A stretch of DNA of 64,000 nucleotides, from assembly GCF_002980555.1 (NCBI RefSeq), contig NZ_PVBT01000002.1, forward strand, positions 62,001-126,000, written 5' to 3'. The notes under the pieces are model-generated. The model ran no database searches. It had not been told where the DNA came from and was given only the letters and a program-made list of their open reading frames with translations. Positions 1 to 64,000 of this stretch are shown here, piece by piece. How positions within the stretch are numbered: position 1 is the first letter of the stretch; each line of letters begins with the position of its first letter. A program made the position numbers and the translations under genes. The DNA is from Phyllobacterium myrsinacearum. GTDB taxonomy: Bacteria > Pseudomonadota > Alphaproteobacteria > Rhizobiales > Rhizobiaceae.

Positions 1-879
1 GAAGGCATCTCTTTCGATATCGCCAAAGGCGAGGTGGTCGGTCTTGTTGGCGAGTCCGGCAGTGGCAAGACGACGATCGGCCGTTCGATCCTGCGCTTGG
101 TCGAGCCTTCGTCCGGCAGTGTGAAATTTGACGGCACCGAACTGACAACGCTTTCGGCCTCTCAGATGCGGCAGGCACGGCGGCGCCTGCAGTATATTTT
201 TCAGGATCCTTTCGCGAGTCTGTCACCGCGCATGACCATTGGCCAAATACTCACCGAAGGTTTGAAAATCCAGCGGATCGGGACATCGGCAGAGCGGCTG
301 GAGCGGGCGCGATCGGCGCTTGAGGAGGTTGATCTTCCCGCAGAATCCATCAATCGGTATGCCCACGAGTTTTCTGGCGGACAGCGCCAGCGCATTGGTA
401 TCGCCCGAGCCCTGACACTCGCCCCCGAATTCATCGTCGCAGATGAGCCGGTTTCGGCGCTTGATGTGTCGATCCAGGCGCAGGTGATAAACCTTCTGCG
501 CGATCTGCAACAGCGCCACGACCTGACCATGCTGTTCATCTCGCACGACCTTGCTGTGGTCGAATATATTTGTGACCGGGTGATCGTGCTCTATCTCGGC
601 CGTATCATGGAGATTGCATCGAGTGCCGATCTCTATGCGCGCCCGCAACATCCCTATACGCGTGCACTTCTGTCGGCCATCCCGTCATTAAAACCGGATG
701 CCAGCCGGAAAAGGCAGATTTTGACGGGAGATGTCCCAAGTCCGGCCAATCCGCCGAGCGGTTGTGTGTTTCGCACGCGTTGCCCGGCAGTACTAAGCGC
801 ATGCGCCGAAACGGTGCCGCACTTGCGTGAAATCGGGCCCGGCCAGTACAAGGCCTGCATCCGTGACGATCTGGATTAA
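1..879 (+). CDS. Oligopeptide/dipeptide ABC transporter ATP-binding protein (5' end outside window)
   Basis: The reading frame is open from base 1, so the gene starts before the window and about 292 residues are visible. Seen: Walker A GESGSGKTT, signature FSGGQRQR, Walker B ending VADEPVSALD, and a C-terminal CVFRTRCP segment typical of the oligopeptide-transporter C-terminal extension. Such ATPases (DppF/OppF type) energise uptake of peptides or similar solutes at the inner membrane. The partner permeases must lie upstream, outside the window. This is a different copy from the double ATPase at 60.8 kb. Family assignment is secure; the substrate is unknown. Confidence 0.93.
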   Translation, partial: EGISFDIAKGEVVGLVGESGSGKTTIGRSILRLVEPSSGSVKFDGTELTTLSASQMRQARRRLQYIFQDPFASLSPRMTIGQILTEGLKIQRIGTSAERLERARSALEEVDLPAESINRYAHEFSGGQRQRIGIARALTLAPEFIVADEPVSALDVSIQAQVINLLRDLQQRHDLTMLFISHDLAVVEYICDRVIVLYLGRIMEIASSADLYARPQHPYTRALLSAIPSLKPDASRKRQILTGDVPSPANPPSGCVFRTRCPAVLSACAETVPHLREIGPGQYKACIRDDLD

Positions 880-1212
880 GAGCACGAGCTTGAGATGGGA
901 GCAGCCGCCGGCGAATGCTGGCCTGAAATGCGTTCTCGCGCCCGGAATGGAATAGGCCGTCCGGCTCAACTGTGATTTTTCTATCCAGCGTTCAAGCCCG
1001 TCATCATCGACCGCGGCCACCCGCGAGGCATGCACACGCTCAGGAGTGAACAAATATATTACGTTTCACAAATGATGTTTTTTGAACCGGAAATACAATG
1101 AACTGTGCAGGTGGAATAGAAGGTTTATGCGACGTTTTATTTAGTCGACCAAACGATGTGATCGCGGATTGCATTTCTTTCCGGTTTTCTGCTGAAGATA
1201 GGGGAACGTGTC
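880..1212. other. 333-bp intergenic region upstream of the translocator gene
   Basis: No convincing gene. The AT-rich part near 1050-1115 probably holds the promoter of the downstream nopX-like gene. I found neither a clear tts box nor the 21-bp-spaced TTGC repeats seen at other T3SS genes here. Confidence 0.4.
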
Positions 1213-4200
1213 ATGGGTGTAGAGTCAGTAAAGCTGCAAAAGACCAATATCAACGAACCCGGTACCTCTCTCAAGTGGCGCCAGATCGTTTCTGCCATTG
1301 AAAAAAAAGCACCGGACGAAGATACGCGAAAAAAGGCGGAGGCTCTCGGTATCGAGTGGACCCGACCGAATGGCGACAATCGTTCGGCCAAATACATCAT
1401 TGAGAATGATCCGATGTTACGTGACCTGATCGATCGGAAGGGCGGCGGCAAGGGGCGTCCTGATATTGACGCCATGAAGGATAATTTGAAGAAACTTGTC
1501 GGTGATTATGAGCATGATTCCGACGCTGCCTACAGGGCCAGCCAAGTTCTCGACCATATCGAGAAGTTCGATTCCGGCGGAAATCGCAATTCCGGCAAAG
1601 ATGTTGGAAATGGCAGGATCGACGGGATCACCGGTTCGGGAGAGGTAAGGCACGGAACGGAGGCCGGCCGTCTGAAAGATCTCGGCAAATATGGTTTCGA
1701 GAGCCTGAAGGGCGATTTAAAGAAAACCTCAGCCGAATGGGGAGACCCAAAAGCTCGGGAGCAAGCCGCGCGCCTTGGAATCAATTGGGTTCATTCGCAG
1801 GGCGATAAGCGTTCAGCCAGAGAGATCATAGATGATAGTCCCTTGCTGAAGAACCTGGGCAACCAGAGCGGCGTGAAAGACATGCTCAAGGAACGTGTCG
1901 GTGACTTTGATCGGGATGCCGATGCTGCGTACCGTGCGGTACAAGTGCTTGAACATATTGAAAAATATAACGAAAATGGAAAAAGTATTTCCGGTGGCGA
2001 TATCGGCAATGGTAAGATTGACGGCTTCACCAAAGGCGGGGAAGCCAAGCATGGGACGGAAGCCGGGCGTCTGCAGGATTTTGGCAAATATGGTTTCGAC
2101 AATCTGAAGGGAGAATTGCCGCGTCGTCCTGATCCGAAACATGACGAAGCGGCACGCAAGGAAGCCGAGGCGCTGGGTATCAAATGGGAGCGGCCGAAAG
2201 GTGACGAACGATCTGCCAAAGAGATTATTGATGACAACCCCCTGCTCAAGAATCTCGGCAATCAGGGTCACGTAAAGGACATGCTCAAGGAGCGTGTCGG
2301 TGATTTTGACCGGGATGCCGATGCTGCCTTTCGTGCGGCGCAGGTTCTCAGGCATATCGAGAAATTCGACGGCAACGGCAATATTCAGGACGGCAAGAAT
2401 GTCGGTAACAATAAAATCGATGGCTTTACCGGCGGCGACGAAGCCAAACATGGTACCGAGGCCGGCCGTCTTCAGGACTTTGGCAAGCAGGGCTTCAAGA
2501 ACCTGAAAGGAAACTTGGATGACGCTCCAGCAAAAAAGAAGGATGGATCGCTACATCGGGGTTCACCAGCAGACAAGGATACCAAATCACGCGGCATTGC
2601 CGATGAGGACAAGATGCGCAAGGAAGCCGAGGCGCTGGGCATCAAGTGGACTGTGCCCAACTATGACAAGCGTTCGGCCAGCGAGATCATCGATAATAGT
2701 CCGCTGCTCAAGAATTTAGGTAACCAGAGCGGCGTGAAGGACATGCTGAAGGATCGTGTCGGCGATTTTGAAAATGATCGCGATGCGGCCTACCGTGCGG
2801 TACAGGTGCTCGAGCGCATCGAAAAGTATGATGCGAACGGGAAAATGCAGTCCGGCGACCAGGTCGGTAATGGCAAGATTGATGGTTTCACCAAAAGTGG
2901 TGAAGCCAAGCATGGGACAGAGGCTGGCCGCCTTCAGGATTTCGGTAAATACGGTTTTTCAAGTCTCGCGGGCGTGGGTAATACCTATAACGACTACCTG
3001 AAAACGAACAAGAATGCCGACGACGCATCCAAAATAATCGCCAAGTATGGTTCCATCCTGTACGAAAATTTCGACGCCATCAAAGGCGCAACCGGTGCGA
3101 AGGACTCTCTGACGCTCAAGGATATTCAGAAATTCAAGGATGAAAACCCCAAGCTGATGAGCGACGATTTGAGAAAGGCGCTCGATTTCTGGACAAAACC
3201 AGGCAGCTTTGACATCCTCGAAACCAGCCATAACAAGCTTCGAAACGGCTCCGATGGACGTCTCTCCAGAAAGGACATATCGGACTGGCTGAAAAATGAC
3301 GCGCCCAAGGATGCAAAAGAGGCGATGGAATTTATCGTGCGCGCGGCTGACGGCAACGCTGTGGCGGGCGTGGACGTAAAGAAATTTGACGACGAGATTT
3401 TCAAGAATCCGGGAAAATACAGCGCCCAGGAAAAGGCAGCTGTGGTGCGCGATCTGCAGAAAGCATACGATCTGGTCGGCATGGGCAAGCAGGTTGGCAT
3501 GTGGGACAAGGACCATGTCAAGAAGAAGCTTAATGATCGCGCCGGTGTCGGCGGTGATCCTGCTGCCATTATGGCCGAGATCAAACAACGCATCGACACT
3601 CTGAAAAAGGACCCGGAGGTTGTAAAATTCCTGAACGAGACCGGTGAGAAAACCCTGAAGGATTTCGTCGGTAGCGACAAGGATCTGAAAAACGCGCTGA
3701 CGGGCATCTACGACAAGGACATCAAGTCAGGTGCTGCACTCGACAAGTCTTGGAAGCCCGGGGCCGGCCCGACCGAGAATCTTGCCAACTTCTTCCAGAC
3801 CGGAAAGATGTATCAGGCGGCGCTGGGACTTGATAATGCCAAGGCTTTGCAGGACGCAGTCAAGAACTCCAAGCACAATGGCGAGCTGCAGGATTTCTAT
3901 GAGAAAAAGATGGTCTCCGGCGATCGTTTCAAGGATCTTTTGAAAGACCACACACCCGAAGAAGCAATCAGCACGTTCAGCCTTGAGGTTGGGCTCTACA
4001 ACGCCGCGTTGGATCCCGATTTTACCGGCAAGCACGACAAGAAACTCAATGAGAATTTTACATCTATCGCCAAGGATGGTGCCTTCAACGGTGCAACTGC
4101 TCAGGACCTCCAGAAAGCATTCGGCATCAATGGCGGTAAGGATTTGGATGAAAGGAAGGTCAGGGAGATGATTGATGAAATCGGGAAAACCAATCCCGAG

Positions 4201-4992
4201 CTTCTCGTCAATCAGGACGGGACGAAAGCCAAACCGGACCAGATTCTGACCGCTTTCCGGGGGCAATGGGAAGCACTGCGACAGGGAACCAAGGGGGGTG
4301 GGGCTTACGGCTTGATCGATGCGAACAATTCCGCCAAGCGTCTTTTTGACAAAGGTATTCAGCATGGTGTGAGCGGACTATTGCTGGCTGGCATTACCAT
4401 AGCCAAAGGCATCGGCGGAAGTGGCCATCTGACGGACCGCAACAAAGTCGATATCGCGATTGGTTCATTCCAAACGGCCGCAATCCTTGCGGAAGGTGGC
4501 GTGAAGAACTACCGCGATTTTTTGAAGAAAGCGGGGTTCGACCCCAAGACAATCGGCGACCCCAAGAGCTTTAACGAGTTCTTGCAAAAGAATGCGAGCA
4601 GGTTTGAATTTGGTTTGAGAGGCGTGGGCGGAGGTCTGGCTGGGCTTGCGCTTGGAGCTTACAACATCTTTGATGGTGTGAAGGCGATCAGAAATGGTGA
4701 TGTGGCAACCGGTGCCGTGAATATTACAACAGGCTCTCTGGGTCTTCTCGGCGCATCGGCCGTCACGGTGGAAGGCGGAATGGGCGCGCTTGGTTATGTG
4801 GTTCCGCGCTTGATCCAGGGGCTAGGGGCCGGATTTGGCGTCGCGGGCGGAGTATTGAGCTTGGCGTCCACGTTCATCCTTACGGCGATCAATGAGAGCA
4901 AGGCTTCCTCGCTTCAAAATGACTATGCAGATCTTCTGGGAGATTATCTCAAGAAATATAACATTGATGGCAAACCTGGCGACAAGGCCTGA
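1213..4992 (+). CDS. nopX: NolX/HrpF-family type III translocator, 1259 aa
   Basis: A predicted T3SS-secreted translocator that would insert in the host membrane so effectors can pass. Seen: four tandem repeats of about 125 residues in the N-terminal half (from roughly residues 37, 177, 310 and 464). Each contains an ALGIxW start, an RSAxxII segment, and an EF-hand-like stretch ending NGKIDGFT followed by HGTEAGRLQDFGK. A NolX-like helical domain follows (about 625-692), and glycine-rich hydrophobic segments lie near residues 1051-1072, 1134-1155, 1167-1190 and 1202-1225. Known: HrpF of Xanthomonas and rhizobial NolX/NopX pair N-terminal repeats with C-terminal hydrophobic segments, but are usually much shorter. 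The ATG is preceded by AGGGGA. No signal peptide is seen, consistent with T3SS export. Family call is strong; pore formation is inferred. Confidence 0.85.
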   Translation: MGVESVKLQKTNINEPGTSLKWRQIVSAIEKKAPDEDTRKKAEALGIEWTRPNGDNRSAKYIIENDPMLRDLIDRKGGGKGRPDIDAMKDNLKKLVGDYEHDSDAAYRASQVLDHIEKFDSGGNRNSGKDVGNGRIDGITGSGEVRHGTEAGRLKDLGKYGFESLKGDLKKTSAEWGDPKAREQAARLGINWVHSQGDKRSAREIIDDSPLLKNLGNQSGVKDMLKERVGDFDRDADAAYRAVQVLEHIEKYNENGKSISGGDIGNGKIDGFTKGGEAKHGTEAGRLQDFGKYGFDNLKGELPRRPDPKHDEAARKEAEALGIKWERPKGDERSAKEIIDDNPLLKNLGNQGHVKDMLKERVGDFDRDADAAFRAAQVLRHIEKFDGNGNIQDGKNVGNNKIDGFTGGDEAKHGTEAGRLQDFGKQGFKNLKGNLDDAPAKKKDGSLHRGSPADKDTKSRGIADEDKMRKEAEALGIKWTVPNYDKRSASEIIDNSPLLKNLGNQSGVKDMLKDRVGDFENDRDAAYRAVQVLERIEKYDANGKMQSGDQVGNGKIDGFTKSGEAKHGTEAGRLQDFGKYGFSSLAGVGNTYNDYLKTNKNADDASKIIAKYGSILYENFDAIKGATGAKDSLTLKDIQKFKDENPKLMSDDLRKALDFWTKPGSFDILETSHNKLRNGSDGRLSRKDISDWLKNDAPKDAKEAMEFIVRAADGNAVAGVDVKKFDDEIFKNPGKYSAQEKAAVVRDLQKAYDLVGMGKQVGMWDKDHVKKKLNDRAGVGGDPAAIMAEIKQRIDTLKKDPEVVKFLNETGEKTLKDFVGSDKDLKNALTGIYDKDIKSGAALDKSWKPGAGPTENLANFFQTGKMYQAALGLDNAKALQDAVKNSKHNGELQDFYEKKMVSGDRFKDLLKDHTPEEAISTFSLEVGLYNAALDPDFTGKHDKKLNENFTSIAKDGAFNGATAQDLQKAFGINGGKDLDERKVREMIDEIGKTNPELLVNQDGTKAKPDQILTAFRGQWEALRQGTKGGGAYGLIDANNSAKRLFDKGIQHGVSGLLLAGITIAKGIGGSGHLTDRNKVDIAIGSFQTAAILAEGGVKNYRDFLKKAGFDPKTIGDPKSFNEFLQKNASRFEFGLRGVGGGLAGLALGAYNIFDGVKAIRNGDVATGAVNITTGSLGLLGASAVTVEGGMGALGYVVPRLIQGLGAGFGVAGGVLSLASTFILTAINESKASSLQNDYADLLGDYLKKYNIDGKPGDKA
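1315..2967 (+). repeat. Four tandem protein-coding repeats in the NolX/HrpF-like gene
   Basis: Four diverged units begin near 1321, 1741, 2140 and 2602. Units 2, 3 and 4 are close to each other (shared LLKNLGNQ, VKDMLK, RVGDF and KHGTEAGRLQDFGK blocks). Unit 1 is the most diverged, and a charged linker separates units 3 and 4. Each carries a D/N/G-rich EF-hand-like loop, suggesting calcium binding. Confidence 0.85.
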
Positions 4993-5167
4993 TAGAAACG
5001 TTTCATCATCTGCCGCGGTCCAACGACGGTCGGGACTAAAGACAAATCTCGCTTGCAGTTTGCGGCGCATCATATGAACCATCTCGACGCCGGCAGCGCG
5101 ATAGTATTCGCGAGTGTCGGCGTCTCCATCAAAATGCGTGGCAATATCTGATTACCCTGTCTCTGGA

Positions 5168-5196
5168 TTGGCTTATTCATGCCTTGAGTAAGCCAA
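5168..5196. terminator. Hairpin between the translocator gene and the next gene
   Basis: TTGGCTTA at 5168-5175 pairs perfectly with TAAGCCAA at 5189-5196, and further imperfect pairing is possible inside. No T-run follows, so this could be a weak terminator or an operator for the gene starting at 5286. Confidence 0.35.
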
Positions 5197-5285
5197 GGTC
5201 TGACACTAACCACGGCCTGACATGAATCGTTGGGATGCGGTGAAGTTGCCTTGTGCTCCTGCCCCGCTGTCGTATGGAGGTAGAA

Positions 5286-6635
5286 ATGCGCTTATTCGTC
5301 AGGTCGCGTCATCTGGCCGTCGTTCTTGGTTGTGCTTGCCTTCTGGCTGGCAGCGGGGCGACAGTCATGCCGCTGTTTACCGCAAACGAAGCGTTCGCTG
5401 CGTCAATGGCAAAGGTTGATGCAGCGCAGTTGCAACTCAATATGCGCCGCTCGATTTCCACCATTCTGATTGCTTATAAACAGGAACCTAGGAAAGGTTC
5501 GCGGGCAGATGCGATGCTTATCAAGGCTGCCGGTGCGGCTTTACGCGAGCTGGCAAAGCTTGAAGCGGGCACGAAAGCACGTGACCCCAAGATCATGACA
5601 ACGGCAACGAGCAAGCTGTCTGTGGCTGTCGGCCGTATTGAGGCGATCTCCGATTCTGCCAAAATCGCTAACCCGACGGTACGCGAAGGTATTCGAGCAC
5701 TTTCGACCAATTGGGCAGCGTATGGAACGCGATATGCGCTCACAAGCCCGTCAAAAGCGAAACCGGTCAGAGTAACTTCGAAGCAGGTCAGGGATCTTCA
5801 GACAAAGGTAGCAGCCCTGCGTTCGCAAGTCACCAGACTTCAGACACAAGCGGCGACAAACCGGCAACTTGCCGGCAACGTCAGGCGACTTTCAGCCCAG
5901 CTCGATCGTATCGAGCAGGAGCGTATCAACGAGGCAAATTATCAACGCACCGTATTCCTGCTTGGTTCCTTCATAGGATGGGTAGACGGATACCATGTCG
6001 TCAGCGCAGCATATTATCCGAGTTACACGAGCTATTTCATTGTGGAGCCGTCAACCTATACCTATTGGGAGACATGCTGGACCGATTACTACGAGCCCTA
6101 TTATACGTATACCGACTGGAGTTATTACGATGATCCTTTCACTCCAACCGTCAACGTCAACATCCAAATCGATGCCTCGACGCAAATTGAAGTTAACCAC
6201 TACGCCGAACAGAATATCGATGTCTTGGTCGACGAGAGTTCTCAGGCCGAAAATTATTTCGAAACTCTTCGTCCTGATGAAGCAGACGTCGACTTACGTG
6301 AGGTAAACTACACGCCGCCTGTTCCCGCTTACGAGCTTGAGGAAGATTTGGCTGAGCCATCCCGGAAAGGCGTAACAGCCACCGAGGTTGATGAAGGAAG
6401 TGAAACTCGGTCAATGCCGGCTCCCGCCGATACGGCGGATGAACCGTACGCCACACGGCAGGAAAAGCAGAGCATCCCGGCGGAAGACCACGAAACATCC
6501 AATCCGTCCGCGGACAATGACGAGGCAATGGAACTTGCCAATCCAGAACCCCCATCGGTTGACGTGCCAGCACACGAACAATCCGGTGGCGCTGACGAAC
6601 GCGAGCTGCCCGTTGAGGAAGAGTCGAGCCGGTAA
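5286..6635 (+). CDS. Exported protein with coiled coil, Tyr-rich segment and acidic tail, function unknown
   Basis: I do not recognise the family. The ATG at 5286 is chosen over an earlier in-frame start because GGAGG sits 5 bases upstream and a signal peptide begins there (basic MRLFVRSR, hydrophobic core, cleavage after AFA near residue 38). The 449-aa product then has a helical region, a heptad-like coiled coil (about residues 160-220), an aromatic patch with around fifteen Tyr (about 240-290), and a long acidic, Pro/Glu-rich tail. It is likely periplasmic or outer-membrane associated. Its place between the translocator gene and the AraC regulator suggests, but does not prove, a link to the T3SS. 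Confidence 0.75.
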   Translation: MRLFVRSRHLAVVLGCACLLAGSGATVMPLFTANEAFAASMAKVDAAQLQLNMRRSISTILIAYKQEPRKGSRADAMLIKAAGAALRELAKLEAGTKARDPKIMTTATSKLSVAVGRIEAISDSAKIANPTVREGIRALSTNWAAYGTRYALTSPSKAKPVRVTSKQVRDLQTKVAALRSQVTRLQTQAATNRQLAGNVRRLSAQLDRIEQERINEANYQRTVFLLGSFIGWVDGYHVVSAAYYPSYTSYFIVEPSTYTYWETCWTDYYEPYYTYTDWSYYDDPFTPTVNVNIQIDASTQIEVNHYAEQNIDVLVDESSQAENYFETLRPDEADVDLREVNYTPPVPAYELEEDLAEPSRKGVTATEVDEGSETRSMPAPADTADEPYATRQEKQSIPAEDHETSNPSADNDEAMELANPEPPSVDVPAHEQSGGADERELPVEEESSR

Positions 6636-7253
6636 ATGCAGCCGCGTGCGTTGAAATATCCAGTCTAGGGGAGCGGCAACTCGTGTCCCGAACCATTCTC
6701 AATGTGCGTTTCAGTCCCGCAATGACGTGATGAAGCACAATTGCACCGATCGGGATATTCAGGGTTGATGCAGGAACGCCCCAGCACTCGATCACCGGGC
6801 ACAGCCAAGGCTGGCTTTGTGACCGTTGTGCCGCTTAACACCGTCCGTAGCAGTATACGAATTCATGCTCATCAATCCGCCGCGGGGACATTGATCATGG
6901 CGCAGAGGTGCAGACAAACACCGGCCAATGGGTGGTGCTTGGAGCGCCGGTTACGGCCGTGGCAATAGCGGACAGACTTTATTTCATCGACAGGCACGTC
7001 ACGTAAGATTGCCGTAACAATCGGCTGGCAGCAATGAGCTGCAGTTTGACTGGGCCTGTAATGCTTCACCGGCATTCACGCATGCAGGCGCGTCAGTCGC
7101 CGTCCTGGCTGCACGTTCAGTGGTAAGTATGCTGTGCATCTTGCTGATCCCCTTTCTCATTTACCTGACAAAACAGGAAAATGCAGAAACGGTGCGCCTC
7201 GCAAATTCCTGTTGGAGCGACCGTGAAATTTAACTCGAGAACCGGAGATTGAA
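6636..7253. other. 618-bp region without a convincing gene; possible remnant
   Basis: Short open frames only. Bases 6893-7003 (+) read through ...VQTNTGQWVVLGAPVTAVA... to a stop, which looks protein-like but has no start or upstream continuation, so a decayed gene is possible. The last 50 bp before 7254 carry the binding-protein ribosome site GGAG. Confidence 0.3.
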
Positions 7254-8369
7254 ATGAAGATATCTTTCCTGTCGAGTGTTGCGGTTGCAGCGGTATTGGT
7301 TTTCACCAGTCACGCTTATGCAGATCTTTTAGTCGGTGTCGGTGCACCCTTGACTGGCCCGAATGCCGCCGTTGGTGCCCAAATCCAGAAGGGTGCCGAG
7401 GCGGCCATTGCCGAGATCAATGCTGCCGGCGGTCTTAATGGCGAGAAGGTCAAGATTGTGCTCGGTGACGACGCTTCCGATGCCAAGCAAGGTGTCTCGG
7501 TTGCCAATAAATTCGCGGCCGACGGCGTTAAATTTGTGATCGGTCACTACAACTCCGGCGTTTCCATTCCGGCCTCCGAAGTCTATGCGGAAAATGGTAT
7601 CGTTGAGATTACGCCAGGTGCAACCAATCCGGTATTCACTGAGCGCGGTTTGTGGAACACATTCCGCACCTGCGGCCGCGATGACCAGCAGGGCGGCATT
7701 GCAGGTGAATACATTGCCGCACATTTCAAAAACGCCAAGGTTGCGATCATTCATGACAAGACGCCCTACGGTCAGGGGCTCGCCGACGAAACCAGAAAGA
7801 CGCTTGAAGCGAAAGGCATCAAGCCAGCTCTTTATGAGGGGGTGAACATTGGTGACAAAGATTACTCGGTACTGATCGCCAAGGCAAAACAGGCTGGTGT
7901 CCAAGTTCTCTATTGGGGTGGCCTGTACACGGAAGCCGGTTTGATCATCCGCCAGCTGGGTGACCAGCGCTTGAAGGTTACCTTTATCTCGGGTGATGGC
8001 ATTGCGAATACCGAATTGGCTGCAATTGCCGGTGATGCGGTGGTCGGCACGTTGAACACGTTCGGCCCAGACCCGCGCAATAATCCGGCAAACAATAAAC
8101 TGGTCGAAAAGTTTCGCGCAGCCGGATTCGAACCAGAAGCTTATACTCTTTATTCTTATGCCGCTGCGCAGGTGATCGCCGCGGCGGCGACAGCAGCCAC
8201 GTCGAACGAGCCTGAAATCGTGGCCAAGACGTTGAAGGAAAAGGGGCCCTTCAAATCTGTTCTGGGTGATATTGCCTTTGATAACAAAGGCGATCCGAAG
8301 CTTCCGGGCTACATCATGTATGAATGGAAGAAGGGCAAGGACGGTACTTATACCTACGTTCAGCAATAA
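7254..8369 (+). CDS. Branched-chain amino acid-type ABC transporter substrate-binding protein (LivJ-like), orphan
   Basis: A periplasmic receptor of the Leu/Ile/Val-binding (Peripl_BP_6) fold, 371 aa. Seen: signal peptide ending SHAYA at about residue 23, mature start [15 protein letters not shown], the [17 protein letters not shown] segment typical of LivJ/LivK, and later GDGIANTEL and TYVQQ at the C-terminus. GGAG lies 6 bases before the ATG. No livHMGF genes adjoin it, so it must use a transporter encoded elsewhere, or serve as a sensor input. Family certain; ligand (Leu/Ile/Val or another amino acid) unknown. A GC hairpin follows at 8398. Confidence 0.93.
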
Positions 8370-8397
8370 GTGTCGATCCTCCCGAGCGACACGCGAT

Positions 8398-8423
8398 GAT
8401 GCTTGGCCGCTTGGCCAAGCATC
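8398..8423 (+). terminator. Hairpin after the LivJ-like gene
   Basis: A perfect 11-bp stem (GATGCTTGGCC / GGCCAAGCATC) with a 4-nt loop, 29 bp after the stop codon. There is no strong T-tract. Confidence 0.55.
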
Positions 8424-8645
8424 CACTCAATTGGTGATTTAGACCAATCGGGAATTGAATATTGCTCCGGTTTCAGGCCTTCCACGGAAAACGGGTCATC
8501 GCTTGTCCCCGGAGATTACGAAGTTCAAACAGTTTCACGTCAATGCGCCCATCGTCATCCAAAGCCACAACGCTGAAAGTTCATTGTTGCTGGTAAGGAT
8601 GCCAACGGCACGATCCGGATTGAATAATCGGTATCAGAAATTCAA

Positions 8646-9695
8646 TTACCTTTCGCCGGTCGATACGTCCCCCTGGAACGCAATCACCTCTTGGCTTGGC
8701 GGGTAACCGAAATGTTTGCGATAAGCAGTCGCAAAAGCTGCCGCGTTGGTATAGCCGACGGAATAGCTGACATCTGCGATAGGCATTGTTGATGTCCTTA
8801 GCATGTCGCGTGCTCGTGCCAGCCTCTGGTCGTGCACATAGGCCGAGATGCTCTTGTGGAAGGCCATTCGGAAATGAATTCTAAGTGTAGTGATGTTTAC
8901 ACCGACACGTTGGGAAAGCTCGCGCGCGGTTGGCGGATTTGCGATGTCGCTATCGAGTATTTCACGGGCAGCTATTGCTTTTCCGAGATGTTTCGAGTTC
9001 GGGCCGGCTGATTGCGAAGCAGTCCTTTGCATCAAGTGGATGATTTCAACAACAAACGAAAGAACATAACTTTCAAGATAAATCTGTTTTAGAAATCCAT
9101 CATACTCCCGCGACAAAGTCTCGTTTGCCAAATTCACCAACCGTGACGATGGAGGCAGTTTCATCAGATGATGCGGTTGTGCACAGAAATTGGTTAGGGG
9201 CGCAAGTTCGTCAGCAAAGGTGAGCCAAGGTTGGGATTTCATTACGTCGGGGCACAGACTGATACCTCCCAGTGTGCATCTGGTTCCAGCTTTGAGCCAC
9301 AACTCCAATGAATCGCCGTCTGCGAAATTTATGATGACAGGATGCTTGTGCTCTAGCAGAACCGCAGGTCTTCCCGGTGCATGCAAAGTTACAGGAGAGC
9401 CTGCAAGAAGCACGAGACACACGAGAGACTGATCGACCTGACTGCTGTACAAAGAATCACAGTTGGCGTGAATGTCCAAACTCAGTACGCTGATGCAATC
9501 CGATACTTTGTATGATGTAAAATCAAATTCGTAGGGCAAGCTATTCTGCAACACATTGGAGGATGACGTTGCGCTCGCACACTTTTGTGCAGACTTTGAA
9601 ATGCCCGTAACGTCCTGGTACGTAGGTTTCATGTTTGAACGGGATGTAATCATCGCTGTTTTCTCGCAAGATGAAGTGAACCAGCTACATGCCAA
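8646..9695 (-). CDS. AraC-family transcriptional regulator, candidate T3SS regulator
   Basis: 349 aa from the longest ATG. In-frame ATGs at about 9656 and 9635 are alternatives, and none has a strong ribosome site. The C-terminal ~100 residues form the double helix-turn-helix AraC domain: PPTARELSQRVGVN, then MPIADVSYSVGYTNAAAFAT and a FGYPPSQ ending. The N-terminal part is a ligand/dimer domain I cannot place. It lies inside the T3SS accessory region, and AraC proteins (HrpX, HrpB, ExsA) are common T3SS activators, so control of this T3SS is a reasonable inference. A phased array of TTGC half-sites lies upstream at 9794-9873, and 21-bp-spaced TTGC repeats precede several T3SS genes. Confidence 0.88.
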   Translation of the reverse strand: MACSWFTSSCEKTAMITSRSNMKPTYQDVTGISKSAQKCASATSSSNVLQNSLPYEFDFTSYKVSDCISVLSLDIHANCDSLYSSQVDQSLVCLVLLAGSPVTLHAPGRPAVLLEHKHPVIINFADGDSLELWLKAGTRCTLGGISLCPDVMKSQPWLTFADELAPLTNFCAQPHHLMKLPPSSRLVNLANETLSREYDGFLKQIYLESYVLSFVVEIIHLMQRTASQSAGPNSKHLGKAIAAREILDSDIANPPTARELSQRVGVNITTLRIHFRMAFHKSISAYVHDQRLARARDMLRTSTMPIADVSYSVGYTNAAAFATAYRKHFGYPPSQEVIAFQGDVSTGER

Positions 9696-9793
9696 TTACA
9701 GAAGTAATGCAGGGCCTTTCATTGTTGTTGCCGTGTTCTCACCTATTTGCTTCGAGATCGTCATAGCTGCCGGGTTCAATTGATCTTCACAGG

Positions 9794-9873
9794 GTGCAAA
9801 AGTTCGCTTTTTGAGCAATTGCACCAATTTTGAGCAAATGTATCAGGCCGGCAATTTCTCGATTGCAAAGCAA
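9794..9873 (-). promoter_or_regulatory. Phased array of five TTGC half-sites upstream of the AraC gene
   Basis: On the minus strand TTGC occurs five times. The corresponding plus-strand GCAA hexamers begin at 9794 (GTGCAA), 9813 (GAGCAA), 9832 (GAGCAA), 9849 (CGGCAA) and 9868 (AAGCAA), giving spacings of 19, 19, 17 and 19 bp. The two central units share the longer TTTTGAGCAA. Roughly helical phasing suggests an operator for cooperative binding, perhaps autoregulatory. Confidence 0.45.
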
Positions 9874-10371
9874 AAAGTGTCAATCGACCGCCGCGCGATA
9901 TTGCGCCTGACAAAAGATAATTTTCGTTTCAGGATGCTTTCCTTTGTGTCGCGATACGTCTGACCGCAAACCTTCGGAGCAACATTGTTTGAAACGTGAT
10001 GATCGTGTTCGGATGGAAAATTCCAATAATGATGGTTTCATGTTTGGTCCCGCAACCGCCCTTTGTCATCTGAGTGGGGTAATGGATTGCTTGACAACAT
10101 TACCAGAATCTTACGAGTGGAAAGACTGGGGAAGCGTATTCCTTAGTTGCAATAGGCGCCGCGCATTTGCTCTCCATCGCGGGCTTCAAACCAGAATATC
10201 ACATCCAGCATTCCTTGATCGGCCCGTTTGCTAAGATCGAGATTGCTTCGCGAAGACCGCATGCGCCCTGATATTTTGCTTTGCGAATGAAATAGCTGCG
10301 ATTGCGAAAGTTTCGTGCTGGAGCGCGTGATACGGATACTCATTATCACGCTCAAGCGAAGGGAATGCGGT
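9874..10371. other. Intergenic DNA before the needle-tail fusion gene
   Basis: About 500 bp with no credible gene. The only structured elements I see are the repeat pair at 10281-10308 and short AT-rich stretches. Confidence 0.4.
10281..10308 (+). promoter_or_regulatory. TTGCGAA direct repeat, 21-bp period, upstream of the fusion gene
   Basis: TTGCGAA at 10281-10287 is repeated exactly at 10302-10308, 21 bp apart and 63 bp before the start codon. The same half-site and period occur upstream of the 53-aa needle-like gene, and in a variant form upstream of the 59-aa gene. It resembles an AraC-type activator site. On the complementary strand the repeats read TTCGC, but with a 16-bp spacer, so this is not an exact PIP box. 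Confidence 0.5.
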
Positions 10372-10836
10372 ATGTCTGTGTCGGCATTGACCAATATTAA
10401 GACCAGTTCGGTTGTAGATCCGTCGAAGGCATTATTTGAGCGGAATCTGAATGCCGCAAAGGCAAGCGAGATTCTTACCGGTTTTCTGAAGAGCACAAAT
10501 AGGTCGGCAATCGATCTTGCCGGGCTCAAGCAGCTTGCCAACAATCCGCCACCCGGGACATCGCCCGAAGTGTCGGCCGCTGCGGACTACATGCTTAAAA
10601 ACCCCAAGGTTTATGAAGCAATCGAAACGCATGACGTCCCTGGAGCGGATGGGCTTTCTGGTGTTTGGAATTTCGAATGGGCTGCGAAGGGCGGGCTTGC
10701 CGGAAATCCTGTTGACGCTATTTCGTCCATGACAGCTGCTTTCGACAAGGCGATAGCCAAGTCGGCGGAAATTACAAATCTAACCACGCAAAAGAAGGTC
10801 GATCTGGATTCCGCAAAGCAGCGGCCAAACGCTTGA
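10372..10836 (+). CDS. NolX-type domain fused to a needle-like C-terminal tail, 154 aa
   Basis: The start at 10372 is chosen because the protein aligns from there and GGGA precedes it; a longer frame to 10315 is less likely. Residues 44-103 resemble the central domain of the NolX-like protein (its residues about 625-692): an AIDLAGLKQL...ETH...ADGLSG pattern ending in FEW versus SLTLKDIQKF...ETS...SDGRLS ending in SDW. Residues 123-154 match the tail of the 53-aa needle-like proteins at 26 of 32 positions, ending AKQRPNA in both. There is no signal peptide. The simplest reading is a secreted T3SS component that joins or caps the filament through its tail, with the NolX-like domain exposed. 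The tip role is inferred. Confidence 0.7.
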   Translation: MSVSALTNIKTSSVVDPSKALFERNLNAAKASEILTGFLKSTNRSAIDLAGLKQLANNPPPGTSPEVSAAADYMLKNPKVYEAIETHDVPGADGLSGVWNFEWAAKGGLAGNPVDAISSMTAAFDKAIAKSAEITNLTTQKKVDLDSAKQRPNA

Positions 10837-10899
10837 TTTGGGAATGTGATTGTTCTGGCGGACTGCTTCATCGTCTCTTGTGAAACAGTACCTTATATG

Positions 10900-10929
10900 A
10901 GGCGGGCCGTTCCATCGTTCGGTCCGCCT
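10900..10929 (+). terminator. Rho-independent terminator after the fusion gene
   Basis: AGGCGGGCC pairs with GGTCCGCCT (9-bp stem with one G-T pair, 12-nt loop), followed by ATTTTGTTG. It lies 64 bp after the stop codon. Confidence 0.65.
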
Positions 10930-11305
10930 ATTTTGTTGCGACAGATCCTTCTGACTGTCGCAACGCTGCCATCTTCTCTGCTTCGCTTGAGTTTCAATTC
11001 CAGGCTTAAAGCAGATTTGCGGCAAACAACGTGACGATGGCGGATCGCCATCGCGCAAAACCGTCATCATGATCGTGGCTTCATTGACTCGTAAATTGAT
11101 AATCAAGAGCGCTGCACTGCCGCTACCCCACTGACCTTTGACGAGACAGGGCCGGAACGGGAGGGAGTGCCGCATTTGGTGCAGTATGCGCTCCTCGGCA
11201 CTGACACAAAGATACCCGGCATACTGTCCGTGTGGCCCGGTATCTCGTGCTAACTCATCTGGTGAACGTCTCACCCATTTGAACGACGAGACAAGCGTTA
11301 TAAAT
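10930..11305. other. 376-bp intergenic region
   Basis: No gene seen. A perfect 8-bp hairpin CGATGGCG-gat-CGCCATCG lies at 11035-11053. It could end transcripts from either direction, although it is 250 bp beyond the transglycosylase stop. Confidence 0.35.
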
Positions 11306-12073
11306 TCAGAAGGACCCATTGCCTTCCGGATAGCCAGCAAGCGGCAGCTCTCCGCCTTTGCTGATAATATTCCAAAAATAGTTTACCTTCTCGACATAGT
11401 TTTTTGTACCCAAACCTGTCGTTGATGCGGAAGGGTTTGATCGGTCTACCGAACCAGGACCCGAATTATACGCACGTAGCGCCAGATCCCAGCTCCCAAA
11501 GGTTTTGTATTGTTCCTTCAAATACAGTGCACCGGCCATAATATTGGTTTGCGGATCACTCAGATCATTGCCTTGTAACAGGGAAGGGTATGTGGCCTTG
11601 AGGCTTGCAAAGGTGGCGGGATTGATTTGCATTAATCCACTGTCAGTCTGGCCATTTTGTCCGTTAATCGTTCCGGCCGACGCTTTTCCCTTCGACTCGT
11701 CCCATATCACTGCCGCAAGAAGATCTGCGGGAACACCCGTTTCTGCTGCTGCCTTCAGGATTGCCTGGCTGTAAGGCTTAAGGTTTTCGTGAAGCCCCGG
11801 TCCCAAGGTGACGGTACCAGCATTTCCCGCCTTGTTGCCAGTTCCCGGCTTTGCACTATCGCTGCCGGAATTGGGAGAAGTGACTTTTGAGGGCGGGGCA
11901 CCGTTATCGCCAGGGTTGATACCCATAAGGCTCATCGTTTTCTTCGCAAGATCCAGTTCCGCCTGGAAATGCGCGCGCAGTGCGTCACTCGTCGCTGCTT
12001 TTTGTCTTTGCAGCCTATCAGCGTAGAAGCTTTGCCATCCAGCAGCAAGACTTGCATTTTGAACACCAGCCAT
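11306..12073 (-). CDS. T3SS-associated lytic transglycosylase (SLT domain)
   Basis: Cuts peptidoglycan glycan strands, probably to let the secretion apparatus cross the wall. 255 aa from the ATG at 12073 (AAGGGA 9 bases upstream); an upstream TTG is possible but weaker. Residues 1-55 are helical, 56-95 a Gly/Pro/Ser linker, and 100-235 the SLT fold with the likely catalytic Glu126 in IWDESKG, then SGLMQINPATF, the NIMAGALYL block and LRAYNSGPGSV. No classical signal peptide is visible, so it may be exported by the T3SS itself, as proposed for other secretion-linked transglycosylases. It is transcribed away from the 53-aa needle-like gene copy 1, on the same strand. Confidence 0.87.
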   Translation of the reverse strand: MAGVQNASLAAGWQSFYADRLQRQKAATSDALRAHFQAELDLAKKTMSLMGINPGDNGAPPSKVTSPNSGSDSAKPGTGNKAGNAGTVTLGPGLHENLKPYSQAILKAAAETGVPADLLAAVIWDESKGKASAGTINGQNGQTDSGLMQINPATFASLKATYPSLLQGNDLSDPQTNIMAGALYLKEQYKTFGSWDLALRAYNSGPGSVDRSNPSASTTGLGTKNYVEKVNYFWNIISKGGELPLAGYPEGNGSF

Positions 12074-12220
12074 GACAGACAATCCCTTGATCCTATTGTT
12101 AGTTCTTGTTCACATTGGCACCAATTTGCATGTACACCTTGTATCGGCGGACCAGCCTTCTGAAGGCAGGGTGACCTTCCATACCGCTCTACGGGCAATA
12201 CAATGTGCTGTATCGTCTGC

Positions 12221-12248
12221 GTGCAGATGGCGCGGGCGCCATCTGCAC
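12221..12248 (-). terminator. Hairpin after needle-like gene copy 1
   Basis: A perfect 13-bp inverted repeat (GTGCAGATGGCGC / GCGCCATCTGCAC) with a 2-nt centre, 10 bp past the stop codon. No T-run, but very stable. Confidence 0.55.
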
Positions 12249-12258
12249 AAATTCCGGA

Positions 12259-12420
12259 TTAAGCGTTTGGACGTTGCTTGGCAGCGTCGAGTTCGACTTT
12301 CTTCTCGGTCGTCAGCGCAGTGATCTCGGCTGATTTCTGGATCGCGTAGTCAAAGGCCTTCGACATGGCATCGATCGACGCGTCGGATGATTTCGGATCA
12401 ATTGGGGGCGTGGCAGCCAT
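12259..12420 (-). CDS. 53-aa needle/pilus-subunit-like T3SS protein, copy 1
   Basis: The ATG at 12420 is set by GAGGA 8-9 bases upstream; longer frames reading into the upstream region are artefacts. The protein is one short helical hairpin: a Pro/Ser-rich start (MAATPPIDPKSSD), then SIDAMSKAFDYAIQKSAEIT and a basic tail ending AKQRPNA. Small size, alpha-helical pattern, lack of Cys and signal peptide, and position beside the sctV operon fit an SctF/NopA-type filament subunit. In classical rhizobia nopA lies next to the y4yQ-rhcV-y4yS operon. I cannot prove homology by eye. Copy 2 at 30399 encodes an identical protein. The gene is too short and AT-moderate to be certain of its role, but real translation is well supported. 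Confidence 0.68.
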   Translation of the reverse strand: MAATPPIDPKSSDASIDAMSKAFDYAIQKSAEITALTTEKKVELDAAKQRPNA

Positions 12421-12552
12421 TGAGCTATTCCTCGTTCTCGTGAGTAAACCATCTTGGACAAACCAAACAGGCCCGGCATGCCGGATATCTCTTTGGTGAT
12501 TGGAGTATGACCGGTTTCGACGCTCAAACAATTCGGGTACTTTAATAACTTC

Positions 12553-12585
12553 GTTTTGCAAACCATCTTCGTTGCCTTGCAAAAC
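12553..12585 (-). promoter_or_regulatory. Palindromic TTGC site upstream of needle-like gene copy 1
   Basis: GTTTTGCAA (12553-12561) and TTGCAAAAC (12577-12585) form a perfect 9-bp inverted repeat with a 15-bp spacer. Because each arm contains TTGCAA, it is also a TTGCAA direct repeat of 21-bp period. It lies 132 bp upstream of the start codon, and is a candidate regulator-binding site shared with 10281 and 29190. Confidence 0.5.
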
Positions 12586-12588
12586 TCT

Positions 12589-13246
12589 CTCTCCGCATTG
12601 GGATAGGCTGTATTTGCATCATGCATTAAATTGCCAATTGTTTACCCGAATTGTTCCCTTCGTTATTCTTGGCGATGGGGCTTGGCCACCGTATCGACCT
12701 ATGGAATGATAGCGCCATTGCTTTACTCCATCATGGATACCGCTTGGCCTGTTCGTGGGTCGGTGCAGACAGACGACTGGCAGAGCAGATATTTTCCCAT
12801 TTGTTTCAGCAGCGCTGGTTCCCCGCGGGGCGGCGATCTTTGTGATGCAAAGAAGATATTTTGCCATCCGAAATTATCGAAATCCGAGAATTGCCCGGTG
12901 GCCAAAGCAGGGCATATTGAAGTTCAACCAGATTCGGCTTGCAGCATATGCGAACTCTGCATGAACCTTGCTTGGTACTTTGGCGATAATCTAAAAGCGA
13001 GGAGTCCATTCGATGGTTAAATACTCGGTTAACCCAGATTTATCGGGCATCCAATGACAGGCCCTCGCTTCCAGTATCAGGGAATTTTATTCCCCAATAT
13101 GCAGAACCGTTCTGGTCACTGCCGTATGCCGGCAACTGTGAGTTGATCAATCTGATGGGGGCCTTTGCATTGGCGACGGTCGTCTGATTGCTGCCCGGCG
13201 AGGGGATAAGTTTGTTGTGACGTCAGCTAGGCCAGTGGGGATATAG
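12589..13246. other. 658-bp region upstream of the sctV operon, no convincing gene
   Basis: Frames on both strands (e.g. 12631-13020 plus, 12619-12867 minus) lack a good start, ribosome site or family features. The promoter of the plus operon should lie in the second half. GTCAGCT at 13222-13228 matches only the first half of a tts box and is too close to the start codon to be convincing. Confidence 0.4.
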
Positions 13247-13627
13247 ATGGCACTCGACGTTCGTCGGCAAGAGGATCGGCTACGCTCGCAGACGGGTGGC
13301 GTCTCAGGACGTATAGAGGTTTCGAAAGTTGATCGTGTTCAGCTCCAGGCCTTTGATGCCTCGCTGGCCCGTTCGGCGCTGGCGGCCAAACAGAGGCGGG
13401 ACCCTTTTGTTGGCCAGACTGGCCGGCTAAGGAAACCCAAACTTGCCAATCTGGGTATTTTTGATTTGGGGCGCTCAGAGGAAATCCTCCGCTACCTTAT
13501 CAAGGAAGTCTTGCCCACACTGGATATGGACAAGGACGTCGCCACCATCACCGCGATGCTGCTGACAGAGGAAATCGACAGCAGGCGCGAGTTGCAAGAC
13601 CGGCTCAACCAGGCCCAGAGCCAGTGA
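13247..13627 (+). CDS. Small T3SS operon protein in the y4yQ position, function unknown
   Basis: 126 aa, ATG with GGGGA 6 bases upstream. First gene of the sctV operon; its stop overlaps the next start by 4 bp. The basic N-terminus (RRQEDRLRSQTGG) precedes a helical C-terminal half (SEEILRYLIKEVLPTLDMDKDV, then a charged coil to the end). Rhizobial T3SS operons have a small gene (y4yQ) just before rhcV, so position supports an equivalent. Sequence similarity is not obvious to me. It could be a cytosolic chaperone or a sorting or gate-associated factor. Confidence 0.72.
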   Translation: MALDVRRQEDRLRSQTGGVSGRIEVSKVDRVQLQAFDASLARSALAAKQRRDPFVGQTGRLRKPKLANLGIFDLGRSEEILRYLIKEVLPTLDMDKDVATITAMLLTEEIDSRRELQDRLNQAQSQ

Positions 13628-13959
13628 CCCGGCTAAGCCAGGACAGCGCCGAGTTTCTTCATGGGCTTGGTTATATCTATTGCAAGGCCGGTCAACCGGA
13701 CCGCGGCATTGTCTTTCTGTTGCTGGCATCCAAGATCGCACCGCACGATACTGCAGTGTTGAATTCCCTGGCGACTGTCTTCGTGGAGACCCAAGCGGCC
13801 AATCGGGCGCTCGCTGCGATCGATAGGATTGAGGCGCTTGAAGGAGAGATTTCATCAAACCTGCAGCTTCTCAAAAGCCGGGCGTTGTGGATGAGGGGAG
13901 AGCATGATCGCGCTCGGCAAACCTTTCGTGACTATGTGAAGGGAAGAACCCCGTTATGA
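13624..13959 (+). CDS. TPR-containing T3SS chaperone-like protein (y4yS position)
   Basis: 111 aa from a GTG overlapping the previous stop, with a 4-bp overlap with sctV at the other end; translational coupling on both sides is likely. Residues 10-100 hold two to three TPR-like helix pairs (AEFLHGLGYIYCKAGQPDRG, then LNSLATVFVETQAANRALAA). TPR proteins of this size in T3SS operons (SctG/SycD types, y4yS in rhizobia) bind needle or translocator subunits in the cytosol. A partner among the small filament-like proteins or the NolX-like protein is plausible. Confidence 0.75.
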   Translation: MTRLSQDSAEFLHGLGYIYCKAGQPDRGIVFLLLASKIAPHDTAVLNSLATVFVETQAANRALAAIDRIEALEGEISSNLQLLKSRALWMRGEHDRARQTFRDYVKGRTPL

Positions 13960-16106
13960 CCATGTTGAACACGCTGGACCGAATGGCCCGGCTTGCATCA
14001 AAACGCACCGGTATCGTCATTGCGGCGCTAATGATGCTTGCGATTGTGATGTTGGTTATTCCTCTGCCAACATATCTCGTCGATGGGCTGATCGGAATGA
14101 ACATTGCATTCAGCGTGCTCATTCTGGTGGTGGCGTTTTACATTTCCCATCCGGTGGAACTCTCCGCTTTGCCATCGATTATTCTGCTCGGTACACTGTT
14201 TCGTCTTTCGCTTTCCATCACGACAACACGGCTTATTCTCCTTCAGGCGGACGCCGGACAGATTGTTTCGGCATTCGGTGATTTTGTGGTTGGTGGGGAA
14301 GTCGTTGTTGGGTTGGTCGTCTTCCTGATCATTACAATTGCCCAGTTTGTCGTCATTACAAAGGGGGCCGAACGGGTCGCGGAAGTCGGCGCCCGCTTTG
14401 CGCTGGATGCGATGCCAGGCAAGCAGATGAGCATCGACGGTGAAGCGCGCAGCGGCGAAATCGATCCGGCCGAGGCCAAACGCAGGCGACAAAATCTGGA
14501 GCGCGAGAGCCAGTTTTATGGTGCCATGGACGGTGCCATGAAATTCGTCAAAGGCGACGCAATTGCCGGACTCATCATCATTGTTATCAACCTCATTGGC
14601 GGCCTTTCAATTGGTTCGTTGCAACACGGCATGCCGTTTGGTGAAGCAGCGCACACTTATTCGCTCCTGACTGTCGGCGATGGTCTGATTTCCCAGATTC
14701 CTGCCTTGATGATGGCGGTTGCTGCCGGGACGGTTGTCACGCGTGTGACATCAGACAAGAATGAGGATCTTGGCTCAGAGATTATCGGACAATTGGGTTC
14801 CAGTTACCGGGCACTGGCCTTGGCCGCAGTCATCCTCTTCGGATTCGGCCTGGTTCCCGGCTTTCCGATGATCGTTTTCTGGACGCTGGCGGTTATTACC
14901 GGTGGTTTGGCCTACATTGCTTACAAGAGAACCACCGCTGCGCTGGTGGAGCGCTTGGACGCATCGCCTGATTCCGGCACGGCAATGCCCATAGGCAATA
15001 TCAATAAGCCGCAGACGATGCTGTCCAACACAAGTCCCGGACTATTGCCAGGCTCCCAGCGTTTGAATATCGCACTTGGATCGCATCTTGCAGCCACAAT
15101 TTCGATGCCGGATCTGCGCGAGGGTATCGAACAGGTCCGGACAAATCTCTTTGCAGATATCGGGGTTCGCATGCCGCCCATCGGCGTTCGTGCAGATCCC
15201 GGCCTGGGTGCCGATCAGTTTCGTATCGATTTTGAAGGCGTGCCGGTAACGGACGGTGCGATCGTTCTCAGCCAGTTTCTGGTCACCGACGAAACGGTGC
15301 ATCTCGATCTGATGTCAATTCCATATCACGTCCGCCCTGTCCTTATGGGGCAGCACAACGGCGTATGGGTGGAGAACAGTCATCGGGAGGCACTGGAGGA
15401 GGCCGGGATAAGATTTCATGAACCGACCGGTGTGTTGATGGATGTTCTACAGCGCGTGCTGCGTCGTTACATCGCTGATTTCATCGATGGGCAGGAGGTC
15501 AGGTTTCTGCTGACGCAGATTGAGAACGAACATGGTGATCTTGTGAAGGAAGCCGTGAGCGTGACCTCCGTACAGAAAATCTCGGAAGTTTTGCGGCGAC
15601 TTGTCGAGGAAGATGTTCCCGTTACAAATCTGCGCGTCATCCTGCAGGCGATCGTCGAGTGGGGACCACAGCTTCAGAACCCCCATACATTGGCGGAATA
15701 TGCACGGATAGGCTTGTCCAGACAGATTTGTCACCGGCATTCGGAATTGAACCGGGTTGTCTCCGTCTATCTTTTCACACGGCAAACCGAAGACGCGGTT
15801 CGCGCCAACATTCAGCAAGGACAGGCCGCTAACGCAATCGGCATTCCAGACGAGATTTCACGGCCTATCATCGACCAGTTGAGAGACAAACAGGACAGCA
15901 GCGATTCCGGAATTGTCCGGGCAGTACTCACAACAATGGATATTCGCCGGCCGATCCGAAATCTTCTGATGCGCAATGACATCAATCTGCCTGTCCTGTC
16001 CTATCAGGAAATTTCCCCGGAGTTCAGCATTCAGTCGCTCGGATATATTTCGTTGCCGGCATTCCATCCCACGCGGCAGATCGAAGTCGGGGGCGAAGGT
16101 GAGTAA
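13956..16106 (+). CDS. sctV: T3SS export gate protein SctV (RhcV/FlhA family)
   Basis: The nonameric inner-membrane export gate. 716 aa, normal for the family. Residues 15-330 hold the membrane helices and conserved FHIPEP-family blocks (VKGDAIAGLIIIVINLIGG, the MPGKQMSIDGEARSGEID loop, and SQIPALMMAVAAG). The large cytosolic domain (about 380-700) includes YHVRPVLMGQHNGVWVE and the LAEYARIGLSRQI block. ATG overlaps the upstream TPR stop (ATGA); the secretin start overlaps its own end. No defects seen. Confidence 0.97.
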   Translation: MTMLNTLDRMARLASKRTGIVIAALMMLAIVMLVIPLPTYLVDGLIGMNIAFSVLILVVAFYISHPVELSALPSIILLGTLFRLSLSITTTRLILLQADAGQIVSAFGDFVVGGEVVVGLVVFLIITIAQFVVITKGAERVAEVGARFALDAMPGKQMSIDGEARSGEIDPAEAKRRRQNLERESQFYGAMDGAMKFVKGDAIAGLIIIVINLIGGLSIGSLQHGMPFGEAAHTYSLLTVGDGLISQIPALMMAVAAGTVVTRVTSDKNEDLGSEIIGQLGSSYRALALAAVILFGFGLVPGFPMIVFWTLAVITGGLAYIAYKRTTAALVERLDASPDSGTAMPIGNINKPQTMLSNTSPGLLPGSQRLNIALGSHLAATISMPDLREGIEQVRTNLFADIGVRMPPIGVRADPGLGADQFRIDFEGVPVTDGAIVLSQFLVTDETVHLDLMSIPYHVRPVLMGQHNGVWVENSHREALEEAGIRFHEPTGVLMDVLQRVLRRYIADFIDGQEVRFLLTQIENEHGDLVKEAVSVTSVQKISEVLRRLVEEDVPVTNLRVILQAIVEWGPQLQNPHTLAEYARIGLSRQICHRHSELNRVVSVYLFTRQTEDAVRANIQQGQAANAIGIPDEISRPIIDQLRDKQDSSDSGIVRAVLTTMDIRRPIRNLLMRNDINLPVLSYQEISPEFSIQSLGYISLPAFHPTRQIEVGGEGE

Positions 16107-17514
16107 GCGCTCCGTTGAGTTCAATGACCCCCGACACCAAACTATGGTGGACCATTTCCTTATGTTCAAACATTCCCATACTGCACGGGCGCGCTTGTCT
16201 GTCGTGTTGCCCGAGTTGACGTTTCTCGCCATCCTTCTGATGGCAATGATCACATTTCTTCCCATGGCTTTAGCGCAGGTCAAAGTCGATGCGACGTCTG
16301 GCCAAGTTCTGAAACTGACCATGGGTCAAGGGCAGATTCTGCGGTTCGATCAACCCGTGGAATCTGTCTTTCTTGCCGATACGGCCATTGCTGACGTTCG
16401 TGTAGTCTCGCCTGGAGCTGTCTATATCTACGGCACCAAGGTTGGAAGTACCAATCTCATTGCCCTCAGTCCCGATCAAGGGACACGCGGGACCCTGCAA
16501 ATTCGTGTTGTCGGCAGCCCCATGGAGGCCCAGCAATCGGCAAAAGCGCTTCAGCCCACAACGACGGTCGATATTACCCTGTTTGGTGATCAGTTTGTGG
16601 GCAAGGGGCACACTAAAAATGTGGGCGAAGCCGTCGATACCAGTAATGTACTGAAGAGCTATTCGAAACCCGACAAGCCCGCATTGAACAACACGACGAT
16701 TTCTGGTCCCAACCAGGTCAATATCCGGGTTCGGTTCGCTGAAGTGGCACGCAACGAACTGTCCCGCTATGGACTTGATTGGAGTGCTTTCTTCAATGCC
16801 GGTTCGTTTTCCTTCGGTGTCGTCCGCACCGGTAATACCAGTAGTGAAGGCGGGGGCGGAACAGCCATTGGCGCGGTCGGAAAGAATGTCAACGTCAATG
16901 TTCTTCTTGATGCCTTGCAGTCCAACGGGATACTGACAATTCTTGCTGAACCCAATATTACAGCCGTGACGGGACAGACGGCCAGCTTCCTCGCAGGAGG
17001 CGAGATTCCGATTCCGGTTCCCGCCGGAAACCAGCAAATTGCGATCGAGTACAAGCAGTTTGGCGTGTCATTGCAATTCACTCCGACGCTGCTGCCAAAT
17101 GACCGGATTGCATTACAGGTCCGGCCGGAGGTCAGCAGTGTCTCGCAAGACAGTGTTGTTTCAATTAACGGGCTGGTCGTCCCTTCGCTGCGTGTCAGAC
17201 GTGCGGATACAACTGTTGAAGTGGGAAGCGGGCAGACATTTGCCATTGCCGGTCTATTCCAGAGACAGGAAACGCAATCCATCAGTAAAACGCCAATGAT
17301 AGGTGATGTGCCTATCCTTGGGGAGCTATTCAAGTCGAAGAGATTTCAGCGCAACGAAACCGAGCTGGTTATCCTGATAACACCATACCTTGTGACACCG
17401 ACCTCGTCGCGAAGCATGAAAACGCCGTTGGACAGCCCTTCCGGCACGACTGCCTCTCCCCGCAAAAAAGCAAGACAGACCATCAACAAGGAGTATGGCT
17501 TCTATGTTGAATAA
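16099..17514 (+). CDS. rhcC2: Outer-membrane secretin, Tad-pilus CpaC-like (RhcC2)
   Basis: Forms the outer-membrane ring. A GTG at 16099 overlapping the sctV stop is the preferred start (471 aa); ATG 16144 is the alternative. A signal anchor ends PMALAQ. An N-terminal pilus-secretin domain follows (LKLTMGQGQILRFDQPVESVFLADTAIADVRVVSP, split here as seen), with a GTKVGSTNLI strand and a full secretin C-domain ending VPILGELFKSKRFQRNETE, then VILITPYLV. This layout is that of CpaC/RcpA from Tad pili rather than of YscC. In rhizobia the T3SS secretin is split into RhcC1 and RhcC2; RhcC1 is at 28010. CpaD- and TadD-like genes follow directly. Confidence 0.9.
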   Translation: MSKRSVEFNDPRHQTMVDHFLMFKHSHTARARLSVVLPELTFLAILLMAMITFLPMALAQVKVDATSGQVLKLTMGQGQILRFDQPVESVFLADTAIADVRVVSPGAVYIYGTKVGSTNLIALSPDQGTRGTLQIRVVGSPMEAQQSAKALQPTTTVDITLFGDQFVGKGHTKNVGEAVDTSNVLKSYSKPDKPALNNTTISGPNQVNIRVRFAEVARNELSRYGLDWSAFFNAGSFSFGVVRTGNTSSEGGGGTAIGAVGKNVNVNVLLDALQSNGILTILAEPNITAVTGQTASFLAGGEIPIPVPAGNQQIAIEYKQFGVSLQFTPTLLPNDRIALQVRPEVSSVSQDSVVSINGLVVPSLRVRRADTTVEVGSGQTFAIAGLFQRQETQSISKTPMIGDVPILGELFKSKRFQRNETELVILITPYLVTPTSSRSMKTPLDSPSGTTASPRKKARQTINKEYGFYVE

Positions 17515-17539
17515 TTGTCCCTTCATGGCTGGAGGATCG

Positions 17540-17974
17540 ATGGCGCGACTGGTTTTGTTCGTTGGGTCTTTTGTACTTTTGGCAGGATGTGTTGGCAGTC
17601 AGCCACAACCTTATTCCCCCAATTACAGCTATCTCAGCATGAGGGCGGCGCCTGCGACGATGGGTCTTTCCAGACCCGGAGTAGTCCGCAAGGGGTATGA
17701 TCAGGATAAGCCCGCAGCAACAGTATTGGTACCCGATGCCTGTATCACCCCCGATACGGCAGATCAGCCGGTCTATTTACCCTCGGGTTGCTCAAACAAT
17801 CTCAATTTACAGTTGATGGTCGTCCGCAAGCAGGACCTGACGCAGGGGCACCAAATGGGCCCTGCCATGGCCGCTCCGGTTGCGCGTGCGGCGCAAGATT
17901 ATATGGACGGCGTTATGCCAGCCGGACGGAAGCAACAGCGCCTTGTTGAGCAATCCAATCGGTCTGTGCAGTGA
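17540..17974 (+). CDS. CpaD-like lipoprotein in the T3SS operon
   Basis: Start at 17540 (GGAGG just upstream) gives a clean lipoprotein signal, LVLFVGSFVLLAGC, with the lipidated Cys at 17. Upstream in-frame ATGs at 17495 and 17504 are possible. The 144-aa product contains DACIT, SGCSNNLNLQLMVVRKQDLT and a PVARAAQDYMDG segment. It matches the CpaD pattern in which a GC..NN..xM block is followed by a DL motif and a short Tyr/Gly end. CpaD is a Tad-pilus outer-membrane lipoprotein thought to help the CpaC secretin. Here it probably acts as pilotin or stabiliser for rhcC2. Confidence 0.72.
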   Translation: MARLVLFVGSFVLLAGCVGSQPQPYSPNYSYLSMRAAPATMGLSRPGVVRKGYDQDKPAATVLVPDACITPDTADQPVYLPSGCSNNLNLQLMVVRKQDLTQGHQMGPAMAAPVARAAQDYMDGVMPAGRKQQRLVEQSNRSVQ

Positions 17975-18008
17975 AGGCAACCATCCTGGCCAATCAAGAC
18001 AAGGAAAT

Positions 18009-18827
18009 ATGAGCATGCGCGTGAGACATTTTCGTAAATGTACCGGCCTATGTCTGTTGTTTGTCGCTGCAGCAACCAGTGCTTGTGTGAGTACGGCCGA
18101 ACAGCAGGCGGCGCAAAAGCCGGTAAATGAACAGTCCAGATTTTTGCGGGTTGCCAGGGACTTGGATGCAAAAGGCGAAAGCGGAACGGCCCTTGCGCTT
18201 TATGAGCGGGCTGCGCAGATGTCGGGGGCGGATGCAACCATTCAGGTCAAACTTGGCAACGCCAGACTGAAAGCCGGAGATACTGACGGGGCCGAAAAGG
18301 CGTTCCGGTCGGCATTGCAGATCAATCCGCAAGATACCACCGCGTTGTTGGGTTTGGGAACGCTTCAGCTGCAGCGTGGTGATCCGGCAGCCGCCGCCAG
18401 AACACTTGCCCCTGCCGCGGAGGCCCTGAACGCCGTATCGGCTTACAACAAACTTGGAACGGCGTTGGTTCTCAGTGGCAATGCGGCGGCCGCTGAGCGT
18501 GCGTTCACAAAGGCACTGACCCTCCAGCCCGGCAATCTCGATACAAAGACCAATCTTGCTCTGGCCCAAGCGCTCTCAAACAAGCTGCCGGATGCATCCG
18601 CCGGCATGAACAGCGTCGTGGCATCGCCGCTCGCTGAAAAGCGCCATTTCGTCAACTATATGATTATCCTCAGCATGTCGGGTGACTTGGCGCGTGCCCG
18701 GGCAATTGCTGTGCCGGACATGACCGAAAGCCAGAAGAGCCAGATTTTGGCAAAAGCTTCAAAACTGCATTCCATTCAAGATCCAACAAAGCGCGCGCAG
18801 GCTATTGGCCTGCTTGCATCCGCCTAA
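18009..18827 (+). CDS. TadD-like TPR lipoprotein in the T3SS operon
   Basis: ATG at 18009 with AAGGA upstream; 272 aa. Lipobox TSAC with Cys26, so an outer- or inner-membrane-anchored periplasmic protein. Residues 45-200 hold about four TPR units (SGTALALYERAAQMSGADAT, the AEKAFRSALQINPQD unit, and the AERAFTKALTLQPGN unit). This is the architecture of TadD, which accompanies CpaC/CpaD in Tad loci. With its two upstream neighbours it makes a three-gene Tad-like outer-membrane module. Likely an assembly factor for the secretin. Confidence 0.8.
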   Translation: MSMRVRHFRKCTGLCLLFVAAATSACVSTAEQQAAQKPVNEQSRFLRVARDLDAKGESGTALALYERAAQMSGADATIQVKLGNARLKAGDTDGAEKAFRSALQINPQDTTALLGLGTLQLQRGDPAAAARTLAPAAEALNAVSAYNKLGTALVLSGNAAAAERAFTKALTLQPGNLDTKTNLALAQALSNKLPDASAGMNSVVASPLAEKRHFVNYMIILSMSGDLARARAIAVPDMTESQKSQILAKASKLHSIQDPTKRAQAIGLLASA

Positions 18828-18842
18828 GTCAGGTTAAGCAGT

Positions 18843-19883
18843 GTGAGCCAGACCAGCGAAGAAAAAACACTACCCGCGTCAGACAAGAAGATCGAGGATG
18901 CGCGAAAGAAAGGCCAGGTCCTGCACAGTGCCGACATGGTCTCGGGGGTGGTCATCCTATCCTGCACCATTTTTCTTGCGTATATAGCCCCGGTCCTGAG
19001 GCAAAAGATCGGCGTCTTGCTCGAAGAGGCTTCGCACATTTACGAACGGCCTTTTGCTGATGTCTGGTACCGCTTGAGCACAATCGCGGTTCAAGCTCTG
19101 TTGACCGCAACTTTGCCGATTCTCATTCTTACAATTTTTGCGATTCTCCTGACGAACCTCGCCATAACCCGGGGACTTGTTTTCTCGGCAAAACCCATCG
19201 AGCCGGATTTCAACAGGATCAATCCGGCAAGCGGGCTGAAACGGATTTTCTCGCTTAAAAGCGTTGTGGAATTTGCGAAGGCGTTATTCAAGATCGCCGT
19301 TGTTGCTGCTGCTTTTGCCATTGTCTTCCGCGGTGGACTGAAAGCGCTCTTTGAATCGCCGTCCTGCGGCAGCCAGTGCATGTGGGCAACCTTCCTTGCC
19401 ATGTTCAAACCATTGGCGGTTATCGCCGTTGGCGCCTTTCTGGTCCTTGGCTTCTGCGACATCTTCCTGCAGCGCTGGTTGTTTCTGCGCGATATGCGCA
19501 TGACCAAGACTGAGAATAAACGTGAGCAAAAGGATATGGAAGGCGATCCGCTCATCCGGCAGGAACGTCAGCGGCAGCGCCGAAGCCGGGGAGACGGAAA
19601 AACCGGCCTTAAAAATGCGGTTCTTCTCTTTTTTGCGCCGGGGGACGGAGTTGTCGGTATCCGCTATGTCAGAGGGGAAACACCCGTACCCATCGTGGTT
19701 TGTCGTGCCTCGGGCATAGATGCTGTCCAGATGAACCAGCAAGCGCAGGAACTTGGTATCCCGGTCACAGTCGATGCGGATTTGACCAGCAGGCTTTTGC
19801 AGGCATCCACAGTCGGCAATCCCATTCCCGAGCGGATATTTCAGTCCGTTGCCAATGCCCTGGTTGCTGCGGGATTGATCTGA
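18843..19883 (+). CDS. sctU: T3SS export switch protein SctU (RhcU/FlhB family) with altered autocleavage motif
   Basis: GTG start, 346 aa. Four N-terminal membrane segments (about residues 30-50, 80-105, 140-160, 185-210) include the family block INPASGLKRIFSLKSVVEF, followed by the cytosolic linker with KREQKDMEGDP. In the C-terminal domain the strand that normally contains Asn-Pro-Thr-His reads FFAPGDGVVGIRY, with Ala265-Pro-Gly-Asp268 at the NPTH place. The rest of the domain is intact (TPVPIVVCRASG, then AQELGIPV). Known: the Asn of NPTH drives self-cleavage needed for substrate switching. This protein would not cleave there. It lies on the opposite strand from sctRST, unlike classical rhizobial loci. 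Confidence 0.93.
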   Translation: MSQTSEEKTLPASDKKIEDARKKGQVLHSADMVSGVVILSCTIFLAYIAPVLRQKIGVLLEEASHIYERPFADVWYRLSTIAVQALLTATLPILILTIFAILLTNLAITRGLVFSAKPIEPDFNRINPASGLKRIFSLKSVVEFAKALFKIAVVAAAFAIVFRGGLKALFESPSCGSQCMWATFLAMFKPLAVIAVGAFLVLGFCDIFLQRWLFLRDMRMTKTENKREQKDMEGDPLIRQERQRQRRSRGDGKTGLKNAVLLFFAPGDGVVGIRYVRGETPVPIVVCRASGIDAVQMNQQAQELGIPVTVDADLTSRLLQASTVGNPIPERIFQSVANALVAAGLI

Positions 19884-19944
19884 TTATGCCGCCTATTCCC
19901 ACATCATTTGATACGGTCAAATCCAAAATGGAGGTATCCTGTCC

Positions 19945-20601
19945 ATGCGAATGAAGCACTGCATTCACTTGGTTGCCATCGCACTGATGGAACTGTGTCT
20001 TGGCGCCGTGAATACCCGTGCACAAGTCCAGGAACCATCCCCTCCAATATTTGACACAAAAACCCACAAAGTCTGGATCCAACCTGGATATATTGATTTC
20101 CTGATGGGCGCCGAGGCCTCTCCTTTGCACCGTGAGAACGGGCAGTACAAGCCTGGCCAATCTGCAATACCGCCCAAGATGGTGGCTTATGCAACAAGCG
20201 AAAAACCCGGAACCATCGTCATTGATACTGCAAACCATGCGCTCTACCTCGTTGGTTCAAACGGAAAAGCACTGCGTTATTCCGTTGGTGTTGGACGAGA
20301 GCGCTATGGCTGGAGCGGCACCGAACGCATCTCCCGCAAACGCCAATGGCCCGACTGGCGTCCCCCGGCGGCTATGCGGGACCGCCGGCCGGATCTTCCA
20401 GCTCATATGGTTGGCGGGCCTGCAAATCCGCTTGGTGCACGCGCGCTTTATCTTGGTCATACGCTTTTTCGCATCCATGGTTCAAATGAACCCGAAACAG
20501 TTGGCCAGGACTCTTCCTCAGGCTGCTTCCGAATGACCAATCGAGACATCATCGATCTCTATCAACGGGTCCGCGTCGGAACGAAAGTTGTGGTTCGGTG
20601 A
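19945..20601 (+). CDS. L,D-transpeptidase (YkuD/ErfK domain), exported
   Basis: 218 aa, ATG with GGAGG 10 bases upstream; signal peptide ending NTRAQ. The YkuD domain covers about residues 92-218: IVIDTANHALYLV at its start, RYSVGVGR, and the catalytic HGSNEP...SSGCFRMTN pattern with Cys194. Such enzymes form 3-3 peptidoglycan crosslinks or attach proteins to peptidoglycan. Last gene of the sctV operon, 61 bp after sctU, so co-expressed with the injectisome and possibly used to strengthen or anchor the wall around it. Confidence 0.9.
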   Translation: MRMKHCIHLVAIALMELCLGAVNTRAQVQEPSPPIFDTKTHKVWIQPGYIDFLMGAEASPLHRENGQYKPGQSAIPPKMVAYATSEKPGTIVIDTANHALYLVGSNGKALRYSVGVGRERYGWSGTERISRKRQWPDWRPPAAMRDRRPDLPAHMVGGPANPLGARALYLGHTLFRIHGSNEPETVGQDSSSGCFRMTNRDIIDLYQRVRVGTKVVVR

Positions 20602-20639
20602 ATTGGCCGTTTATGTTCCGGATTTGCTTGTTGGAATAG

Positions 20640-20660
20640 ATACATCAAGCGGAGATGTAT
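20640..20660. terminator. Small hairpin between converging T3SS operons
   Basis: ATACATC and GATGTAT form a 7-bp stem with a 7-nt loop in the 162-bp gap between the transpeptidase and sctT stop codons. No T-run. Confidence 0.3.
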
Positions 20661-20763
20661 GCCGTTATATCGAGGCAGCCCAATATCAACATTCGGAAAT
20701 TGGATGTCTTTCTCCATTGAATCGAAAACGGCTGATCCAGGCAATCACTGCCCATCATCCTGT

Positions 20764-21630
20764 CTATTGCTGTCCGAAAACATCTTGGTCTGACTTTGAA
20801 TCGACTGCCTTGGCAGGGCTGTTGGCAACGAGCGAGTGCATGATATCAAACGTGCCGCGAAGGTCTTTCAGCTCAGACACCATGTAGGGCACGAGATAGG
20901 AGATGTAGAACACTATCAGCAGCGAGAAGAGCATGTTTTTAATTGCAAGGGAAAGGTCAAAAACATGCAGTTGTGGTGCCATACGGGATATGTAGGCCAG
21001 CATTATATCGGCAAGCAGCAAGGCTATGACCAGCGGCGCGATCAGCAAAACTGCGATCTGCATGATACGGTCAAGAACGCCAAGCAGGGCGAGAGCAGCC
21101 TGTTGACCAAGGACAGGCAGAAACTCGGCGGCAGGCCATAATTGGTAGCTCTTGTAAAATCCATCGACCAGCAACAGAAAGCCGCCTGACATAAAGAAGA
21201 GTGCAAGCAGTGCAAACACGAAAAGCGTGGCGGTGATACTGGCCTCACCGACCTGAAGCGGATCAACGAGTTGTGCCGAAGTGGATCCGCGTTGCAGATC
21301 CACAAGGTCGCCGGCAACTTCTGCGCCCCAGAATGGAATACCAAATGCTATTCCGATGATGATGCCGACGATTGCTTCCTTTATAAGCAGCCCCGCAATC
21401 ACAAGACTACTCAATTGACCTTCAAGCAGGAGTGAGTTGAGCACACCCGGTATGGCGGGAATGCAAATGGCAACAGCGACCCCTGAACGGATCAATCCCG
21501 TCAAACCCAAGCGAATGAAGGCCGGGGTGACAACAATCATACCGAGAGCACGCGCAACCGCGATGGCTGCTGCAGTGATGAAAGGATAGGCGAGGTCAAG
21601 CAATGAGGTCGTGGTTGTAGCGGCGTCCAA
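20764..21630 (-). CDS. sctT: T3SS export apparatus protein SctT (RhcT/FliR family)
   Basis: Membrane part of the export gate entry portal. 288 aa; the start appears to be TTG (21630) with GGGA 8 bases before it. Seen: six to seven hydrophobic segments and the family blocks GLTGLIRSGVAVAI, then WGAEVAGDLVDLQRGS, and a C-terminal VSELKDLRGTF. Last gene of the minus-strand core operon; in classical rhizobia rhcU follows, but here it is on the other strand. No defects seen. Confidence 0.94.
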   Translation of the reverse strand: MDAATTTTSLLDLAYPFITAAAIAVARALGMIVVTPAFIRLGLTGLIRSGVAVAICIPAIPGVLNSLLLEGQLSSLVIAGLLIKEAIVGIIIGIAFGIPFWGAEVAGDLVDLQRGSTSAQLVDPLQVGEASITATLFVFALLALFFMSGGFLLLVDGFYKSYQLWPAAEFLPVLGQQAALALLGVLDRIMQIAVLLIAPLVIALLLADIMLAYISRMAPQLHVFDLSLAIKNMLFSLLIVFYISYLVPYMVSELKDLRGTFDIMHSLVANSPAKAVDSKSDQDVFGQQ

Positions 21631-21643
21631 AGCTCGTTTCCCA

Positions 21644-21913
21644 TTACCGTGTCATCGCTGGAAAGACATCCAGTACATGACTTGCTAGATTTGCCACCTG
21701 AATTGCAAGCGCTGGTCCCAGAACAATGAGAGTAAGCATCACGGCAACGAGCTTTACCGCTTGGGGCAGGGTCTGGTCCTGAATCTGCGTCAGTGCCTGA
21801 ATGAGACCAACACTGATGCCAACAGCGATTGCCACAGCCAATGCAGGAGCGGAAGCCAGCAATACCGTAAGCAGTGCATTCTGCATTTGCGCAAGAAAAG
21901 AGGCTTGCCCCAT
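21644..21913 (-). CDS. sctS: T3SS export apparatus protein SctS (RhcS/FliQ family)
   Basis: 89 aa with two long hydrophobic helices around the family block VGLIQALTQIQDQTLP. It starts 2 bp after the sctR stop. SctS coils with SctR and SctT to form the inner-membrane export channel. Full length. Confidence 0.95.
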   Translation of the reverse strand: MGQASFLAQMQNALLTVLLASAPALAVAIAVGISVGLIQALTQIQDQTLPQAVKLVAVMLTLIVLGPALAIQVANLASHVLDVFPAMTR

Positions 21914-21915
21914 GA

Positions 21916-22575
21916 CTAGCTTCCCCCATAGCTGAGAATGAGGCCATGCATCAGGCGTGACCAGCCATTCACAGCAACGAACAGAAAGATCTTGAGTGGT
22001 ATGGAGATGAGCGTTGGCGACACCATCATCATGCCCATCGCCATCAGCACGTTGGAAACAATCAGATCTACAACCAGAAAGGGCAGATAGAGCAGGAAGC
22101 CGATCTCAAATGCGCGTGTCAGTTCCGAACTTACAAAGGCGGGGATCAGGACGAGCAGGCTGTCGGGAGCGAGATCGGCACGGGCTTCCGGCGACCAGAC
22201 ATTTTCCGTTGCCTTGATGAAAAACTGCCGTTCATTCTCGTTGGTGAATTTCAACAGATGCGCCTGGAGCGGCGGTCGAAGAGCTGCGGCTGCGGATTTT
22301 ATGCTGTCGAGAGATTGCAGATCGACCTGCTGTACTTCAAGAACACGATACATCTCACCGACCAACGGCGTTGTCACATACACGGTCAGAATGAGCGCAA
22401 TGCCATAAAGTACCAGATTGGGAGGCGATTGCTGGATGCCAAGCGCATTCCTGATCAAGAAGAGGACAATCGAAATCTTCAGAAAGCCGGTCATGGTCAC
22501 GACAGCAAGCGGAATCAAACCGATGGTCGAGACAATAATGATAATCGGAATAAGGTTTGTCTGGTACTCAGCCAT
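21916..22575 (-). CDS. sctR: T3SS export apparatus protein SctR (RhcR/FliP family)
   Basis: 219 aa, four membrane helices. Seen: LIRNALGIQQSPPNLVLYGI, then LIPAFVSSELTRAFEIGFL and the closing MGMMMVSPTLISIPLKIFLF block, all diagnostic. The start overlaps the sctQ stop by 8 bp. Forms the export channel core with SctS and SctT. Confidence 0.97.
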   Translation of the reverse strand: MAEYQTNLIPIIIIVSTIGLIPLAVVTMTGFLKISIVLFLIRNALGIQQSPPNLVLYGIALILTVYVTTPLVGEMYRVLEVQQVDLQSLDSIKSAAAALRPPLQAHLLKFTNENERQFFIKATENVWSPEARADLAPDSLLVLIPAFVSSELTRAFEIGFLLYLPFLVVDLIVSNVLMAMGMMMVSPTLISIPLKIFLFVAVNGWSRLMHGLILSYGGS

Positions 22576-23641
22576 TGTTGGACAGCCGCACGACCCTTAC
22601 ACCGAGACCCGCACCGATTTTAACCAGCTCGCCGGTTCCTATCAGGCGTCCGTTCGCCAGAATGTTCACTGGGTTCGTAATACTGGGCGCGATTGGCACA
22701 GTGCTGCCTTCGCCAAGTTTGCGGATATCGGTTAGCGGCAATTCGCAGCGGCCGATCTCAAACACAAGCTGGATTGGCAGCCGGTCAAAATCGTCAAACT
22801 GGCCGCGTTTGTCATCGGCAATTAAACTGGGTTCTGATGTCATCGAATGATCCGAATATTGATTGAGGGGTTGCCAGTCGCTGCTAAGCATGGGCCCGTC
22901 ATCCGTTGGGACGGTTGATGCAGCGTAATAATTGGATAGAACGGCGAACGTATCAGCTTCCGTGGTCTGTTGACGGAGGATCACATCGCCCGGCCGCAGG
23001 TCTCGTAGTTCCGAAACTGTCAGTTCTTGCGTCCCGATGCAGAGTTGGACGAGAAAAGTAACAGAAGTGAGAAAACCGGCATCAGTTCGGGGCACAGACC
23101 GATTGATGGCGCCGCCTAGAATGCGAGCTGCAGGCTGGCACAGGTGTAACTGCGCATTGCGCGGCACGTCATCAAAACGAATAATCCAGGGCAGGGACAC
23201 ATCGCAGGTTGAATGGGTCGCTTGGCCGCCAAAGCGAATGGGCAATTCAATGGATTGCTCAAGTATGGCCAGTTGTTCCGTCAACAAATACTCGAATAGA
23301 ATGCTTTGTTTGCGGGATGGGAGGCTAAGCGTCGTTCTGCTTGCCGTCAGCATTTGCAGCAATCGTCCCGCCGTGTCTGCAGACAAAACCAGTTTGCAGT
23401 GCCAGGCTCCGATCGATACCGGTATCTCCACTGGATCGGTAAGAGGCGATGCAGTTTGGGTGAGTTTCAATTCCACTGAAAGACCAGCCACATTCACTTG
23501 GAATGGCGCGCGGTTTCCGTGGAACAAATTCATGATATCAACGTGATCGGAATCAATGGCAGGTAGCCACGACAAATCAGCCGTTGAGTCAGGCATCGGG
23601 TTGTCAGGCGGAAACGCTTCGCAGCGAACGGGCCTATTCAT
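22568..23641 (-). CDS. sctQ: T3SS cytoplasmic ring (sorting platform) protein SctQ
   Basis: 357 aa. The C-terminal ~75 residues form a SPOA (FliN-like) domain: DRLPIQLVFEIGRCELPLTDIRK, shown in part, then NILANGRLIGTGELVKIG and a final VRVVRLSNNG. A first, more diverged SPOA-like region is near 200-260. Builds the cytosolic platform with SctK and SctL. ATGA overlap with sctO upstream and an 8-bp overlap with sctR downstream. Confidence 0.92.
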   Translation of the reverse strand: MNRPVRCEAFPPDNPMPDSTADLSWLPAIDSDHVDIMNLFHGNRAPFQVNVAGLSVELKLTQTASPLTDPVEIPVSIGAWHCKLVLSADTAGRLLQMLTASRTTLSLPSRKQSILFEYLLTEQLAILEQSIELPIRFGGQATHSTCDVSLPWIIRFDDVPRNAQLHLCQPAARILGGAINRSVPRTDAGFLTSVTFLVQLCIGTQELTVSELRDLRPGDVILRQQTTEADTFAVLSNYYAASTVPTDDGPMLSSDWQPLNQYSDHSMTSEPSLIADDKRGQFDDFDRLPIQLVFEIGRCELPLTDIRKLGEGSTVPIAPSITNPVNILANGRLIGTGELVKIGAGLGVRVVRLSNNG

Positions 23642-24135
23642 ACTCGACGTCCCTTGAGAATCATAATCGAAGAATGCACTTGATCCTCATCATCGAGTTC
23701 GCTCAGCAACCCTTGACACATCGCTTTGCGTGATGACTGCCGCTCCATGAGGATTTTCAACTTATCGTGCTGGCGAAGTTTGGCGAGATGTTCGGCCGCT
23801 CTTGTGTCCTTTCTCATGGTCTCGTTAACAAGACGAAGCTTTGCCTCCTCTTCTTGTTGCTTGAGATGGATGGCCTGATAGTTCAGTGTGGAAAGTGCGT
23901 CTCGATATCGGTCGAGTTCCCGGCATTTGACCGGGCCTTTTGACATGTGTTCATACATGACGGATTCATGCTGAAGCCGGCTTGCCTCATGCTCGGCAGT
24001 TTGACCGGACGCAGCCTCAACAGCCTTTGACGCTGCGTCGTGAATGTGCTGCTGGCGGATTGAAGCCTCCTCGGCAATTTTCATGCGAAGTTTGCGCAAC
24101 TCCATCAGTTTTTGCAGGTTGCGTTGCTGGTTCAT
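23638..24135 (-). CDS. sctO: T3SS stalk protein SctO (Y4yJ/FliJ-like)
   Basis: 165 aa, almost entirely charged coiled coil (MELRKLRMKIAEEASIRQQH, then repeated Glu/Gln/Arg heptads). Such proteins insert into the SctN hexamer and link it to SctV. Assignment rests on coiled-coil character and on position between sctN and sctQ, with ATGA overlaps on both sides, as for y4yJ in rhizobia. Confidence 0.86.
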   Translation of the reverse strand: MNQQRNLQKLMELRKLRMKIAEEASIRQQHIHDAASKAVEAASGQTAEHEASRLQHESVMYEHMSKGPVKCRELDRYRDALSTLNYQAIHLKQQEEEAKLRLVNETMRKDTRAAEHLAKLRQHDKLKILMERQSSRKAMCQGLLSELDDEDQVHSSIMILKGRRV

Positions 24136-25484
24136 GAGAGAAGCTCCTGAAGTTGCAATTTTGTTTCCGAAAGGCCGAAATATTCGTCGCTGGCCTGCCT
24201 GAGAAATTGCTCTATGCGGTCATGCCGATCCAATGCTTCATCAGCTCGCGCATCGGCGCCGTGTTTGTATTCTCCAACGCGCAACAACAGTTCGATACTT
24301 TCGTACCGTGCCATCAGATCGCGAATCCTTGCCGCATTTTGCCGATGTGAGCGGCTTGCCACCACGTCCATCAATCTGCTGCGGCTGCGTAAAATGTCGA
24401 TGGCCGGAAAATGGTTGCGCTGTGCAAGATCGGCGCTCAGAATAATATGACCGTCGAGAATGGCCTTTGTTTCTTCTGCAACAGGATCAAGTGTGCCGTC
24501 GCCCTCCGTTAAAACTGTGTAGAGGCCGGTGATGGATCCTCCAACACCCGGCCCGGCCCGTTCCAGCAGGCGTGGTAGCGCGGCAAACAAGGAGGGTGGA
24601 AAGCCTCGCCTAGTCGGCGGCTCACCGGCTGCAAGCCCAATTTCGCGCTGGGCGCGGGCAAAGCGTGTGATACTGTCCATCAGGAGCAGAACATGCTGAC
24701 CTTGATCGCGAAAATATTCGGCGATCGCCGTTGCACCATATGCTGCCTTTACGCGTTCAATGGCAGGCCGGTCAGAGGTCGCAACGACAACGACGGAGCG
24801 TCGCCTTCCTTCATCACCCAGCTGTATATCAATGAATTCCCTGACCTCACGGCCGCGTTCGCCAATCAAGGCAATCACGATCACGTCGGCATGGGTTCCG
24901 CGGACGATGCTGGACAGCAGTGATGATTTACCGACGCCTGCTTCACCAAATATGCCGATGCGTTGACCGCGGGCAACGGTGAGAAGTCCGTCAATCGCCT
25001 TCACGCCCAGTTGCAGGGGATGCTGGACGAGGTCACGTTGCAAAGGCTGAAGCGGGATATTGTGTGTGGGATAATACCCTTTGGTGTGCAAAGGCGATGG
25101 CGGAGCGCCCGTCCTATTCATCACTTCTCCCAGCGAATTAAGCACGCATCCAAGCAGTTCCGGGCCAACGGGGATTTGAAGGGCGTGGCCCATGGGAATG
25201 ACTTCTGCACGCGTAGACATGCCGTCCAGATCACCAATCGGCGTCAGAACAGCTTCTTCATCGTGAAAGCCGACAACTTCAGCCGGAACAACGCGGTTCG
25301 ATATCGGGTCGCGCAAATGACAAAACTCTCCGATGCGAACCATGGGTACGGTCGCATGTACGATGATGCCCGTAATCCTGCGAATGCGCCCTCGAACGGG
25401 CCGGGTTTCCGCCTTCTGCGTGGTCTCCTGTAATCGTTCCATAAGATTGCTGAAATCAGGAGGTGTGAATTGTCCATTCATCAA
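24132..25484 (-). CDS. sctN: T3SS ATPase SctN (RhcN)
   Basis: Hexameric ATPase that unfolds and loads substrates. 450 aa. Walker A GEAGVGKSS at residues 180-188, Walker B with VLLLMDSITRFARAQREIGL, and GEPPTRRGFPPSLFA as in all T3SS/flagellar ATPases; the C-terminal part contains a YKHGADARADEAL segment. ATG overlaps sctL (ATGA). Confidence 0.98.
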   Translation of the reverse strand: MMNGQFTPPDFSNLMERLQETTQKAETRPVRGRIRRITGIIVHATVPMVRIGEFCHLRDPISNRVVPAEVVGFHDEEAVLTPIGDLDGMSTRAEVIPMGHALQIPVGPELLGCVLNSLGEVMNRTGAPPSPLHTKGYYPTHNIPLQPLQRDLVQHPLQLGVKAIDGLLTVARGQRIGIFGEAGVGKSSLLSSIVRGTHADVIVIALIGERGREVREFIDIQLGDEGRRRSVVVVATSDRPAIERVKAAYGATAIAEYFRDQGQHVLLLMDSITRFARAQREIGLAAGEPPTRRGFPPSLFAALPRLLERAGPGVGGSITGLYTVLTEGDGTLDPVAEETKAILDGHIILSADLAQRNHFPAIDILRSRSRLMDVVASRSHRQNAARIRDLMARYESIELLLRVGEYKHGADARADEALDRHDRIEQFLRQASDEYFGLSETKLQLQELLS

Positions 25485-26080
25485 GCCGCTCCAGTAGATC
25501 TGGATGGTGAGAGAAGGGCTTGCCTGATCGCGGATAATTGCATCTCAAGGCTTGCATCGACCAATGCAATGGCATTTGAAAGCACGCATTGGGTTCCATT
25601 CAAATGCGGATCCGGCACAACGGTAAGCGTGAGCGATGGATTGGTGTTTTCGGACTTGATACGCCGTGCGACGTCTTCAGCAATATCAGGGGCTACGGCT
25701 ATTGTAATATCCCGCTCGCGCTGGAATGACTGCAACGCATGGTGCGCTAGCCTTGTGACCAGCTCGGCGTCCCCAAATTTGCCCAGAACCTTTATGATGA
25801 TGGACAGGCTAAGGTCGACGAACTGCTGATCCAGGGATGCCACATAGTCGTTGATACGAGCGGTTGTCGTGGTCAGCAAAGCACCTGCCTGTTGAGCGCC
25901 TTGTTGAAAGCCGGCTTCATAACCCTCCTTTCGGCCTGCTTCGCGGATTTCGTGTATCCGCTCCATTTCCGCTTGGGCATCTGCCCTTGCACCTGCAATG
26001 AACGCATATGCGTTGATCCACGGCTGAACGTCCTTTTCGCGAATGATTTTTACGCCGGGCATGGGGGGAAGGTCAGTCAT
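25481..26080 (-). CDS. sctL: T3SS ATPase stator SctL (RhcL/NolV)
   Basis: 199 aa. Helical N-terminal half with the FliH/YscL-type EGYEAGFQQGAQQAG segment; compact C-terminal domain with LTRLAHHALQSFQRERDITI and a DPHLNGTQCVL block. Connects SctN to the SctQ platform. Starts 15 bp after sctK and overlaps sctN by 4 bp. Order J-K-L-N matches nolT-nolU-nolV-rhcN. Confidence 0.93.
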   Translation of the reverse strand: MTDLPPMPGVKIIREKDVQPWINAYAFIAGARADAQAEMERIHEIREAGRKEGYEAGFQQGAQQAGALLTTTTARINDYVASLDQQFVDLSLSIIIKVLGKFGDAELVTRLAHHALQSFQRERDITIAVAPDIAEDVARRIKSENTNPSLTLTVVPDPHLNGTQCVLSNAIALVDASLEMQLSAIRQALLSPSRSTGAA

Positions 26081-26095
26081 GGAACGCCATCATGT

Positions 26096-26749
26096 TCAAT
26101 GTTGAGGGTACTGAGAGGCAAGTCTTCGAATGATAGCCACGCCACGCCCTTGATCTTTTTCGTTCGTGTGAACGGAGAGAAATGTATCATCGGCATGCTT
26201 CAATCGAGCCCAGGCGCGCACTGCAGGAGGGAGTGTCATGTGCCAACTAAGAAGGCAGTTGTTGCCGTCACGCTCAATTGCAGCGTCCAGATCGTCAGGT
26301 CCTGGCAATCCACTGGCGAGGTCACGATTGGCAAGCGCTATCTGGAATGCGGATTCACCGATGCTGCGCTTCATCGCGGCTATTTTGTCAGTTCGAATTT
26401 CAGCGGTAAAAATATTGGCCCAAAAGATTGCGCCAGCCAACGGTACAAGGCCGGCGATGTATTCCGCCGGTTTCGACAACAGACCCAGGTCCACTTGATC
26501 TATCTCTGTCAGGCTGGATGGATCCGGTAGATCAAAGTGATCCATCAACAGGATTTTCAACTGTTCCTGCACACGGTCCGAAGCTTGAAGGCGCTTTGCC
26601 AGCTGGGATGAAATAATCTTGTCGAAACAAGAAACAATGCGTTCGGGATGCACAAACCGCGCCGGCGCTGAGTGGATATTGCTCCAATTGTCGATGAGGC
26701 TGGAAGATTTCGCTTCCGCATTGTCCGCAACTGCCGGTGCTACTGTCAT
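26096..26749 (-). CDS. sctK: T3SS sorting-platform protein SctK (NolU-like)
   Basis: 217 aa. The ATG at 26749 overlaps the sctJ stop in an ATGA, which decides the start; the longer open frame to 26899 runs antisense-free through sctJ and is not used. The sequence is typical of the poorly conserved SctK family: FVHPERIVSCFDKII, then LAKRLQASDRVQEQLKILLM, and a C-terminal ERDGNNCLLSWHMTLPP patch. Identified mainly by position between sctJ and sctL. Confidence 0.85.
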   Translation of the reverse strand: MTVAPAVADNAEAKSSSLIDNWSNIHSAPARFVHPERIVSCFDKIISSQLAKRLQASDRVQEQLKILLMDHFDLPDPSSLTEIDQVDLGLLSKPAEYIAGLVPLAGAIFWANIFTAEIRTDKIAAMKRSIGESAFQIALANRDLASGLPGPDDLDAAIERDGNNCLLSWHMTLPPAVRAWARLKHADDTFLSVHTNEKDQGRGVAIIRRLASQYPQH

Positions 26750-27537
26750 TCCGCAGGCCCCACAGACTGGAGCGGATAGATTTGACGGCGTTTGACCCGC
26801 CGCAGCCTGTACCCGAGTGCTCCCCCCAGCACGATCAATGCGGCAATCAAAGTGCCAAACAACCAATGCGCTTTTGATGCACTGGCAGGCAGCATCCATA
26901 TGCCTAGAAATGAGGTCAACTCCGGGCCGGCGTTCGATCCATTCATTGCCACGGCGGCGACAGGAATCACCGACACTTTTTCATAGGTCAGACCGGCGAT
27001 GCCGTTGGCGACGAGAGTCTTGATCTGAGGGATCAACGTATTGATATCGAGATTGGGCTCGTGTCGAATGAAAACCGACGCAGAGGCGGGGACAGCATTG
27101 CGTTGCAGCGGGTCATTGTCGGGAAGAACCACGTGAACACGCGCAGAAACAATGCCGTCAATCTCCGAGACGGTTCGCGACAGTTCTTCGCTGAGCGCGT
27201 AAATCATCTGGGCCCGTTCCTGGACGGGAGATGCGACGAGTCCCTCTTGCTTGAATACGCTTCCCATCGTTGCAAATTGCGTTTTTGGCAAGCCCGCTTC
27301 ATTGAGGGCAGCAACGGCCTGTGCAAACTGACTTTCTTCAACGGTGACTGTCAGTTTGCCATTTTTCTGCATGACACGGCCTGCATCGATACCCTTTTGC
27401 AAGAGGGTTGCGACCATTGCATTTGCTTCGCGCTCTTCAATATTGGTGTATATGTCTTGCTTGCACGCTTGGATTGTCAGGCAAAGCACCGCTGCCAAAA
27501 GAAATCGTATCGGCAGTTGCACGGCTGTCTTCTGCAT
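26746..27537 (-). CDS. sctJ: T3SS inner-ring lipoprotein SctJ (RhcJ/NolT)
   Basis: 263 aa from ATG 27537; a TTG at 27561 would add 8 residues. Lipobox TIQAC with Cys25. Seen: KQDIYTNIEEREANAMVATL and a SEIDGIVSARVHVVLPDNDP ring-building motif, DINTLIPQIKTLVANGI, then a C-terminal membrane helix (about residues 225-245) with basic tail. Forms the inner-membrane ring with SctD. Confidence 0.96.
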   Translation of the reverse strand: MQKTAVQLPIRFLLAAVLCLTIQACKQDIYTNIEEREANAMVATLLQKGIDAGRVMQKNGKLTVTVEESQFAQAVAALNEAGLPKTQFATMGSVFKQEGLVASPVQERAQMIYALSEELSRTVSEIDGIVSARVHVVLPDNDPLQRNAVPASASVFIRHEPNLDINTLIPQIKTLVANGIAGLTYEKVSVIPVAAVAMNGSNAGPELTSFLGIWMLPASASKAHWLFGTLIAALIVLGGALGYRLRRVKRRQIYPLQSVGPAE

Positions 27538-27544
27538 CTGCTGC

Positions 27545-27958
27545 TCACTGTCCTTTGACAAGGGTGTTCACAGCCCCTGAGATTTGGGTGGTGCTGCGTA
27601 CAATCATTTGGGTCTCGATTGAATGATCGAACATGCTCCCCAACGAAGCGATGACGTGATCAAGTTGCTTGCCCTGAATACGTTCAGGCAGCGCGGTGTT
27701 TGGTTCAGTATAGGCGAATGATGGTTGCGATGCCGGCTTACCGGCTTCACTGATACGGCTTGAGAACTTGCCCGTCCGGTCCAGAAAGCCCTTCAGATTT
27801 TCGATCAGTGCACTTCCGAGATCTGCGGGGCTTGCTCCCTGTGGCAGGGTTCGGGCATTGTCCACCACATGTTCGAAAATATTCTGAGACGTCAGGGAAT
27901 GATCTGTTGGGGTAATGACCGGTGTCGAAGTCATTGCCGTAATCGGAGCTGCTGTCAT
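27545..27958 (-). CDS. sctI: T3SS inner rod/adaptor SctI (NolB-like)
   Basis: 137 aa from the ATG at 27958 (GGAG 8-9 bases upstream). The low-complexity Thr/Pro N-terminus is followed by a helical C-terminus IETQMIVRSTTQISGAVNTL ending KGQ, the characteristic end of SctI proteins. Located just before sctJ as nolB is in rhizobia. It would form the periplasmic rod anchoring the needle. Confidence 0.85.
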   Translation of the reverse strand: MTAAPITAMTSTPVITPTDHSLTSQNIFEHVVDNARTLPQGASPADLGSALIENLKGFLDRTGKFSSRISEAGKPASQPSFAYTEPNTALPERIQGKQLDHVIASLGSMFDHSIETQMIVRSTTQISGAVNTLVKGQ

Positions 27959-28009
27959 GACGATTTTCTCCGTTTCAATATTTGGACGCGATGAATGCCA
28001 CATCAGTCT

Positions 28010-28717
28010 TCATTCTACTGATCGTTTCATTTCCGTCCCCGACTGGTCCTTCTGTAAGGGCTGCCTGGCAGGGACCAATTTCCTGGCCACAGCAGCGCTG
28101 TCGGACTGCGCTGTGTCTTCCACCAGCTCACTAAGTTTTCCGCCTCTGAAAACCCTCACGCGCGGGGCCTCCGTTCCGGCAGGCGGCGGGGGCTGGATAG
28201 CGGCGATAACCTGCTGAACCATGGTAACAAAGGCTGGTGTTCCGGACACGCGCAGTGCCGGTGCTTTGGGTGTTGATTTGATGGAAAATCGCTCATCCAT
28301 CAGATTGAGCCGCTTGATCTCGTCAATGACCCTCTGCCCGTCGGCTCGCCCCAAATTGATAATCTGTGTGGCGAATTCTTCGCTCGAATTGATGTAGAGG
28401 ATTGAACCGTCATAGTACCAGATCAAGCCATTCGCCTCGGCGAGCTTTGTTAGAAATGCACCAGCGGTATCAGCGCGCACTTCGCCGCGAACGCGCCCCC
28501 CAACCTTGTCTGACAACAAAATAGGGACATTTAAGTTGCGCCCGAACTCTTTAAGAGCGTCACGCACATCTTGGTTGATGAGGACGTATGAATACGGCTT
28601 GGCGGACCAAACCGGGGCATTCGCCAAGGCTCCGCAGGCCATCCCCGAAAGACATCCGGACGTAATTATTGAAAACAGGAATAGTTGCGCATACCGGATA
28701 GCCGCTCGGACCTTCAA
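28010..28717 (-). CDS. rhcC1: Secretin N-terminal domain protein RhcC1 (NolW)
   Basis: The separate N0/N1 part of the split rhizobial secretin, periplasmic. Start taken as TTG 28717, because GGGGGAG lies 6-7 bases upstream and a signal peptide follows directly, ending CGALA; the frame is open further, to 28822. About 235 aa. Seen: PYSYVLINQDVRDALKEFGR, then PILLSDKVGGRVRGEV and a WYYDGSILYINSSEE strand, standard for SctC N-termini, then an RVSGTPAFVTMVQQVI N1-like domain and a Lys/Gln-rich end. No secretin pore domain; that is in rhcC2. Confidence 0.9.
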   Translation of the reverse strand: MKVRAAIRYAQLFLFSIITSGCLSGMACGALANAPVWSAKPYSYVLINQDVRDALKEFGRNLNVPILLSDKVGGRVRGEVRADTAGAFLTKLAEANGLIWYYDGSILYINSSEEFATQIINLGRADGQRVIDEIKRLNLMDERFSIKSTPKAPALRVSGTPAFVTMVQQVIAAIQPPPPAGTEAPRVRVFRGGKLSELVEDTAQSDSAAVARKLVPARQPLQKDQSGTEMKRSVE

Positions 28718-28860
28718 GTGAGCCGCTCCCCCAAAGAATATTGGAATCCAATCAATGGCGTCGTTGCCGTAACTCTCTGCGCGGGTATAGGCGCTACTGC
28801 CGGAACCGCTGCCATAGCTCAACTCTCTGCACAGCCTGAGGTCATTGGGAACAACACATT

Positions 28861-29040
28861 CTACTCGTCATCCATGGCCTCACCCAAGATCTCATTGGCG
28901 ATCTTCATCATCTGCTGTGACATGAACATGCCACCGCCTTTAAGTATGGCCTGGTTCAGCGCCTCATCAAATTGCTTCTTAGGATCTGAGGAATCCCCAG
29001 CTTGCTTGAGGCCGACTTCGGGTATCGTTGGAGTAGCCAT
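28861..29040 (-). CDS. 59-aa T3SS protein, possible filament subunit
   Basis: ATG 29040; GTG 29055 is an alternative. Sequence: a Pro-containing start (MATPTIPEVG), then KKQFDEALNQAILKG and a Met-rich helix MFMSQQMMKIANEIL ending in acidic residues. It shares only a faint FDxAxxxAI pattern with the 53-aa proteins. First gene of the rhcC1-sctT operon, about 140 bp before rhcC1. Size and helical character fit a needle/pilus subunit or a small chaperone; I cannot choose. The 21-bp-period TTGC-like site at 29190 lies upstream. Confidence 0.6.
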   Translation of the reverse strand: MATPTIPEVGLKQAGDSSDPKKQFDEALNQAILKGGGMFMSQQMMKIANEILGEAMDDE

Positions 29041-29427
29041 GGTGATAATTCCCACATGCGTTGCCAGAGCTCCACCAGCTCCGTTTTCGGTAAACCCATG
29101 AAGTGAAATCTAAAGCCGACGACAACTTCACAATCATCGCCAGATACCTGACAAGCAATAACACAGCGACAGGAGGGGGTGTTTCGTCGTGCGAAAGGTT
29201 TGTTTTGTCATGCGCAATAACCTGCAGACAGGATCCGAAGCGATAACGTAAAATTAATAAGGATTATGCAGTGCCCGGAGGGCTATATGATATCCGGACT
29301 GGCGCGACATTGGCTGGGAAGGCGTGTGGAAACAGGCCAAGCAAATTCAAGAAGCTCCACGTGCAAGCTTGATTTTTATCCGTTTGCAAAGAGAGAAACA
29401 TCAGTCATGAGCAGGCTCGCTCAGAAT
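29041..29427. other. 387-bp promoter region of the rhcC1-sctT operon
   Basis: No gene. Contains the repeat pair at 29190-29217, and receives the end of sctD from the right, so an sctD transcript may read through. Confidence 0.4.
29190..29217 (-). promoter_or_regulatory. TTGC-like direct repeat, 21-bp period, upstream of the 59-aa gene
   Basis: On the minus strand TTGCGCATGA is followed, 21 bp from its start, by TTTCGCA. Plus-strand elements are TGCGAAA at 29190 and TGCGCAA at 29211. It resembles the 10281 site (TTGCGAATGA). Distance to the ATG is about 150 bp, similar to the 132 bp at the needle-like genes. Confidence 0.4.
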
Positions 29428-30336
29428 TCAAAAACCCAGAACGAGTTCGTCATTTTGCCGCTGCGCTATGATATGGTGGTCGCGAATATCCTTGATGATC
29501 CAGCCATTCTCGAGTGCTGCACCCTTGTAGAACTTCGTCCCGTCGAAGTTAATGACGTAGGGTACTTCACCAAACCATACGGCTTGCAAGTTGAGCCTCG
29601 GATGCTTCGTGTCTCCCAACGGTTTCACCAAACTTGTCAAAACGTAACTGTCTCCGTAAGTGCGATCAAACCAGCCTTGGACATCCACCCAAGCCGGCTG
29701 GTCCTCTGTTCGCAGAGATCCTGACGCTGTTACGTGCCTGCCGTCTGTTTCAATTTTCAGAGCTGTAAGCCCAACTTCGGCCAACCGGCGCTGAAGATTT
29801 GTGGTGACTGCCGTTCCTGGGACTGCATTGGAGCTGAGAGGAGCAGTCCCGGTGTGTTCCTTGGGTTGAATTGCCGTCAAGGAAGCCTCTTTATCGTCAA
29901 AATCAAACAGCGAAGGATAGTCGGCTATTGTCAGTAGTAGAGTAAGCACAATGCTGCCAACTGCAAGCCGGCGTGTACGCCCCCCGATGGTCTTATTCGT
30001 TGTCCGGGCTGGTGATAACAATTCGACCTTGGTATTGCCGATTTGAAACCAAAGCGGCGGGGAAGCACGCAATCCATGGCCGACGGGTATGACCATATCT
30101 CCATCAACAAGCACGGCGCCATCATTGGCTTCAATAAAGACATCGGATTGATGGTATTTTATCGTGAGATGATGAGCGCAGACATCTTTATCGCTGAGGG
30201 TGAAATCACAATCGATAGCGGAACCAACGCGATATGTCTGGTTTAGGAGTGGAACGGAAACACCGCTGTGTATACCAGATGTTACCTTGAGCAACAAACC
30301 GGCCGCAGGCCCGTTCAACTTTATCAGTGAACCCAT
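29428..30336 (-). CDS. sctD: T3SS inner-membrane ring protein SctD
   Basis: 302 aa. N-terminal FHA-like cytosolic domain (about 1-105; YRVGSAIDCDFTLSDKDVCA, then HLTIKY), one membrane helix (about 122-140, LAVGSIVLTLLLTIA), a Ser/Thr-rich linker and a periplasmic BON-like domain (from about residue 180; LQRRLAEVGLTALKIETDGR). The C-terminal strand VWFGEVPYVINFDGTKFYKG is typical of SctD. ATG with GAGG 10 bases before it. It lies 62 bp after needle-like gene copy 2 on the same strand, so the two may be co-transcribed if the hairpin at 30361 is read through. Confidence 0.9.
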   Translation of the reverse strand: MGSLIKLNGPAAGLLLKVTSGIHSGVSVPLLNQTYRVGSAIDCDFTLSDKDVCAHHLTIKYHQSDVFIEANDGAVLVDGDMVIPVGHGLRASPPLWFQIGNTKVELLSPARTTNKTIGGRTRRLAVGSIVLTLLLTIADYPSLFDFDDKEASLTAIQPKEHTGTAPLSSNAVPGTAVTTNLQRRLAEVGLTALKIETDGRHVTASGSLRTEDQPAWVDVQGWFDRTYGDSYVLTSLVKPLGDTKHPRLNLQAVWFGEVPYVINFDGTKFYKGAALENGWIIKDIRDHHIIAQRQNDELVLGF

Positions 30337-30360
30337 AGTGCAACTGCCTCACGCCCATGC

Positions 30361-30388
30361 GTGCAGATGGCGCGGGCGCCATCTGCAC
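30361..30388 (-). terminator. Hairpin after needle-like gene copy 2
   Basis: Same perfect 13-bp stem as at 12221. Here it would limit read-through into sctD. Confidence 0.5.
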
Positions 30389-30398
30389 AGATTCCGCA

Positions 30399-30560
30399 TT
30401 AAGCGTTTGGACGTTGCTTGGCAGCGTCGAGTTCGACTTTCTTCTCGGTCGTCAGCGCAGTGATCTCGGCTGATTTCTGGATCGCGTAGTCAAAGGCCTT
30501 CGACATGGCATCGATCGACGCGTCGGATGATTTCGGATCAATTGGGGGCGTGGCAGCCAT
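30399..30560 (-). CDS. 53-aa needle/pilus-subunit-like T3SS protein, copy 2
   Basis: Encodes the same 53-residue protein as 12259-12420, with the identical ribosome site GAGGA and upstream region. Directly upstream of sctD. Two identical genes under the same putative control may raise the dose of an abundantly needed subunit, or may simply be the product of the duplication that placed the repeat at both ends of the cluster. Confidence 0.68.
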   Translation of the reverse strand: MAATPPIDPKSSDASIDAMSKAFDYAIQKSAEITALTTEKKVELDAAKQRPNA

Positions 30561-30692
30561 TGAGCTATTCCTCGTTCTCGTGAGTAAACCATCTTGGACA
30601 AACCAAACAGGCCCGGCATGCCGGATATCTCTTTGGTGATTGGAGTATGACCGGTTTCGACGCTCAAACAATTCGGGTACTTTAATAACTTC

Positions 30693-30725
30693 GTTTTGCA
30701 AACCATCTTCGTTGCCTTGCAAAAC
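30693..30725 (-). promoter_or_regulatory. Palindromic TTGC site upstream of needle-like gene copy 2
   Basis: Identical to the 12553 site: GTTTTGCAA and TTGCAAAAC arms with a 15-bp spacer, 21-bp TTGCAA period. Confidence 0.5.
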
Positions 30726-30728
30726 TCT

Positions 30729-31322
30729 ATCCACAAACTCCACGTCCGTTCGCCTGTGGCGTTAAACGAACGACATAAAACCGGTCTGTCTGCCACGCAT
30801 TAAACTCCTCTGATATGGAAAATTAGGGAGACGCTGCGAAGGGTGAGAAGACGTCTCCGGCGTTGACTGCTTGTGCTCGCGAGGCATCACATCAGATGTA
30901 TTTTATCCGCGGTCCCGTGCGGTATCGCGGCGACCAACTGCTAAGACTGCCGGTGTCGGCACTTTTTTCAAAATACTTTCTACCCGTAAGATTCAGGTAA
31001 CATGCCAAAGCGAATTATCAGACTTCGAAAGCGTAGCTGTCGGAGTAAGGCAATGAAATTGTTGTCGTTTTGGAATGTCGTCAAAGTGTCTGTCTGCTTT
31101 GGGCAATGTTGCGAAGGACCTCTCGCGTCCTGATCCGTGGCCATCGCAATGGGACAGGCTGCGCTCATCAAATGCTGCGGGAAGCCTGAAACCCGACCTT
31201 GAGTCTCTGACCTATCCCGGCGCGTTGCCTTGAAGGTGATGAAACAAAATAATCGACGCGGAAAACGTCGAAAACTGGGGTGAACGTAAAACTGAAAACT
31301 GGGATTATTGAAAGGAAGAAAA
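30729..31322. other. 594-bp region before the RTX gene
   Basis: No convincing gene. A loose GGAGACG/CGTCTCC inverted repeat lies near 30830-30860. The RTX promoter probably lies in the last 150 bp; AAAGGAAG precedes the RTX start. Confidence 0.4.
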
Positions 31323-32474
31323 ATGCTTGAGAACCTGAACAAAGACATTGATGCGGACAATACTAACTGGCCCGCTCTGTTGGTTGAAAACACACCCTCT
31401 CACATCTTGAATCCAATTGTTGATGTCTGGTCGTTTGAAACCGATTCAAATGCCCGGCAGACCGTCACCCAATTGAGTGGTGATAAGTTTGTGGCGGGAT
31501 CAGCTGATAAGGATGCAATCCAGAACTTTGACGATCTGGCTAACGGCATACACTCCCATGTTCCGCACCCTATCGCAGATACATCGTCGAGCGACAGCAA
31601 TTCAAATATTCAAAAGGTTATCACTGGAACCAACGGCGATGATTTTCTGGTTGGAACCGCAGGTGATGATACGATCCATGGCCTGAATGGTGATGACTAC
31701 ATATCCGGCGGCAACGGCAATGACCGGTTATATGGGGATGCAGGTGACGATTTGCTCGATGGTGGAAATGGCAATGACGAACTGCATGGGGGAACTGGAG
31801 ACGATATACTAACGGGCGGCAACGGCAATGACCGGCTATATGGGGATGCAGGCGACGATTTGCTCGACGGTGGAGATGGCAACGACGAACTGCACGGGGG
31901 AGACGGAAACGACGTATTAACCGGCGGTGCTGGCAATGACATCCTTTACGGAGGAAGCGGCGATGATCTTCTGGCCGGCGGAAAGGGAGCTGACATCCTT
32001 TATGGAGGCGCCGGCATTGATACGCTTGATTACAGTAACTCCAGCGCCGGCGTGCAGGTGAATTTGGCTACCGGGAAAGTCTCCGGGGGAGATGCACAGG
32101 GAGATAAAATTTCAGGATTTGAGAACATTATCGGCTCGGCCAAGGCCGATGTCCTGGTTGGCGACAACGGCAAGAATGAGCTGACCGGCGGAGGCGGGGC
32201 AGATATCCTCACCGGCGGAAAGGGAGCCGATACCTTCAATTTCTTCCCTCTTTCACACAGCAGCGGTCTTGCCAGAATAACCGACTTTAACGCTACCGAA
32301 GGGGACAGGCTATCGCTGCATCTGCCGAACGGAGGCGGATACCACGTCTCTGCGCACCAGGTTGGCGAGAATGTGCTGGTGCAGGTAACGGCTCCAAACG
32401 TTGAAAAGCCCTTTGATGTAACCCTTCTGGAACATGTCAAGGTGGCCGACCTTGGCCATGACTGGTACGTCTAA
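31323..32474 (+). CDS. Secreted RTX calcium-binding protein (NodO-like architecture)
   Basis: 383 aa; ATG at 31323 with AAAGGAAG 7 bases upstream. No signal peptide, as expected for a type I substrate. N-terminal ~100 residues contain two related segments (SHILNPIVD... and SHVPHPIAD...). Then come about ten RTX nonapeptides of GGxGxDxLx form (about residues 102-245), an aperiodic stretch with DYSNSSAGVQVNLATGKVSG, further RTX units, and a C-terminal domain with TFNFFPLSHSSGLARITDFN that acts as secretion signal in such proteins. It is followed by its own exporter genes. Rhizobial NodO and many surface adhesins share this plan; the actual role is unknown. Confidence 0.9.
   Translation: MLENLNKDIDADNTNWPALLVENTPSHILNPIVDVWSFETDSNARQTVTQLSGDKFVAGSADKDAIQNFDDLANGIHSHVPHPIADTSSSDSNSNIQKVITGTNGDDFLVGTAGDDTIHGLNGDDYISGGNGNDRLYGDAGDDLLDGGNGNDELHGGTGDDILTGGNGNDRLYGDAGDDLLDGGDGNDELHGGDGNDVLTGGAGNDILYGGSGDDLLAGGKGADILYGGAGIDTLDYSNSSAGVQVNLATGKVSGGDAQGDKISGFENIIGSAKADVLVGDNGKNELTGGGGADILTGGKGADTFNFFPLSHSSGLARITDFNATEGDRLSLHLPNGGGYHVSAHQVGENVLVQVTAPNVEKPFDVTLLEHVKVADLGHDWYV
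31707..31922 (+). repeat. 108-bp tandem duplication within the RTX gene
   Basis: Two 108-bp units (31707-31814 and 31815-31922) encode nearly the same 36 residues (GGNGNDRLYGDAGDDLLDGG, and following) with scattered, mostly silent changes. Confidence 0.9.
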
Positions 32475-32498
32475 CGAATTGTTGCAACTGTAGTTTTC

Positions 32499-32531
32499 GG
32501 CTTGCCCGCTGTTTTCGAACCCGGGCAAGCC
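32499..32531 (+). terminator. Attenuator-type hairpin between RTX and exporter genes
   Basis: GGCTTGCCCG and CGGGCAAGCC form a perfect 10-bp stem with a 13-nt loop, 24 bp after the RTX stop. No long T-run. It would let the abundant RTX protein be made in excess over its exporter. Confidence 0.55.
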
Positions 32532-32562
32532 TTCAATCGGGCAGCATTTTGGGTCACTCCGC

Positions 32563-34308
32563 ATGATATTAACATCATTGTCAAAAGAACAGCCAAGCTT
32601 GTTCTCTTCGCTTCGGGTATGGCTGCTGGGTATTGGCCTGTTTTCCGGCGTTATTAACGTCCTGGGCCTCACCGGTTCTTTTTTTATGCTGCAAGTCTAT
32701 GATCGTGTGCTGACGAGCCACAGTGTTCCAACATTGATTGGACTCAGTATTCTGGCTGCGGCATTGTATGTTTTTCAGGGCAGTCTTGATCTTTTAAGAT
32801 CAAGACTGCTGGTTCGAATTGGTTCTTACATCGATGATTTGCTTGCCGGCCGCATTTATGCGGCTGTGCTGCAGCTTCCGCTCAGGACGACGGTCTCGGG
32901 TGATGGGCTGCAACCGCTGCGTGACCTCGACAATTTGCGATCGTTCCTTGCAGGCCAAGGTCCTGTTGCTGCCTTCGATCTGCCCTGGGTTCCAATCTAC
33001 CTCATCTTTGTGTTTACACTCCATTTCTGGTTGGGATGTACTGCTGTGGCCGGAGCATTGGTTCTGGTCGTTCTCACAGCAGCAACAGAAGTCTTGTCGC
33101 GCCAAGCCTCCATGAAAGCAACAGAGGCAGCGATGAGGAGCAACGCAATGTCGCTGGCAGGCTTTCGAAATGCCGAAGTGCTTCGGGCTATGGGTTTTGC
33201 CGAGCGTCACACCGAGCGGTGGCTTGCCGTCAACCGTCGATACCGCTCAGCTCAACAACAGGTCGGCGACGTGTCTGGTGGAATGAGCACCGTATCGAAA
33301 ACGTTTCGCGCCATGTTGCAATCGGCATTGCTGGCCCTTGGCGCCTGGCTGACCATTAAGGGCGATGTTTCGGCCGGAGCGATTGTCGCCGGCTCGATCG
33401 TGTCAGCGCGGGCGCTGGCGCCTATTGAAATTGCGATCGCAAATTGGCGATTTTTCCTGACGGCCCGCGAGAGTAGCCGCCGCCTTTCGATGCTGATGGA
33501 AGCTCTTCCAGTCAAGGCTGCGCCGTTGCAACTTCCGCCACCTCGGCACGAGCTTGTGATTGATGGGGTATTTGCAGGACCTCCTGGCTCATCCGGCTTT
33601 ACTGTTCATAACGTTTCCTTGAAATTGGTTGCGGGGCAGGGGCTGGGACTGGTTGGTCCAAGTGGCTCGGGTAAATCAACTTTTGTACGGACCGTTGTCG
33701 GTGCGTGGCCGCTTCTGCGCGGAAGTATCCGGATTGACGGTGCCACCCTGGATCAATGGGATTCAGGCCAACTGGGAAGGCACATAGGATATTTGCCTCA
33801 AGAAATTGAATTCTTTGAAGGAACCATAGCAGAAAACATCGCTCGGCTCGATCACGGCGCAGACGTGTCAGCAGATGTTATCACTGCAGCTAAGGCAGCC
33901 AATGTGCATGACATGGTCCTGCATCTGCCTGACGGTTACGATACGATAATCGGCAGGAATGGTTCTGCTCTTTCGGCGGGCCAGCGCCAAAGATTAGCGC
34001 TGGCCCGTGCCCTTTATGGAGATCCGTTTCTCATTGTACTTGATGAGCCCAGCTCCAATCTCGACGCTGAGGGTGAAGCGGCCCTGAGCCGGGCGATTGA
34101 CGGGGTGCGGCGGCGTGGAGGTATCGTCATCGTTGTCGCACATCGGCCGTCTACAATAACGAGCGTCAATCTTTTGGCAGTGATAGGCAATGGCACGTTG
34201 CAGGCTTTCGGCCCCAAACAGGACGTATTGCAAAAGCTAATCAAACAATCGGCTGCTCCACGTGACGTTACGGCGGTGGCCGCTCTCAATGCATCCGGGC
34301 AAATATAG
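32563..34308 (+). CDS. Type I secretion ABC exporter (PrsD/HlyB-like, no peptidase domain)
   Basis: 581 aa. Six-helix membrane domain (about 15-310) then ATPase: Walker A GPSGSGKST, signature LSAGQRQR, Walker B LIVLDEPSSNLD. Lacks an N-terminal peptidase domain, as in the PrtD/PrsD subgroup that handles RTX proteases and NodO-like proteins. Stop codon overlaps the HlyD start. With 34308-35648 it forms the inner-membrane part; the outer-membrane TolC is not in the window. Confidence 0.95.
   Translation: MILTSLSKEQPSLFSSLRVWLLGIGLFSGVINVLGLTGSFFMLQVYDRVLTSHSVPTLIGLSILAAALYVFQGSLDLLRSRLLVRIGSYIDDLLAGRIYAAVLQLPLRTTVSGDGLQPLRDLDNLRSFLAGQGPVAAFDLPWVPIYLIFVFTLHFWLGCTAVAGALVLVVLTAATEVLSRQASMKATEAAMRSNAMSLAGFRNAEVLRAMGFAERHTERWLAVNRRYRSAQQQVGDVSGGMSTVSKTFRAMLQSALLALGAWLTIKGDVSAGAIVAGSIVSARALAPIEIAIANWRFFLTARESSRRLSMLMEALPVKAAPLQLPPPRHELVIDGVFAGPPGSSGFTVHNVSLKLVAGQGLGLVGPSGSGKSTFVRTVVGAWPLLRGSIRIDGATLDQWDSGQLGRHIGYLPQEIEFFEGTIAENIARLDHGADVSADVITAAKAANVHDMVLHLPDGYDTIIGRNGSALSAGQRQRLALARALYGDPFLIVLDEPSSNLDAEGEAALSRAIDGVRRRGGIVIVVAHRPSTITSVNLLAVIGNGTLQAFGPKQDVLQKLIKQSAAPRDVTAVAALNASGQI
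32781..32808. repeat. Perfect 28-bp inverted repeat inside the exporter gene
   Basis: CAGTCTTGATCTT at 32781-32793 and AAGATCAAGACTG at 32796-32808 pair over 13 bp with a TT centre. It is within coding sequence (SLDLLRSRLL), 218 bp after the start. Confidence 0.85.
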
Positions 34309-35648
34309 TGGCGTACTACAGCAGATGGGGTTCGTTGCCTCAACCATCGATAAAGTCGTCTGTTCGCGGACATTTTCTTCTGGGCATCATTGCATGCCTG
34401 GGGATGTTCTTGAGCGTTGGTTTATGGGCAGTCACGGTCAGGATAGCGGGCGCTGTCATCGCGCCGGGCGTGATGGCGGTCGAAAGCAGTCTCAAAAAGG
34501 TTCAACATCCGACCGGTGGCGTTATTGGCGAGCTCAATGTGAATGATGGCAGTGTCGTGCACGCGGGAGACGTCCTCCTGCGGCTGGATGCAACAACAAC
34601 CCGAGCCAAACTGAACGTCGTCGCGCGCAAGCTTGATGAGCTCGATGGCAGGCATGCACGCTTGGCGGCTGAACGAGATTCTGAGAGCCTCGTGCCCATA
34701 CCCGCTTCTTTCAGAAACCGCAGCACTACGGAGCCTCACTTGCGCGAGATCATGAGCGATGAGCAGCACCTGTTTACTGCGCGTCTGGAGGCTTTGGCAG
34801 GGCAAAAAGCTCAGCTTAATGAACGCATCGAGCAATATACGAAGGAGATCGAGGGGCTTGATGCTCAGATATTGTCCGCAGATTCCCAGCTCGATCTCGT
34901 CAAAAAAGAGCTTAAGGATCTGAACGAATTATATGTAAAGAGACTTGTGCCTGCCTCAAGATGGATTGCCCTGCAGCGCGAGGCGGTCAGGCTGGACGGC
35001 GAGAAGGGTCGGCTATTGGCGAGTATCGCTGAAAGCAAAGGAAAGATTGCCGAAACGCGCTTGCAAATTATCCAGCTGGATCAAAACAGACGTACCGAAG
35101 TGGTGAATGAATTACGCGACGTCGACGCCCAATACGGTGAACTTGTCGAACGCAATGTGGCGGCGGCAGATGATTTGAAACGTATCGATATCCGTGCACC
35201 GCAAGATGGCATTGTCCACCAACTCGCAGTGCACACTGTTGGGGGCGTTGTCGGGCCGGGGGAAACGCTGATGTATATTGTCCCCACGGCAGATGTCCTG
35301 ACAGTCGAGGCACGCGTTGCTCCCAAGGACATAGATCAGGTCGAGGTCGGTCAACAGGCCATCGTGCGTCTTGTTGCATTCAATCAGCGCACGACACCGG
35401 AACTCGTCGGCCAGATTACCCGCGTGTCTGCGGATATAACAGAAGGAAAACCTGCAGAGCGAACCCAACAACCCTATTACGAAGTTAGGATGGAGCTGGC
35501 TGCGAGCGAGATTGATCGTCTTGGCGGTCTGAAGCTGCGGCCGGGAATGCCCGCGGAAATCCACATTCAGACGGAATCGCGAACAGCGCTTTCATATCTG
35601 ATCAAACCAGTTGCAGATCAAATTGCCCGTGCGTTTCGGGAGCAGTGA
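34308..35648 (+). CDS. Type I secretion membrane fusion protein (HlyD/PrsE family)
   Basis: 446 aa from a GTG that shares its first base with the exporter's TAG. One N-terminal membrane helix (about 25-45), a lipoyl half-motif (SLKKVQHPTGGVIGEL and NDGSVVHAGDVLLRLD), a long coiled coil (about 110-290), the second lipoyl half (IRAPQDGIVHQL) and a beta-barrel end with RPGMPAEIHI. Bridges the ABC exporter to TolC. Confidence 0.95.
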   Translation: MAYYSRWGSLPQPSIKSSVRGHFLLGIIACLGMFLSVGLWAVTVRIAGAVIAPGVMAVESSLKKVQHPTGGVIGELNVNDGSVVHAGDVLLRLDATTTRAKLNVVARKLDELDGRHARLAAERDSESLVPIPASFRNRSTTEPHLREIMSDEQHLFTARLEALAGQKAQLNERIEQYTKEIEGLDAQILSADSQLDLVKKELKDLNELYVKRLVPASRWIALQREAVRLDGEKGRLLASIAESKGKIAETRLQIIQLDQNRRTEVVNELRDVDAQYGELVERNVAAADDLKRIDIRAPQDGIVHQLAVHTVGGVVGPGETLMYIVPTADVLTVEARVAPKDIDQVEVGQQAIVRLVAFNQRTTPELVGQITRVSADITEGKPAERTQQPYYEVRMELAASEIDRLGGLKLRPGMPAEIHIQTESRTALSYLIKPVADQIARAFREQ

Positions 35649-35691
35649 CAAACAGGAAATGAGCCATTCCATTTTGAAGACGGCTTTGTCG

Positions 35692-37053
35692 TCATAAAGT
35701 CTTGGTGGAAAACAGCAAGCGAATGGTTGCCCCACCTCCTGCCGTGTCGTCCAGTGCAATTGACCCGCCGTGAACGGCCATCACCTGTGCGACAATGGCC
35801 AATCCCAGGCCTGTTCCGTCGTGGCTGCTTCTGGAGCCGCGAACGAACGGTCGCAGGACAGAATTTCGGTCCTGTGGAGGAATGCCTGGGCCATGATCAA
35901 CAACCGTAACTTGTGCTGGATAGCCCACGTTGACAGTTACAAGATTAGTGCCGGTTGCATGCTGGACCGAATTCAGGAGAAGATTGGATACTGCCGTATA
36001 GATCGCGTCCTCGGACCCATATACGAAGAGTGGCGCTGAGGGCGCGTTCAAACTTAGGTTTACGCCCCTGCTCAACGCTATTGGAGCGTGGTCGGTTACA
36101 ACCGCACGCGCGACAGCGACCAAATTAACAGCTGTAAAGGCAAGCGACTGATTGGACAGGCGGGCAAGCTGGAGCATCGTTGTGACGATGGAAGCCAGGC
36201 GGGATGTATCGCGAATGAGGCCGCGTCGCAAATTCTCATCCTGGATTCGCTCGAGTTTGAGCCGCATTCTGGTGAGAGGTGTGCGCAATTCATGAGCAAC
36301 ATTGGACAGAAAATTACGTTGAGAGTCAAAAGCGGTATCAATGCGCCGCAATGCCGTATTGAATGCGGTAACCATTGGCATGAGCTCTATTGGAGTAGAA
36401 TCGCACGGCAATTGACGACCGTTTGGTAAACCGTCGATTTCCTCTGCGGATCTGACAACACGGCGGACCGGCGCTGCAATGGTTGCACGCACGATGAGAA
36501 CCGCAGCCGTTGTGGTCGCGCCCAGAATCAGCGTTAGGAGTTGATAAACCCCTCCGGAGCGGGCAGCCAATAATGCCACCCAGATCGCCTGGGGCGTGGA
36601 AAGCGAGATCCCGCCAACTTCGACAACTGTTCCCTCCCTTCCCGATACAGCGATCCGCACACCCATAAATTGCTGCCCGCCATCGGAATAAAGCGATTCG
36701 GAATAAACGGTTGTATCAGTTGTTTTCTGATCCATCCCCTGGCGAACCGGTCCGTAAGAAATCCTGTGCGTTGCATCACTGATGATATACCAGAACGAGG
36801 GTTGGTCCTTGACCATCCGCATCAAAGTTGATGACTGAATCTCATCAGGGAACTTCAGTTCCCCTGGACCATTACGTTCTATGGTCTCGCGCAGTAGTTT
36901 TGCAAATTCGTATGGTCCAACACGCATCCGATCCTCGACTTGCGTGGTGACAAGCAGCGCCAGCGTCAGGATCGTGCTTAAAGCCATGACGACGGTCATG
37001 CCGACGACCAATAGAACGGCTGCCGGAAACGCTATGGAGCGACGGTTGAACAT
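35692..37053 (-). CDS. Sensor histidine kinase of an OmpR-type two-component system
   Basis: 453 aa. Two membrane helices (about 10-32 and 170-195) enclose a ~135-residue periplasmic sensor region. A HAMP-like segment is followed by the H-box NVAHELRTPLTRMR near residue 250, N-box NLLLNSVQHA, and G-boxes DHGPGIPP and GTGLGLAIV. Start overlaps the regulator stop by one base. Converges on the RTX exporter operon 43 bp away, so control of RTX secretion is possible but not shown. Confidence 0.94.
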   Translation of the reverse strand: MFNRRSIAFPAAVLLVVGMTVVMALSTILTLALLVTTQVEDRMRVGPYEFAKLLRETIERNGPGELKFPDEIQSSTLMRMVKDQPSFWYIISDATHRISYGPVRQGMDQKTTDTTVYSESLYSDGGQQFMGVRIAVSGREGTVVEVGGISLSTPQAIWVALLAARSGGVYQLLTLILGATTTAAVLIVRATIAAPVRRVVRSAEEIDGLPNGRQLPCDSTPIELMPMVTAFNTALRRIDTAFDSQRNFLSNVAHELRTPLTRMRLKLERIQDENLRRGLIRDTSRLASIVTTMLQLARLSNQSLAFTAVNLVAVARAVVTDHAPIALSRGVNLSLNAPSAPLFVYGSEDAIYTAVSNLLLNSVQHATGTNLVTVNVGYPAQVTVVDHGPGIPPQDRNSVLRPFVRGSRSSHDGTGLGLAIVAQVMAVHGGSIALDDTAGGGATIRLLFSTKTL

Positions 37054-37724
37054 CAGGGTGTTGTCAGCACGTAGCCAACACCGCGAATGGTGCGTATCAG
37101 CGCGTTGCAGCCTGCCTCGCGAAGTCTGCGGCGCAGCCGCGACACATGTGAATCGATCACATTCGATTCAATTTCGTCGTCGATAGAATACACTGATGCC
37201 TCCAGCGCTTCTCTTTGCACGACGCGGCCCGCCCGTCGAACCAGCGCCTCCAATATTGCAAGTTCACGGCGAGGAACCTCAAGGGGCTCTTCGTTGACAA
37301 CAACCGATCGATGATGAAGGTTAAAACAAAGGTTGCCGATCTGGTCCGTTCCATTGCGATCCAGATTATACCTGCGCAGAACAGCGCGCGCCCGGGCAAC
37401 AAGCTCGGTTGGCTCAAATGGCTTTCCAATGTATTCGTCAGCACCGCGATCAAGAGCTGCTATGATATCTCTGTGATCATCCAGGGCAGTCAGGAAAAGA
37501 GTTGCCGGTTGTGATCGAGACGCTTTTAGAGCCGACAAAAGTGTCAGGCCATCGCCGTCTGGCAAACATCGATCAATAACCACCAAGTCGAATTGGTGGG
37601 TGGACAAGGCAGCCTCGGCTTCACCAATTGTAGAAAATACATCTGTCGGTCCAATGGCGTTGGCCAGGGTATCTTTCAACCAATCAGCCAATTCGCTATC
37701 GTCTTCCACAATTAGAACGCGCAT
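37053..37724 (-). CDS. OmpR-family response regulator
   Basis: 223 aa. Start at 37724 because GGGAGG lies 4-5 bases upstream and the receiver domain begins MRVLIVEDDSEL; upstream frame discarded. Asp51 is the phosphate acceptor (VVIDRCLPDGDG), with Lys in GKPFEPTELVARARA. C-terminal winged helix: EVPRRELAILEALVRRAGRV, then SHVSRLRRRLREAG and IRTIRGVGYVL. Paired with the kinase downstream, which argues against it being an orphan TtsI-type T3SS regulator. Confidence 0.95.
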   Translation of the reverse strand: MRVLIVEDDSELADWLKDTLANAIGPTDVFSTIGEAEAALSTHQFDLVVIDRCLPDGDGLTLLSALKASRSQPATLFLTALDDHRDIIAALDRGADEYIGKPFEPTELVARARAVLRRYNLDRNGTDQIGNLCFNLHHRSVVVNEEPLEVPRRELAILEALVRRAGRVVQREALEASVYSIDDEIESNVIDSHVSRLRRRLREAGCNALIRTIRGVGYVLTTP

Positions 37725-38112
37725 GGATCCTCCCGGAAGCAATTGTACATTGGGATAATTTTCAAAGAGAACAATCCGTATCGAACAACAACACCCCATA
37801 GTCAGATGAATGTTTTGCACTTGTATTGAACCAGCCATTCATCAAGGGATGTGACGAGTTCCATCTAAAGGATGAGCTGTACCTTCAAATCCGGTCTTAT
37901 GATTCACGTTTCAATATTACAGCAGTGTTACGCAGTTCGGCCGGAGTCAATCAACCGCTTCTCTTGATCAAGTCAATTTTATCCCGCACGCCCGGACCAT
38001 GGGCATAAATCCCCTCAGTCACGGTCGTGTGATGGCCGTCACGGAATATTCCAAGACCTCCAGTGTCTAACCAGGGCGTATGGTACGCAACTCAAACTTC
38101 TGGAGAAACTAG
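37725..38112. other. 388-bp divergent promoter region
   Basis: Separates the minus-strand response regulator from the plus-strand AcfC-like gene. GTCACGG occurs twice in direct orientation around 38020-38045. No gene seen. Confidence 0.4.
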
Positions 38113-38913
38113 ATGCTTAGGAAATCCCTGCTGACTGTCGTTCTCTTGTTGGCTGCCCCAACTGCGTTCGCCGAAGGTTCTCAGCTTTACGATCCGTCGA
38201 TCAAGCACATGCCCAAGGATGGTATCGTTAAACTGTATGGGGCTGGCGGGCCTGATACGGCGTTTCGCAAAGTCGCCGACGTCTGGCAACAGAAAACCGG
38301 GCAGAAAGTCGAGATTATCGCCGGGCCGGAAAAAACCTGGTCGCTCAAGGCACAGGCGGATGCGGATATTCTTTGGGGCACGTCTGAACAGTCGATGACG
38401 GCATTCCTTGAGACTTATAAGACATTCTCTTCGGATCAGGTTAATCCAATTTATATTCGTCCAACAATCATCGCCGTGAAAAAGGGAAATCCAAAGGGTA
38501 TCAGCGGCTTTGAAGATCTCTTGGCTCCCGGAATAAAGATCGTCGTGACTGAAGGCGCTGGCGTAGACAATACCTCTGGCACCGGCACGTGGGAAGATGT
38601 AGCGGGCCGTCTGGGGCGGTTGAGTGACATTGAGGCTTTCCGCAAGAATATCGTGTCCTTCGCCAAGGGGTCGGGTGCGAGCTACAAGGCGTTTCTGTCT
38701 CAAGATGCAGACGCTTGGATCACTTGGCCAAACTGGCCGGTTACCAAGTCCGCTGATCTGGAAAAAGTTGCACTGGCTCTCGAACGCACAGTCTGGCGCG
38801 ACGTCAACGTAGCCCAGTCGCCTGATGCTGATCCAGCTGCGCAAGCATTTCTCGACTATCTACTCACCGAAGAGGCGCAAAAGATTATGAGCACCGAAGG
38901 TTGGCTGCGCTAA
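38113..38913 (+). CDS. AcfC-like periplasmic solute-binding protein
   Basis: 266 aa; signal peptide ending TAFAE, GGAG 7 bases before the ATG. Seen: IVKLYGAGGPDTAFRKVADV, the KTWSLKAQADADILWGTSEQ block, and GTWEDVAGRLG. This matches the substrate-binding family of Vibrio accessory colonisation factor AcfC, related to molybdate/sulfate-type binding proteins. No permease adjoins. Anionic ligand likely; unproven. Confidence 0.85.
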   Translation: MLRKSLLTVVLLLAAPTAFAEGSQLYDPSIKHMPKDGIVKLYGAGGPDTAFRKVADVWQQKTGQKVEIIAGPEKTWSLKAQADADILWGTSEQSMTAFLETYKTFSSDQVNPIYIRPTIIAVKKGNPKGISGFEDLLAPGIKIVVTEGAGVDNTSGTGTWEDVAGRLGRLSDIEAFRKNIVSFAKGSGASYKAFLSQDADAWITWPNWPVTKSADLEKVALALERTVWRDVNVAQSPDADPAAQAFLDYLLTEEAQKIMSTEGWLR

Positions 38914-39007
38914 GCATCTTTGCGCTGTCATTCCAACCCGCACCTCCCTATAGGGATAAAATACAAAAAGCCGTGCGATAATACCGGGGATGGCCCACTC
39001 GATAATG

Positions 39008-39029
39008 TGGGGCGCGTGGCAGCGCCCCA
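39008..39029. terminator. GC-rich hairpin between AcfC-like and DUF305 genes
   Basis: TGGGGCGC / GCGCCCCA, perfect 8-bp stem, 6-nt loop, between converging genes. The rest of the 300-bp gap is unremarkable. Confidence 0.5.
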
Positions 39030-39213
39030 AATTCGCTCAATCCATGCAATCACAGCGAGGGATCAGATCGAGCTTTTCTGCTTATTCGCATCTGCCATCC
39101 CCAAGTGGGTTCAATAGCGGTGGATATCGTGCGCCTGCCCTGGTGATCGATATCATTCCCTGGAAATACAGCCGATTATCCTGTGCAGGGCGACAACCTT
39201 TGTCCCGCGAAAT

Positions 39214-39687
39214 CTAGTATTTGCCGACCTGTGTTGGTGCCGGCACTGAGGGTGGAAGCTGCTCACCAATGGCTAGTCGCATTGCTGCTATTTCTTGCTG
39301 TTGATCGACAATAATTTCCTGGGCAATGCGCTTCAATTGTTCATTGCTGCCGAACCGAAGATAGTTTTGGGCCATGTCGATCGCGCCCCGATGATGCGGT
39401 GTCATCATTTCAACGAAATCATGATCGAGCGCCCCCGTTGGAGATACGACCATGTCATACATCATTCTTTCCATAGAGTTGTTCATCGCGACCAAGTAAG
39501 CTGTCTCATCGCCAAATTTTTCTATTCCCAAATTGCAAACCGACATCAGGTTCGACACGAGCTGTCGAAATTGCGAGGGTGATTTCATCTCGGCGGATGG
39601 TGCAAATGTACTTATGGATACAAACGTCACTGCTGCGCCAAGTAGCGCGCAGAAGAGATAGGCTGTGGATGTCTTCAGAAGCTTCAT
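39214..39687 (-). CDS. DUF305 (CopM-like) exported protein
   Basis: 157 aa from the ATG at 39687, where a signal peptide/anchor begins (MKLLKTSTAYLFCALLGAAV); the longer TTG-started frame is less likely. Core motif DFVEMMTPHHRGAIDMAQNYL followed by IVDQQQEIAAMR is diagnostic for DUF305, a ferritin-like four-helix family often found with copper resistance genes (CopM). Near PCuAC and Sco genes, so a periplasmic metal-handling role fits. Confidence 0.88.
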   Translation of the reverse strand: MKLLKTSTAYLFCALLGAAVTFVSISTFAPSAEMKSPSQFRQLVSNLMSVCNLGIEKFGDETAYLVAMNNSMERMMYDMVVSPTGALDHDFVEMMTPHHRGAIDMAQNYLRFGSNEQLKRIAQEIIVDQQQEIAAMRLAIGEQLPPSVPAPTQVGKY

Positions 39688-40146
39688 GCTGTTGAATCGG
39701 CAACGGATACCGATCTCCCCTTGATGTGTTTTGTCATATTCGACGGTCAATTCTCCGCCAGTTCAAGGCGATGTGCCGGCGGGATTTCCAAATGCTCTCA
39801 GCCTGGGCATTGCGCCCTGACGAGAAGGTAACAGAAAATCGAAGCGCCGTTCATAGAACTGCATTGTTTGTACAGCAAACAGCATTTCGGATCGTCTCAT
39901 ATATAGACAATGATCAAGGTGATTTTATTCCACGTCAGCCGATTCTATTTTGATTTTTTTGTTTCTGGTTCTTGTGGCGACCGCCATCCGCATTGCCCGT
40001 CGCCATGACGCAGCGGGTCAAATCTGATCTGCGATGGCTCTTATTCTTTCACGATGGGAATAAAGCGCGTCCCCCGTTTGTCTACCCAGTCACGAACGGT
40101 GCAACTGCAACACCGCAGAACCGGAACAAGCAAAGGAGGCACGTGA
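39688..40146. other. 459-bp divergent region between DUF305 and PCuAC genes
   Basis: No supported gene; the 75-codon frame at 39726-39953 overlaps the DUF305 leader in antisense and shows no family features. It should contain both promoters. Confidence 0.4.
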
Positions 40147-40674
40147 ATGCGAGCCCACAAAATCTTTTGGCCAACGACAAAAACTGGCTTGATCGCGGAA
40201 AAACTGGTGTCGCTTCTCATTCTGGCGGCCTCCATTGTTTTTAGTCTCATGACGGCCGCAACGGCCGCAGAGATCACTGTCGGCGATCTGAAATTGTCTG
40301 ACTCCTGCATTCGGGCAATGTTGCCTGGCGCCCAGGTCGCGGGAGGGTATCTGACCATCACGAATATTGGCAAGGCAGACGACAGATTGTTTGCAATCAG
40401 CTCGGAAAGATCCAAAAAGGCCGAGATTCATGAAATGGCAATGGACCATGACGTTATGGTCATGCGTGAGCTGCCAAAGGGGCTGGCAATCCCCGCGGGC
40501 GAAAGCGTCAAACTAACCCCTGGCGGTTATCACCTCATGCTCATGGATGTTGCGGAACCCCTCAAGGAAGGGCAGGTCAGCAAACTCACTCTGAAGTTTG
40601 AAAAGGCAGGACCGGTCACCATTGACGTCCTGGTTGGCCCGGCGGCGGGCCCTTGTCTCAGTCAGGCGTCTTGA
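40147..40674 (+). CDS. Periplasmic copper chaperone PCuAC
   Basis: 175 aa; AAAGGAGG 7 bases before the ATG is the strongest ribosome site in the area. Signal peptide ends ATAAEI. Copper ligands as in the family: HEMAM with downstream VMVMRELP, and GGYHLMLMD (HxM). PCuAC delivers Cu(I) to cytochrome oxidase, often with Sco, which follows 188 bp downstream. Confidence 0.94.
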   Translation: MRAHKIFWPTTKTGLIAEKLVSLLILAASIVFSLMTAATAAEITVGDLKLSDSCIRAMLPGAQVAGGYLTITNIGKADDRLFAISSERSKKAEIHEMAMDHDVMVMRELPKGLAIPAGESVKLTPGGYHLMLMDVAEPLKEGQVSKLTLKFEKAGPVTIDVLVGPAAGPCLSQAS

Positions 40675-40862
40675 GGCGGGGCATGCAAAAGCAGTTGCTT
40701 CTGCGAAGTCTTGGGGGCGATTGACGGTTTGTGACAAAGAGGAGCCGGCAACATCAATGCTATCGGCTTCGCCATCGCTCTCTTTCCTGCAGCATTGCGA
40801 TCAATCAAAGCTCCAGCTGGCCTGCTGGTTAACTGACATTACGTTCTGGATTAGATATTATA

Positions 40863-41450
40863 ATGAAGCTGACAGCTAAACAGATATTCTTCGTCACGTT
40901 GATATGCGCGGCGCTTGGATTCGCGGCATGGACTTTTCTGGCAGCAGGCACCAAAACCAATTCCAGACATGGCGCGCCTTTCAATCTTGTTGATGATCTG
41001 GGAGCGCCGATCACAGATCGGGCGCTACAGAGCCACCCCTCTCTCGTCTTTTTCGGTTACACTCATTGCCCGGAAGTATGCCCGACGACCCTGTATGAAA
41101 TGGCGGGCTGGTTCAAGGCGCTTGGTCCTGCAGCAGATGGACTGAAGGCGTATTTCTTCACAGTGGATCCTGAACGAGATACTCCCGAGATAATCCACGG
41201 GTACACATCCAATTTCACGGATCGTGTGACCGGGATCACTGGCGATCCGGCAGAAGTACAAAAAGTAATAAAGGAATGGCAGATATTTGTTAGAAAGGTA
41301 CCAACAGCAGATGGCGACTATACGATCGACCATACAGCCTCTGTATTCATGTTGGATGATCAGGGAAGGCTCAAGGGTACGATAGCCTATGGCGAAGAGG
41401 TGAATTCTGCACTGGCAAAGATTCAGACACTCTTGAAGTCCGCCGGTTGA
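40863..41450 (+). CDS. Sco1/SenC family copper-delivery protein
   Basis: 195 aa, one N-terminal membrane anchor, thioredoxin fold outside. Copper-binding CPEVC (Cys69, Cys73) and His157 in DYTIDHTASVF are all present, as is VDPERDTPE. Works in assembly of the CuA site of cytochrome oxidase. The ribosome site is weak. Confidence 0.95.
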   Translation: MKLTAKQIFFVTLICAALGFAAWTFLAAGTKTNSRHGAPFNLVDDLGAPITDRALQSHPSLVFFGYTHCPEVCPTTLYEMAGWFKALGPAADGLKAYFFTVDPERDTPEIIHGYTSNFTDRVTGITGDPAEVQKVIKEWQIFVRKVPTADGDYTIDHTASVFMLDDQGRLKGTIAYGEEVNSALAKIQTLLKSAG

Positions 41451-41704
41451 TTTTATCTGCACTCGCTTATGACATGCGTGCCAGAATGTCGGACCTGTAC
41501 AGCAGTCATCCTGCAGAAGCAGCACGATCGGTCACACTCCTTTCGAATATTCATTTGCGTTGTTTCCGGGTTGGAAATCAACAGAGAGTGCTCGATTGGC
41601 GGTATCAGCACCAAGATTGAACGTTTCGGCGTTATATAGTGCCTATTTCAGTTCTATAGTGATCCCGCCAGTATAACTCAGAATTTCACAGGAGCGGGTC
41701 GGTC

Positions 41705-42514
41705 ATGACTGCACAACGAACCATACTCATCACCGGCGCAACGGACGGCTTGGGACGATGCATTGCGGAGACGCTCGCATCGCCCGACGTGCTTCTGCTC
41801 GTTCACGGGCGTAACCTTGCTCGTGGACGTGCGGTCACCCAAGCCGTGGAAATGGCGGGCGGATCCGCAATCTTCTATGAGGCGAACTTCGCATCGCTCT
41901 GCGCCGTTCGCCAGATGGCTGAAGCGATTGCTGCCGCACATCCTCAGCTTGATGTGATCATTAACAATGCCGGAAACGGCGACCCACAGCGGCGTTTGAG
42001 CGAGGATGGCCATGAACTGCACTTTGCTGTCAACTATCTCGCACATTTTCTGCTGACCCAGATTTTGAGACCGTGCCTGGGGAGAGAGAATTATTCGCGG
42101 GTAATCAACGTGGCTTCCGCGTCTCAGAGACCGATCGACTTCGACGATGTGATGCTTGAGCGATGCTATGACGGGTATCGCGCCTATGCTCAAAGCAAAC
42201 TGGCGAATGTCATGCACTGCTTTGATCTGGCGAAAGAGTTCCAGGGATCGAACGTTACGAGCGCATGCCTTCATCCAGGTACATACATGGACACTCATAT
42301 GGTTCGAGCTGCTGGCGTCCAGCCAATGACTTCAGTCCATGTGGGGGCGGAAGCCGTTATCGCACTCGTTAACAACCCGTGCGATGCAATTTCCGGGCGA
42401 TATTTCAATGGCAAACGCGAAGCGCAAGCAAATGCCCAGGCGTATGATATCGATGCGCGGCAGAGACTTCGGCAGCTCAGCATGGACCTTACAGGACGAG
42501 TGGGTCAATCCTGA
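41705..42514 (+). CDS. Short-chain dehydrogenase/reductase
   Basis: 269 aa. Rossmann start ILITGATDGLGRCIAE, NNAGNGD, Ser in VINVASASQ, and the catalytic YAQSK. Substrate unknown; resembles retinol-dehydrogenase-like SDRs by its NYLAHFLLTQ segment. The 3' end runs straight into a truncated PEBP-family reading frame, so a rearrangement point may lie at about 42,510. Confidence 0.9.
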   Translation: MTAQRTILITGATDGLGRCIAETLASPDVLLLVHGRNLARGRAVTQAVEMAGGSAIFYEANFASLCAVRQMAEAIAAAHPQLDVIINNAGNGDPQRRLSEDGHELHFAVNYLAHFLLTQILRPCLGRENYSRVINVASASQRPIDFDDVMLERCYDGYRAYAQSKLANVMHCFDLAKEFQGSNVTSACLHPGTYMDTHMVRAAGVQPMTSVHVGAEAVIALVNNPCDAISGRYFNGKREAQANAQAYDIDARQRLRQLSMDLTGRVGQS

Positions 42515-42810
42515 AAGCAGGCGCACCGGTACTCGAACGGTGTACCGAAACGGGCATTGCGCCGGGGGCCGGCAACGACGCGACCAAGTTGCCGATTGGA
42601 GCGTTCCAGACCCTTAACGATGCCAGCGCCCGGGGCTATGCCGGAATCTGGCCGCCTGCCGGCGAGACGTACGATTATGTCATCACGGTCAAAGCCATTG
42701 GCGTAGAGCAACTGCCAGTTGCTGCCAATGCCACTGGTGCAATGGTCGGGTTCGTGAGCAATATGAACGGACTGGCTGTCGCGACAATGACCGCAAAGGG
42801 CAGCAACTGA
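42511..42810 (+). pseudogene. 5'-truncated PEBP (YbhB/Raf-kinase-inhibitor-like) gene
   Basis: The plus frame from about 42511 encodes the last ~100 residues of a phosphatidylethanolamine-binding-like protein: LPIGAFQTLNDASARGYAG, the WPPAGETYDYVITVKAIGVE block and an ending AMVGFVSNMNGLAVATM. The usual first ~70 residues (including the ligand-pocket DPDAP-type motif) are absent, and SDR coding sequence occupies their place. No good start codon. Most likely a remnant. Confidence 0.7.
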
Positions 42811-42864
42811 CCTATTCCCGGTGCCGCACAGCCGGCTGCGTGGCACTACCAACGAGGGCATCCA

Positions 42865-43713
42865 TTGGATCACGTTATCACGATAAGGCCGGGTGTTGGG
42901 ACGGCGGCCAGAATTGTACAAAGCCGGCACTTGCGGTTCAGCCGTGTGACCACGACGAGCCCGGTGCTGATTGTTGTCAAATTTGGCCGAAAGGAGCTTC
43001 GTGCCCCCGGGTTCCAGTGCGTGTTGGGGCCAGGTGATGCTGTGGCAATCAGTCAGGATCAGGTGTTCGACATCGTCAACATGCCCGGCCCTGACGGTCA
43101 ATACCAAGCCGATTGGCTGGTGTGGGACCCGGTACTCATATCCGGATTTGTTTCGGACAATGCAAATAGTACAATCATTGACATTGCGCAGGATTTGAAG
43201 CAGGTCCCTGACGAGTTCTCCCATTCTTTCGCTGTCGCTCTGGATGCTGTGCGTCAACCCGACAACATTCCTCACGCCATTGCCGTCCATCGGCTGAACG
43301 AAGTCCTTGTCTGGATCGATAGCTTCGGAGGCCGGTTTGGCCAACGTCAGTCTTCCCGAACAAGCGCATTGGTTCGGCGTCTCATATTATCCTCGCCTGA
43401 TGCCAACTGGACGGCCTCGGCTATCGTTTCCACAATCGCGATGAGCGAAGCCACGTTGCGCCGCCGCTTGGCCGAGGAAGGCATGGCGCTCAGCGAGCTA
43501 ATTGCCGACGTGCGCATGTTGTGCGCCATGCAACTGCTGCAATCGACGCATTTGCCGATCTCACGCATAGCACTCGATGTAGGCTACGAGTCCGCCTCAC
43601 GGTTCGCCATACGCTTTCGTCGACGGTTCGGCTTTGCTCCCAGCGCGATTAGAGGGCACCAACGAAGGGGCAACGAACATCCCAAAACTGCTCTGTCCGA
43701 ACCAGGCATTTGA
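42865..43713 (+). CDS. AraC-family transcriptional regulator
   Basis: 282 aa, TTG start with GAGGG 6-7 bases upstream. C-terminal double HTH: NWTASAIVSTIAMSEATLRR, then LPISRIALDVGYESASRFAI and RRRFGFAPSAIRG. The N-terminal cupin-like domain resembles the AraC-type N-terminal region of RhaS/VirF-like virulence regulators. It may control the neighbouring SDR or the TetR/monooxygenase pair; no target site is evident. Confidence 0.85.
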   Translation: MDHVITIRPGVGTAARIVQSRHLRFSRVTTTSPVLIVVKFGRKELRAPGFQCVLGPGDAVAISQDQVFDIVNMPGPDGQYQADWLVWDPVLISGFVSDNANSTIIDIAQDLKQVPDEFSHSFAVALDAVRQPDNIPHAIAVHRLNEVLVWIDSFGGRFGQRQSSRTSALVRRLILSSPDANWTASAIVSTIAMSEATLRRRLAEEGMALSELIADVRMLCAMQLLQSTHLPISRIALDVGYESASRFAIRFRRRFGFAPSAIRGHQRRGNEHPKTALSEPGI

Positions 43714-44026
43714 CGGGGCCCAAGCTTATCGCGGTTGGGTGGCGGGAAGAGCCGGGCCCCGGCCGGATCGATATGGTCTCATACCTTTCTGACATTCCAA
43801 TAGGTGGCAAGCGAACATTACAACTGTCTTACCGTCTTTCTCAGATAAACAATGTCGTGTGCAAAGATGTGAATGGATCAATTGCCCGCACAACCAAACC
43901 GTCATCGCGCATTGATTGTGGTACTACAATACTATCCGGCCTTATCCAGTTTGCTTGGTGTTTCCGGGCCTAGATTTTGACGCATCGCCGCTGAAGCGCT
44001 CTTCGCTGGACGCATGATCCGTGCCG
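43714..44026. other. 313-bp intergenic region between AraC and TetR genes
   Basis: Convergent gene ends; no credible gene or strong terminator seen. Confidence 0.4.
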
Positions 44027-44677
44027 TCAAACCTCATTCAACATCGCTTTAAAACCGTTAAGGTGAGTGGCAAGGCCGAAATCGAAACGTTTGTCGAAAT
44101 CGATGTTCAGAATGGCCTCAAGACTACGATCAATTGCGGGATATCCTTTGGCCATGAGATCCCTGAACTCGCGACGCACTTGCATCTGGCTGTTCTCTGA
44201 AACAGCATCGCCGTAGCGTTGCGCAAAGGCTTGCTCTTCGAGCACGAATCCCAACACGTAATAGAGTAAATTGAAGGTCGAATGGGTCGCCGCAGTTTCA
44301 TCGAAACCCGATTTCAGAAATGCGGCAAGCAGCGTATCTGAGAGCTTCAGAACACCGGGTGTGACGGCATAAGAGCCTGCGAAAACTTTTGCCCCATCTC
44401 TGTATTGCAACAGCGCATTCCTGAAGCGGCGGCCGACCTCCAGTACGACGGTATTCAATTCGCTATCCGCCGCAATGACATCCATGGCCGGTTGAACGAT
44501 TGCATCCGCCATTGCATCCAGAAGCGCCTGCTTGGAGGGAAAGTAGTAGTAGAGGGACGGGGCTTGCACATTGATCGCATTTCCCAACGCCCGCATCGTC
44601 AATTTATCTATTCCAACTTCATTGAGAAGCCGGAGTGCTGCTTTCAGCGCAATTTCTCGATCAAATCTCAAATCCAT
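44027..44677 (-). CDS. TetR-family repressor (TetR class, with TetR_C-type core)
   Basis: 216 aa from ATG 44677; TTG 44695 is an alternative. HTH region ALRLLNEVGIDKLTMRALGN, then VQAPSLYYYFPSKQALLDAM, closely follows true TetR. The ligand core contains FAGSYAVTPGVL. Divergent from an FAD monooxygenase gene with a pair of operators in between, the arrangement of a repressor and its target. Confidence 0.9.
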   Translation of the reverse strand: MDLRFDREIALKAALRLLNEVGIDKLTMRALGNAINVQAPSLYYYFPSKQALLDAMADAIVQPAMDVIAADSELNTVVLEVGRRFRNALLQYRDGAKVFAGSYAVTPGVLKLSDTLLAAFLKSGFDETAATHSTFNLLYYVLGFVLEEQAFAQRYGDAVSENSQMQVRREFRDLMAKGYPAIDRSLEAILNIDFDKRFDFGLATHLNGFKAMLNEV

Positions 44678-44696
44678 CTCCTTCTTGACATCCAAA

Positions 44697-44732
44697 TTCT
44701 ATCATCGTAAGAAAATTCTAACAACGTTAGAA
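44697..44732. promoter_or_regulatory. Tandem 17-bp operators between tetR-like and monooxygenase genes
   Basis: TTCTAACAACGTTAGAA (44716-44732) is a perfect 7-3-7 palindrome. TTCTATCATCGTAAGAA (44697-44713) is a diverged copy 19 bp away. Such twin palindromes in a divergent promoter are typical TetR binding sites. Confidence 0.7.
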
Positions 44733-44746
44733 ATGAGATTTCGGCA

Positions 44747-46222
44747 ATGTCTGATACATATGATGTGGTGATCGTCGGGGGTGGGCCATCGGGCCTCTGG
44801 CTGGCAGCTGAATTGAAGCTGGCGGGCATTGCAGTCTGCGTCTTGGAGCGGCGCCAAGAACATGTCACCCAGTCGCGATCACTGACGATTCACGGTCGCA
44901 CACTTGAAGTGTTGGCATTGCGCGGGCTCGCCGACCGCTTTCTTGCCAAGGGGCGTCCGATTCCCAATTGGCATTTCGCCGGACTGCCAACACGCCTCGA
45001 TTTTTCAATTTTTGAAGCCCGCTACCCCTTTATGCTCTTCATCCCGCAAACTCAGACTGAAGCACTGCTGGAAGCTCGTGCGCGTGAACTCGGGGTGGAA
45101 ATCCGTCGCGGCTTCCTGGTAGAGAAGGTTGCACAGGGTGATCGGTCGGTGCGCGTCGAAGGGGCAGGATCAGAAGGCTGGTTTTCCCTTGAGGCAAGTT
45201 ATGTCGTCGGCGCCGACGGTGCACGCAGCGTGGTGCGGCGGGAGGCGGGGATCCCATACTCGGGAATCTATCCAACCAAATCGATCATGATGGCCGATGC
45301 CCGCGTAGATATTCCGGCCGGTCAACCGACATTTTCGGCAGAATGCCCAAACGGCGGCCTCACAATCCTTCCCCTTGGCAATGGTGCGCAACGTGTTATC
45401 TGCCTGGATACCGAGCGGAGCCATGTGCATCCGCACGAACCTCTGAGCGAAGACGAGCTTCGGCAGTCCTTGATCCGCATAGTTGGCAGTGATCTCAACC
45501 TACGTGATGCAACATGGTTGACCCGGTTCTCCGACGAGACGCGCCTTGCCGACGCATATCGGCAGGGACGGATTTTCCTTGTGGGTGATGCGGCCCACAT
45601 CCATGCGCCGATGGGTGGCCAAGGTCTCAATGTCGGATTGCAGGACGCCATGAATCTCGGCTGGAAGCTTGCGGCGGTGTTAAAGGGCGACGCCCCTGCC
45701 GCGCTCCTTGCAACCTATGAAGCCGAACGTCGCCCAGTCGGCAAACGGCTCTTCAACAACACATTGGCGCAATCGGCACTCGCGTCGCTTTTCGATCCAG
45801 CCGGCCGCGCTCTGCGCGAAATTGTTTCGGAGTTTCTAGGGCATTCCTCCCTTAACCACGAACTTGCGGGGGAAATATCCGGGTTCGGCCTCCATTATCC
45901 GACCCCCTTGCTTGAGGACAACTCCGATAGGCAATCGGCTGGCCTGATAGGGCAACGCGTCCCCGACTGCGACCTCACTGGTCCTGATGGGACCATCACG
46001 ACAATTTACCATGGTTTGGAAAGCGGACATTGGTTGCACCTGTCATTGCAGCAAGGCGCGCGTGTCGATGCGCCTGACTGGCTCGCTCCCAGCGCAATAA
46101 AGAGCCTAACGGGTGTACCCGCTGCAATGCAAATGCCATTGTTCCAGGGCTTGGCTGCCATGCTTGTCCGGCCTGACGGATATTTGGCTGCAAGCTCTGC
46201 GTTGGCTGTCGATGGGGTCTGA
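44747..46222 (+). CDS. FAD-dependent aromatic/antibiotic monooxygenase
   Basis: 491 aa. FAD-binding IVGGGPSGLWLAAELKLAG, the DG motif GADGARSVVRREAGI, and the GD motif VGDAAHIHAPMGGQGLNVGL place it in the group A flavoprotein hydroxylases (PHBH/MhpA; also rifampicin and tetracycline monooxygenases such as Rox and TetX). The C-terminal thioredoxin-like domain (about 400-490) is as in phenol hydroxylase/Rox types. Control by the divergent TetR repressor suggests induction by its aromatic or antibiotic substrate. Exact substrate unknown. Confidence 0.92.
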   Translation: MSDTYDVVIVGGGPSGLWLAAELKLAGIAVCVLERRQEHVTQSRSLTIHGRTLEVLALRGLADRFLAKGRPIPNWHFAGLPTRLDFSIFEARYPFMLFIPQTQTEALLEARARELGVEIRRGFLVEKVAQGDRSVRVEGAGSEGWFSLEASYVVGADGARSVVRREAGIPYSGIYPTKSIMMADARVDIPAGQPTFSAECPNGGLTILPLGNGAQRVICLDTERSHVHPHEPLSEDELRQSLIRIVGSDLNLRDATWLTRFSDETRLADAYRQGRIFLVGDAAHIHAPMGGQGLNVGLQDAMNLGWKLAAVLKGDAPAALLATYEAERRPVGKRLFNNTLAQSALASLFDPAGRALREIVSEFLGHSSLNHELAGEISGFGLHYPTPLLEDNSDRQSAGLIGQRVPDCDLTGPDGTITTIYHGLESGHWLHLSLQQGARVDAPDWLAPSAIKSLTGVPAAMQMPLFQGLAAMLVRPDGYLAASSALAVDGV

Positions 46223-46284
46223 TGATCTGAGGACTGCACCAAAGCCGCGACCTAGCTAGATCGAACGGGAATCGAGACCTTACA

Positions 46285-46689
46285 ATGACGAAAATCTACC
46301 ATCACGTTCCTGATGCCGCGCCGTCGCCCAAAAGCGCCAGATACAGCCATGCCGTCGAGGCGTGCGGCTTTCTCTACGTGACGGGCCAGTTGCCCGTCGA
46401 TCCCGATGCACCTGATTTACCTCTCGCTGAAGGTATCGTCGCGCAAACCGAAATGAGTTTCCTCAATCTTGAGAAAATTCTGAAGGGATGTCGCTATGAT
46501 TTTTCCGATACGATTTTCGTGCGTATCTATCTTGCGGACTTCAACAGGGACTACACCGCGTTCAACAGTGTCTATCATCGCTACTTCAATGACGACACGC
46601 GGATGCCAGGGCGAACGACGGTCGGTGTCGCGGCGCTTGGACGGGGAGCACTGGTCGAGATCGACATGGTTCTCCATCGCGGCGGTTGA
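46285..46689 (+). CDS. RidA/YjgF-family protein
   Basis: 134 aa. Seen: YSHAVEACGFLYVTGQLPVD, the VAQTEMSFLNLEKIL helix, and GRTTVGVAALGRGALVEIDM with the conserved Arg and Glu. RidA proteins deaminate reactive enamine/imine intermediates; paralogues next to monooxygenases serve in ring-degradation pathways. Follows the monooxygenase by 62 bp and is probably co-transcribed. Confidence 0.93.
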   Translation: MTKIYHHVPDAAPSPKSARYSHAVEACGFLYVTGQLPVDPDAPDLPLAEGIVAQTEMSFLNLEKILKGCRYDFSDTIFVRIYLADFNRDYTAFNSVYHRYFNDDTRMPGRTTVGVAALGRGALVEIDMVLHRGG

Positions 46690-46715
46690 TCCGTGGTCGC
46701 TGGCAAATCATCATC

Positions 46716-48848
46716 TCAAAATCGTTGCGAGACGGTAAGATAGAACGAGCGGCCCTGAGCTGCTGCAACGCCCCCAATGAGATAGGTGTATGGAAGGTAG
46801 TATTTCTCATCGGTAAGATTCTTGACGGCGAGATTGGCCGAGAAACCGTTATGCTTATATCGGATAGCGGCGTCAGCGGTGACATAGCTCTCCGTACGGT
46901 AGGTATTTGCCAGATCGACAGGCGCACCGGAAGCCGCATGCAGGCCAGCCCCAGTGCTCCAGCCTTTGAGAACGTCATCGCCGAACGTGTAGTCAACCCA
47001 AAGCCCGCCCGAATGCCGTGGCACATTGTTGAGCTTGTTGCCACTTTGAGCCCCGCCAGGAATATCCTTTGTCAACTCGGCATCTACATAGGCGTAGTTC
47101 GCCATGACTTTCCAATGGTCGTCGGGCTGCCAAGTCAGCTCCGTATCAAAGCCGCGGGAGCGTTGCTGTCCGATCGCCAAGTTCGTTAGTCCGTAAGGAT
47201 CGCTCGGATCGGGGACAGGAACATTCGATCTTTCAATCTGAAACACTGCAGCGCTGCCTGACAGTCCGTAGTCGAGATCGAATTTGAATCCGGCCTCATA
47301 TTGCTTCGATGTTTCCGGTGCTGCGGTGCCCGAGTAGAAGTAGAAAGGATTTCCTCTCATGCCTTCGCTATAAGAGGCAAAGGCTGACAATTGATCGGTC
47401 AGATCGAACACCGCGCCGATCCGAGGCAGGAGTTTTGTTTTGCCGGTGTAATCGCTACGAAGTTTGATCGATGACGATTGATCGATTTCAAGTCGGGCAA
47501 TGCGCACGCCAGCTAGAAGATGAAGCCGGTCTGCTGCCGTTGACTGCAGCTGTGCATAGGCTCCCAGCGTGCGATAGACGTTGTCGGCATCGCTTGTCTC
47601 TTCGAATGGCCTTGCAAAGGGCGGCCACATGTCGGGGGCATCAAGATTGATCGTGCCGATTGGACCACTAAAGAACACATTGTTCGTCTCGGATATCCGG
47701 CTGTAGTCAGCACCCAGCAGGAGATTGTTTTCGAAGACACCGGAAGAAAACTTGGCCTGGAGGTGTGACGATATCGAGAATTCCTTTCGATCCTCTTCAA
47801 TATTGGTGTTGTGGAGCGACCATGATGACCCACCGGCATCAGGCGTATTGCTTATGATAAGCTGCGATAACTGACTATAGGAACTTTGGCCGTAACGAAG
47901 TTTCGTACTGGACGACCAGGTATCGTTGAACTCATGCTCCAAAGTTGCGGTGATGCTCTTCGTCTCGGAATGGCTATCTGGAACATTCGGATCTCCGATA
48001 AAAAGATCTCGGTCAACTCGGAATGGACCGGCAATTGTTCCCCAAGCTGGCAGGCCTTGATATTCGGGCTGTTCCCAGCGAGAAATACGGCCTTGCAGTG
48101 TGAATGTCGTATCGGCGTTGTTCGTCAGGGTCAGGGTAGGATTGATAGAATATCGTTTCGTGTCGATAACGTCGATCTCCGAGCCCGACCTGACATAGGT
48201 TCCCGTTCCACGAAACAAAACGGTACCCTCGTTGTTTAAGGGCTGGTTAATGTCGAAATAGGGGGCGTAGTAGCCCTCGCTCCCAACGGTACCTCCGATC
48301 TCAAAAAAGCGATCAGCGGTCGGCAGTTTGGAAATGACATTAATGACTCCACCGAGAGGCGTTCCGCTTCCGCCACCGTAGAGAATGGAATTGGGGCCTT
48401 TTAAGACTTCGATCCTCTCGACATCGGCAAAGGAATTTGGATCGCCGCTGGTCAGGTATGTCGCCATTCCATCCAGATATTGTTCGGCGATAAACCCTCG
48501 TATGTAATTTGAATTGTAAACCGGCGTCTGTAGTGCACTCTGGCCGACCGTTCCGCTGACATTCTTCAATGCGTCCCCAATGGAGGTGACGCCCTGATCA
48601 TCCAAAATGTTACGGGGAACGACCTCGATTGATTGCGGAACCTGCCGTAGAGGTGTCTCGGTCAGGGTTGCGCTGGTTGCGGTCAGCGCTCTGTATCCGT
48701 CAACATCTCCAGCCGTCGTGGTCACGACCCGGTCGCCTTTTGATCCCTGGATAACGATTGGTTCAAGTTCTATAACAGGCCCCTCCTGCGAGAATGCGGG
48801 GCCTGTGAGAGAAGTGCTTATCGCGAGCACAAACTTCCAATGTCTCAT
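46716..48848 (-). CDS. TonB-dependent siderophore-type outer-membrane receptor
   Basis: 710 aa from ATG 48848, where a signal peptide begins (MRHWKFVLAISTSLTGPAFSQ, abbreviated). Plug domain (about 45-170) with PLRQVPQSIEVVPRNILDDQ, then IRGF and VERIEVLKGPNSILYGGGSG. Barrel with repeated aromatic-ended strands and a final GRSFYLTVSQRF. Resembles ferrichrome/hydroxamate-type receptors (FhuA/FoxA group). No TonB or ABC genes adjoin, and I see no clear Fur box. Confidence 0.94.
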   Translation of the reverse strand: MRHWKFVLAISTSLTGPAFSQEGPVIELEPIVIQGSKGDRVVTTTAGDVDGYRALTATSATLTETPLRQVPQSIEVVPRNILDDQGVTSIGDALKNVSGTVGQSALQTPVYNSNYIRGFIAEQYLDGMATYLTSGDPNSFADVERIEVLKGPNSILYGGGSGTPLGGVINVISKLPTADRFFEIGGTVGSEGYYAPYFDINQPLNNEGTVLFRGTGTYVRSGSEIDVIDTKRYSINPTLTLTNNADTTFTLQGRISRWEQPEYQGLPAWGTIAGPFRVDRDLFIGDPNVPDSHSETKSITATLEHEFNDTWSSSTKLRYGQSSYSQLSQLIISNTPDAGGSSWSLHNTNIEEDRKEFSISSHLQAKFSSGVFENNLLLGADYSRISETNNVFFSGPIGTINLDAPDMWPPFARPFEETSDADNVYRTLGAYAQLQSTAADRLHLLAGVRIARLEIDQSSSIKLRSDYTGKTKLLPRIGAVFDLTDQLSAFASYSEGMRGNPFYFYSGTAAPETSKQYEAGFKFDLDYGLSGSAAVFQIERSNVPVPDPSDPYGLTNLAIGQQRSRGFDTELTWQPDDHWKVMANYAYVDAELTKDIPGGAQSGNKLNNVPRHSGGLWVDYTFGDDVLKGWSTGAGLHAASGAPVDLANTYRTESYVTADAAIRYKHNGFSANLAVKNLTDEKYYLPYTYLIGGVAAAQGRSFYLTVSQRF

Positions 48849-49046
48849 TTTCGTTTTCCGTGAGATAAAAGGGTGTTTGGGCTTGCCTTTCAAACACCCG
48901 GTCGAGACCGAACTCATTACCCGAGATCAGTTGCTCAAAATCGACTGTTGTTAGGCAGGCCATTTATGCAAAACGGCAAGGCAATCTCAAACAAGTCCCT
49001 GTCCGCGCGAAAACACGCGTGAGAGCGATGCCGTTTGCAAATGAGT

Positions 49047-49859
49047 CTAATACTTCGCCGCCGCTGAGAGTGCCTTGGCCTTCTTCGAAAAGTCGGACAC
49101 CAGGTCGATCATGGCGGTCTTGACCTCCGCAGGGGCAGTCTTCATCGAACCCGCATTGAACGGCGGCGCCGGATCATATTCGCTCATGAGCTGGCAACAT
49201 TCGGCATAGGTCTGGTCGCGCAGTTCGGCCACCATAGAGAGACCAAAATCGAGGCCAGCGGTCACGCCGGCCCCCGTAATCCTATTCCTATCGCGCACAA
49301 CGCGAGCGTCGGTTGGTATCGCGCCAAACCCGGCCAAGGCATCCCGGCAGGACCAGTGCGAAGTTGCCTTGTAACCTTTCAGCAATCCTGCAGCTCCTAA
49401 GATCAGCGAACCGGAGCAAACGCTTGTAATGTATTTAGCCCTCGCTCCCCGATCGGCCATGAAGGCAAGCGTCTCGGGATCGGCCGCCGCGGTCAAGGTG
49501 CCGTCCGTGCCCCCCGGTGCGAATAGCACTGTAAGATCAGTGGGGCAGGTCTGAAAGGTGGCAGTCGGCAGGATGGTTACTCCTGCGTCGCTCGTCACGG
49601 GATCAAGCGACTTGGCAACCAGATCGATCTTTACCCCCATCAGCGCGCCGAACATGCAGTGCGGCCCAATCAGGTCCATTACGGTCATACCTGGGTAAAT
49701 CAGCATCGCGATCTGCTCGCTCCCCATCCAAGGCACTTTGCTCATATCCCGGCTCGTGTTGGACGTCCCATGTTCAGGAGCTTGCGCAGCTGCGGCAAGA
49801 GAGACAAACGGAGCCGCGAGTGCAAGCAAGGTAACGGTCCGGCGGTCGATATTGATCAT
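49047..49859 (-). CDS. DJ-1/PfpI family protein with Tat-like signal (isonitrile-hydratase-like)
   Basis: 270 aa; ATG 49859 with AAGGA 7 bases upstream. The N-terminus has DRRTVTLLALAAPFV, a likely Tat signal, so probably periplasmic. Fold markers: MTVMDLIGPHCMFGAL, the nucleophile elbow ITSVCSGSLILGAAGLLKGY, and NRITGAGVTAGLDFGL. Related to the two cytosolic paralogues at 51255 and 52052. Confidence 0.9.
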   Translation of the reverse strand: MINIDRRTVTLLALAAPFVSLAAAAQAPEHGTSNTSRDMSKVPWMGSEQIAMLIYPGMTVMDLIGPHCMFGALMGVKIDLVAKSLDPVTSDAGVTILPTATFQTCPTDLTVLFAPGGTDGTLTAAADPETLAFMADRGARAKYITSVCSGSLILGAAGLLKGYKATSHWSCRDALAGFGAIPTDARVVRDRNRITGAGVTAGLDFGLSMVAELRDQTYAECCQLMSEYDPAPPFNAGSMKTAPAEVKTAMIDLVSDFSKKAKALSAAAKY

Positions 49860-50284
49860 AGTCTTATCCTTGGTTATATGGGGCGGGCGTGCCTTAAACC
49901 GGGCGCAACTTGGAGCGGGATGCTGTGTTTGCTTTCGCCTTTGCGCCGGTGGCAAGCGTAGGTCAAAGGGACTTGCTCAATCTACGCATCTGCAAATCCT
50001 CGTTTTGTGTCAGAATGCACTGCAGATTTTGTTGGGTCGCTCACGCATATCACGTCGTGGGAGGGATCAGGCGCCGACGCGACGGAGGGCAGATGACGGC
50101 AGTGTTCCAGCGAGAAGAAGCACTCGTTCACCATTGAGATATCGATGGGACATGTCTTTCATACTCCGATCAGATTGTGCGCATTCTAATGGTTAGACAA
50201 ACCAGACGCCGCGTTATTCCGTTGTCTGTGATTTTTCATAAGCGCGTAGGCCGGATGTGTCGCAAAATGGTGCCTGGCCGAACC
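49860..50284. other. 425-bp intergenic region
   Basis: Short frames only, none with family features. It should hold the promoter of the Tat-type DJ-1 gene. Confidence 0.4.
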
Positions 50285-51172
50285 TCATTTGAAATGCTCG
50301 CGCAGAAAGTCGAGGGTGCCGTCGATCAATACAGAAACGGTTTTGCCGTCCTTCTCTACATCGAATCCATGATCAACAGGACGTTGCCATAAGACATGTG
50401 TTCCGGGGTGATAGGAGAGTAGAGCTTCGGCTGATACGGGTTGCGGAAAGACGAGGTCATCCTTCGTACCCACCATTACCAGCAGGGGGCCATTATACCG
50501 GGAAATCTCGGCTGCCGGAACAATGCGATACAAACTTTCAAAGAATGTCCTTTTCAGGTTCAAGCTCTTCCCGTTTGGAAGCGCTATCTCGACCGGGTTA
50601 TCGCCTCCGGAAAGACCTTTGCGTACTTGGTCCAGCCCAACCAGTGCAGCGAACGCAGCTGGCAGATTAATGCCGGGATTCCAGAGAACAACAGATCTAA
50701 GATCCTCGCCGCGTTGCGCCGCAACGGCAGACGCGACGACTCCCCCAAGACTCATGCCAAGAACAGAAATCCGCTTGCTATCCACATGCGGGCTCGAGCT
50801 GAGGAACGTCAACGCAGCGATTGCGTCCTGTATCTCTGTGTTGACGGTCATGTCTTCGAACTTTCCTTCGCTGCTCGCGCTGCCCCGAAAATCTATGCGC
50901 AGCGAGGCAACGCCCCCTCTTGCGAGCGTCTCGGCGGCCTGCCCGAAGAGCCCCTTTGGGACGTATGGCGAGGTCCACTCGTTTCGGGTTCCCCCGAAAC
51001 CGTGGAGCATTAGCACGACGGGGGGAGCCTTGATGCCATCCGGCAGCGCCAGTGTACCATGCACAACTTGGCCGTCGACCTTGAAGCTCACGTCCTTTTC
51101 ATCAGCCAATGCTGGCTGGGAGACCAGGGCTACCAACGATGCAAGGAATGCGATGATGATTGTATTTGGCAT
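50285..51172 (-). CDS. Exported alpha/beta hydrolase (peptidase S9/DLH-like)
   Basis: 295 aa; AAGGA 7 bases before the ATG. Signal peptide ends QPALADE. Oxyanion region VVLMLHGFGGTRNEW, nucleophile elbow GMSLGG, acid in GTKDDLVFP and the terminal His in DHGFDVEKDG, so the catalytic triad is complete. Substrate unknown. Confidence 0.9.
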   Translation of the reverse strand: MPNTIIIAFLASLVALVSQPALADEKDVSFKVDGQVVHGTLALPDGIKAPPVVLMLHGFGGTRNEWTSPYVPKGLFGQAAETLARGGVASLRIDFRGSASSEGKFEDMTVNTEIQDAIAALTFLSSSPHVDSKRISVLGMSLGGVVASAVAAQRGEDLRSVVLWNPGINLPAAFAALVGLDQVRKGLSGGDNPVEIALPNGKSLNLKRTFFESLYRIVPAAEISRYNGPLLVMVGTKDDLVFPQPVSAEALLSYHPGTHVLWQRPVDHGFDVEKDGKTVSVLIDGTLDFLREHFK

Positions 51173-51254
51173 AGATTTTTCCTTATCCTGTGGCGCTTAT
51201 CGCTAACAGTGGACGGGGTCATGCCGTCATTTAAGCCAAACGCACGAGCCAAAA

Positions 51255-51959
51255 TTATTGTGATAACGTCGTATCGCTCAATCTGGCTGCTGCCAGCTTA
51301 ACGCGTTCAAAACGCTCAGCTCGGGCTTTAGCCATCTTTTCTCGTACGATTTCAACGATTTGTGTTGGTGCGTTGGTTGGCGAACCTGCATTGAACGGCG
51401 GTGCAGGATCGTATTCCAGACTCAACTGGATTGCCTCTGCCGTGGGGCGGTCTCTAAGTTCCGCAACGACAGCTAAAGCAAAATCTATTCCTGCTGTGAC
51501 GCCCCCTCCCGTTATGCGGTTGCGGTCGATACAAACTCGCTCGCACGCGATCGTTGCGCCCAGCAAGGGAAGCGCATCGCGTGAATTCCAGTGAGTGGCT
51601 GCCCGATAGCCTTTCAAAAGCCCTGCCGCACCCAGCACAAGCGCGCCGGTACAAACGGAGGTAACGACGCGTGCTTCTTTTGCCTGATCGCGCAGAAATT
51701 CTAGTACGTCGTTGTCGCAAAGCAGTTCGGTTGTACCATAACCACCTGGTACGCAGATGACATCCAACCGAGGACAGTTCGCAAAGGAGACCGTCGGTGC
51801 GATAGTGAGCACAGTATCACTCGATACCGGCTTCATATCTTTCCAAACCAGATGGATATCGGCGTCATCCAAGGCTGCAAATACTTGGAGCGGCCCCGTC
51901 ATATCAAGCTGTGTCATGCGGGGGAATACAAGCAGTCCTATCTGAAGTCGGGCGGACAT
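51255..51959 (-). CDS. DJ-1/PfpI family protein, isonitrile-hydratase-like (paralogue 2)
   Basis: 234 aa from ATG 51959. Seen: IGLLVFPRMTQLDMTGPLQV, the VICVPGGYGTTELL strand, nucleophile Cys in VTSVCTGALVLGAAGLLKGY, and ATHW and NRITGGGVTAGIDFAL. These match Pseudomonas InhA, which hydrates isonitriles to N-formamides, including its Asp (in LDMTGP) and Cys. Cytosolic. Next to a close paralogue and a GlxA-type regulator. Confidence 0.9.
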   Translation of the reverse strand: MSARLQIGLLVFPRMTQLDMTGPLQVFAALDDADIHLVWKDMKPVSSDTVLTIAPTVSFANCPRLDVICVPGGYGTTELLCDNDVLEFLRDQAKEARVVTSVCTGALVLGAAGLLKGYRAATHWNSRDALPLLGATIACERVCIDRNRITGGGVTAGIDFALAVVAELRDRPTAEAIQLSLEYDPAPPFNAGSPTNAPTQIVEIVREKMAKARAERFERVKLAAARLSDTTLSQ

Positions 51960-52051
51960 TTTGGGCCTTTCATTTGTGGCTGGGGTCGGCAACTATCTGA
52001 TGCGATAGGTTATGCAGTCATGCTGGCCGTTCCTTCGGGTGAATGCTCAAT

Positions 52052-52744
52052 TTAGCCGTGGGCTCTGGTCGCAGCCTGCTTCGCGAGTTCGATCCGGCGT
52101 ATCCTTGCCTTCGACGTCTGTTCGTTTAAGAGAGCGACGACCTCAACCGGCGCGGTTTCAGGTGATCCAGCATTGAATGGCGGCGCTGGGTTGTACTCCA
52201 TGCGCAACTGGACAGCTTGCGCAGTTGTGCGATCGGTGAGCTTTGCTACCACAGTTAGCCCAAGATCTATTCCGGCAGTGATGCCGCCACCTGTGATGCG
52301 GTTGCGATCAACACAGACGCGTTCACGCGATACAGTCACCCCAGCGAAGATGGACAGCGCGTCGACAGCGCTCCAATGGGTGGCCGCGCGATATCCATGC
52401 AATAGCCCCGCCGCTGCGAGCACAAGTGACCCGGTGCATACAGCCGTGAGGTAATGTGTATGCTCAGCCTGTTTCCGGAGAAAGTTCAGAACCTCATCGT
52501 CCGCCATGAGATCATCCGTGCCATAACCGCCGGGGACACAGATCACATCAAGCTGAGGGCAGTCGGCTAACGTGATGGTCGGAATGATGGTGAGAATGCT
52601 GTCGCTGGCCAGCGGCTCGATGCGTTTCCAGATTAAGTGGACCCTAGCGCCAGGCACGCTGGAAAACACCTGCAGAGGCCCAGTCATATCAAGCTGGGTC
52701 ATGCCAGGAAAAACAAGAAATCCTATCTGTAGAAGTTTAGACAT
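52052..52744 (-). CDS. DJ-1/PfpI family protein, isonitrile-hydratase-like (paralogue 3)
   Basis: 230 aa from ATG 52744 (AAGG 8 bases upstream); the longer frame is not used. Highly similar along its length to the 51255 protein (IGFLVFPGMTQLDMTGPLQV, the VICVPGGYGTDDLM strand, LTAVCTGSLVLAAAGLLHGY). Divergent from the GlxA-type regulator across 94 bp, which suggests control by it. Probably a tandem duplicate. Confidence 0.9.
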   Translation of the reverse strand: MSKLLQIGFLVFPGMTQLDMTGPLQVFSSVPGARVHLIWKRIEPLASDSILTIIPTITLADCPQLDVICVPGGYGTDDLMADDEVLNFLRKQAEHTHYLTAVCTGSLVLAAAGLLHGYRAATHWSAVDALSIFAGVTVSRERVCVDRNRITGGGITAGIDLGLTVVAKLTDRTTAQAVQLRMEYNPAPPFNAGSPETAPVEVVALLNEQTSKARIRRIELAKQAATRAHG

Positions 52745-52838
52745 GATGAAACCTTCTAGTGTCGAGCTTGACACTGGAATATTGCCATGTTGCCATCTCA
52801 TTCGAAACGGTGTTATTCCCTCATTTACGGACGTAGGC

Positions 52839-53777
52839 ATGATTGGGATATTGATCTTTCCAGACTTTCAATTGCTGGATGCGTCTGGCCCAATTGCGGT
52901 ATTTGAAGTTGCTGCTCGCTTCACGCCGGTTGCCTCCAGAGTTAAGATGCTCGCTCTCAACGCTGGACCTGTGCAGAGTTCTTCGGGCATCGAAGTACTT
53001 GCTTCTGCACTGCTTTCTTCGGACTGCCTGTCGACCCTCATCGTGGCTGGCGGGAATGGTGTCGACGCGGTAGTCAAGTGCGAAACGACCATCTCCTTTT
53101 TACGCCGACTAGCTGAGCAAGGCGTGCGTGTCGCCAGCGTTTGCTCCGGTGCCTATGTTCTTGCAGAAGCGGGTTTGCTGGATGGACGAAAGGCGACCAC
53201 GCATTGGTGCTGCACGCAAGATTTCCTGTCACGTTATCCGAAAGTAAAGTTGGATCCGGACCGCATCTTTCTGCGCGATGGCAATGTTTGGACCTCCGCC
53301 GGCATCACTGCGGGGATCGATCTGGCACTTGCCATGGTGGCCGAAGACCATGGCGACGCTATTGCTCGAGACACTGCGCGCCAGCTTGTGCTCTACAATC
53401 GACGCGGCGGAGCGCAGCAGCAGTTTTCGTCTCTGTTGGAGCTAAAGCCCCCGAACGGTCGTTTTAGTGCCTTGCTGACGTGGGTGCGCGAACATTTGGA
53501 CAAGCCCCTCACGGTTGAAATGCTTGCTGAGCAAGTCGGCCTCAGTTCGCGCCATTTCACGAGAATTTTCGCCGCTGAAACCGGCTCGACACCGTCCAAG
53601 GCCATAGAAAGGCTGCGGCTGGAAGTGGCGCGAGAGCGGGTTTTGTCCTCGGGCGAGCTGATTGAAAGAGTTGCCGTCACGACGGGGTTTCGCGATCCGG
53701 AAAGGATGAGGCGCGCTTTCCTCCGCGCCTTTGGTCAGTCGCCGCAAACCCTTCGCCGGGCTTCACGGAGTAGCTGA
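52839..53777 (+). CDS. GlxA-type regulator (DJ-1 domain plus AraC HTH)
   Basis: 312 aa. Residues 1-180 form a DJ-1/PfpI-like sensing domain (IGILIFPDFQLLDASGPIAV, then VASVCSGAYVLAEAGLLDGR). Residues 200-312 form the AraC HTH (KPLTVEMLAEQVGLSSRHFT, then ERVAVTTGFRDPERMRRAF and an FGQSP end). ATG 52839 is chosen at the start of the DJ-1 domain; ATG 52743 would add an unrelated leader. Likely activator of the adjacent DJ-1 enzymes. Confidence 0.92.
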   Translation: MIGILIFPDFQLLDASGPIAVFEVAARFTPVASRVKMLALNAGPVQSSSGIEVLASALLSSDCLSTLIVAGGNGVDAVVKCETTISFLRRLAEQGVRVASVCSGAYVLAEAGLLDGRKATTHWCCTQDFLSRYPKVKLDPDRIFLRDGNVWTSAGITAGIDLALAMVAEDHGDAIARDTARQLVLYNRRGGAQQQFSSLLELKPPNGRFSALLTWVREHLDKPLTVEMLAEQVGLSSRHFTRIFAAETGSTPSKAIERLRLEVARERVLSSGELIERVAVTTGFRDPERMRRAFLRAFGQSPQTLRRASRSS

Positions 53778-54059
53778 ATTGGTTCTGCAGACCACCGCAG
53801 CCAGTTTTGGCCGAAGTAACCCAACCGGTGACTCAAGGCGTAAGCGCACGGTCGGGCAGTAGATCATACCATCCCTGAAAGACGAGCCGACGTGTTTTCC
53901 TATGGCCGAAAATGATGGAAATTCGGCATTGTTGTATATCCGTTCCCTACCTTAATCTGGGTTAGCCAGACTGAGTGGACGAGAGGTGCGTGGTCATCCT
54001 GGGTGTTTACGAAATGCCCTCTCCACGACAAAGAGATTGCTGGCTCGTTAGGGGATAAA

Positions 54060-55322
54060 ATGAGTCACGATCGAACTGCGTCCTATCGGTACAGGGTTCT
54101 GACAAAAATCCTGACGTCTATGGCAGGTGTACTGTCGGCCATGATTTTGATGACTGGAACGGCTTTTGCCGAAATTTCTGACGGAACCGTCAAGATTGGA
54201 ATAATCAACGACCAATCAGGGCCGTTGTCCGATCTGGCGGGCCTGGGTTCTGTCGTCGCGGCGAACCTTGCGATCGATGATTTCCGCAAGGTATCACCTT
54301 CGATCAAAGTCGAGATTGTATCGGCAGATCATCAGAATAAAGCGGACATTGGCGCGCAGGTTGCGCGTCGCTGGTATGACGTTGACGGCGTTGACATGAT
54401 TGCTGACGTGAGCAATTCGGCCGTAGCCCTGGCTATTCAAGCGATCGCCCGTGAGAAGAAGAAGCTGGTGATATATTCTGCCGTCGGTACAACCGAGATT
54501 ACAGGCAAGCAGTGCTCGCCCACCGGGCTATCTTGGTTGCACGACAATTACAACCTAGTTTCCGGTCCGGTGCGCAGGCTTGTCGGACAGGGGCTCAATA
54601 CCTGGTTCTTCATTGCCGCGGACTACGCTTTCGGTCGGAATATGGTGGCTGAATCGGAGCAGGTGCTGACTTCATTGGGTGGCAAGAAGCTCGGTTCCGT
54701 TTTCCATCCGCTGGGTACTCCTGACTATGCTTCGTTCCTGCTGCAGGCACAAGCGTCGGGTGCTGAAGTTGTCGCGTTCGCGAATGCTGGCGACCAACTT
54801 GTCTCATCGATGAAGCAGTGGAACGAGTTTGGGATGAGCGAAGGCTCACAAAAGCCGGTCGCCGAACTCATGTTCCTTACCGACGTTCACAGTATGGGGT
54901 TGGACATTGCCAAGGGGCTTACCGGCGTCACAGCCTGGTACTGGGACCTGAACGATGAGACCAGAGCCTTTGCGAAACGGTTCTTCGATAAGCATAGCAC
55001 CATGCCGACTGCCCCACAGGCAGCCGTATATTCGGCAGTGTTGCATTATTTGAAGGCGGTTGCTGCAACCGGCTCGGACGATACGATGACGGTACTTGAG
55101 AAAATGCGCTCTACGCCTGTTGACGATTTCTATGCTCCGGGGGCAACGCTACGGGCGGACAATAAACTCGTTCACGATTTCTATCTGGTTCAGGTGAAAG
55201 AACCTGCCGAACTCGAAAAGCCGTGGGCTTACTACAAGGTGATTGAGAAGATTGATCCGAAGGACGCCTATTTTCCCCTCAGTGAGAGCGAGTGTCCGCT
55301 CGCCACTGAAGCCAAGAAGTAA
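54060..55322 (+). CDS. ABC transporter substrate-binding protein, amino-acid/amide type
   Basis: 420 aa; GGGG 6-7 bases before the ATG. Signal peptide ends TGTAFAE. Peripl_BP_6 fold: VKIGIINDQSGPLSDLAGLG, then VDMIADVSNSAVALAIQAIA, the SPTGLSWLHDNYNL segment, and WYWDLNDETRAFAKRFFDKH. Closer to amide/urea-type receptors than to LivJ. No permease genes follow; a GNAT and cysteine/aspartate-metabolism genes do. Confidence 0.92.
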   Translation: MSHDRTASYRYRVLTKILTSMAGVLSAMILMTGTAFAEISDGTVKIGIINDQSGPLSDLAGLGSVVAANLAIDDFRKVSPSIKVEIVSADHQNKADIGAQVARRWYDVDGVDMIADVSNSAVALAIQAIAREKKKLVIYSAVGTTEITGKQCSPTGLSWLHDNYNLVSGPVRRLVGQGLNTWFFIAADYAFGRNMVAESEQVLTSLGGKKLGSVFHPLGTPDYASFLLQAQASGAEVVAFANAGDQLVSSMKQWNEFGMSEGSQKPVAELMFLTDVHSMGLDIAKGLTGVTAWYWDLNDETRAFAKRFFDKHSTMPTAPQAAVYSAVLHYLKAVAATGSDDTMTVLEKMRSTPVDDFYAPGATLRADNKLVHDFYLVQVKEPAELEKPWAYYKVIEKIDPKDAYFPLSESECPLATEAKK

Positions 55323-55417
55323 GTGCTTTACTCTGTTTGCGCGACCGCCAACAGTTTTCGGTCTTGTACGGTCAAAGCCGGCTATTTTCGAATGAAAAAC
55401 GTCTCAAGGAGAAGCAC

Positions 55418-56083
55418 ATGCACGTTCTTGATCATCCAATATGGAATGCGCTTTGCACGCGCCACGCCGGTATTGCCGTTGGGGACGCTCTCGCCAAACG
55501 ATATCCCAGTGATTTGCTTCCCTTTGCAGACATTTCAGGTAATGAAAAAGAAAATTGGGATGCTCTGCTGAAACTTCTAGAACGGGGCGATCAGTGCATT
55601 CTGATTCAAAAGGACCCTATTACGGTAAAAGTGTCAGTTCCGGCAACATTCGCCAGCGGTTTGCAGATGGTAGCCGCCGAGAGCGTGCAAGGCGGCTTTC
55701 ATCCTGACATTGTGAAACTTGGTTCAGAGTATGTTCCGCAGATTATGGAGTTATGTTCATTAACCCATGCCGCTCCCGTTAGGGCGGGGACTTCTTCCAT
55801 TCAGCAGTTCTGGGGAATTCTCTCCGAAGGGCGTTTGATAGCAATGGCAGGCGAACGTTTCAAGCAACCGGGTTTTTCAGAAATCAGTGCTGTTTGTACG
55901 CATCCGGAGCACAGGGGCCAAGGGCTTGCGAGAGCATTAACGATGCATCTCGTCCAGCAGATAAGGTCTCAGGAAGAAACGCCGTATCTGCATGTGTATG
56001 CGACCAACAAGGCAGCTATCTCTCTTTATGAAAGTTTGGGCTTTAAGGTGCGCATGCCTGTCTATTCCGCCATAGTTGGCTAA
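55418..56083 (+). CDS. GNAT-family N-acetyltransferase
   Basis: 221 aa from ATG 55418 (AGGAG 6 bases upstream). C-terminal acetyl-CoA site ISAVCTHPEHRGQGLARAL, followed by LHVYATNKAAISLYESLGFK, as in FR47-type acetyltransferases. The N-terminal half is family-specific. It probably acetylates a small amine or amino acid. Confidence 0.88.
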   Translation: MHVLDHPIWNALCTRHAGIAVGDALAKRYPSDLLPFADISGNEKENWDALLKLLERGDQCILIQKDPITVKVSVPATFASGLQMVAAESVQGGFHPDIVKLGSEYVPQIMELCSLTHAAPVRAGTSSIQQFWGILSEGRLIAMAGERFKQPGFSEISAVCTHPEHRGQGLARALTMHLVQQIRSQEETPYLHVYATNKAAISLYESLGFKVRMPVYSAIVG

Positions 56084-56148
56084 GTCGTACATCATTTTGT
56101 TTGCGCCATGGCGCATCTTTGGTCGCGAATTGGCAGGCGACCCATAAT

Positions 56149-56193
56149 ATGCAAAAACTGCATGTAATGATGTACTTCATCGTACCTTTGCAT
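56149..56193 (+). promoter_or_regulatory. Candidate regulatory site before the desulfhydrase operon
   Basis: ATGCAAA (56149-56155) and TTTGCAT (56187-56193) form an inverted repeat around an AT-rich core with partial inner dyads. Just upstream, TGCGCCATGGCGCA at 56102-56115 is a perfect 14-bp palindrome. Either could be a LysR-type or other operator. Confidence 0.3.
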
Positions 56194-56251
56194 TAGACAC
56201 TCAAGTGCCGCATGCCGTAAATGGGAGCTTTGAACAAGCTAGGTGACCCTC

Positions 56252-57256
56252 ATGAATCTTGCCCGTTTTCCACGCATTTCGCTGGCACATTTACCCACTC
56301 CGCTGGAGAGACTCGACAATCTGACCAGGGTGCTCAACGGTCCCGAAATCTGGATCAAACGCGACGATTGTACGGGGTTGTCCACCGGCGGCAACAAGAC
56401 GCGCAAACTCGAGTTTCTCATGGCGGCAGCCCAGGCGGAAGGCGCTGACACTGTCATCACGCAGGGCGCGACCCAGTCCAATCATGCGCGCCAGACGGCT
56501 GCGGCAGCGTCGAAGCTTGGTATGAGCTGTCATCTGCTGCTTGAAGACCGCACGAAGAAAACCGATTTTGACTACACGGAAAATGGCAATGTGCTGCTTG
56601 ATGTTCTGCATGGTGCAACGATCGAAAGATGCGCGTCACATCCCGACATGAATGGGGAGATGATGAAAGTTGCTGAGAAGCTCAAAGCAGCGGGAAAAAA
56701 GGTCTATGCCATTCCGGGCGGAGGATCCAACCCAGTCGGAGCTCTCGGATATGTCAATGCCGCGCTCGAACTTGTCGTGCAGGTCAACACAATGGGACTG
56801 AAGGTCGATCATATCGTCCACGCGACCGGCAGCGCCGGCACACAGGCAGGCCTGGTGGCAGGCCTTGTTGGCCTGAACAGCGACATCAAGCTCCTCGGGA
56901 TCGGCGTGCGGGCACCAAAGGAAAAGCAGGAGGAAAATGTATTCAAGCTCGCTTGTTCCACTGCGGATCTTCTCGGTATGTCAGATGCCGTAAAGCGCGA
57001 GCATGTTATGGCAAATTGCGATTATGTGGGTGAGGGCTATGGTTTCCCGCCTCCCGCCACCATCGACGCGATTCGTATGCTGGCCAAACTTGAAGCCATC
57101 CTCCTCGACCCTGTATATTCCGGTAAAGGCATGTCTGGACTGATCGACCTCGTGCGGAAAGGACACTTTCGTAAAGGTGAAACGGTTGTCTTTATTCACA
57201 CCGGGGGACAAATCGGCCTGACTGCCTATGCCAAGGATTTTCTGAGCAATGGCTGA
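56252..57256 (+). CDS. PLP-dependent D-cysteine desulfhydrase / L-cysteate sulfo-lyase
   Basis: 334 aa from ATG 56252 (AGGTGA upstream); GTG 56243 is an alternative. Seen: [20 protein letters not shown], the PLP lysine in [32 protein letters not shown] and [19 protein letters not shown], then [12 protein letters not shown]. This is the ACC-deaminase/DcyD fold; DcyD breaks D-cysteine to pyruvate, H2S and NH3, and CuyA breaks L-cysteate to pyruvate, sulfite and NH3. Conserved blocks alone do not separate the two. Overlaps the racemase gene by 8 bp, so one operon. Confidence 0.92.
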
Positions 57257-57974
57257 AAGCTCCGCACCGAGCCATCGGCCGACTGTCGGCATCATTGGCG
57301 GCATGGGACCCGAAGCCACGGTCGATCTGATGCGGCGTGTCATAGTGTTAACCCCTGCTCAAGACGATGCCGACCATATCCATATGCTTGTTGACAACAA
57401 TCCGGCGGTGCCCTCACGCATCGCCGCGTTGATCGAGGAGACAGGTCCCAGCCCTTTGCCGGAGCTTATTCGAATGGCTAAAGGACTGGTCGCCAGTGGC
57501 GCCTCGATGCTCGCCATGCCCTGTAATACAGCCCACTACTATGCTGACGAAATCGCTGCCGCCGTGGCGGTTCCTTTCCTCGATATGGTTGAGTTGACGG
57601 GGAGGCGCCTCGCAGCAGTGGCTCCGGCCAACGCGACGGTGGGCTTGCTTGCTTCCACCGCCGTGCTGAAAATCGGCTTGTATGAACGGGCCCTGCGTCG
57701 CCATGGGTTCGCCGTTCGCATCCCCGATCGGCAGGACGCTGTCATGGCGATGATACGAGCCGTCAAGGCGGGCGATACAGGTGTAGCTCAGCAAAATTCT
57801 CTCGCCATTATCGCTGGCGAACTTGCGAACGCTGGAGCCGATATCGTCCTGGTCGCCTGCACCGAATTGTCAATCCTCACACACAATACTGCGAAGACCG
57901 TGCCCGTTATCGACGCTCTGGATGTCCTCGCGGAGGAGATTGTCGCCAGAGGGCGCAGAACTCGCGTCCCCTGA
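57249..57974 (+). CDS. Aspartate/glutamate racemase family protein
   Basis: 241 aa. [18 protein letters not shown] at the start, first catalytic Cys in [16 protein letters not shown] and second in [12 protein letters not shown], as in aspartate racemases. Coupled to the desulfhydrase gene by overlap. In that setting it could racemise cysteine, cysteate or a related acidic amino acid for the lyase. Confidence 0.92.
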
Positions 57975-57992
57975 TAAATCTTCCGGGTTGCC

Positions 57993-58907
57993 TTAAAGGC
58001 ACTCAGTTTGTTGTTCGATCAAGGCCTGGAGATTGACGGATTGCAGGTGACTCAGTGCAATTGCAGTCAGCCCGCTGGAGTCCTGCGGACAACAATATAT
58101 TGCGACCCGCAGCGGTTGAAAGATAGTTTCAGGGTCAAGTTGGACAACCCGTCCTTGCGCCAGATCACTTAACACAAGGCTTCGTGGAAGCCAGGCAAAT
58201 CCCAACCCAGCCAACATCATCTCCCTTAGTGCCCCACTTAATGAACTCAGGCAAATGATCTCACAGCGATAGTACTCCATCAGCTGTGGCATGGTCTTTT
58301 CCCAGATCACGTCGCCGAAGAAACTCCTCTGGGGATAAGTCAATAATGGCAGGACTTGTTGCTTTTCAGGAATGAGGGTGGGAGGACCGACCAGGATCAT
58401 ATCGTCCCTGGCGCTCGCCACACGCACGGCCGTCGTGGGAATGATAGGCTCCGGTGACGGGTGCATCTCATAGCAGATCATCAAATCGACTTCACCGCGC
58501 ATCATCATTTCCATACAGTCCGAGCGATTTGCGCAGCTGAGCTGGTATGCCGGCTGGTAACCTTGCTGCCGCAGTGTTTCGACAAACCGCGGAAAGATCG
58601 AGAAGGCCAGCGAATGCTGGATTGCAACTCTCAGTCGTGAAGCTCTGCTCTGTTCGCCACGAACCTGGCTTCTCAACTCATAGAGTTGATTGAGAATTCG
58701 TTGGAAGTCACCGTAATTCTCGGCTGCTACAGGCGTGAAACGATGCGGGCGTACGCTTCTGTCAATCAGCGTCACGCCGAGCCAATCTTCGAGCGACTGA
58801 ATGCGCCGTGAAAAAGCCGACTGACTGATGTTGCGCCGATCCGCTGCTGCTGTAAAGCTTTCCAGTTCCCTTAATGCCAAGAAGTCCTCAAGCCAGCCTA
58901 GCTCCAT
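57993..58907 (-). CDS. LysR-family transcriptional regulator
   Basis: 304 aa; ATG 58907 with GAGGA 7 bases upstream. N-terminal HTH LEDFLALRELESFTAAADRR, then NISQSAFSRRIQSLEDWLGV. The C-terminal effector domain is intact. Converges on the desulfhydrase-racemase operon 18 bp away and may regulate it, or the peptide transporter on its other side. Confidence 0.93.
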   Translation of the reverse strand: MELGWLEDFLALRELESFTAAADRRNISQSAFSRRIQSLEDWLGVTLIDRSVRPHRFTPVAAENYGDFQRILNQLYELRSQVRGEQSRASRLRVAIQHSLAFSIFPRFVETLRQQGYQPAYQLSCANRSDCMEMMMRGEVDLMICYEMHPSPEPIIPTTAVRVASARDDMILVGPPTLIPEKQQVLPLLTYPQRSFFGDVIWEKTMPQLMEYYRCEIICLSSLSGALREMMLAGLGFAWLPRSLVLSDLAQGRVVQLDPETIFQPLRVAIYCCPQDSSGLTAIALSHLQSVNLQALIEQQTECL

Positions 58908-59047
58908 CACACGTTCCTCGATGCATTTTCTGCATTGTATATGCCATTCTTCATGATTGGCCAACCGGCGTTAGTTTGGTTGAGAATCTTCTGTTTTTGA
59001 GCCCAAGCATCCATCTGACCGCTGAACATTGTTCGTGCTTCACAGGG

Positions 59048-59075
59048 GGAAGGACCGGCATGCGCCCGGCCTTCC
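59048..59075 (-). terminator. Hairpin after the peptide-binding protein gene
   Basis: GGAAGGACCGG pairs with CCGGCCTTCC (one bulged A). It lies 15 bp beyond the stop of the gene at 59091. Confidence 0.5.
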
Positions 59076-59090
59076 TTTACCTTTTGCGGC

Positions 59091-60668
59091 TTACTTGGCC
59101 GGACGAATGTTCATGGCCAGAGTATCCTCGTCGGCTCGTGGTGTAAGAACGACCTTATCTTTTTTCATGGCCCAGGCGCTGAGCAGTGTTGCAAGCGCCA
59201 GCTCCGGACGGTCGCTTGCGACCAGACTGTTGGCCTCCTCCAACAAATGGCGGCGAGTGCTGGTATCCATTTCATCACTGGCGCTCTTGATAAGTTTGTC
59301 CATGTCCGGATTGGAATAGCCGCGCACATTATAGGTTCCCAACCCGTGATCGGGGTCATAGGAATGCACGAGAGACGACAATGTGTAGTTGGACTCTCCC
59401 GTGAGCGTCCCCCAGCTTGCCATATTGAGCGAATACTCACCGCGGGTTCGCGCAGGGTTGTAAACGGCGGCTGGTACGCCGTTGACCTCGACCGTGATAC
59501 CGATCATCGACAGCATCTGGGCGACCGTGGGGCCAAGCTCCATCGGCATGCGATCATTGGCGTAGCTCAGGGTTATCTTGAATCCATCGCCGTAGCCAGC
59601 ATCCTTAAGCAATTCCTTGGCATGCTTGACGTCATATTTCGGGGCTGTAAGCGCTTTGTTGAACCCAAAAATATTGGACGATACGAGCTGCGTTGGAACA
59701 ATGGCCAAGTCCTCAAGCGCATAGGCCACGATCGTCTCGCGATCAAGCGCAGCGTCGATTGCTTCTCGTACACGAGGATCACGCAGGGGATTTTTGTCCA
59801 ATTTTGCGCCATTTTTGGCGACAATCTGCGGGCTGTTCTCGCGAAAATCGAACTCGAGATAACTGACATAGATGCTTTCGTTCTTTACCACCGCAAGAGA
59901 CGAGTCTCGCTCGAGCACGGGAACATCCGACGCTGGAACTTTGGAAATAATGTCGACCTGGCCCGCCTTCAGTTGGGCAACGCGGGCGGCATCGTTTGGA
60001 ATTTCCTTTCTTATCACGCGATCCCATGGCTCGGTACCACCCCAATACCCATCAAAGCGCTGTAGAACGAGATCCTGGGTCGGGGCCCAGGACACGAATT
60101 TGTATGGGCCGGTTCCTATAGTTGCCTTACCGCTGTTGAATCCCTGCGCTGCCGTGTCACGGGTGGAATAGCTGGCAGCAGCCTTGTGCGAAACGATGAA
60201 CAAACGCACGAAGTCGTTCGGCAAACTTGGAGCCGGGCCATCGGTTTTGATGCGGATCGTATACGGATCGATGATTTCCACCGCTTTTACACGGCGTACG
60301 AAGATCGTGGTCGGATTGGGGCCTGTGACACTGGGAATACGCTCTATCGAAAATTTGACATCCTCTGCGGTGAAATCTGAACCATCATGAAATTTCACAT
60401 CCTTTCGCAGCTTGAATTCCCATGTTGTCGGGTCCAGCGCCGTCCAACTGAGAGCCAAAGATGGTTCCAGCTCGAGGTTGTTGCCGGAGCGGATCAGGGT
60501 ATCGAAGATATGCTTCACTGCGTCCGCATTGGCCGCTGTTGCCGTAAAATGAGGATCCATCGACGCCGGCCCCGCTTTGATGGCCATGACAAGATCGGCG
60601 GCGTTCGTCTGCGCGACCGTCATTAGAAAAGCGATCCCCAACAGGCTCGCATGTATTTGCTTTCTCAT
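59091..60668 (-). CDS. Peptide/opine-type ABC transporter substrate-binding protein
   Basis: 525 aa, SBP family 5 (DppA/OppA). Signal peptide ends QTNAADL. Seen: MAIKAGPASMDPHFTATAAN, WEFKLRKDVKFHDGSDFTAE, TGPYKFVSW, and DPRVREAIDAALDRETIV. Last gene of the minus-strand transporter operon, 108 bp after the double ATPase. Confidence 0.94.
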   Translation of the reverse strand: MRKQIHASLLGIAFLMTVAQTNAADLVMAIKAGPASMDPHFTATAANADAVKHIFDTLIRSGNNLELEPSLALSWTALDPTTWEFKLRKDVKFHDGSDFTAEDVKFSIERIPSVTGPNPTTIFVRRVKAVEIIDPYTIRIKTDGPAPSLPNDFVRLFIVSHKAAASYSTRDTAAQGFNSGKATIGTGPYKFVSWAPTQDLVLQRFDGYWGGTEPWDRVIRKEIPNDAARVAQLKAGQVDIISKVPASDVPVLERDSSLAVVKNESIYVSYLEFDFRENSPQIVAKNGAKLDKNPLRDPRVREAIDAALDRETIVAYALEDLAIVPTQLVSSNIFGFNKALTAPKYDVKHAKELLKDAGYGDGFKITLSYANDRMPMELGPTVAQMLSMIGITVEVNGVPAAVYNPARTRGEYSLNMASWGTLTGESNYTLSSLVHSYDPDHGLGTYNVRGYSNPDMDKLIKSASDEMDTSTRRHLLEEANSLVASDRPELALATLLSAWAMKKDKVVLTPRADEDTLAMNIRPAK

Positions 60669-60776
60669 GAGTTTCTCCCCTTTGGTTTGTTCTGGCTGTT
60701 CATCGTCCGGCGAAACACCGGAAGATTTTTCTGTCCAATCGTGTGAACGATGGCAATAAAGGACGGCCCGGCAGCA

Positions 60777-62486
60777 TCACGCGTCCTGCAGGGCAGGCCG
60801 TTTCGAAATTAGTTTCGGGATCGCATCGACCAACATCTTGGTATAGGGTTGTTTGGGTGCTTCGAAGATGCTCTCGGCAGAACCCACCTCAACGATCTGT
60901 CCGCGGTACATCACCGCTATGCGATCACAAAGATGGCGAACGACGCCGAGGTCATGGCTGATGAAAAGCAGCGTCAGTCCAAACTCACTGCGCAAAGTGA
61001 GCAGCAGATTGAGGATCTGTGCTTGAATAGAGACGTCCAACGACGCCACCGGCTCGTCGCAGACAATCACGTCCGGGCGCATTGCAAGCGCTCGGGCAAT
61101 CGCAATGCGCTGCCTTTGTCCACCGGAGAATTGATGCGGATAGCGGTCGGCCATTGCCCGATCCAGACTGACGGCCTCAAGCCATCTTGCTACGTAGTCG
61201 CGTGCATTTGCTCTCGTGGTCAATTTATGAGCGATTGGACCTTCGGCAATCGATTGGCCGATCGTCCGCCGTGGATCCAGGGAAGCAAAAGGATCCTGAA
61301 AGATCATCTGGACCTTTGTCGTCAGTTTCCGGCCCCGTTGGCATGCTGACACGACAGAAGCGCCATCGAGCTTTATCTCTCCCTGGGTGGGATGATAAAT
61401 TCCGCACACAATCCGCCCCAGTGTCGATTTTCCGGAACCGGATTCCCCAACCAGTCCCAGCGCTTCACCTTGAGCAATGGTAAATGAGACATCATTCACC
61501 GCCAGAACCGCTTTGGGAGGCTGCATAAGGTTTAACTTGACGCCGATACGGCTCCACAATCCCGTGGCTCGTTCGAATTTTTTGACGACGTGCTTCACGC
61601 TGACAAAATTCGGGCTCTTCTGCTCAATCCAGCCGGCGGTCTTGCTTTCGCCGCCCGGTTTATGGCTTTCCTGAGTGGCGAGCAATTGTCCAGGCCTGGA
61701 CCGTGAGGGAAGGGCGTTGAGCAGCATTTGCGTGTACGGATGGGCTGGTGCCCCAAGTACCTCCGCAGCCGGGCCAGTTTCCACGATCTTTCCATACCTC
61801 ATCACAGCTATGCGGTTGGATATCGATGCCACCGTCGCGAGGTCGTGGCTGATCCAGATCAGAGAGATGCCAAGCTCGGCAACGAGAGATTTGACTTCAA
61901 CAAGGATCTCCGCCTGAACCGAGACGTCGAGCGCGGTTGTGGGTTCATCAGCGATAATCACTTTCGGCCTGTGCAACAGGGCAATGGCAATAGCCACGCG
62001 CTGACGCATTCCGCCGGAGAACTGATGCGGATAAAAGTCTATTTTCTGTTGCGGATCGATAATTCGCACCTGCCGCAGTGCTTGGATACAGCGGGCCCGC
62101 GCTTCGGTGTTCGACACGTTTTCGTGGGCTCGAAGAGCCATGGCCATTTGTTCGAAAACGGTGAGTACCGGATTGAGCGTCATCATGGGGTCTTGAAAAA
62201 CCATGGAAATTTCGCGGCCCCGGATGTGCCGCAACCCATCCTCGGCGAGTCCAACGAGTTCTCGCCCTTCAAGCTTTATGGAGCCGCCCTTGATCTGTCC
62301 GGGTCTGTCTATCAATCCGATGATCGAGAACCCCGTGATCGATTTTCCGGATCCGGACTCCCCAACAAGGCCAAGGACTTCCCCGCGATTGAGATGAAAC
62401 GATATCCCGTCGACGGCCTTCACTGTCCCTGTTTGGGTTTCGAAATGCGTGTAGAGGTCGGTAACCTTAAGCACAGGATCTGTCAT
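60777..62486 (-). CDS. Fused double ABC ATPase of a peptide transporter (DppD-DppF)
   Basis: 569 aa with two complete ATPases. First: GESGSGKSITG, FSGGMRQRVA, IIADEPTTALD. Second: GESGSGKSTLG, FSGGQRQRIA, IVCDEPVASLD. They are joined by the usual ~50-residue linker containing the oligopeptide-type region. Same arrangement as YejF/GsiA. ATG overlaps the upstream permease stop by 4 bp. Confidence 0.96.
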   Translation of the reverse strand: MTDPVLKVTDLYTHFETQTGTVKAVDGISFHLNRGEVLGLVGESGSGKSITGFSIIGLIDRPGQIKGGSIKLEGRELVGLAEDGLRHIRGREISMVFQDPMMTLNPVLTVFEQMAMALRAHENVSNTEARARCIQALRQVRIIDPQQKIDFYPHQFSGGMRQRVAIAIALLHRPKVIIADEPTTALDVSVQAEILVEVKSLVAELGISLIWISHDLATVASISNRIAVMRYGKIVETGPAAEVLGAPAHPYTQMLLNALPSRSRPGQLLATQESHKPGGESKTAGWIEQKSPNFVSVKHVVKKFERATGLWSRIGVKLNLMQPPKAVLAVNDVSFTIAQGEALGLVGESGSGKSTLGRIVCGIYHPTQGEIKLDGASVVSACQRGRKLTTKVQMIFQDPFASLDPRRTIGQSIAEGPIAHKLTTRANARDYVARWLEAVSLDRAMADRYPHQFSGGQRQRIAIARALAMRPDVIVCDEPVASLDVSIQAQILNLLLTLRSEFGLTLLFISHDLGVVRHLCDRIAVMYRGQIVEVGSAESIFEAPKQPYTKMLVDAIPKLISKRPALQDA

Positions 62487-63373
62487 TTTTTTAGCCTTGG
62501 ATTTAGCTGTTCGCGCACCTGATCGCCAACAATGTTGATCGCCATAACAAGCACGATGAGCGCGATGCCCGGATAGATCGAAATCCAGTAACGGCCCGAA
62601 AGCAGATATTGGAAACCGCCTGAGATCAGCATGCCCAAGGAAGGCTCGGTGGGCGGCAGGCCCACGCCGAGAAATGATAGCGTGGCCTCAAGGGAGATGG
62701 CGCTCGCCACCTGTACCGTCGCAACGACGATCAATGGGGGCAGGGTGTTGGGTAGGATGTGACGAGTTACGACAAACCAACCGCTCATCGGGATGGAAAG
62801 TGCTGCTTCCACATAGTCTTTGTTGCATTCCGCAGACGCGGCTCCGTGAGCTGTGCGCACGAAATAGGCATATTGGGAAAAGGTGAGCGCAATAATTAAC
62901 TGGAATTTTCCCTGACCGAGAAGAGCGGCCACAACAAAAGCGAGCAAAATGGCCGGGAACGATAGTTGAAGATCGACCAGACGCATCACGAAAGCTTCTA
63001 CACGTCCGCCAATGTAAGCGGCGGCTGAGCCAACCAGAGCCCCGATCGAGAAAGCGACGGCTCCTGCCAGCAGTCCCATCTGGAGTGAAATTCGCAGGCC
63101 ATAAAGAATGGCGGAGAAAAGATCTCTGCCTTGACTGTCGGTGCCGAGAATATGGGTGTATCCGCCAATTCCTACGAAGCCCGGTGGCCGGCGTGCGTCT
63201 CTCAGCGCGAGCCCGGCAAGGTCATAGGGATTTTGCGGAGCAATGAGCGGCGCGAAAATGGCCAACAGCGTGACTGCAATCACAACGCATGCGGCAGCTA
63301 CCGCTACGGGATGCTGACAGAACTCCGTCCAAAATCCGCCTGGCGAACGAGGCTTTATAGCCGACTCAGTCAT
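62483..63373 (-). CDS. Peptide ABC transporter permease (DppC-like)
   Basis: 296 aa. N-terminal OppC_N region (AIFAPLIAPQNPYDLAGLAL), ILGTDSQGRDLFSAILYGLR, the EAA loop YVEAALSIPMSGWFVVTRHI and SLEATLSFLGVGLPPTEPSL. Six membrane helices. Overlaps its neighbours by 4 bp on both sides. Confidence 0.95.
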   Translation of the reverse strand: MTESAIKPRSPGGFWTEFCQHPVAVAAACVVIAVTLLAIFAPLIAPQNPYDLAGLALRDARRPPGFVGIGGYTHILGTDSQGRDLFSAILYGLRISLQMGLLAGAVAFSIGALVGSAAAYIGGRVEAFVMRLVDLQLSFPAILLAFVVAALLGQGKFQLIIALTFSQYAYFVRTAHGAASAECNKDYVEAALSIPMSGWFVVTRHILPNTLPPLIVVATVQVASAISLEATLSFLGVGLPPTEPSLGMLISGGFQYLLSGRYWISIYPGIALIVLVMAINIVGDQVREQLNPRLKK

Positions 63374-64000
63374 TTGCCGTCTCCTTGGCGCATGCGTGGA
63401 TCAAGCACTGCATAAGCGAGATCAACGGCCAGATTGATTGTGATGAACAGAAGCGACACCATCATGAGATAGGCAATCATGACCGGGCGATCGAGTGATG
63501 TGATGCTGTCGATGATAAGTTTGCCCAGGCCCGGCCAGGAAAAAATGGTTTCAGTGACAACCGCAAACGCGATTGTCGAACCCAATTCCAGTCCAAAAAC
63601 CGTCACCAGGGGAATAGAGATCAAGCGAAGCACGTGCCTGCGCAAAATTGTGAATTCGTCGATACCTGCCGCGCGCGCGAATTTGATCGTATCGGTCAGC
63701 ATGATTTCGCGCGTGCCGGATGCCGCCAGCCGGATCATCATCGACATCTTGAACAGGGACAGATTCGCAGCAGGAAGGATCAGGTGCTGCAGGCCAGTGG
63801 CCGTCGGGAAGCTCCAGGGGATTCCGAAAATCGAGACGGCCTCACCGCGTCCACCGGCTGGCAGGACACCTAGTTCGACCGCAAAGACCATGATCATCAT
63901 CAGGCCAATCCAGAATGTTGGTACCGAAAACCCTAGAATGGATGCCGCCATGATAGCCTTTGATGGCCATCCATTGGGCCTGTAGCCAGCGTAGATTCCA
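63370..64000 (-). CDS. Peptide ABC transporter permease (DppB-like), 5' end outside window
   Basis: About 210 residues visible. The frame stays open past the internal Met at 63951 to the window edge (GIYAGYRPNGWPSKAI precedes MAASILGFSVP), so the gene begins beyond 64000. Seen: SVPTFWIGLMMIMVFAVELG, an EAA loop with ARAAGIDEFTILRRHVLRLI, and FSWPGLGKLIIDSITSLDRP. First gene seen of the transporter operon. Confidence 0.94.
   Translation of the reverse strand, partial: GIYAGYRPNGWPSKAIMAASILGFSVPTFWIGLMMIMVFAVELGVLPAGGRGEAVSIFGIPWSFPTATGLQHLILPAANLSLFKMSMMIRLAASGTREIMLTDTIKFARAAGIDEFTILRRHVLRLISIPLVTVFGLELGSTIAFAVVTETIFSWPGLGKLIIDSITSLDRPVMIAYLMMVSLLFITINLAVDLAYAVLDPRMRQGDGK

Follow-up and report, generated by a model that had tools for sequence, protein, structure and literature searches.

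A natural fusion of a probable needle-subunit module and a NolX-like domain near a rhizobial-type type III secretion system

How the pilus is linked to the translocon in plant-associated type III secretion systems (T3SSs) is the question addressed by the two small genes described here. The window, i.e. the whole stretch of 64,000 nt of Phyllobacterium myrsinacearum that was analysed, contains a gene whose product joins a NolX/HrpK1-like domain to a tail closely resembling a 53-aa protein encoded in the same window. T3SS needles and NolX/HrpK1 proteins were already known; what appears to be new is the natural fusion of a needle-subunit module and a NolX-type domain. A preliminary description of this DNA, made from the sequence alone, knew of no T3SS tip built in this way. 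No fusion of this kind was found described in the titles and abstract starts of the open-licence literature searched.

The fusion gene and the surrounding secretion genes

The reading frame of the fusion starts with the ATG at 10372 and its stop codon ends at 10836 (translation of the window). The motif AGGGA is present at 10360-10364, 7 nt 5' of the ATG, and in the sequence alignment the homologues align starting at Met1. The gene and its parts are the following:

10372..10836, + strand: fusion gene, encoding the 154-aa, needle-tailed NolX-type domain protein (open reading frame, tail match and homologues)
10372..10431, + strand: residues 1-20, a variable, Ser/Thr-rich N-terminus that looks like a possible type III export signal
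10432..10707, + strand: residues 21-112, a helical NolX/HrpK1-like domain, on profile comparisons and a structure model
10717..10833, + strand: residues 116-154, the needle-subunit tail, 28/39 identical to the 53-aa protein and predicted to lie in one long helix (113-149)

The fusion had no Pfam match above the cut-off, no NCBIfam match and no match among PDB sequences. In particular, no profile of the LcrV/IpaD-type tip-protein families matched it in Pfam or NCBIfam, and PF05819 and PF16937 were matched neither by the window's fusion nor by five aligned fusions (Pfam). A search for phages also gave no match.

The other features relevant to the fusion are listed below:

1213..4992, + strand: giant protein of 1259 aa with an HrpK1-type domain, a putative translocator (Pfam PF16937, 81.3 bits against a cut-off of 30.9)
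2977..3474, + strand: PF16937 region of the giant (residues 589-754), compared with the fusion domain
12259..12420, - strand: 53-aa needle candidate (SctF), copy 1, a stand-alone open reading frame
13956..30336: T3SS core, with sctV, split sctC, sctU, sctT-S-R-Q-O-N-L-K-J-I and sctD; sctT-to-sctI and sctD on the - strand (Pfam/NCBIfam matches to FHIPEP, secretin and SctC)
16030-17514, + strand: rhcC2, half of the split sctC
27545..28003, - strand: SctI-like inner-rod candidate, named by its place; its C-terminus resembles the needle in profile comparison
28010-28822, - strand: rhcC1, half of the split sctC
29428-30336, - strand: sctD, directly downstream of needle copy 2
30399..30560, - strand: 53-aa needle candidate (SctF), copy 2, a stand-alone open reading frame just upstream of sctD

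The core components other than those with FHIPEP, secretin and SctC matches carry presumptive names, given from gene order and recall. Relatives of the needle candidate are present on the 2.43-Mb replicon NC_012586.1 of NGR234, which we take to be pNGR234b, the home of its T3SS-II, while none was found for pNGR234a among the matches listed. The split secretin (rhcC1/rhcC2), sctO, sctD and two small open reading frames upstream of sctV are all found here, as in the gene description of Rhc subgroup II that served as our yardstick (PMC3574062), and the host system is a rhizobial-type T3SS, probably of the Rhc-II group.

A second HrpK1-type giant (open frame of 1005 aa) is encoded in the same genome at 51087-51590 of contig C2, ~11 kb left of the window. 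Elsewhere, the same kind of T3SS is accompanied by other giants of 1,194 aa (10191-13775 of its locus), 1,523 aa (3959-8530) and 1,078 aa (378-3614). A LysM domain is present in the 1,078-aa protein; the 1,194- and 1,523-aa proteins had no Pfam match above the cut-off and no phmmer match to the window's giant. Inside the T3SS region we also found a lytic transglycosylase (SLT; 11306-12073, - strand) and, by eye, an L,D-transpeptidase-like protein (19945-20601, + strand); the two may help the apparatus to cross the cell wall. Adjoining the T3SS, at 31308-35648 (+ strand), is a putative type I secretion set, recognised by eye: a glycine-rich repeat protein of the RTX type and, after it, an ABC transporter and an HlyD-like adaptor.

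No promoter common to the fusion, needle and giant genes emerged in the two Phyllobacterium genomes compared: the upstream regions share only a Shine-Dalgarno-like 10-mer, present in 4/6 of them (at most 3 in ten shuffles).

The stand-alone needle candidate and the tail of the fusion

Among the loci with flanks, sctD lies 61-284 nt downstream of the stand-alone gene, on the same strand, in 27/28 genomes or records; in a further 7/7, assessed by position, an sctD match lies ~0.2-0.3 kb downstream. In total, the gene is just upstream of sctD in 34/35 genomes or records. The exception is Phyllobacterium YR531, whose needle gene has the giant and the fusion close by, as does the extra copy in the window. 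In this assembly sctD was not found, and sctV (76%) and sctJ (78%) are present on other contigs, so that an assembly gap is the likely reason for its absence.

The place just upstream of sctD is that of nopA, which is known in Rhc subgroup I. On pNGR234a, a 71-aa open reading frame directly upstream of the gene adjoining sctV is taken here for nopA and its downstream gene for y4yQ/sctD, names that we presume from place and length. The Rhc-I gene order is described as nopC-nopA-rhcD-rhcV, nopA being the major pilus subunit (PMC3973906). On this basis of gene place, the 53-aa protein is a strong candidate for the needle subunit (SctF) of the rhizobial-type T3SS, and probably is that subunit. Unlike NopA/SctF, it matches no known needle family (Pfam, NCBIfam), and the fusion adds a domain of ~92 residues to a tail closely similar to the stand-alone protein. 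Among PDB sequences, the needle candidate gave five weak matches, with no needle among them. Table 1 of PMC3574062 has no entry under SctF or SctI for Rhc subgroup II, nor any under SctF for subgroup I; the Rhc-II and Rhc-III systems of several sinorhizobia are described as being without nopA, nopB and nopC (PMC3973906).

The needle profile also resembles the C-terminus of the SctI-like protein, with a score of 23.9 against at most 19.7 in 200 column shuffles and a probability of only 22%; for the fusion tail alone, score and probability were 19.3 and 9%.

The two 53-aa genes of the window are identical. Each belongs to a stretch of ~370 bp that is present twice, with the copies differing at 2 positions (12259-12620 and 30399-30750, one at either end of the T3SS core), and that takes in upstream sequence and a terminator-like palindrome after the stop. 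This duplication appears to be a recent doubling of needle gene dose. Furthermore, seven divergent needle-like genes, whose products end in ARPNN/SRPNN or KQRPQ, seem to extend the needle family; 6/7 are just upstream of sctD.

The tail of the fusion (residues 116-154) and the 53-aa protein are identical at 28/39 positions (72%, E 2e-17, BLASTP). The preliminary description had counted 26 positions shared with the 53-aa proteins in the final 32 residues, a count reproduced on the translations, and had read the tail as a module similar to a needle subunit. This reading holds: among the matches listed, the tail is present only in the fusion and in short stand-alone genes, nearly all directly upstream of sctD. 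The tail is thus unlikely to be a generic export signal. This candidate was rejected because no other kind of protein among the matches listed carries the tail, though a longer in-frame start of the stand-alone gene is possible in a few loci.

Then, we evaluated how the tail varies among lineages. Across seven lineages, few in number and each with one hand-picked representative (39 columns; neither the remaining carriers nor the broken copy entered the test), tail identity correlated with needle identity at r 0.81 and with domain identity at r 0.44. The partial correlations were 0.76 for tail and needle and 0.12 for tail and domain, and the value of 0.76 was reached by 6 of 5,040 permutations; tails and needles both follow host kinship. 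A tail that was an old appendage would vary with its attached domain, whereas the observed one follows the needle. In a second comparison, on 12 hand-picked carriers in six lineages, pairing each tail with the needle of its own lineage gave the best total of 720 pairings, with one tie because two lineages have identical needles. Carrier by carrier, the own needle ranked first (ties included) in 7/12 and third or fourth in 5/12, in which the tail matches the needle of another genome better, by 1 to 2 residues.

Packing of the tail against the needle would lead to such co-variation, which could come about by selection for that packing, by gene conversion or by repeated fusion. We infer from these sequence comparisons that the fusion may co-assemble with the 53-aa needle: its C-terminal 39-residue helix would pack like, and against, the needle subunit, as the tail identity and the co-variation suggest.

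Identity, pairing and co-variation fit equally well a decorated filament subunit, co-polymerised at low frequency along the shaft and displaying its domain outwards, where it would serve adhesion, stiffness or spacing. Known needles have their N-terminus on the outer face, and the shaft would therefore tolerate a domain placed there; in the alignment the domain precedes a tail that keeps the helix and the free C-terminus of the needle. The NolX-like domain, however, points to the translocon end, and we consider this arrangement rather unlikely. A secreted effector or harpin-like protein, with a needle tail borrowed for chaperone binding or early export, appears improbable: while it would agree with the Ser/Thr-rich N-terminus and with a fusion gene often unlinked to the T3SS cluster, no known effector domain was found in the fusion (Pfam, NCBIfam), no protein of another kind bears the tail among the matches listed, and the tail varies with the needle.

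The N-terminal domain

A profile of 18 fusions, compared with seven rhizobial NolX/NopX proteins, aligned to three NolX repeats with scores of 41.5, 34.8 and 30.8 (probabilities of 81, 52 and 27%), and a fourth alignment scored 19.6. The best score was reached by 0/100 column shuffles (column shuffling, the control also in the SctI and HrpK1 comparisons, exaggerates the contrast); the best of 100 column shuffles scored 32.7 and 23.2, and the reversed alignment 11.3. The likeness of the domain to NolX is above chance and short of certain homology. When the fusion domain was compared with the giants' HrpK1 domain, the local score was 17.5 (reached in 3/200 column shuffles) and the global score 14.6 (0/200).

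The preliminary description had likened residues 44-103 to the central domain of the window's giant, on the agreement of a few landmark positions. The likeness is present but statistically weak: ET, DG and W do line up in the BLASTP alignment, at ~12 bits (E ~30) and beside higher-scoring chance alignments. In the profile comparison only residues ~45-88, the part up to ET, keep the register with the giant that had been indicated, and the global profile alignment leaves DG and W out of register.

Two AlphaFold2 models, built separately, presented the same order of elements with nearly the same spacing, at middling confidence (mean pLDDT of 67 for the fusion and 65 for the HrpK1 domain, the latter model resting on 2 sequences). 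The fusion domain is predicted to have a helix at 17-41, a strand at 47-48, helices at 49-57, 65-76 and 78-88, a strand at 98-99 and a helix at 102-105; the HrpK1 domain has helices at 17-33 and 35-42, a strand at 47-48, helices at 50-59, 66-75, 80-85 and 88-93, a strand at 99-100 and a helix at 101-110. In a fold search against the PDB, neither model had a significant match among solved structures. Profile and structure comparison, proposed in the preliminary description as a check, returned NolX repeats and an HrpK1-like layout, but no significant PDB fold match. In general, the domain resembles the giant HrpK1-type protein weakly in sequence and similarly in predicted layout.

The putative translocators NopX/NolX, HrpF and PopF (PF05819) and HrpK1 (PF16937) have a helical repeat domain, which the domain of the fusion resembles. 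The fusion differs from NolX/HrpK1 proteins in its length of 154 aa with one such domain, in the lack of a Pfam match and in the needle tail, which a tail profile search did not find on the NolX and HrpK1 proteins compared. A NolX-type domain fragment without needle tail (E ~2e-17, profile) was observed on a plasmid of Paraburkholderia sabiae (4938-5255 of the locus), between insertion sequences in an IS-rich stretch.

Distribution of the fusion and its proposed role

The intact fusion was found in 19 distinct carriers: 16 genomes (including YR531), Rhodobacter, Cereibacter and a Halomonas plasmid. The preliminary description had suggested looking for the same fusion beside T3SS genes elsewhere, and it is indeed present in other genera, in some adjoining such genes. 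Identity to the window's fusion is 65% in Phyllobacterium YR531, 51% in Rhodobacter xinxiangensis and Cereibacter flavus, and 57% in the Halomonas plasmid. The carriers are not independent, and some are close kin: the Halomonas plasmid and genome G872 have the same fusion, and Rhodobacter and Cereibacter the same tail. By sample, the fusion was found in 2/297 genomes of the window's family, in 4/398 of the phylum sample, in 2/148 of the family of G585 and in 1/337 of the class-wide sample, the window's own; the family of G345 contained 12 intact fusions and a broken one in 221 genomes. There is overlap among these samples, and the genome of the window is itself part of several.

The surroundings vary. 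In YR531 the needle, the giant and the fusion lie within ~6 kb, and no sct gene was found in the 20 kb examined around the fusion. The gene order in Halomonas is giant, sctU, fusion; in Rhodobacter and Cereibacter the fusion abuts sctT, and in several other genomes it sits at a distance from the needle and sctD or on a different contig. In the plasmid record of Halomonas sp. PA16-9 (NZ_CP040452.1, 854972-855873) sctU and sctD are each in two pieces, owing to decay or sequencing errors; in its relative G872, sctU is in one piece.

The fusion is well conserved. Indeed, 39/154 positions are invariant among 18 fusion sequences, and dN/dS is <=0.13 in both domain and tail in 5/6 pairs, those with estimable dS (the remaining pair, window-YR531, is saturated at synonymous sites). 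An accidental fusion without function is disfavoured by this conservation and seems barely credible: one genome, G811 (family of G345), does carry a broken fusion gene, with the stand-alone needle present beside sctD, but 19 carriers, from both Alpha- and Gammaproteobacteria, have kept the fusion whole and dN/dS is low.

A separate stand-alone needle gene is present in 19/19 intact fusion carriers, and 14 genomes have a clear needle without a fusion match. The constant presence of the needle gene is coherent with a cap or length-control factor, i.e. a non-extendable needle subunit that ends growth or triggers the substrate switch. This reading is of interest because an hrpP/yscP-like gene is described as absent from all Rhc T3SS subgroups (PMC3574062). 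As the needle occurs without the fusion in those 14 genomes, any cap role would be optional; such a role leaves the NolX-like domain unexplained, and we assign it a low probability.

A Pfam HrpK1 protein was found in 5/18 fusion carriers searched, against 4/16 genomes or records without the fusion; HrpK1 carriage does not track fusion carriage. Proteins of PF16937 or PF05819 were found in only 6/18 carriers searched.

We propose, with a confidence that we would set halfway, that the fusion is a second, domain-bearing needle subunit of the rhizobial-type T3SS, perhaps a tip or adaptor. The Ser/Thr-rich start (S+T of 46% in residues 2-21 against 17% elsewhere, mean of 18 fusions) would direct its export by the T3SS. 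In the least certain step, the fusion would join the filament at its distal end as tip or adaptor, where the small helical NolX/HrpK1-type domain would be held outwards from the filament end. The domain could then link the needle to the large NolX/HrpK1-like secreted proteins, or, where needle and translocon meet, take the place of one of these proteins' domains. Tip position and contact with a NolX/HrpK1-type translocon are a guess that could fall either way. The preliminary description had imagined a tip or cap docking by its subunit-like tail and presenting a translocator-like domain. This is supported in part, the tail as a needle module and the domain as NolX-like by profile, but decoration of the shaft or a cap would leave the same traces, and HrpK1 carriage is not tied to the fusion. 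Decoration along the shaft and a growth-ending cap are the main rivals to the tip.

A common role with known components can be proposed: the tip proteins LcrV/PcrV/IpaD/SipD and the tip filaments EspA/Bsp22 likewise join the needle end and the translocon. Canonical tips imitate the needle by coiled coils, whereas the fusion has no family match to LcrV/IpaD-type tips and, as a natural protein, is like the needle at the level of sequence identity. PrgI and SipD have been fused artificially to solve or model the tip structure (PMC3150277). A natural needle-domain fusion is thus a plausible answer to the same joining problem. Flagellar hook-associated proteins, which form filament ends, have a packing module in common with the filament subunit; machine and module are different, and the likeness is an analogy only.

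More generally, paralogy of the needle gene may build the needle end: a duplicate subunit with a translocon-type domain and a near-identical locking helix, matched by co-variation or gene conversion, would form the joint to a NolX/HrpK1-type translocon. We advance this tentatively, as a possibility slightly short of an even chance. For Rhc systems without an assigned SctF, a needle candidate is now proposed, with a natural needle-domain fusion alongside it in 19 carriers, and these two small genes of soil and plant-associated bacteria make the needle-tip-translocon joint accessible to tests.
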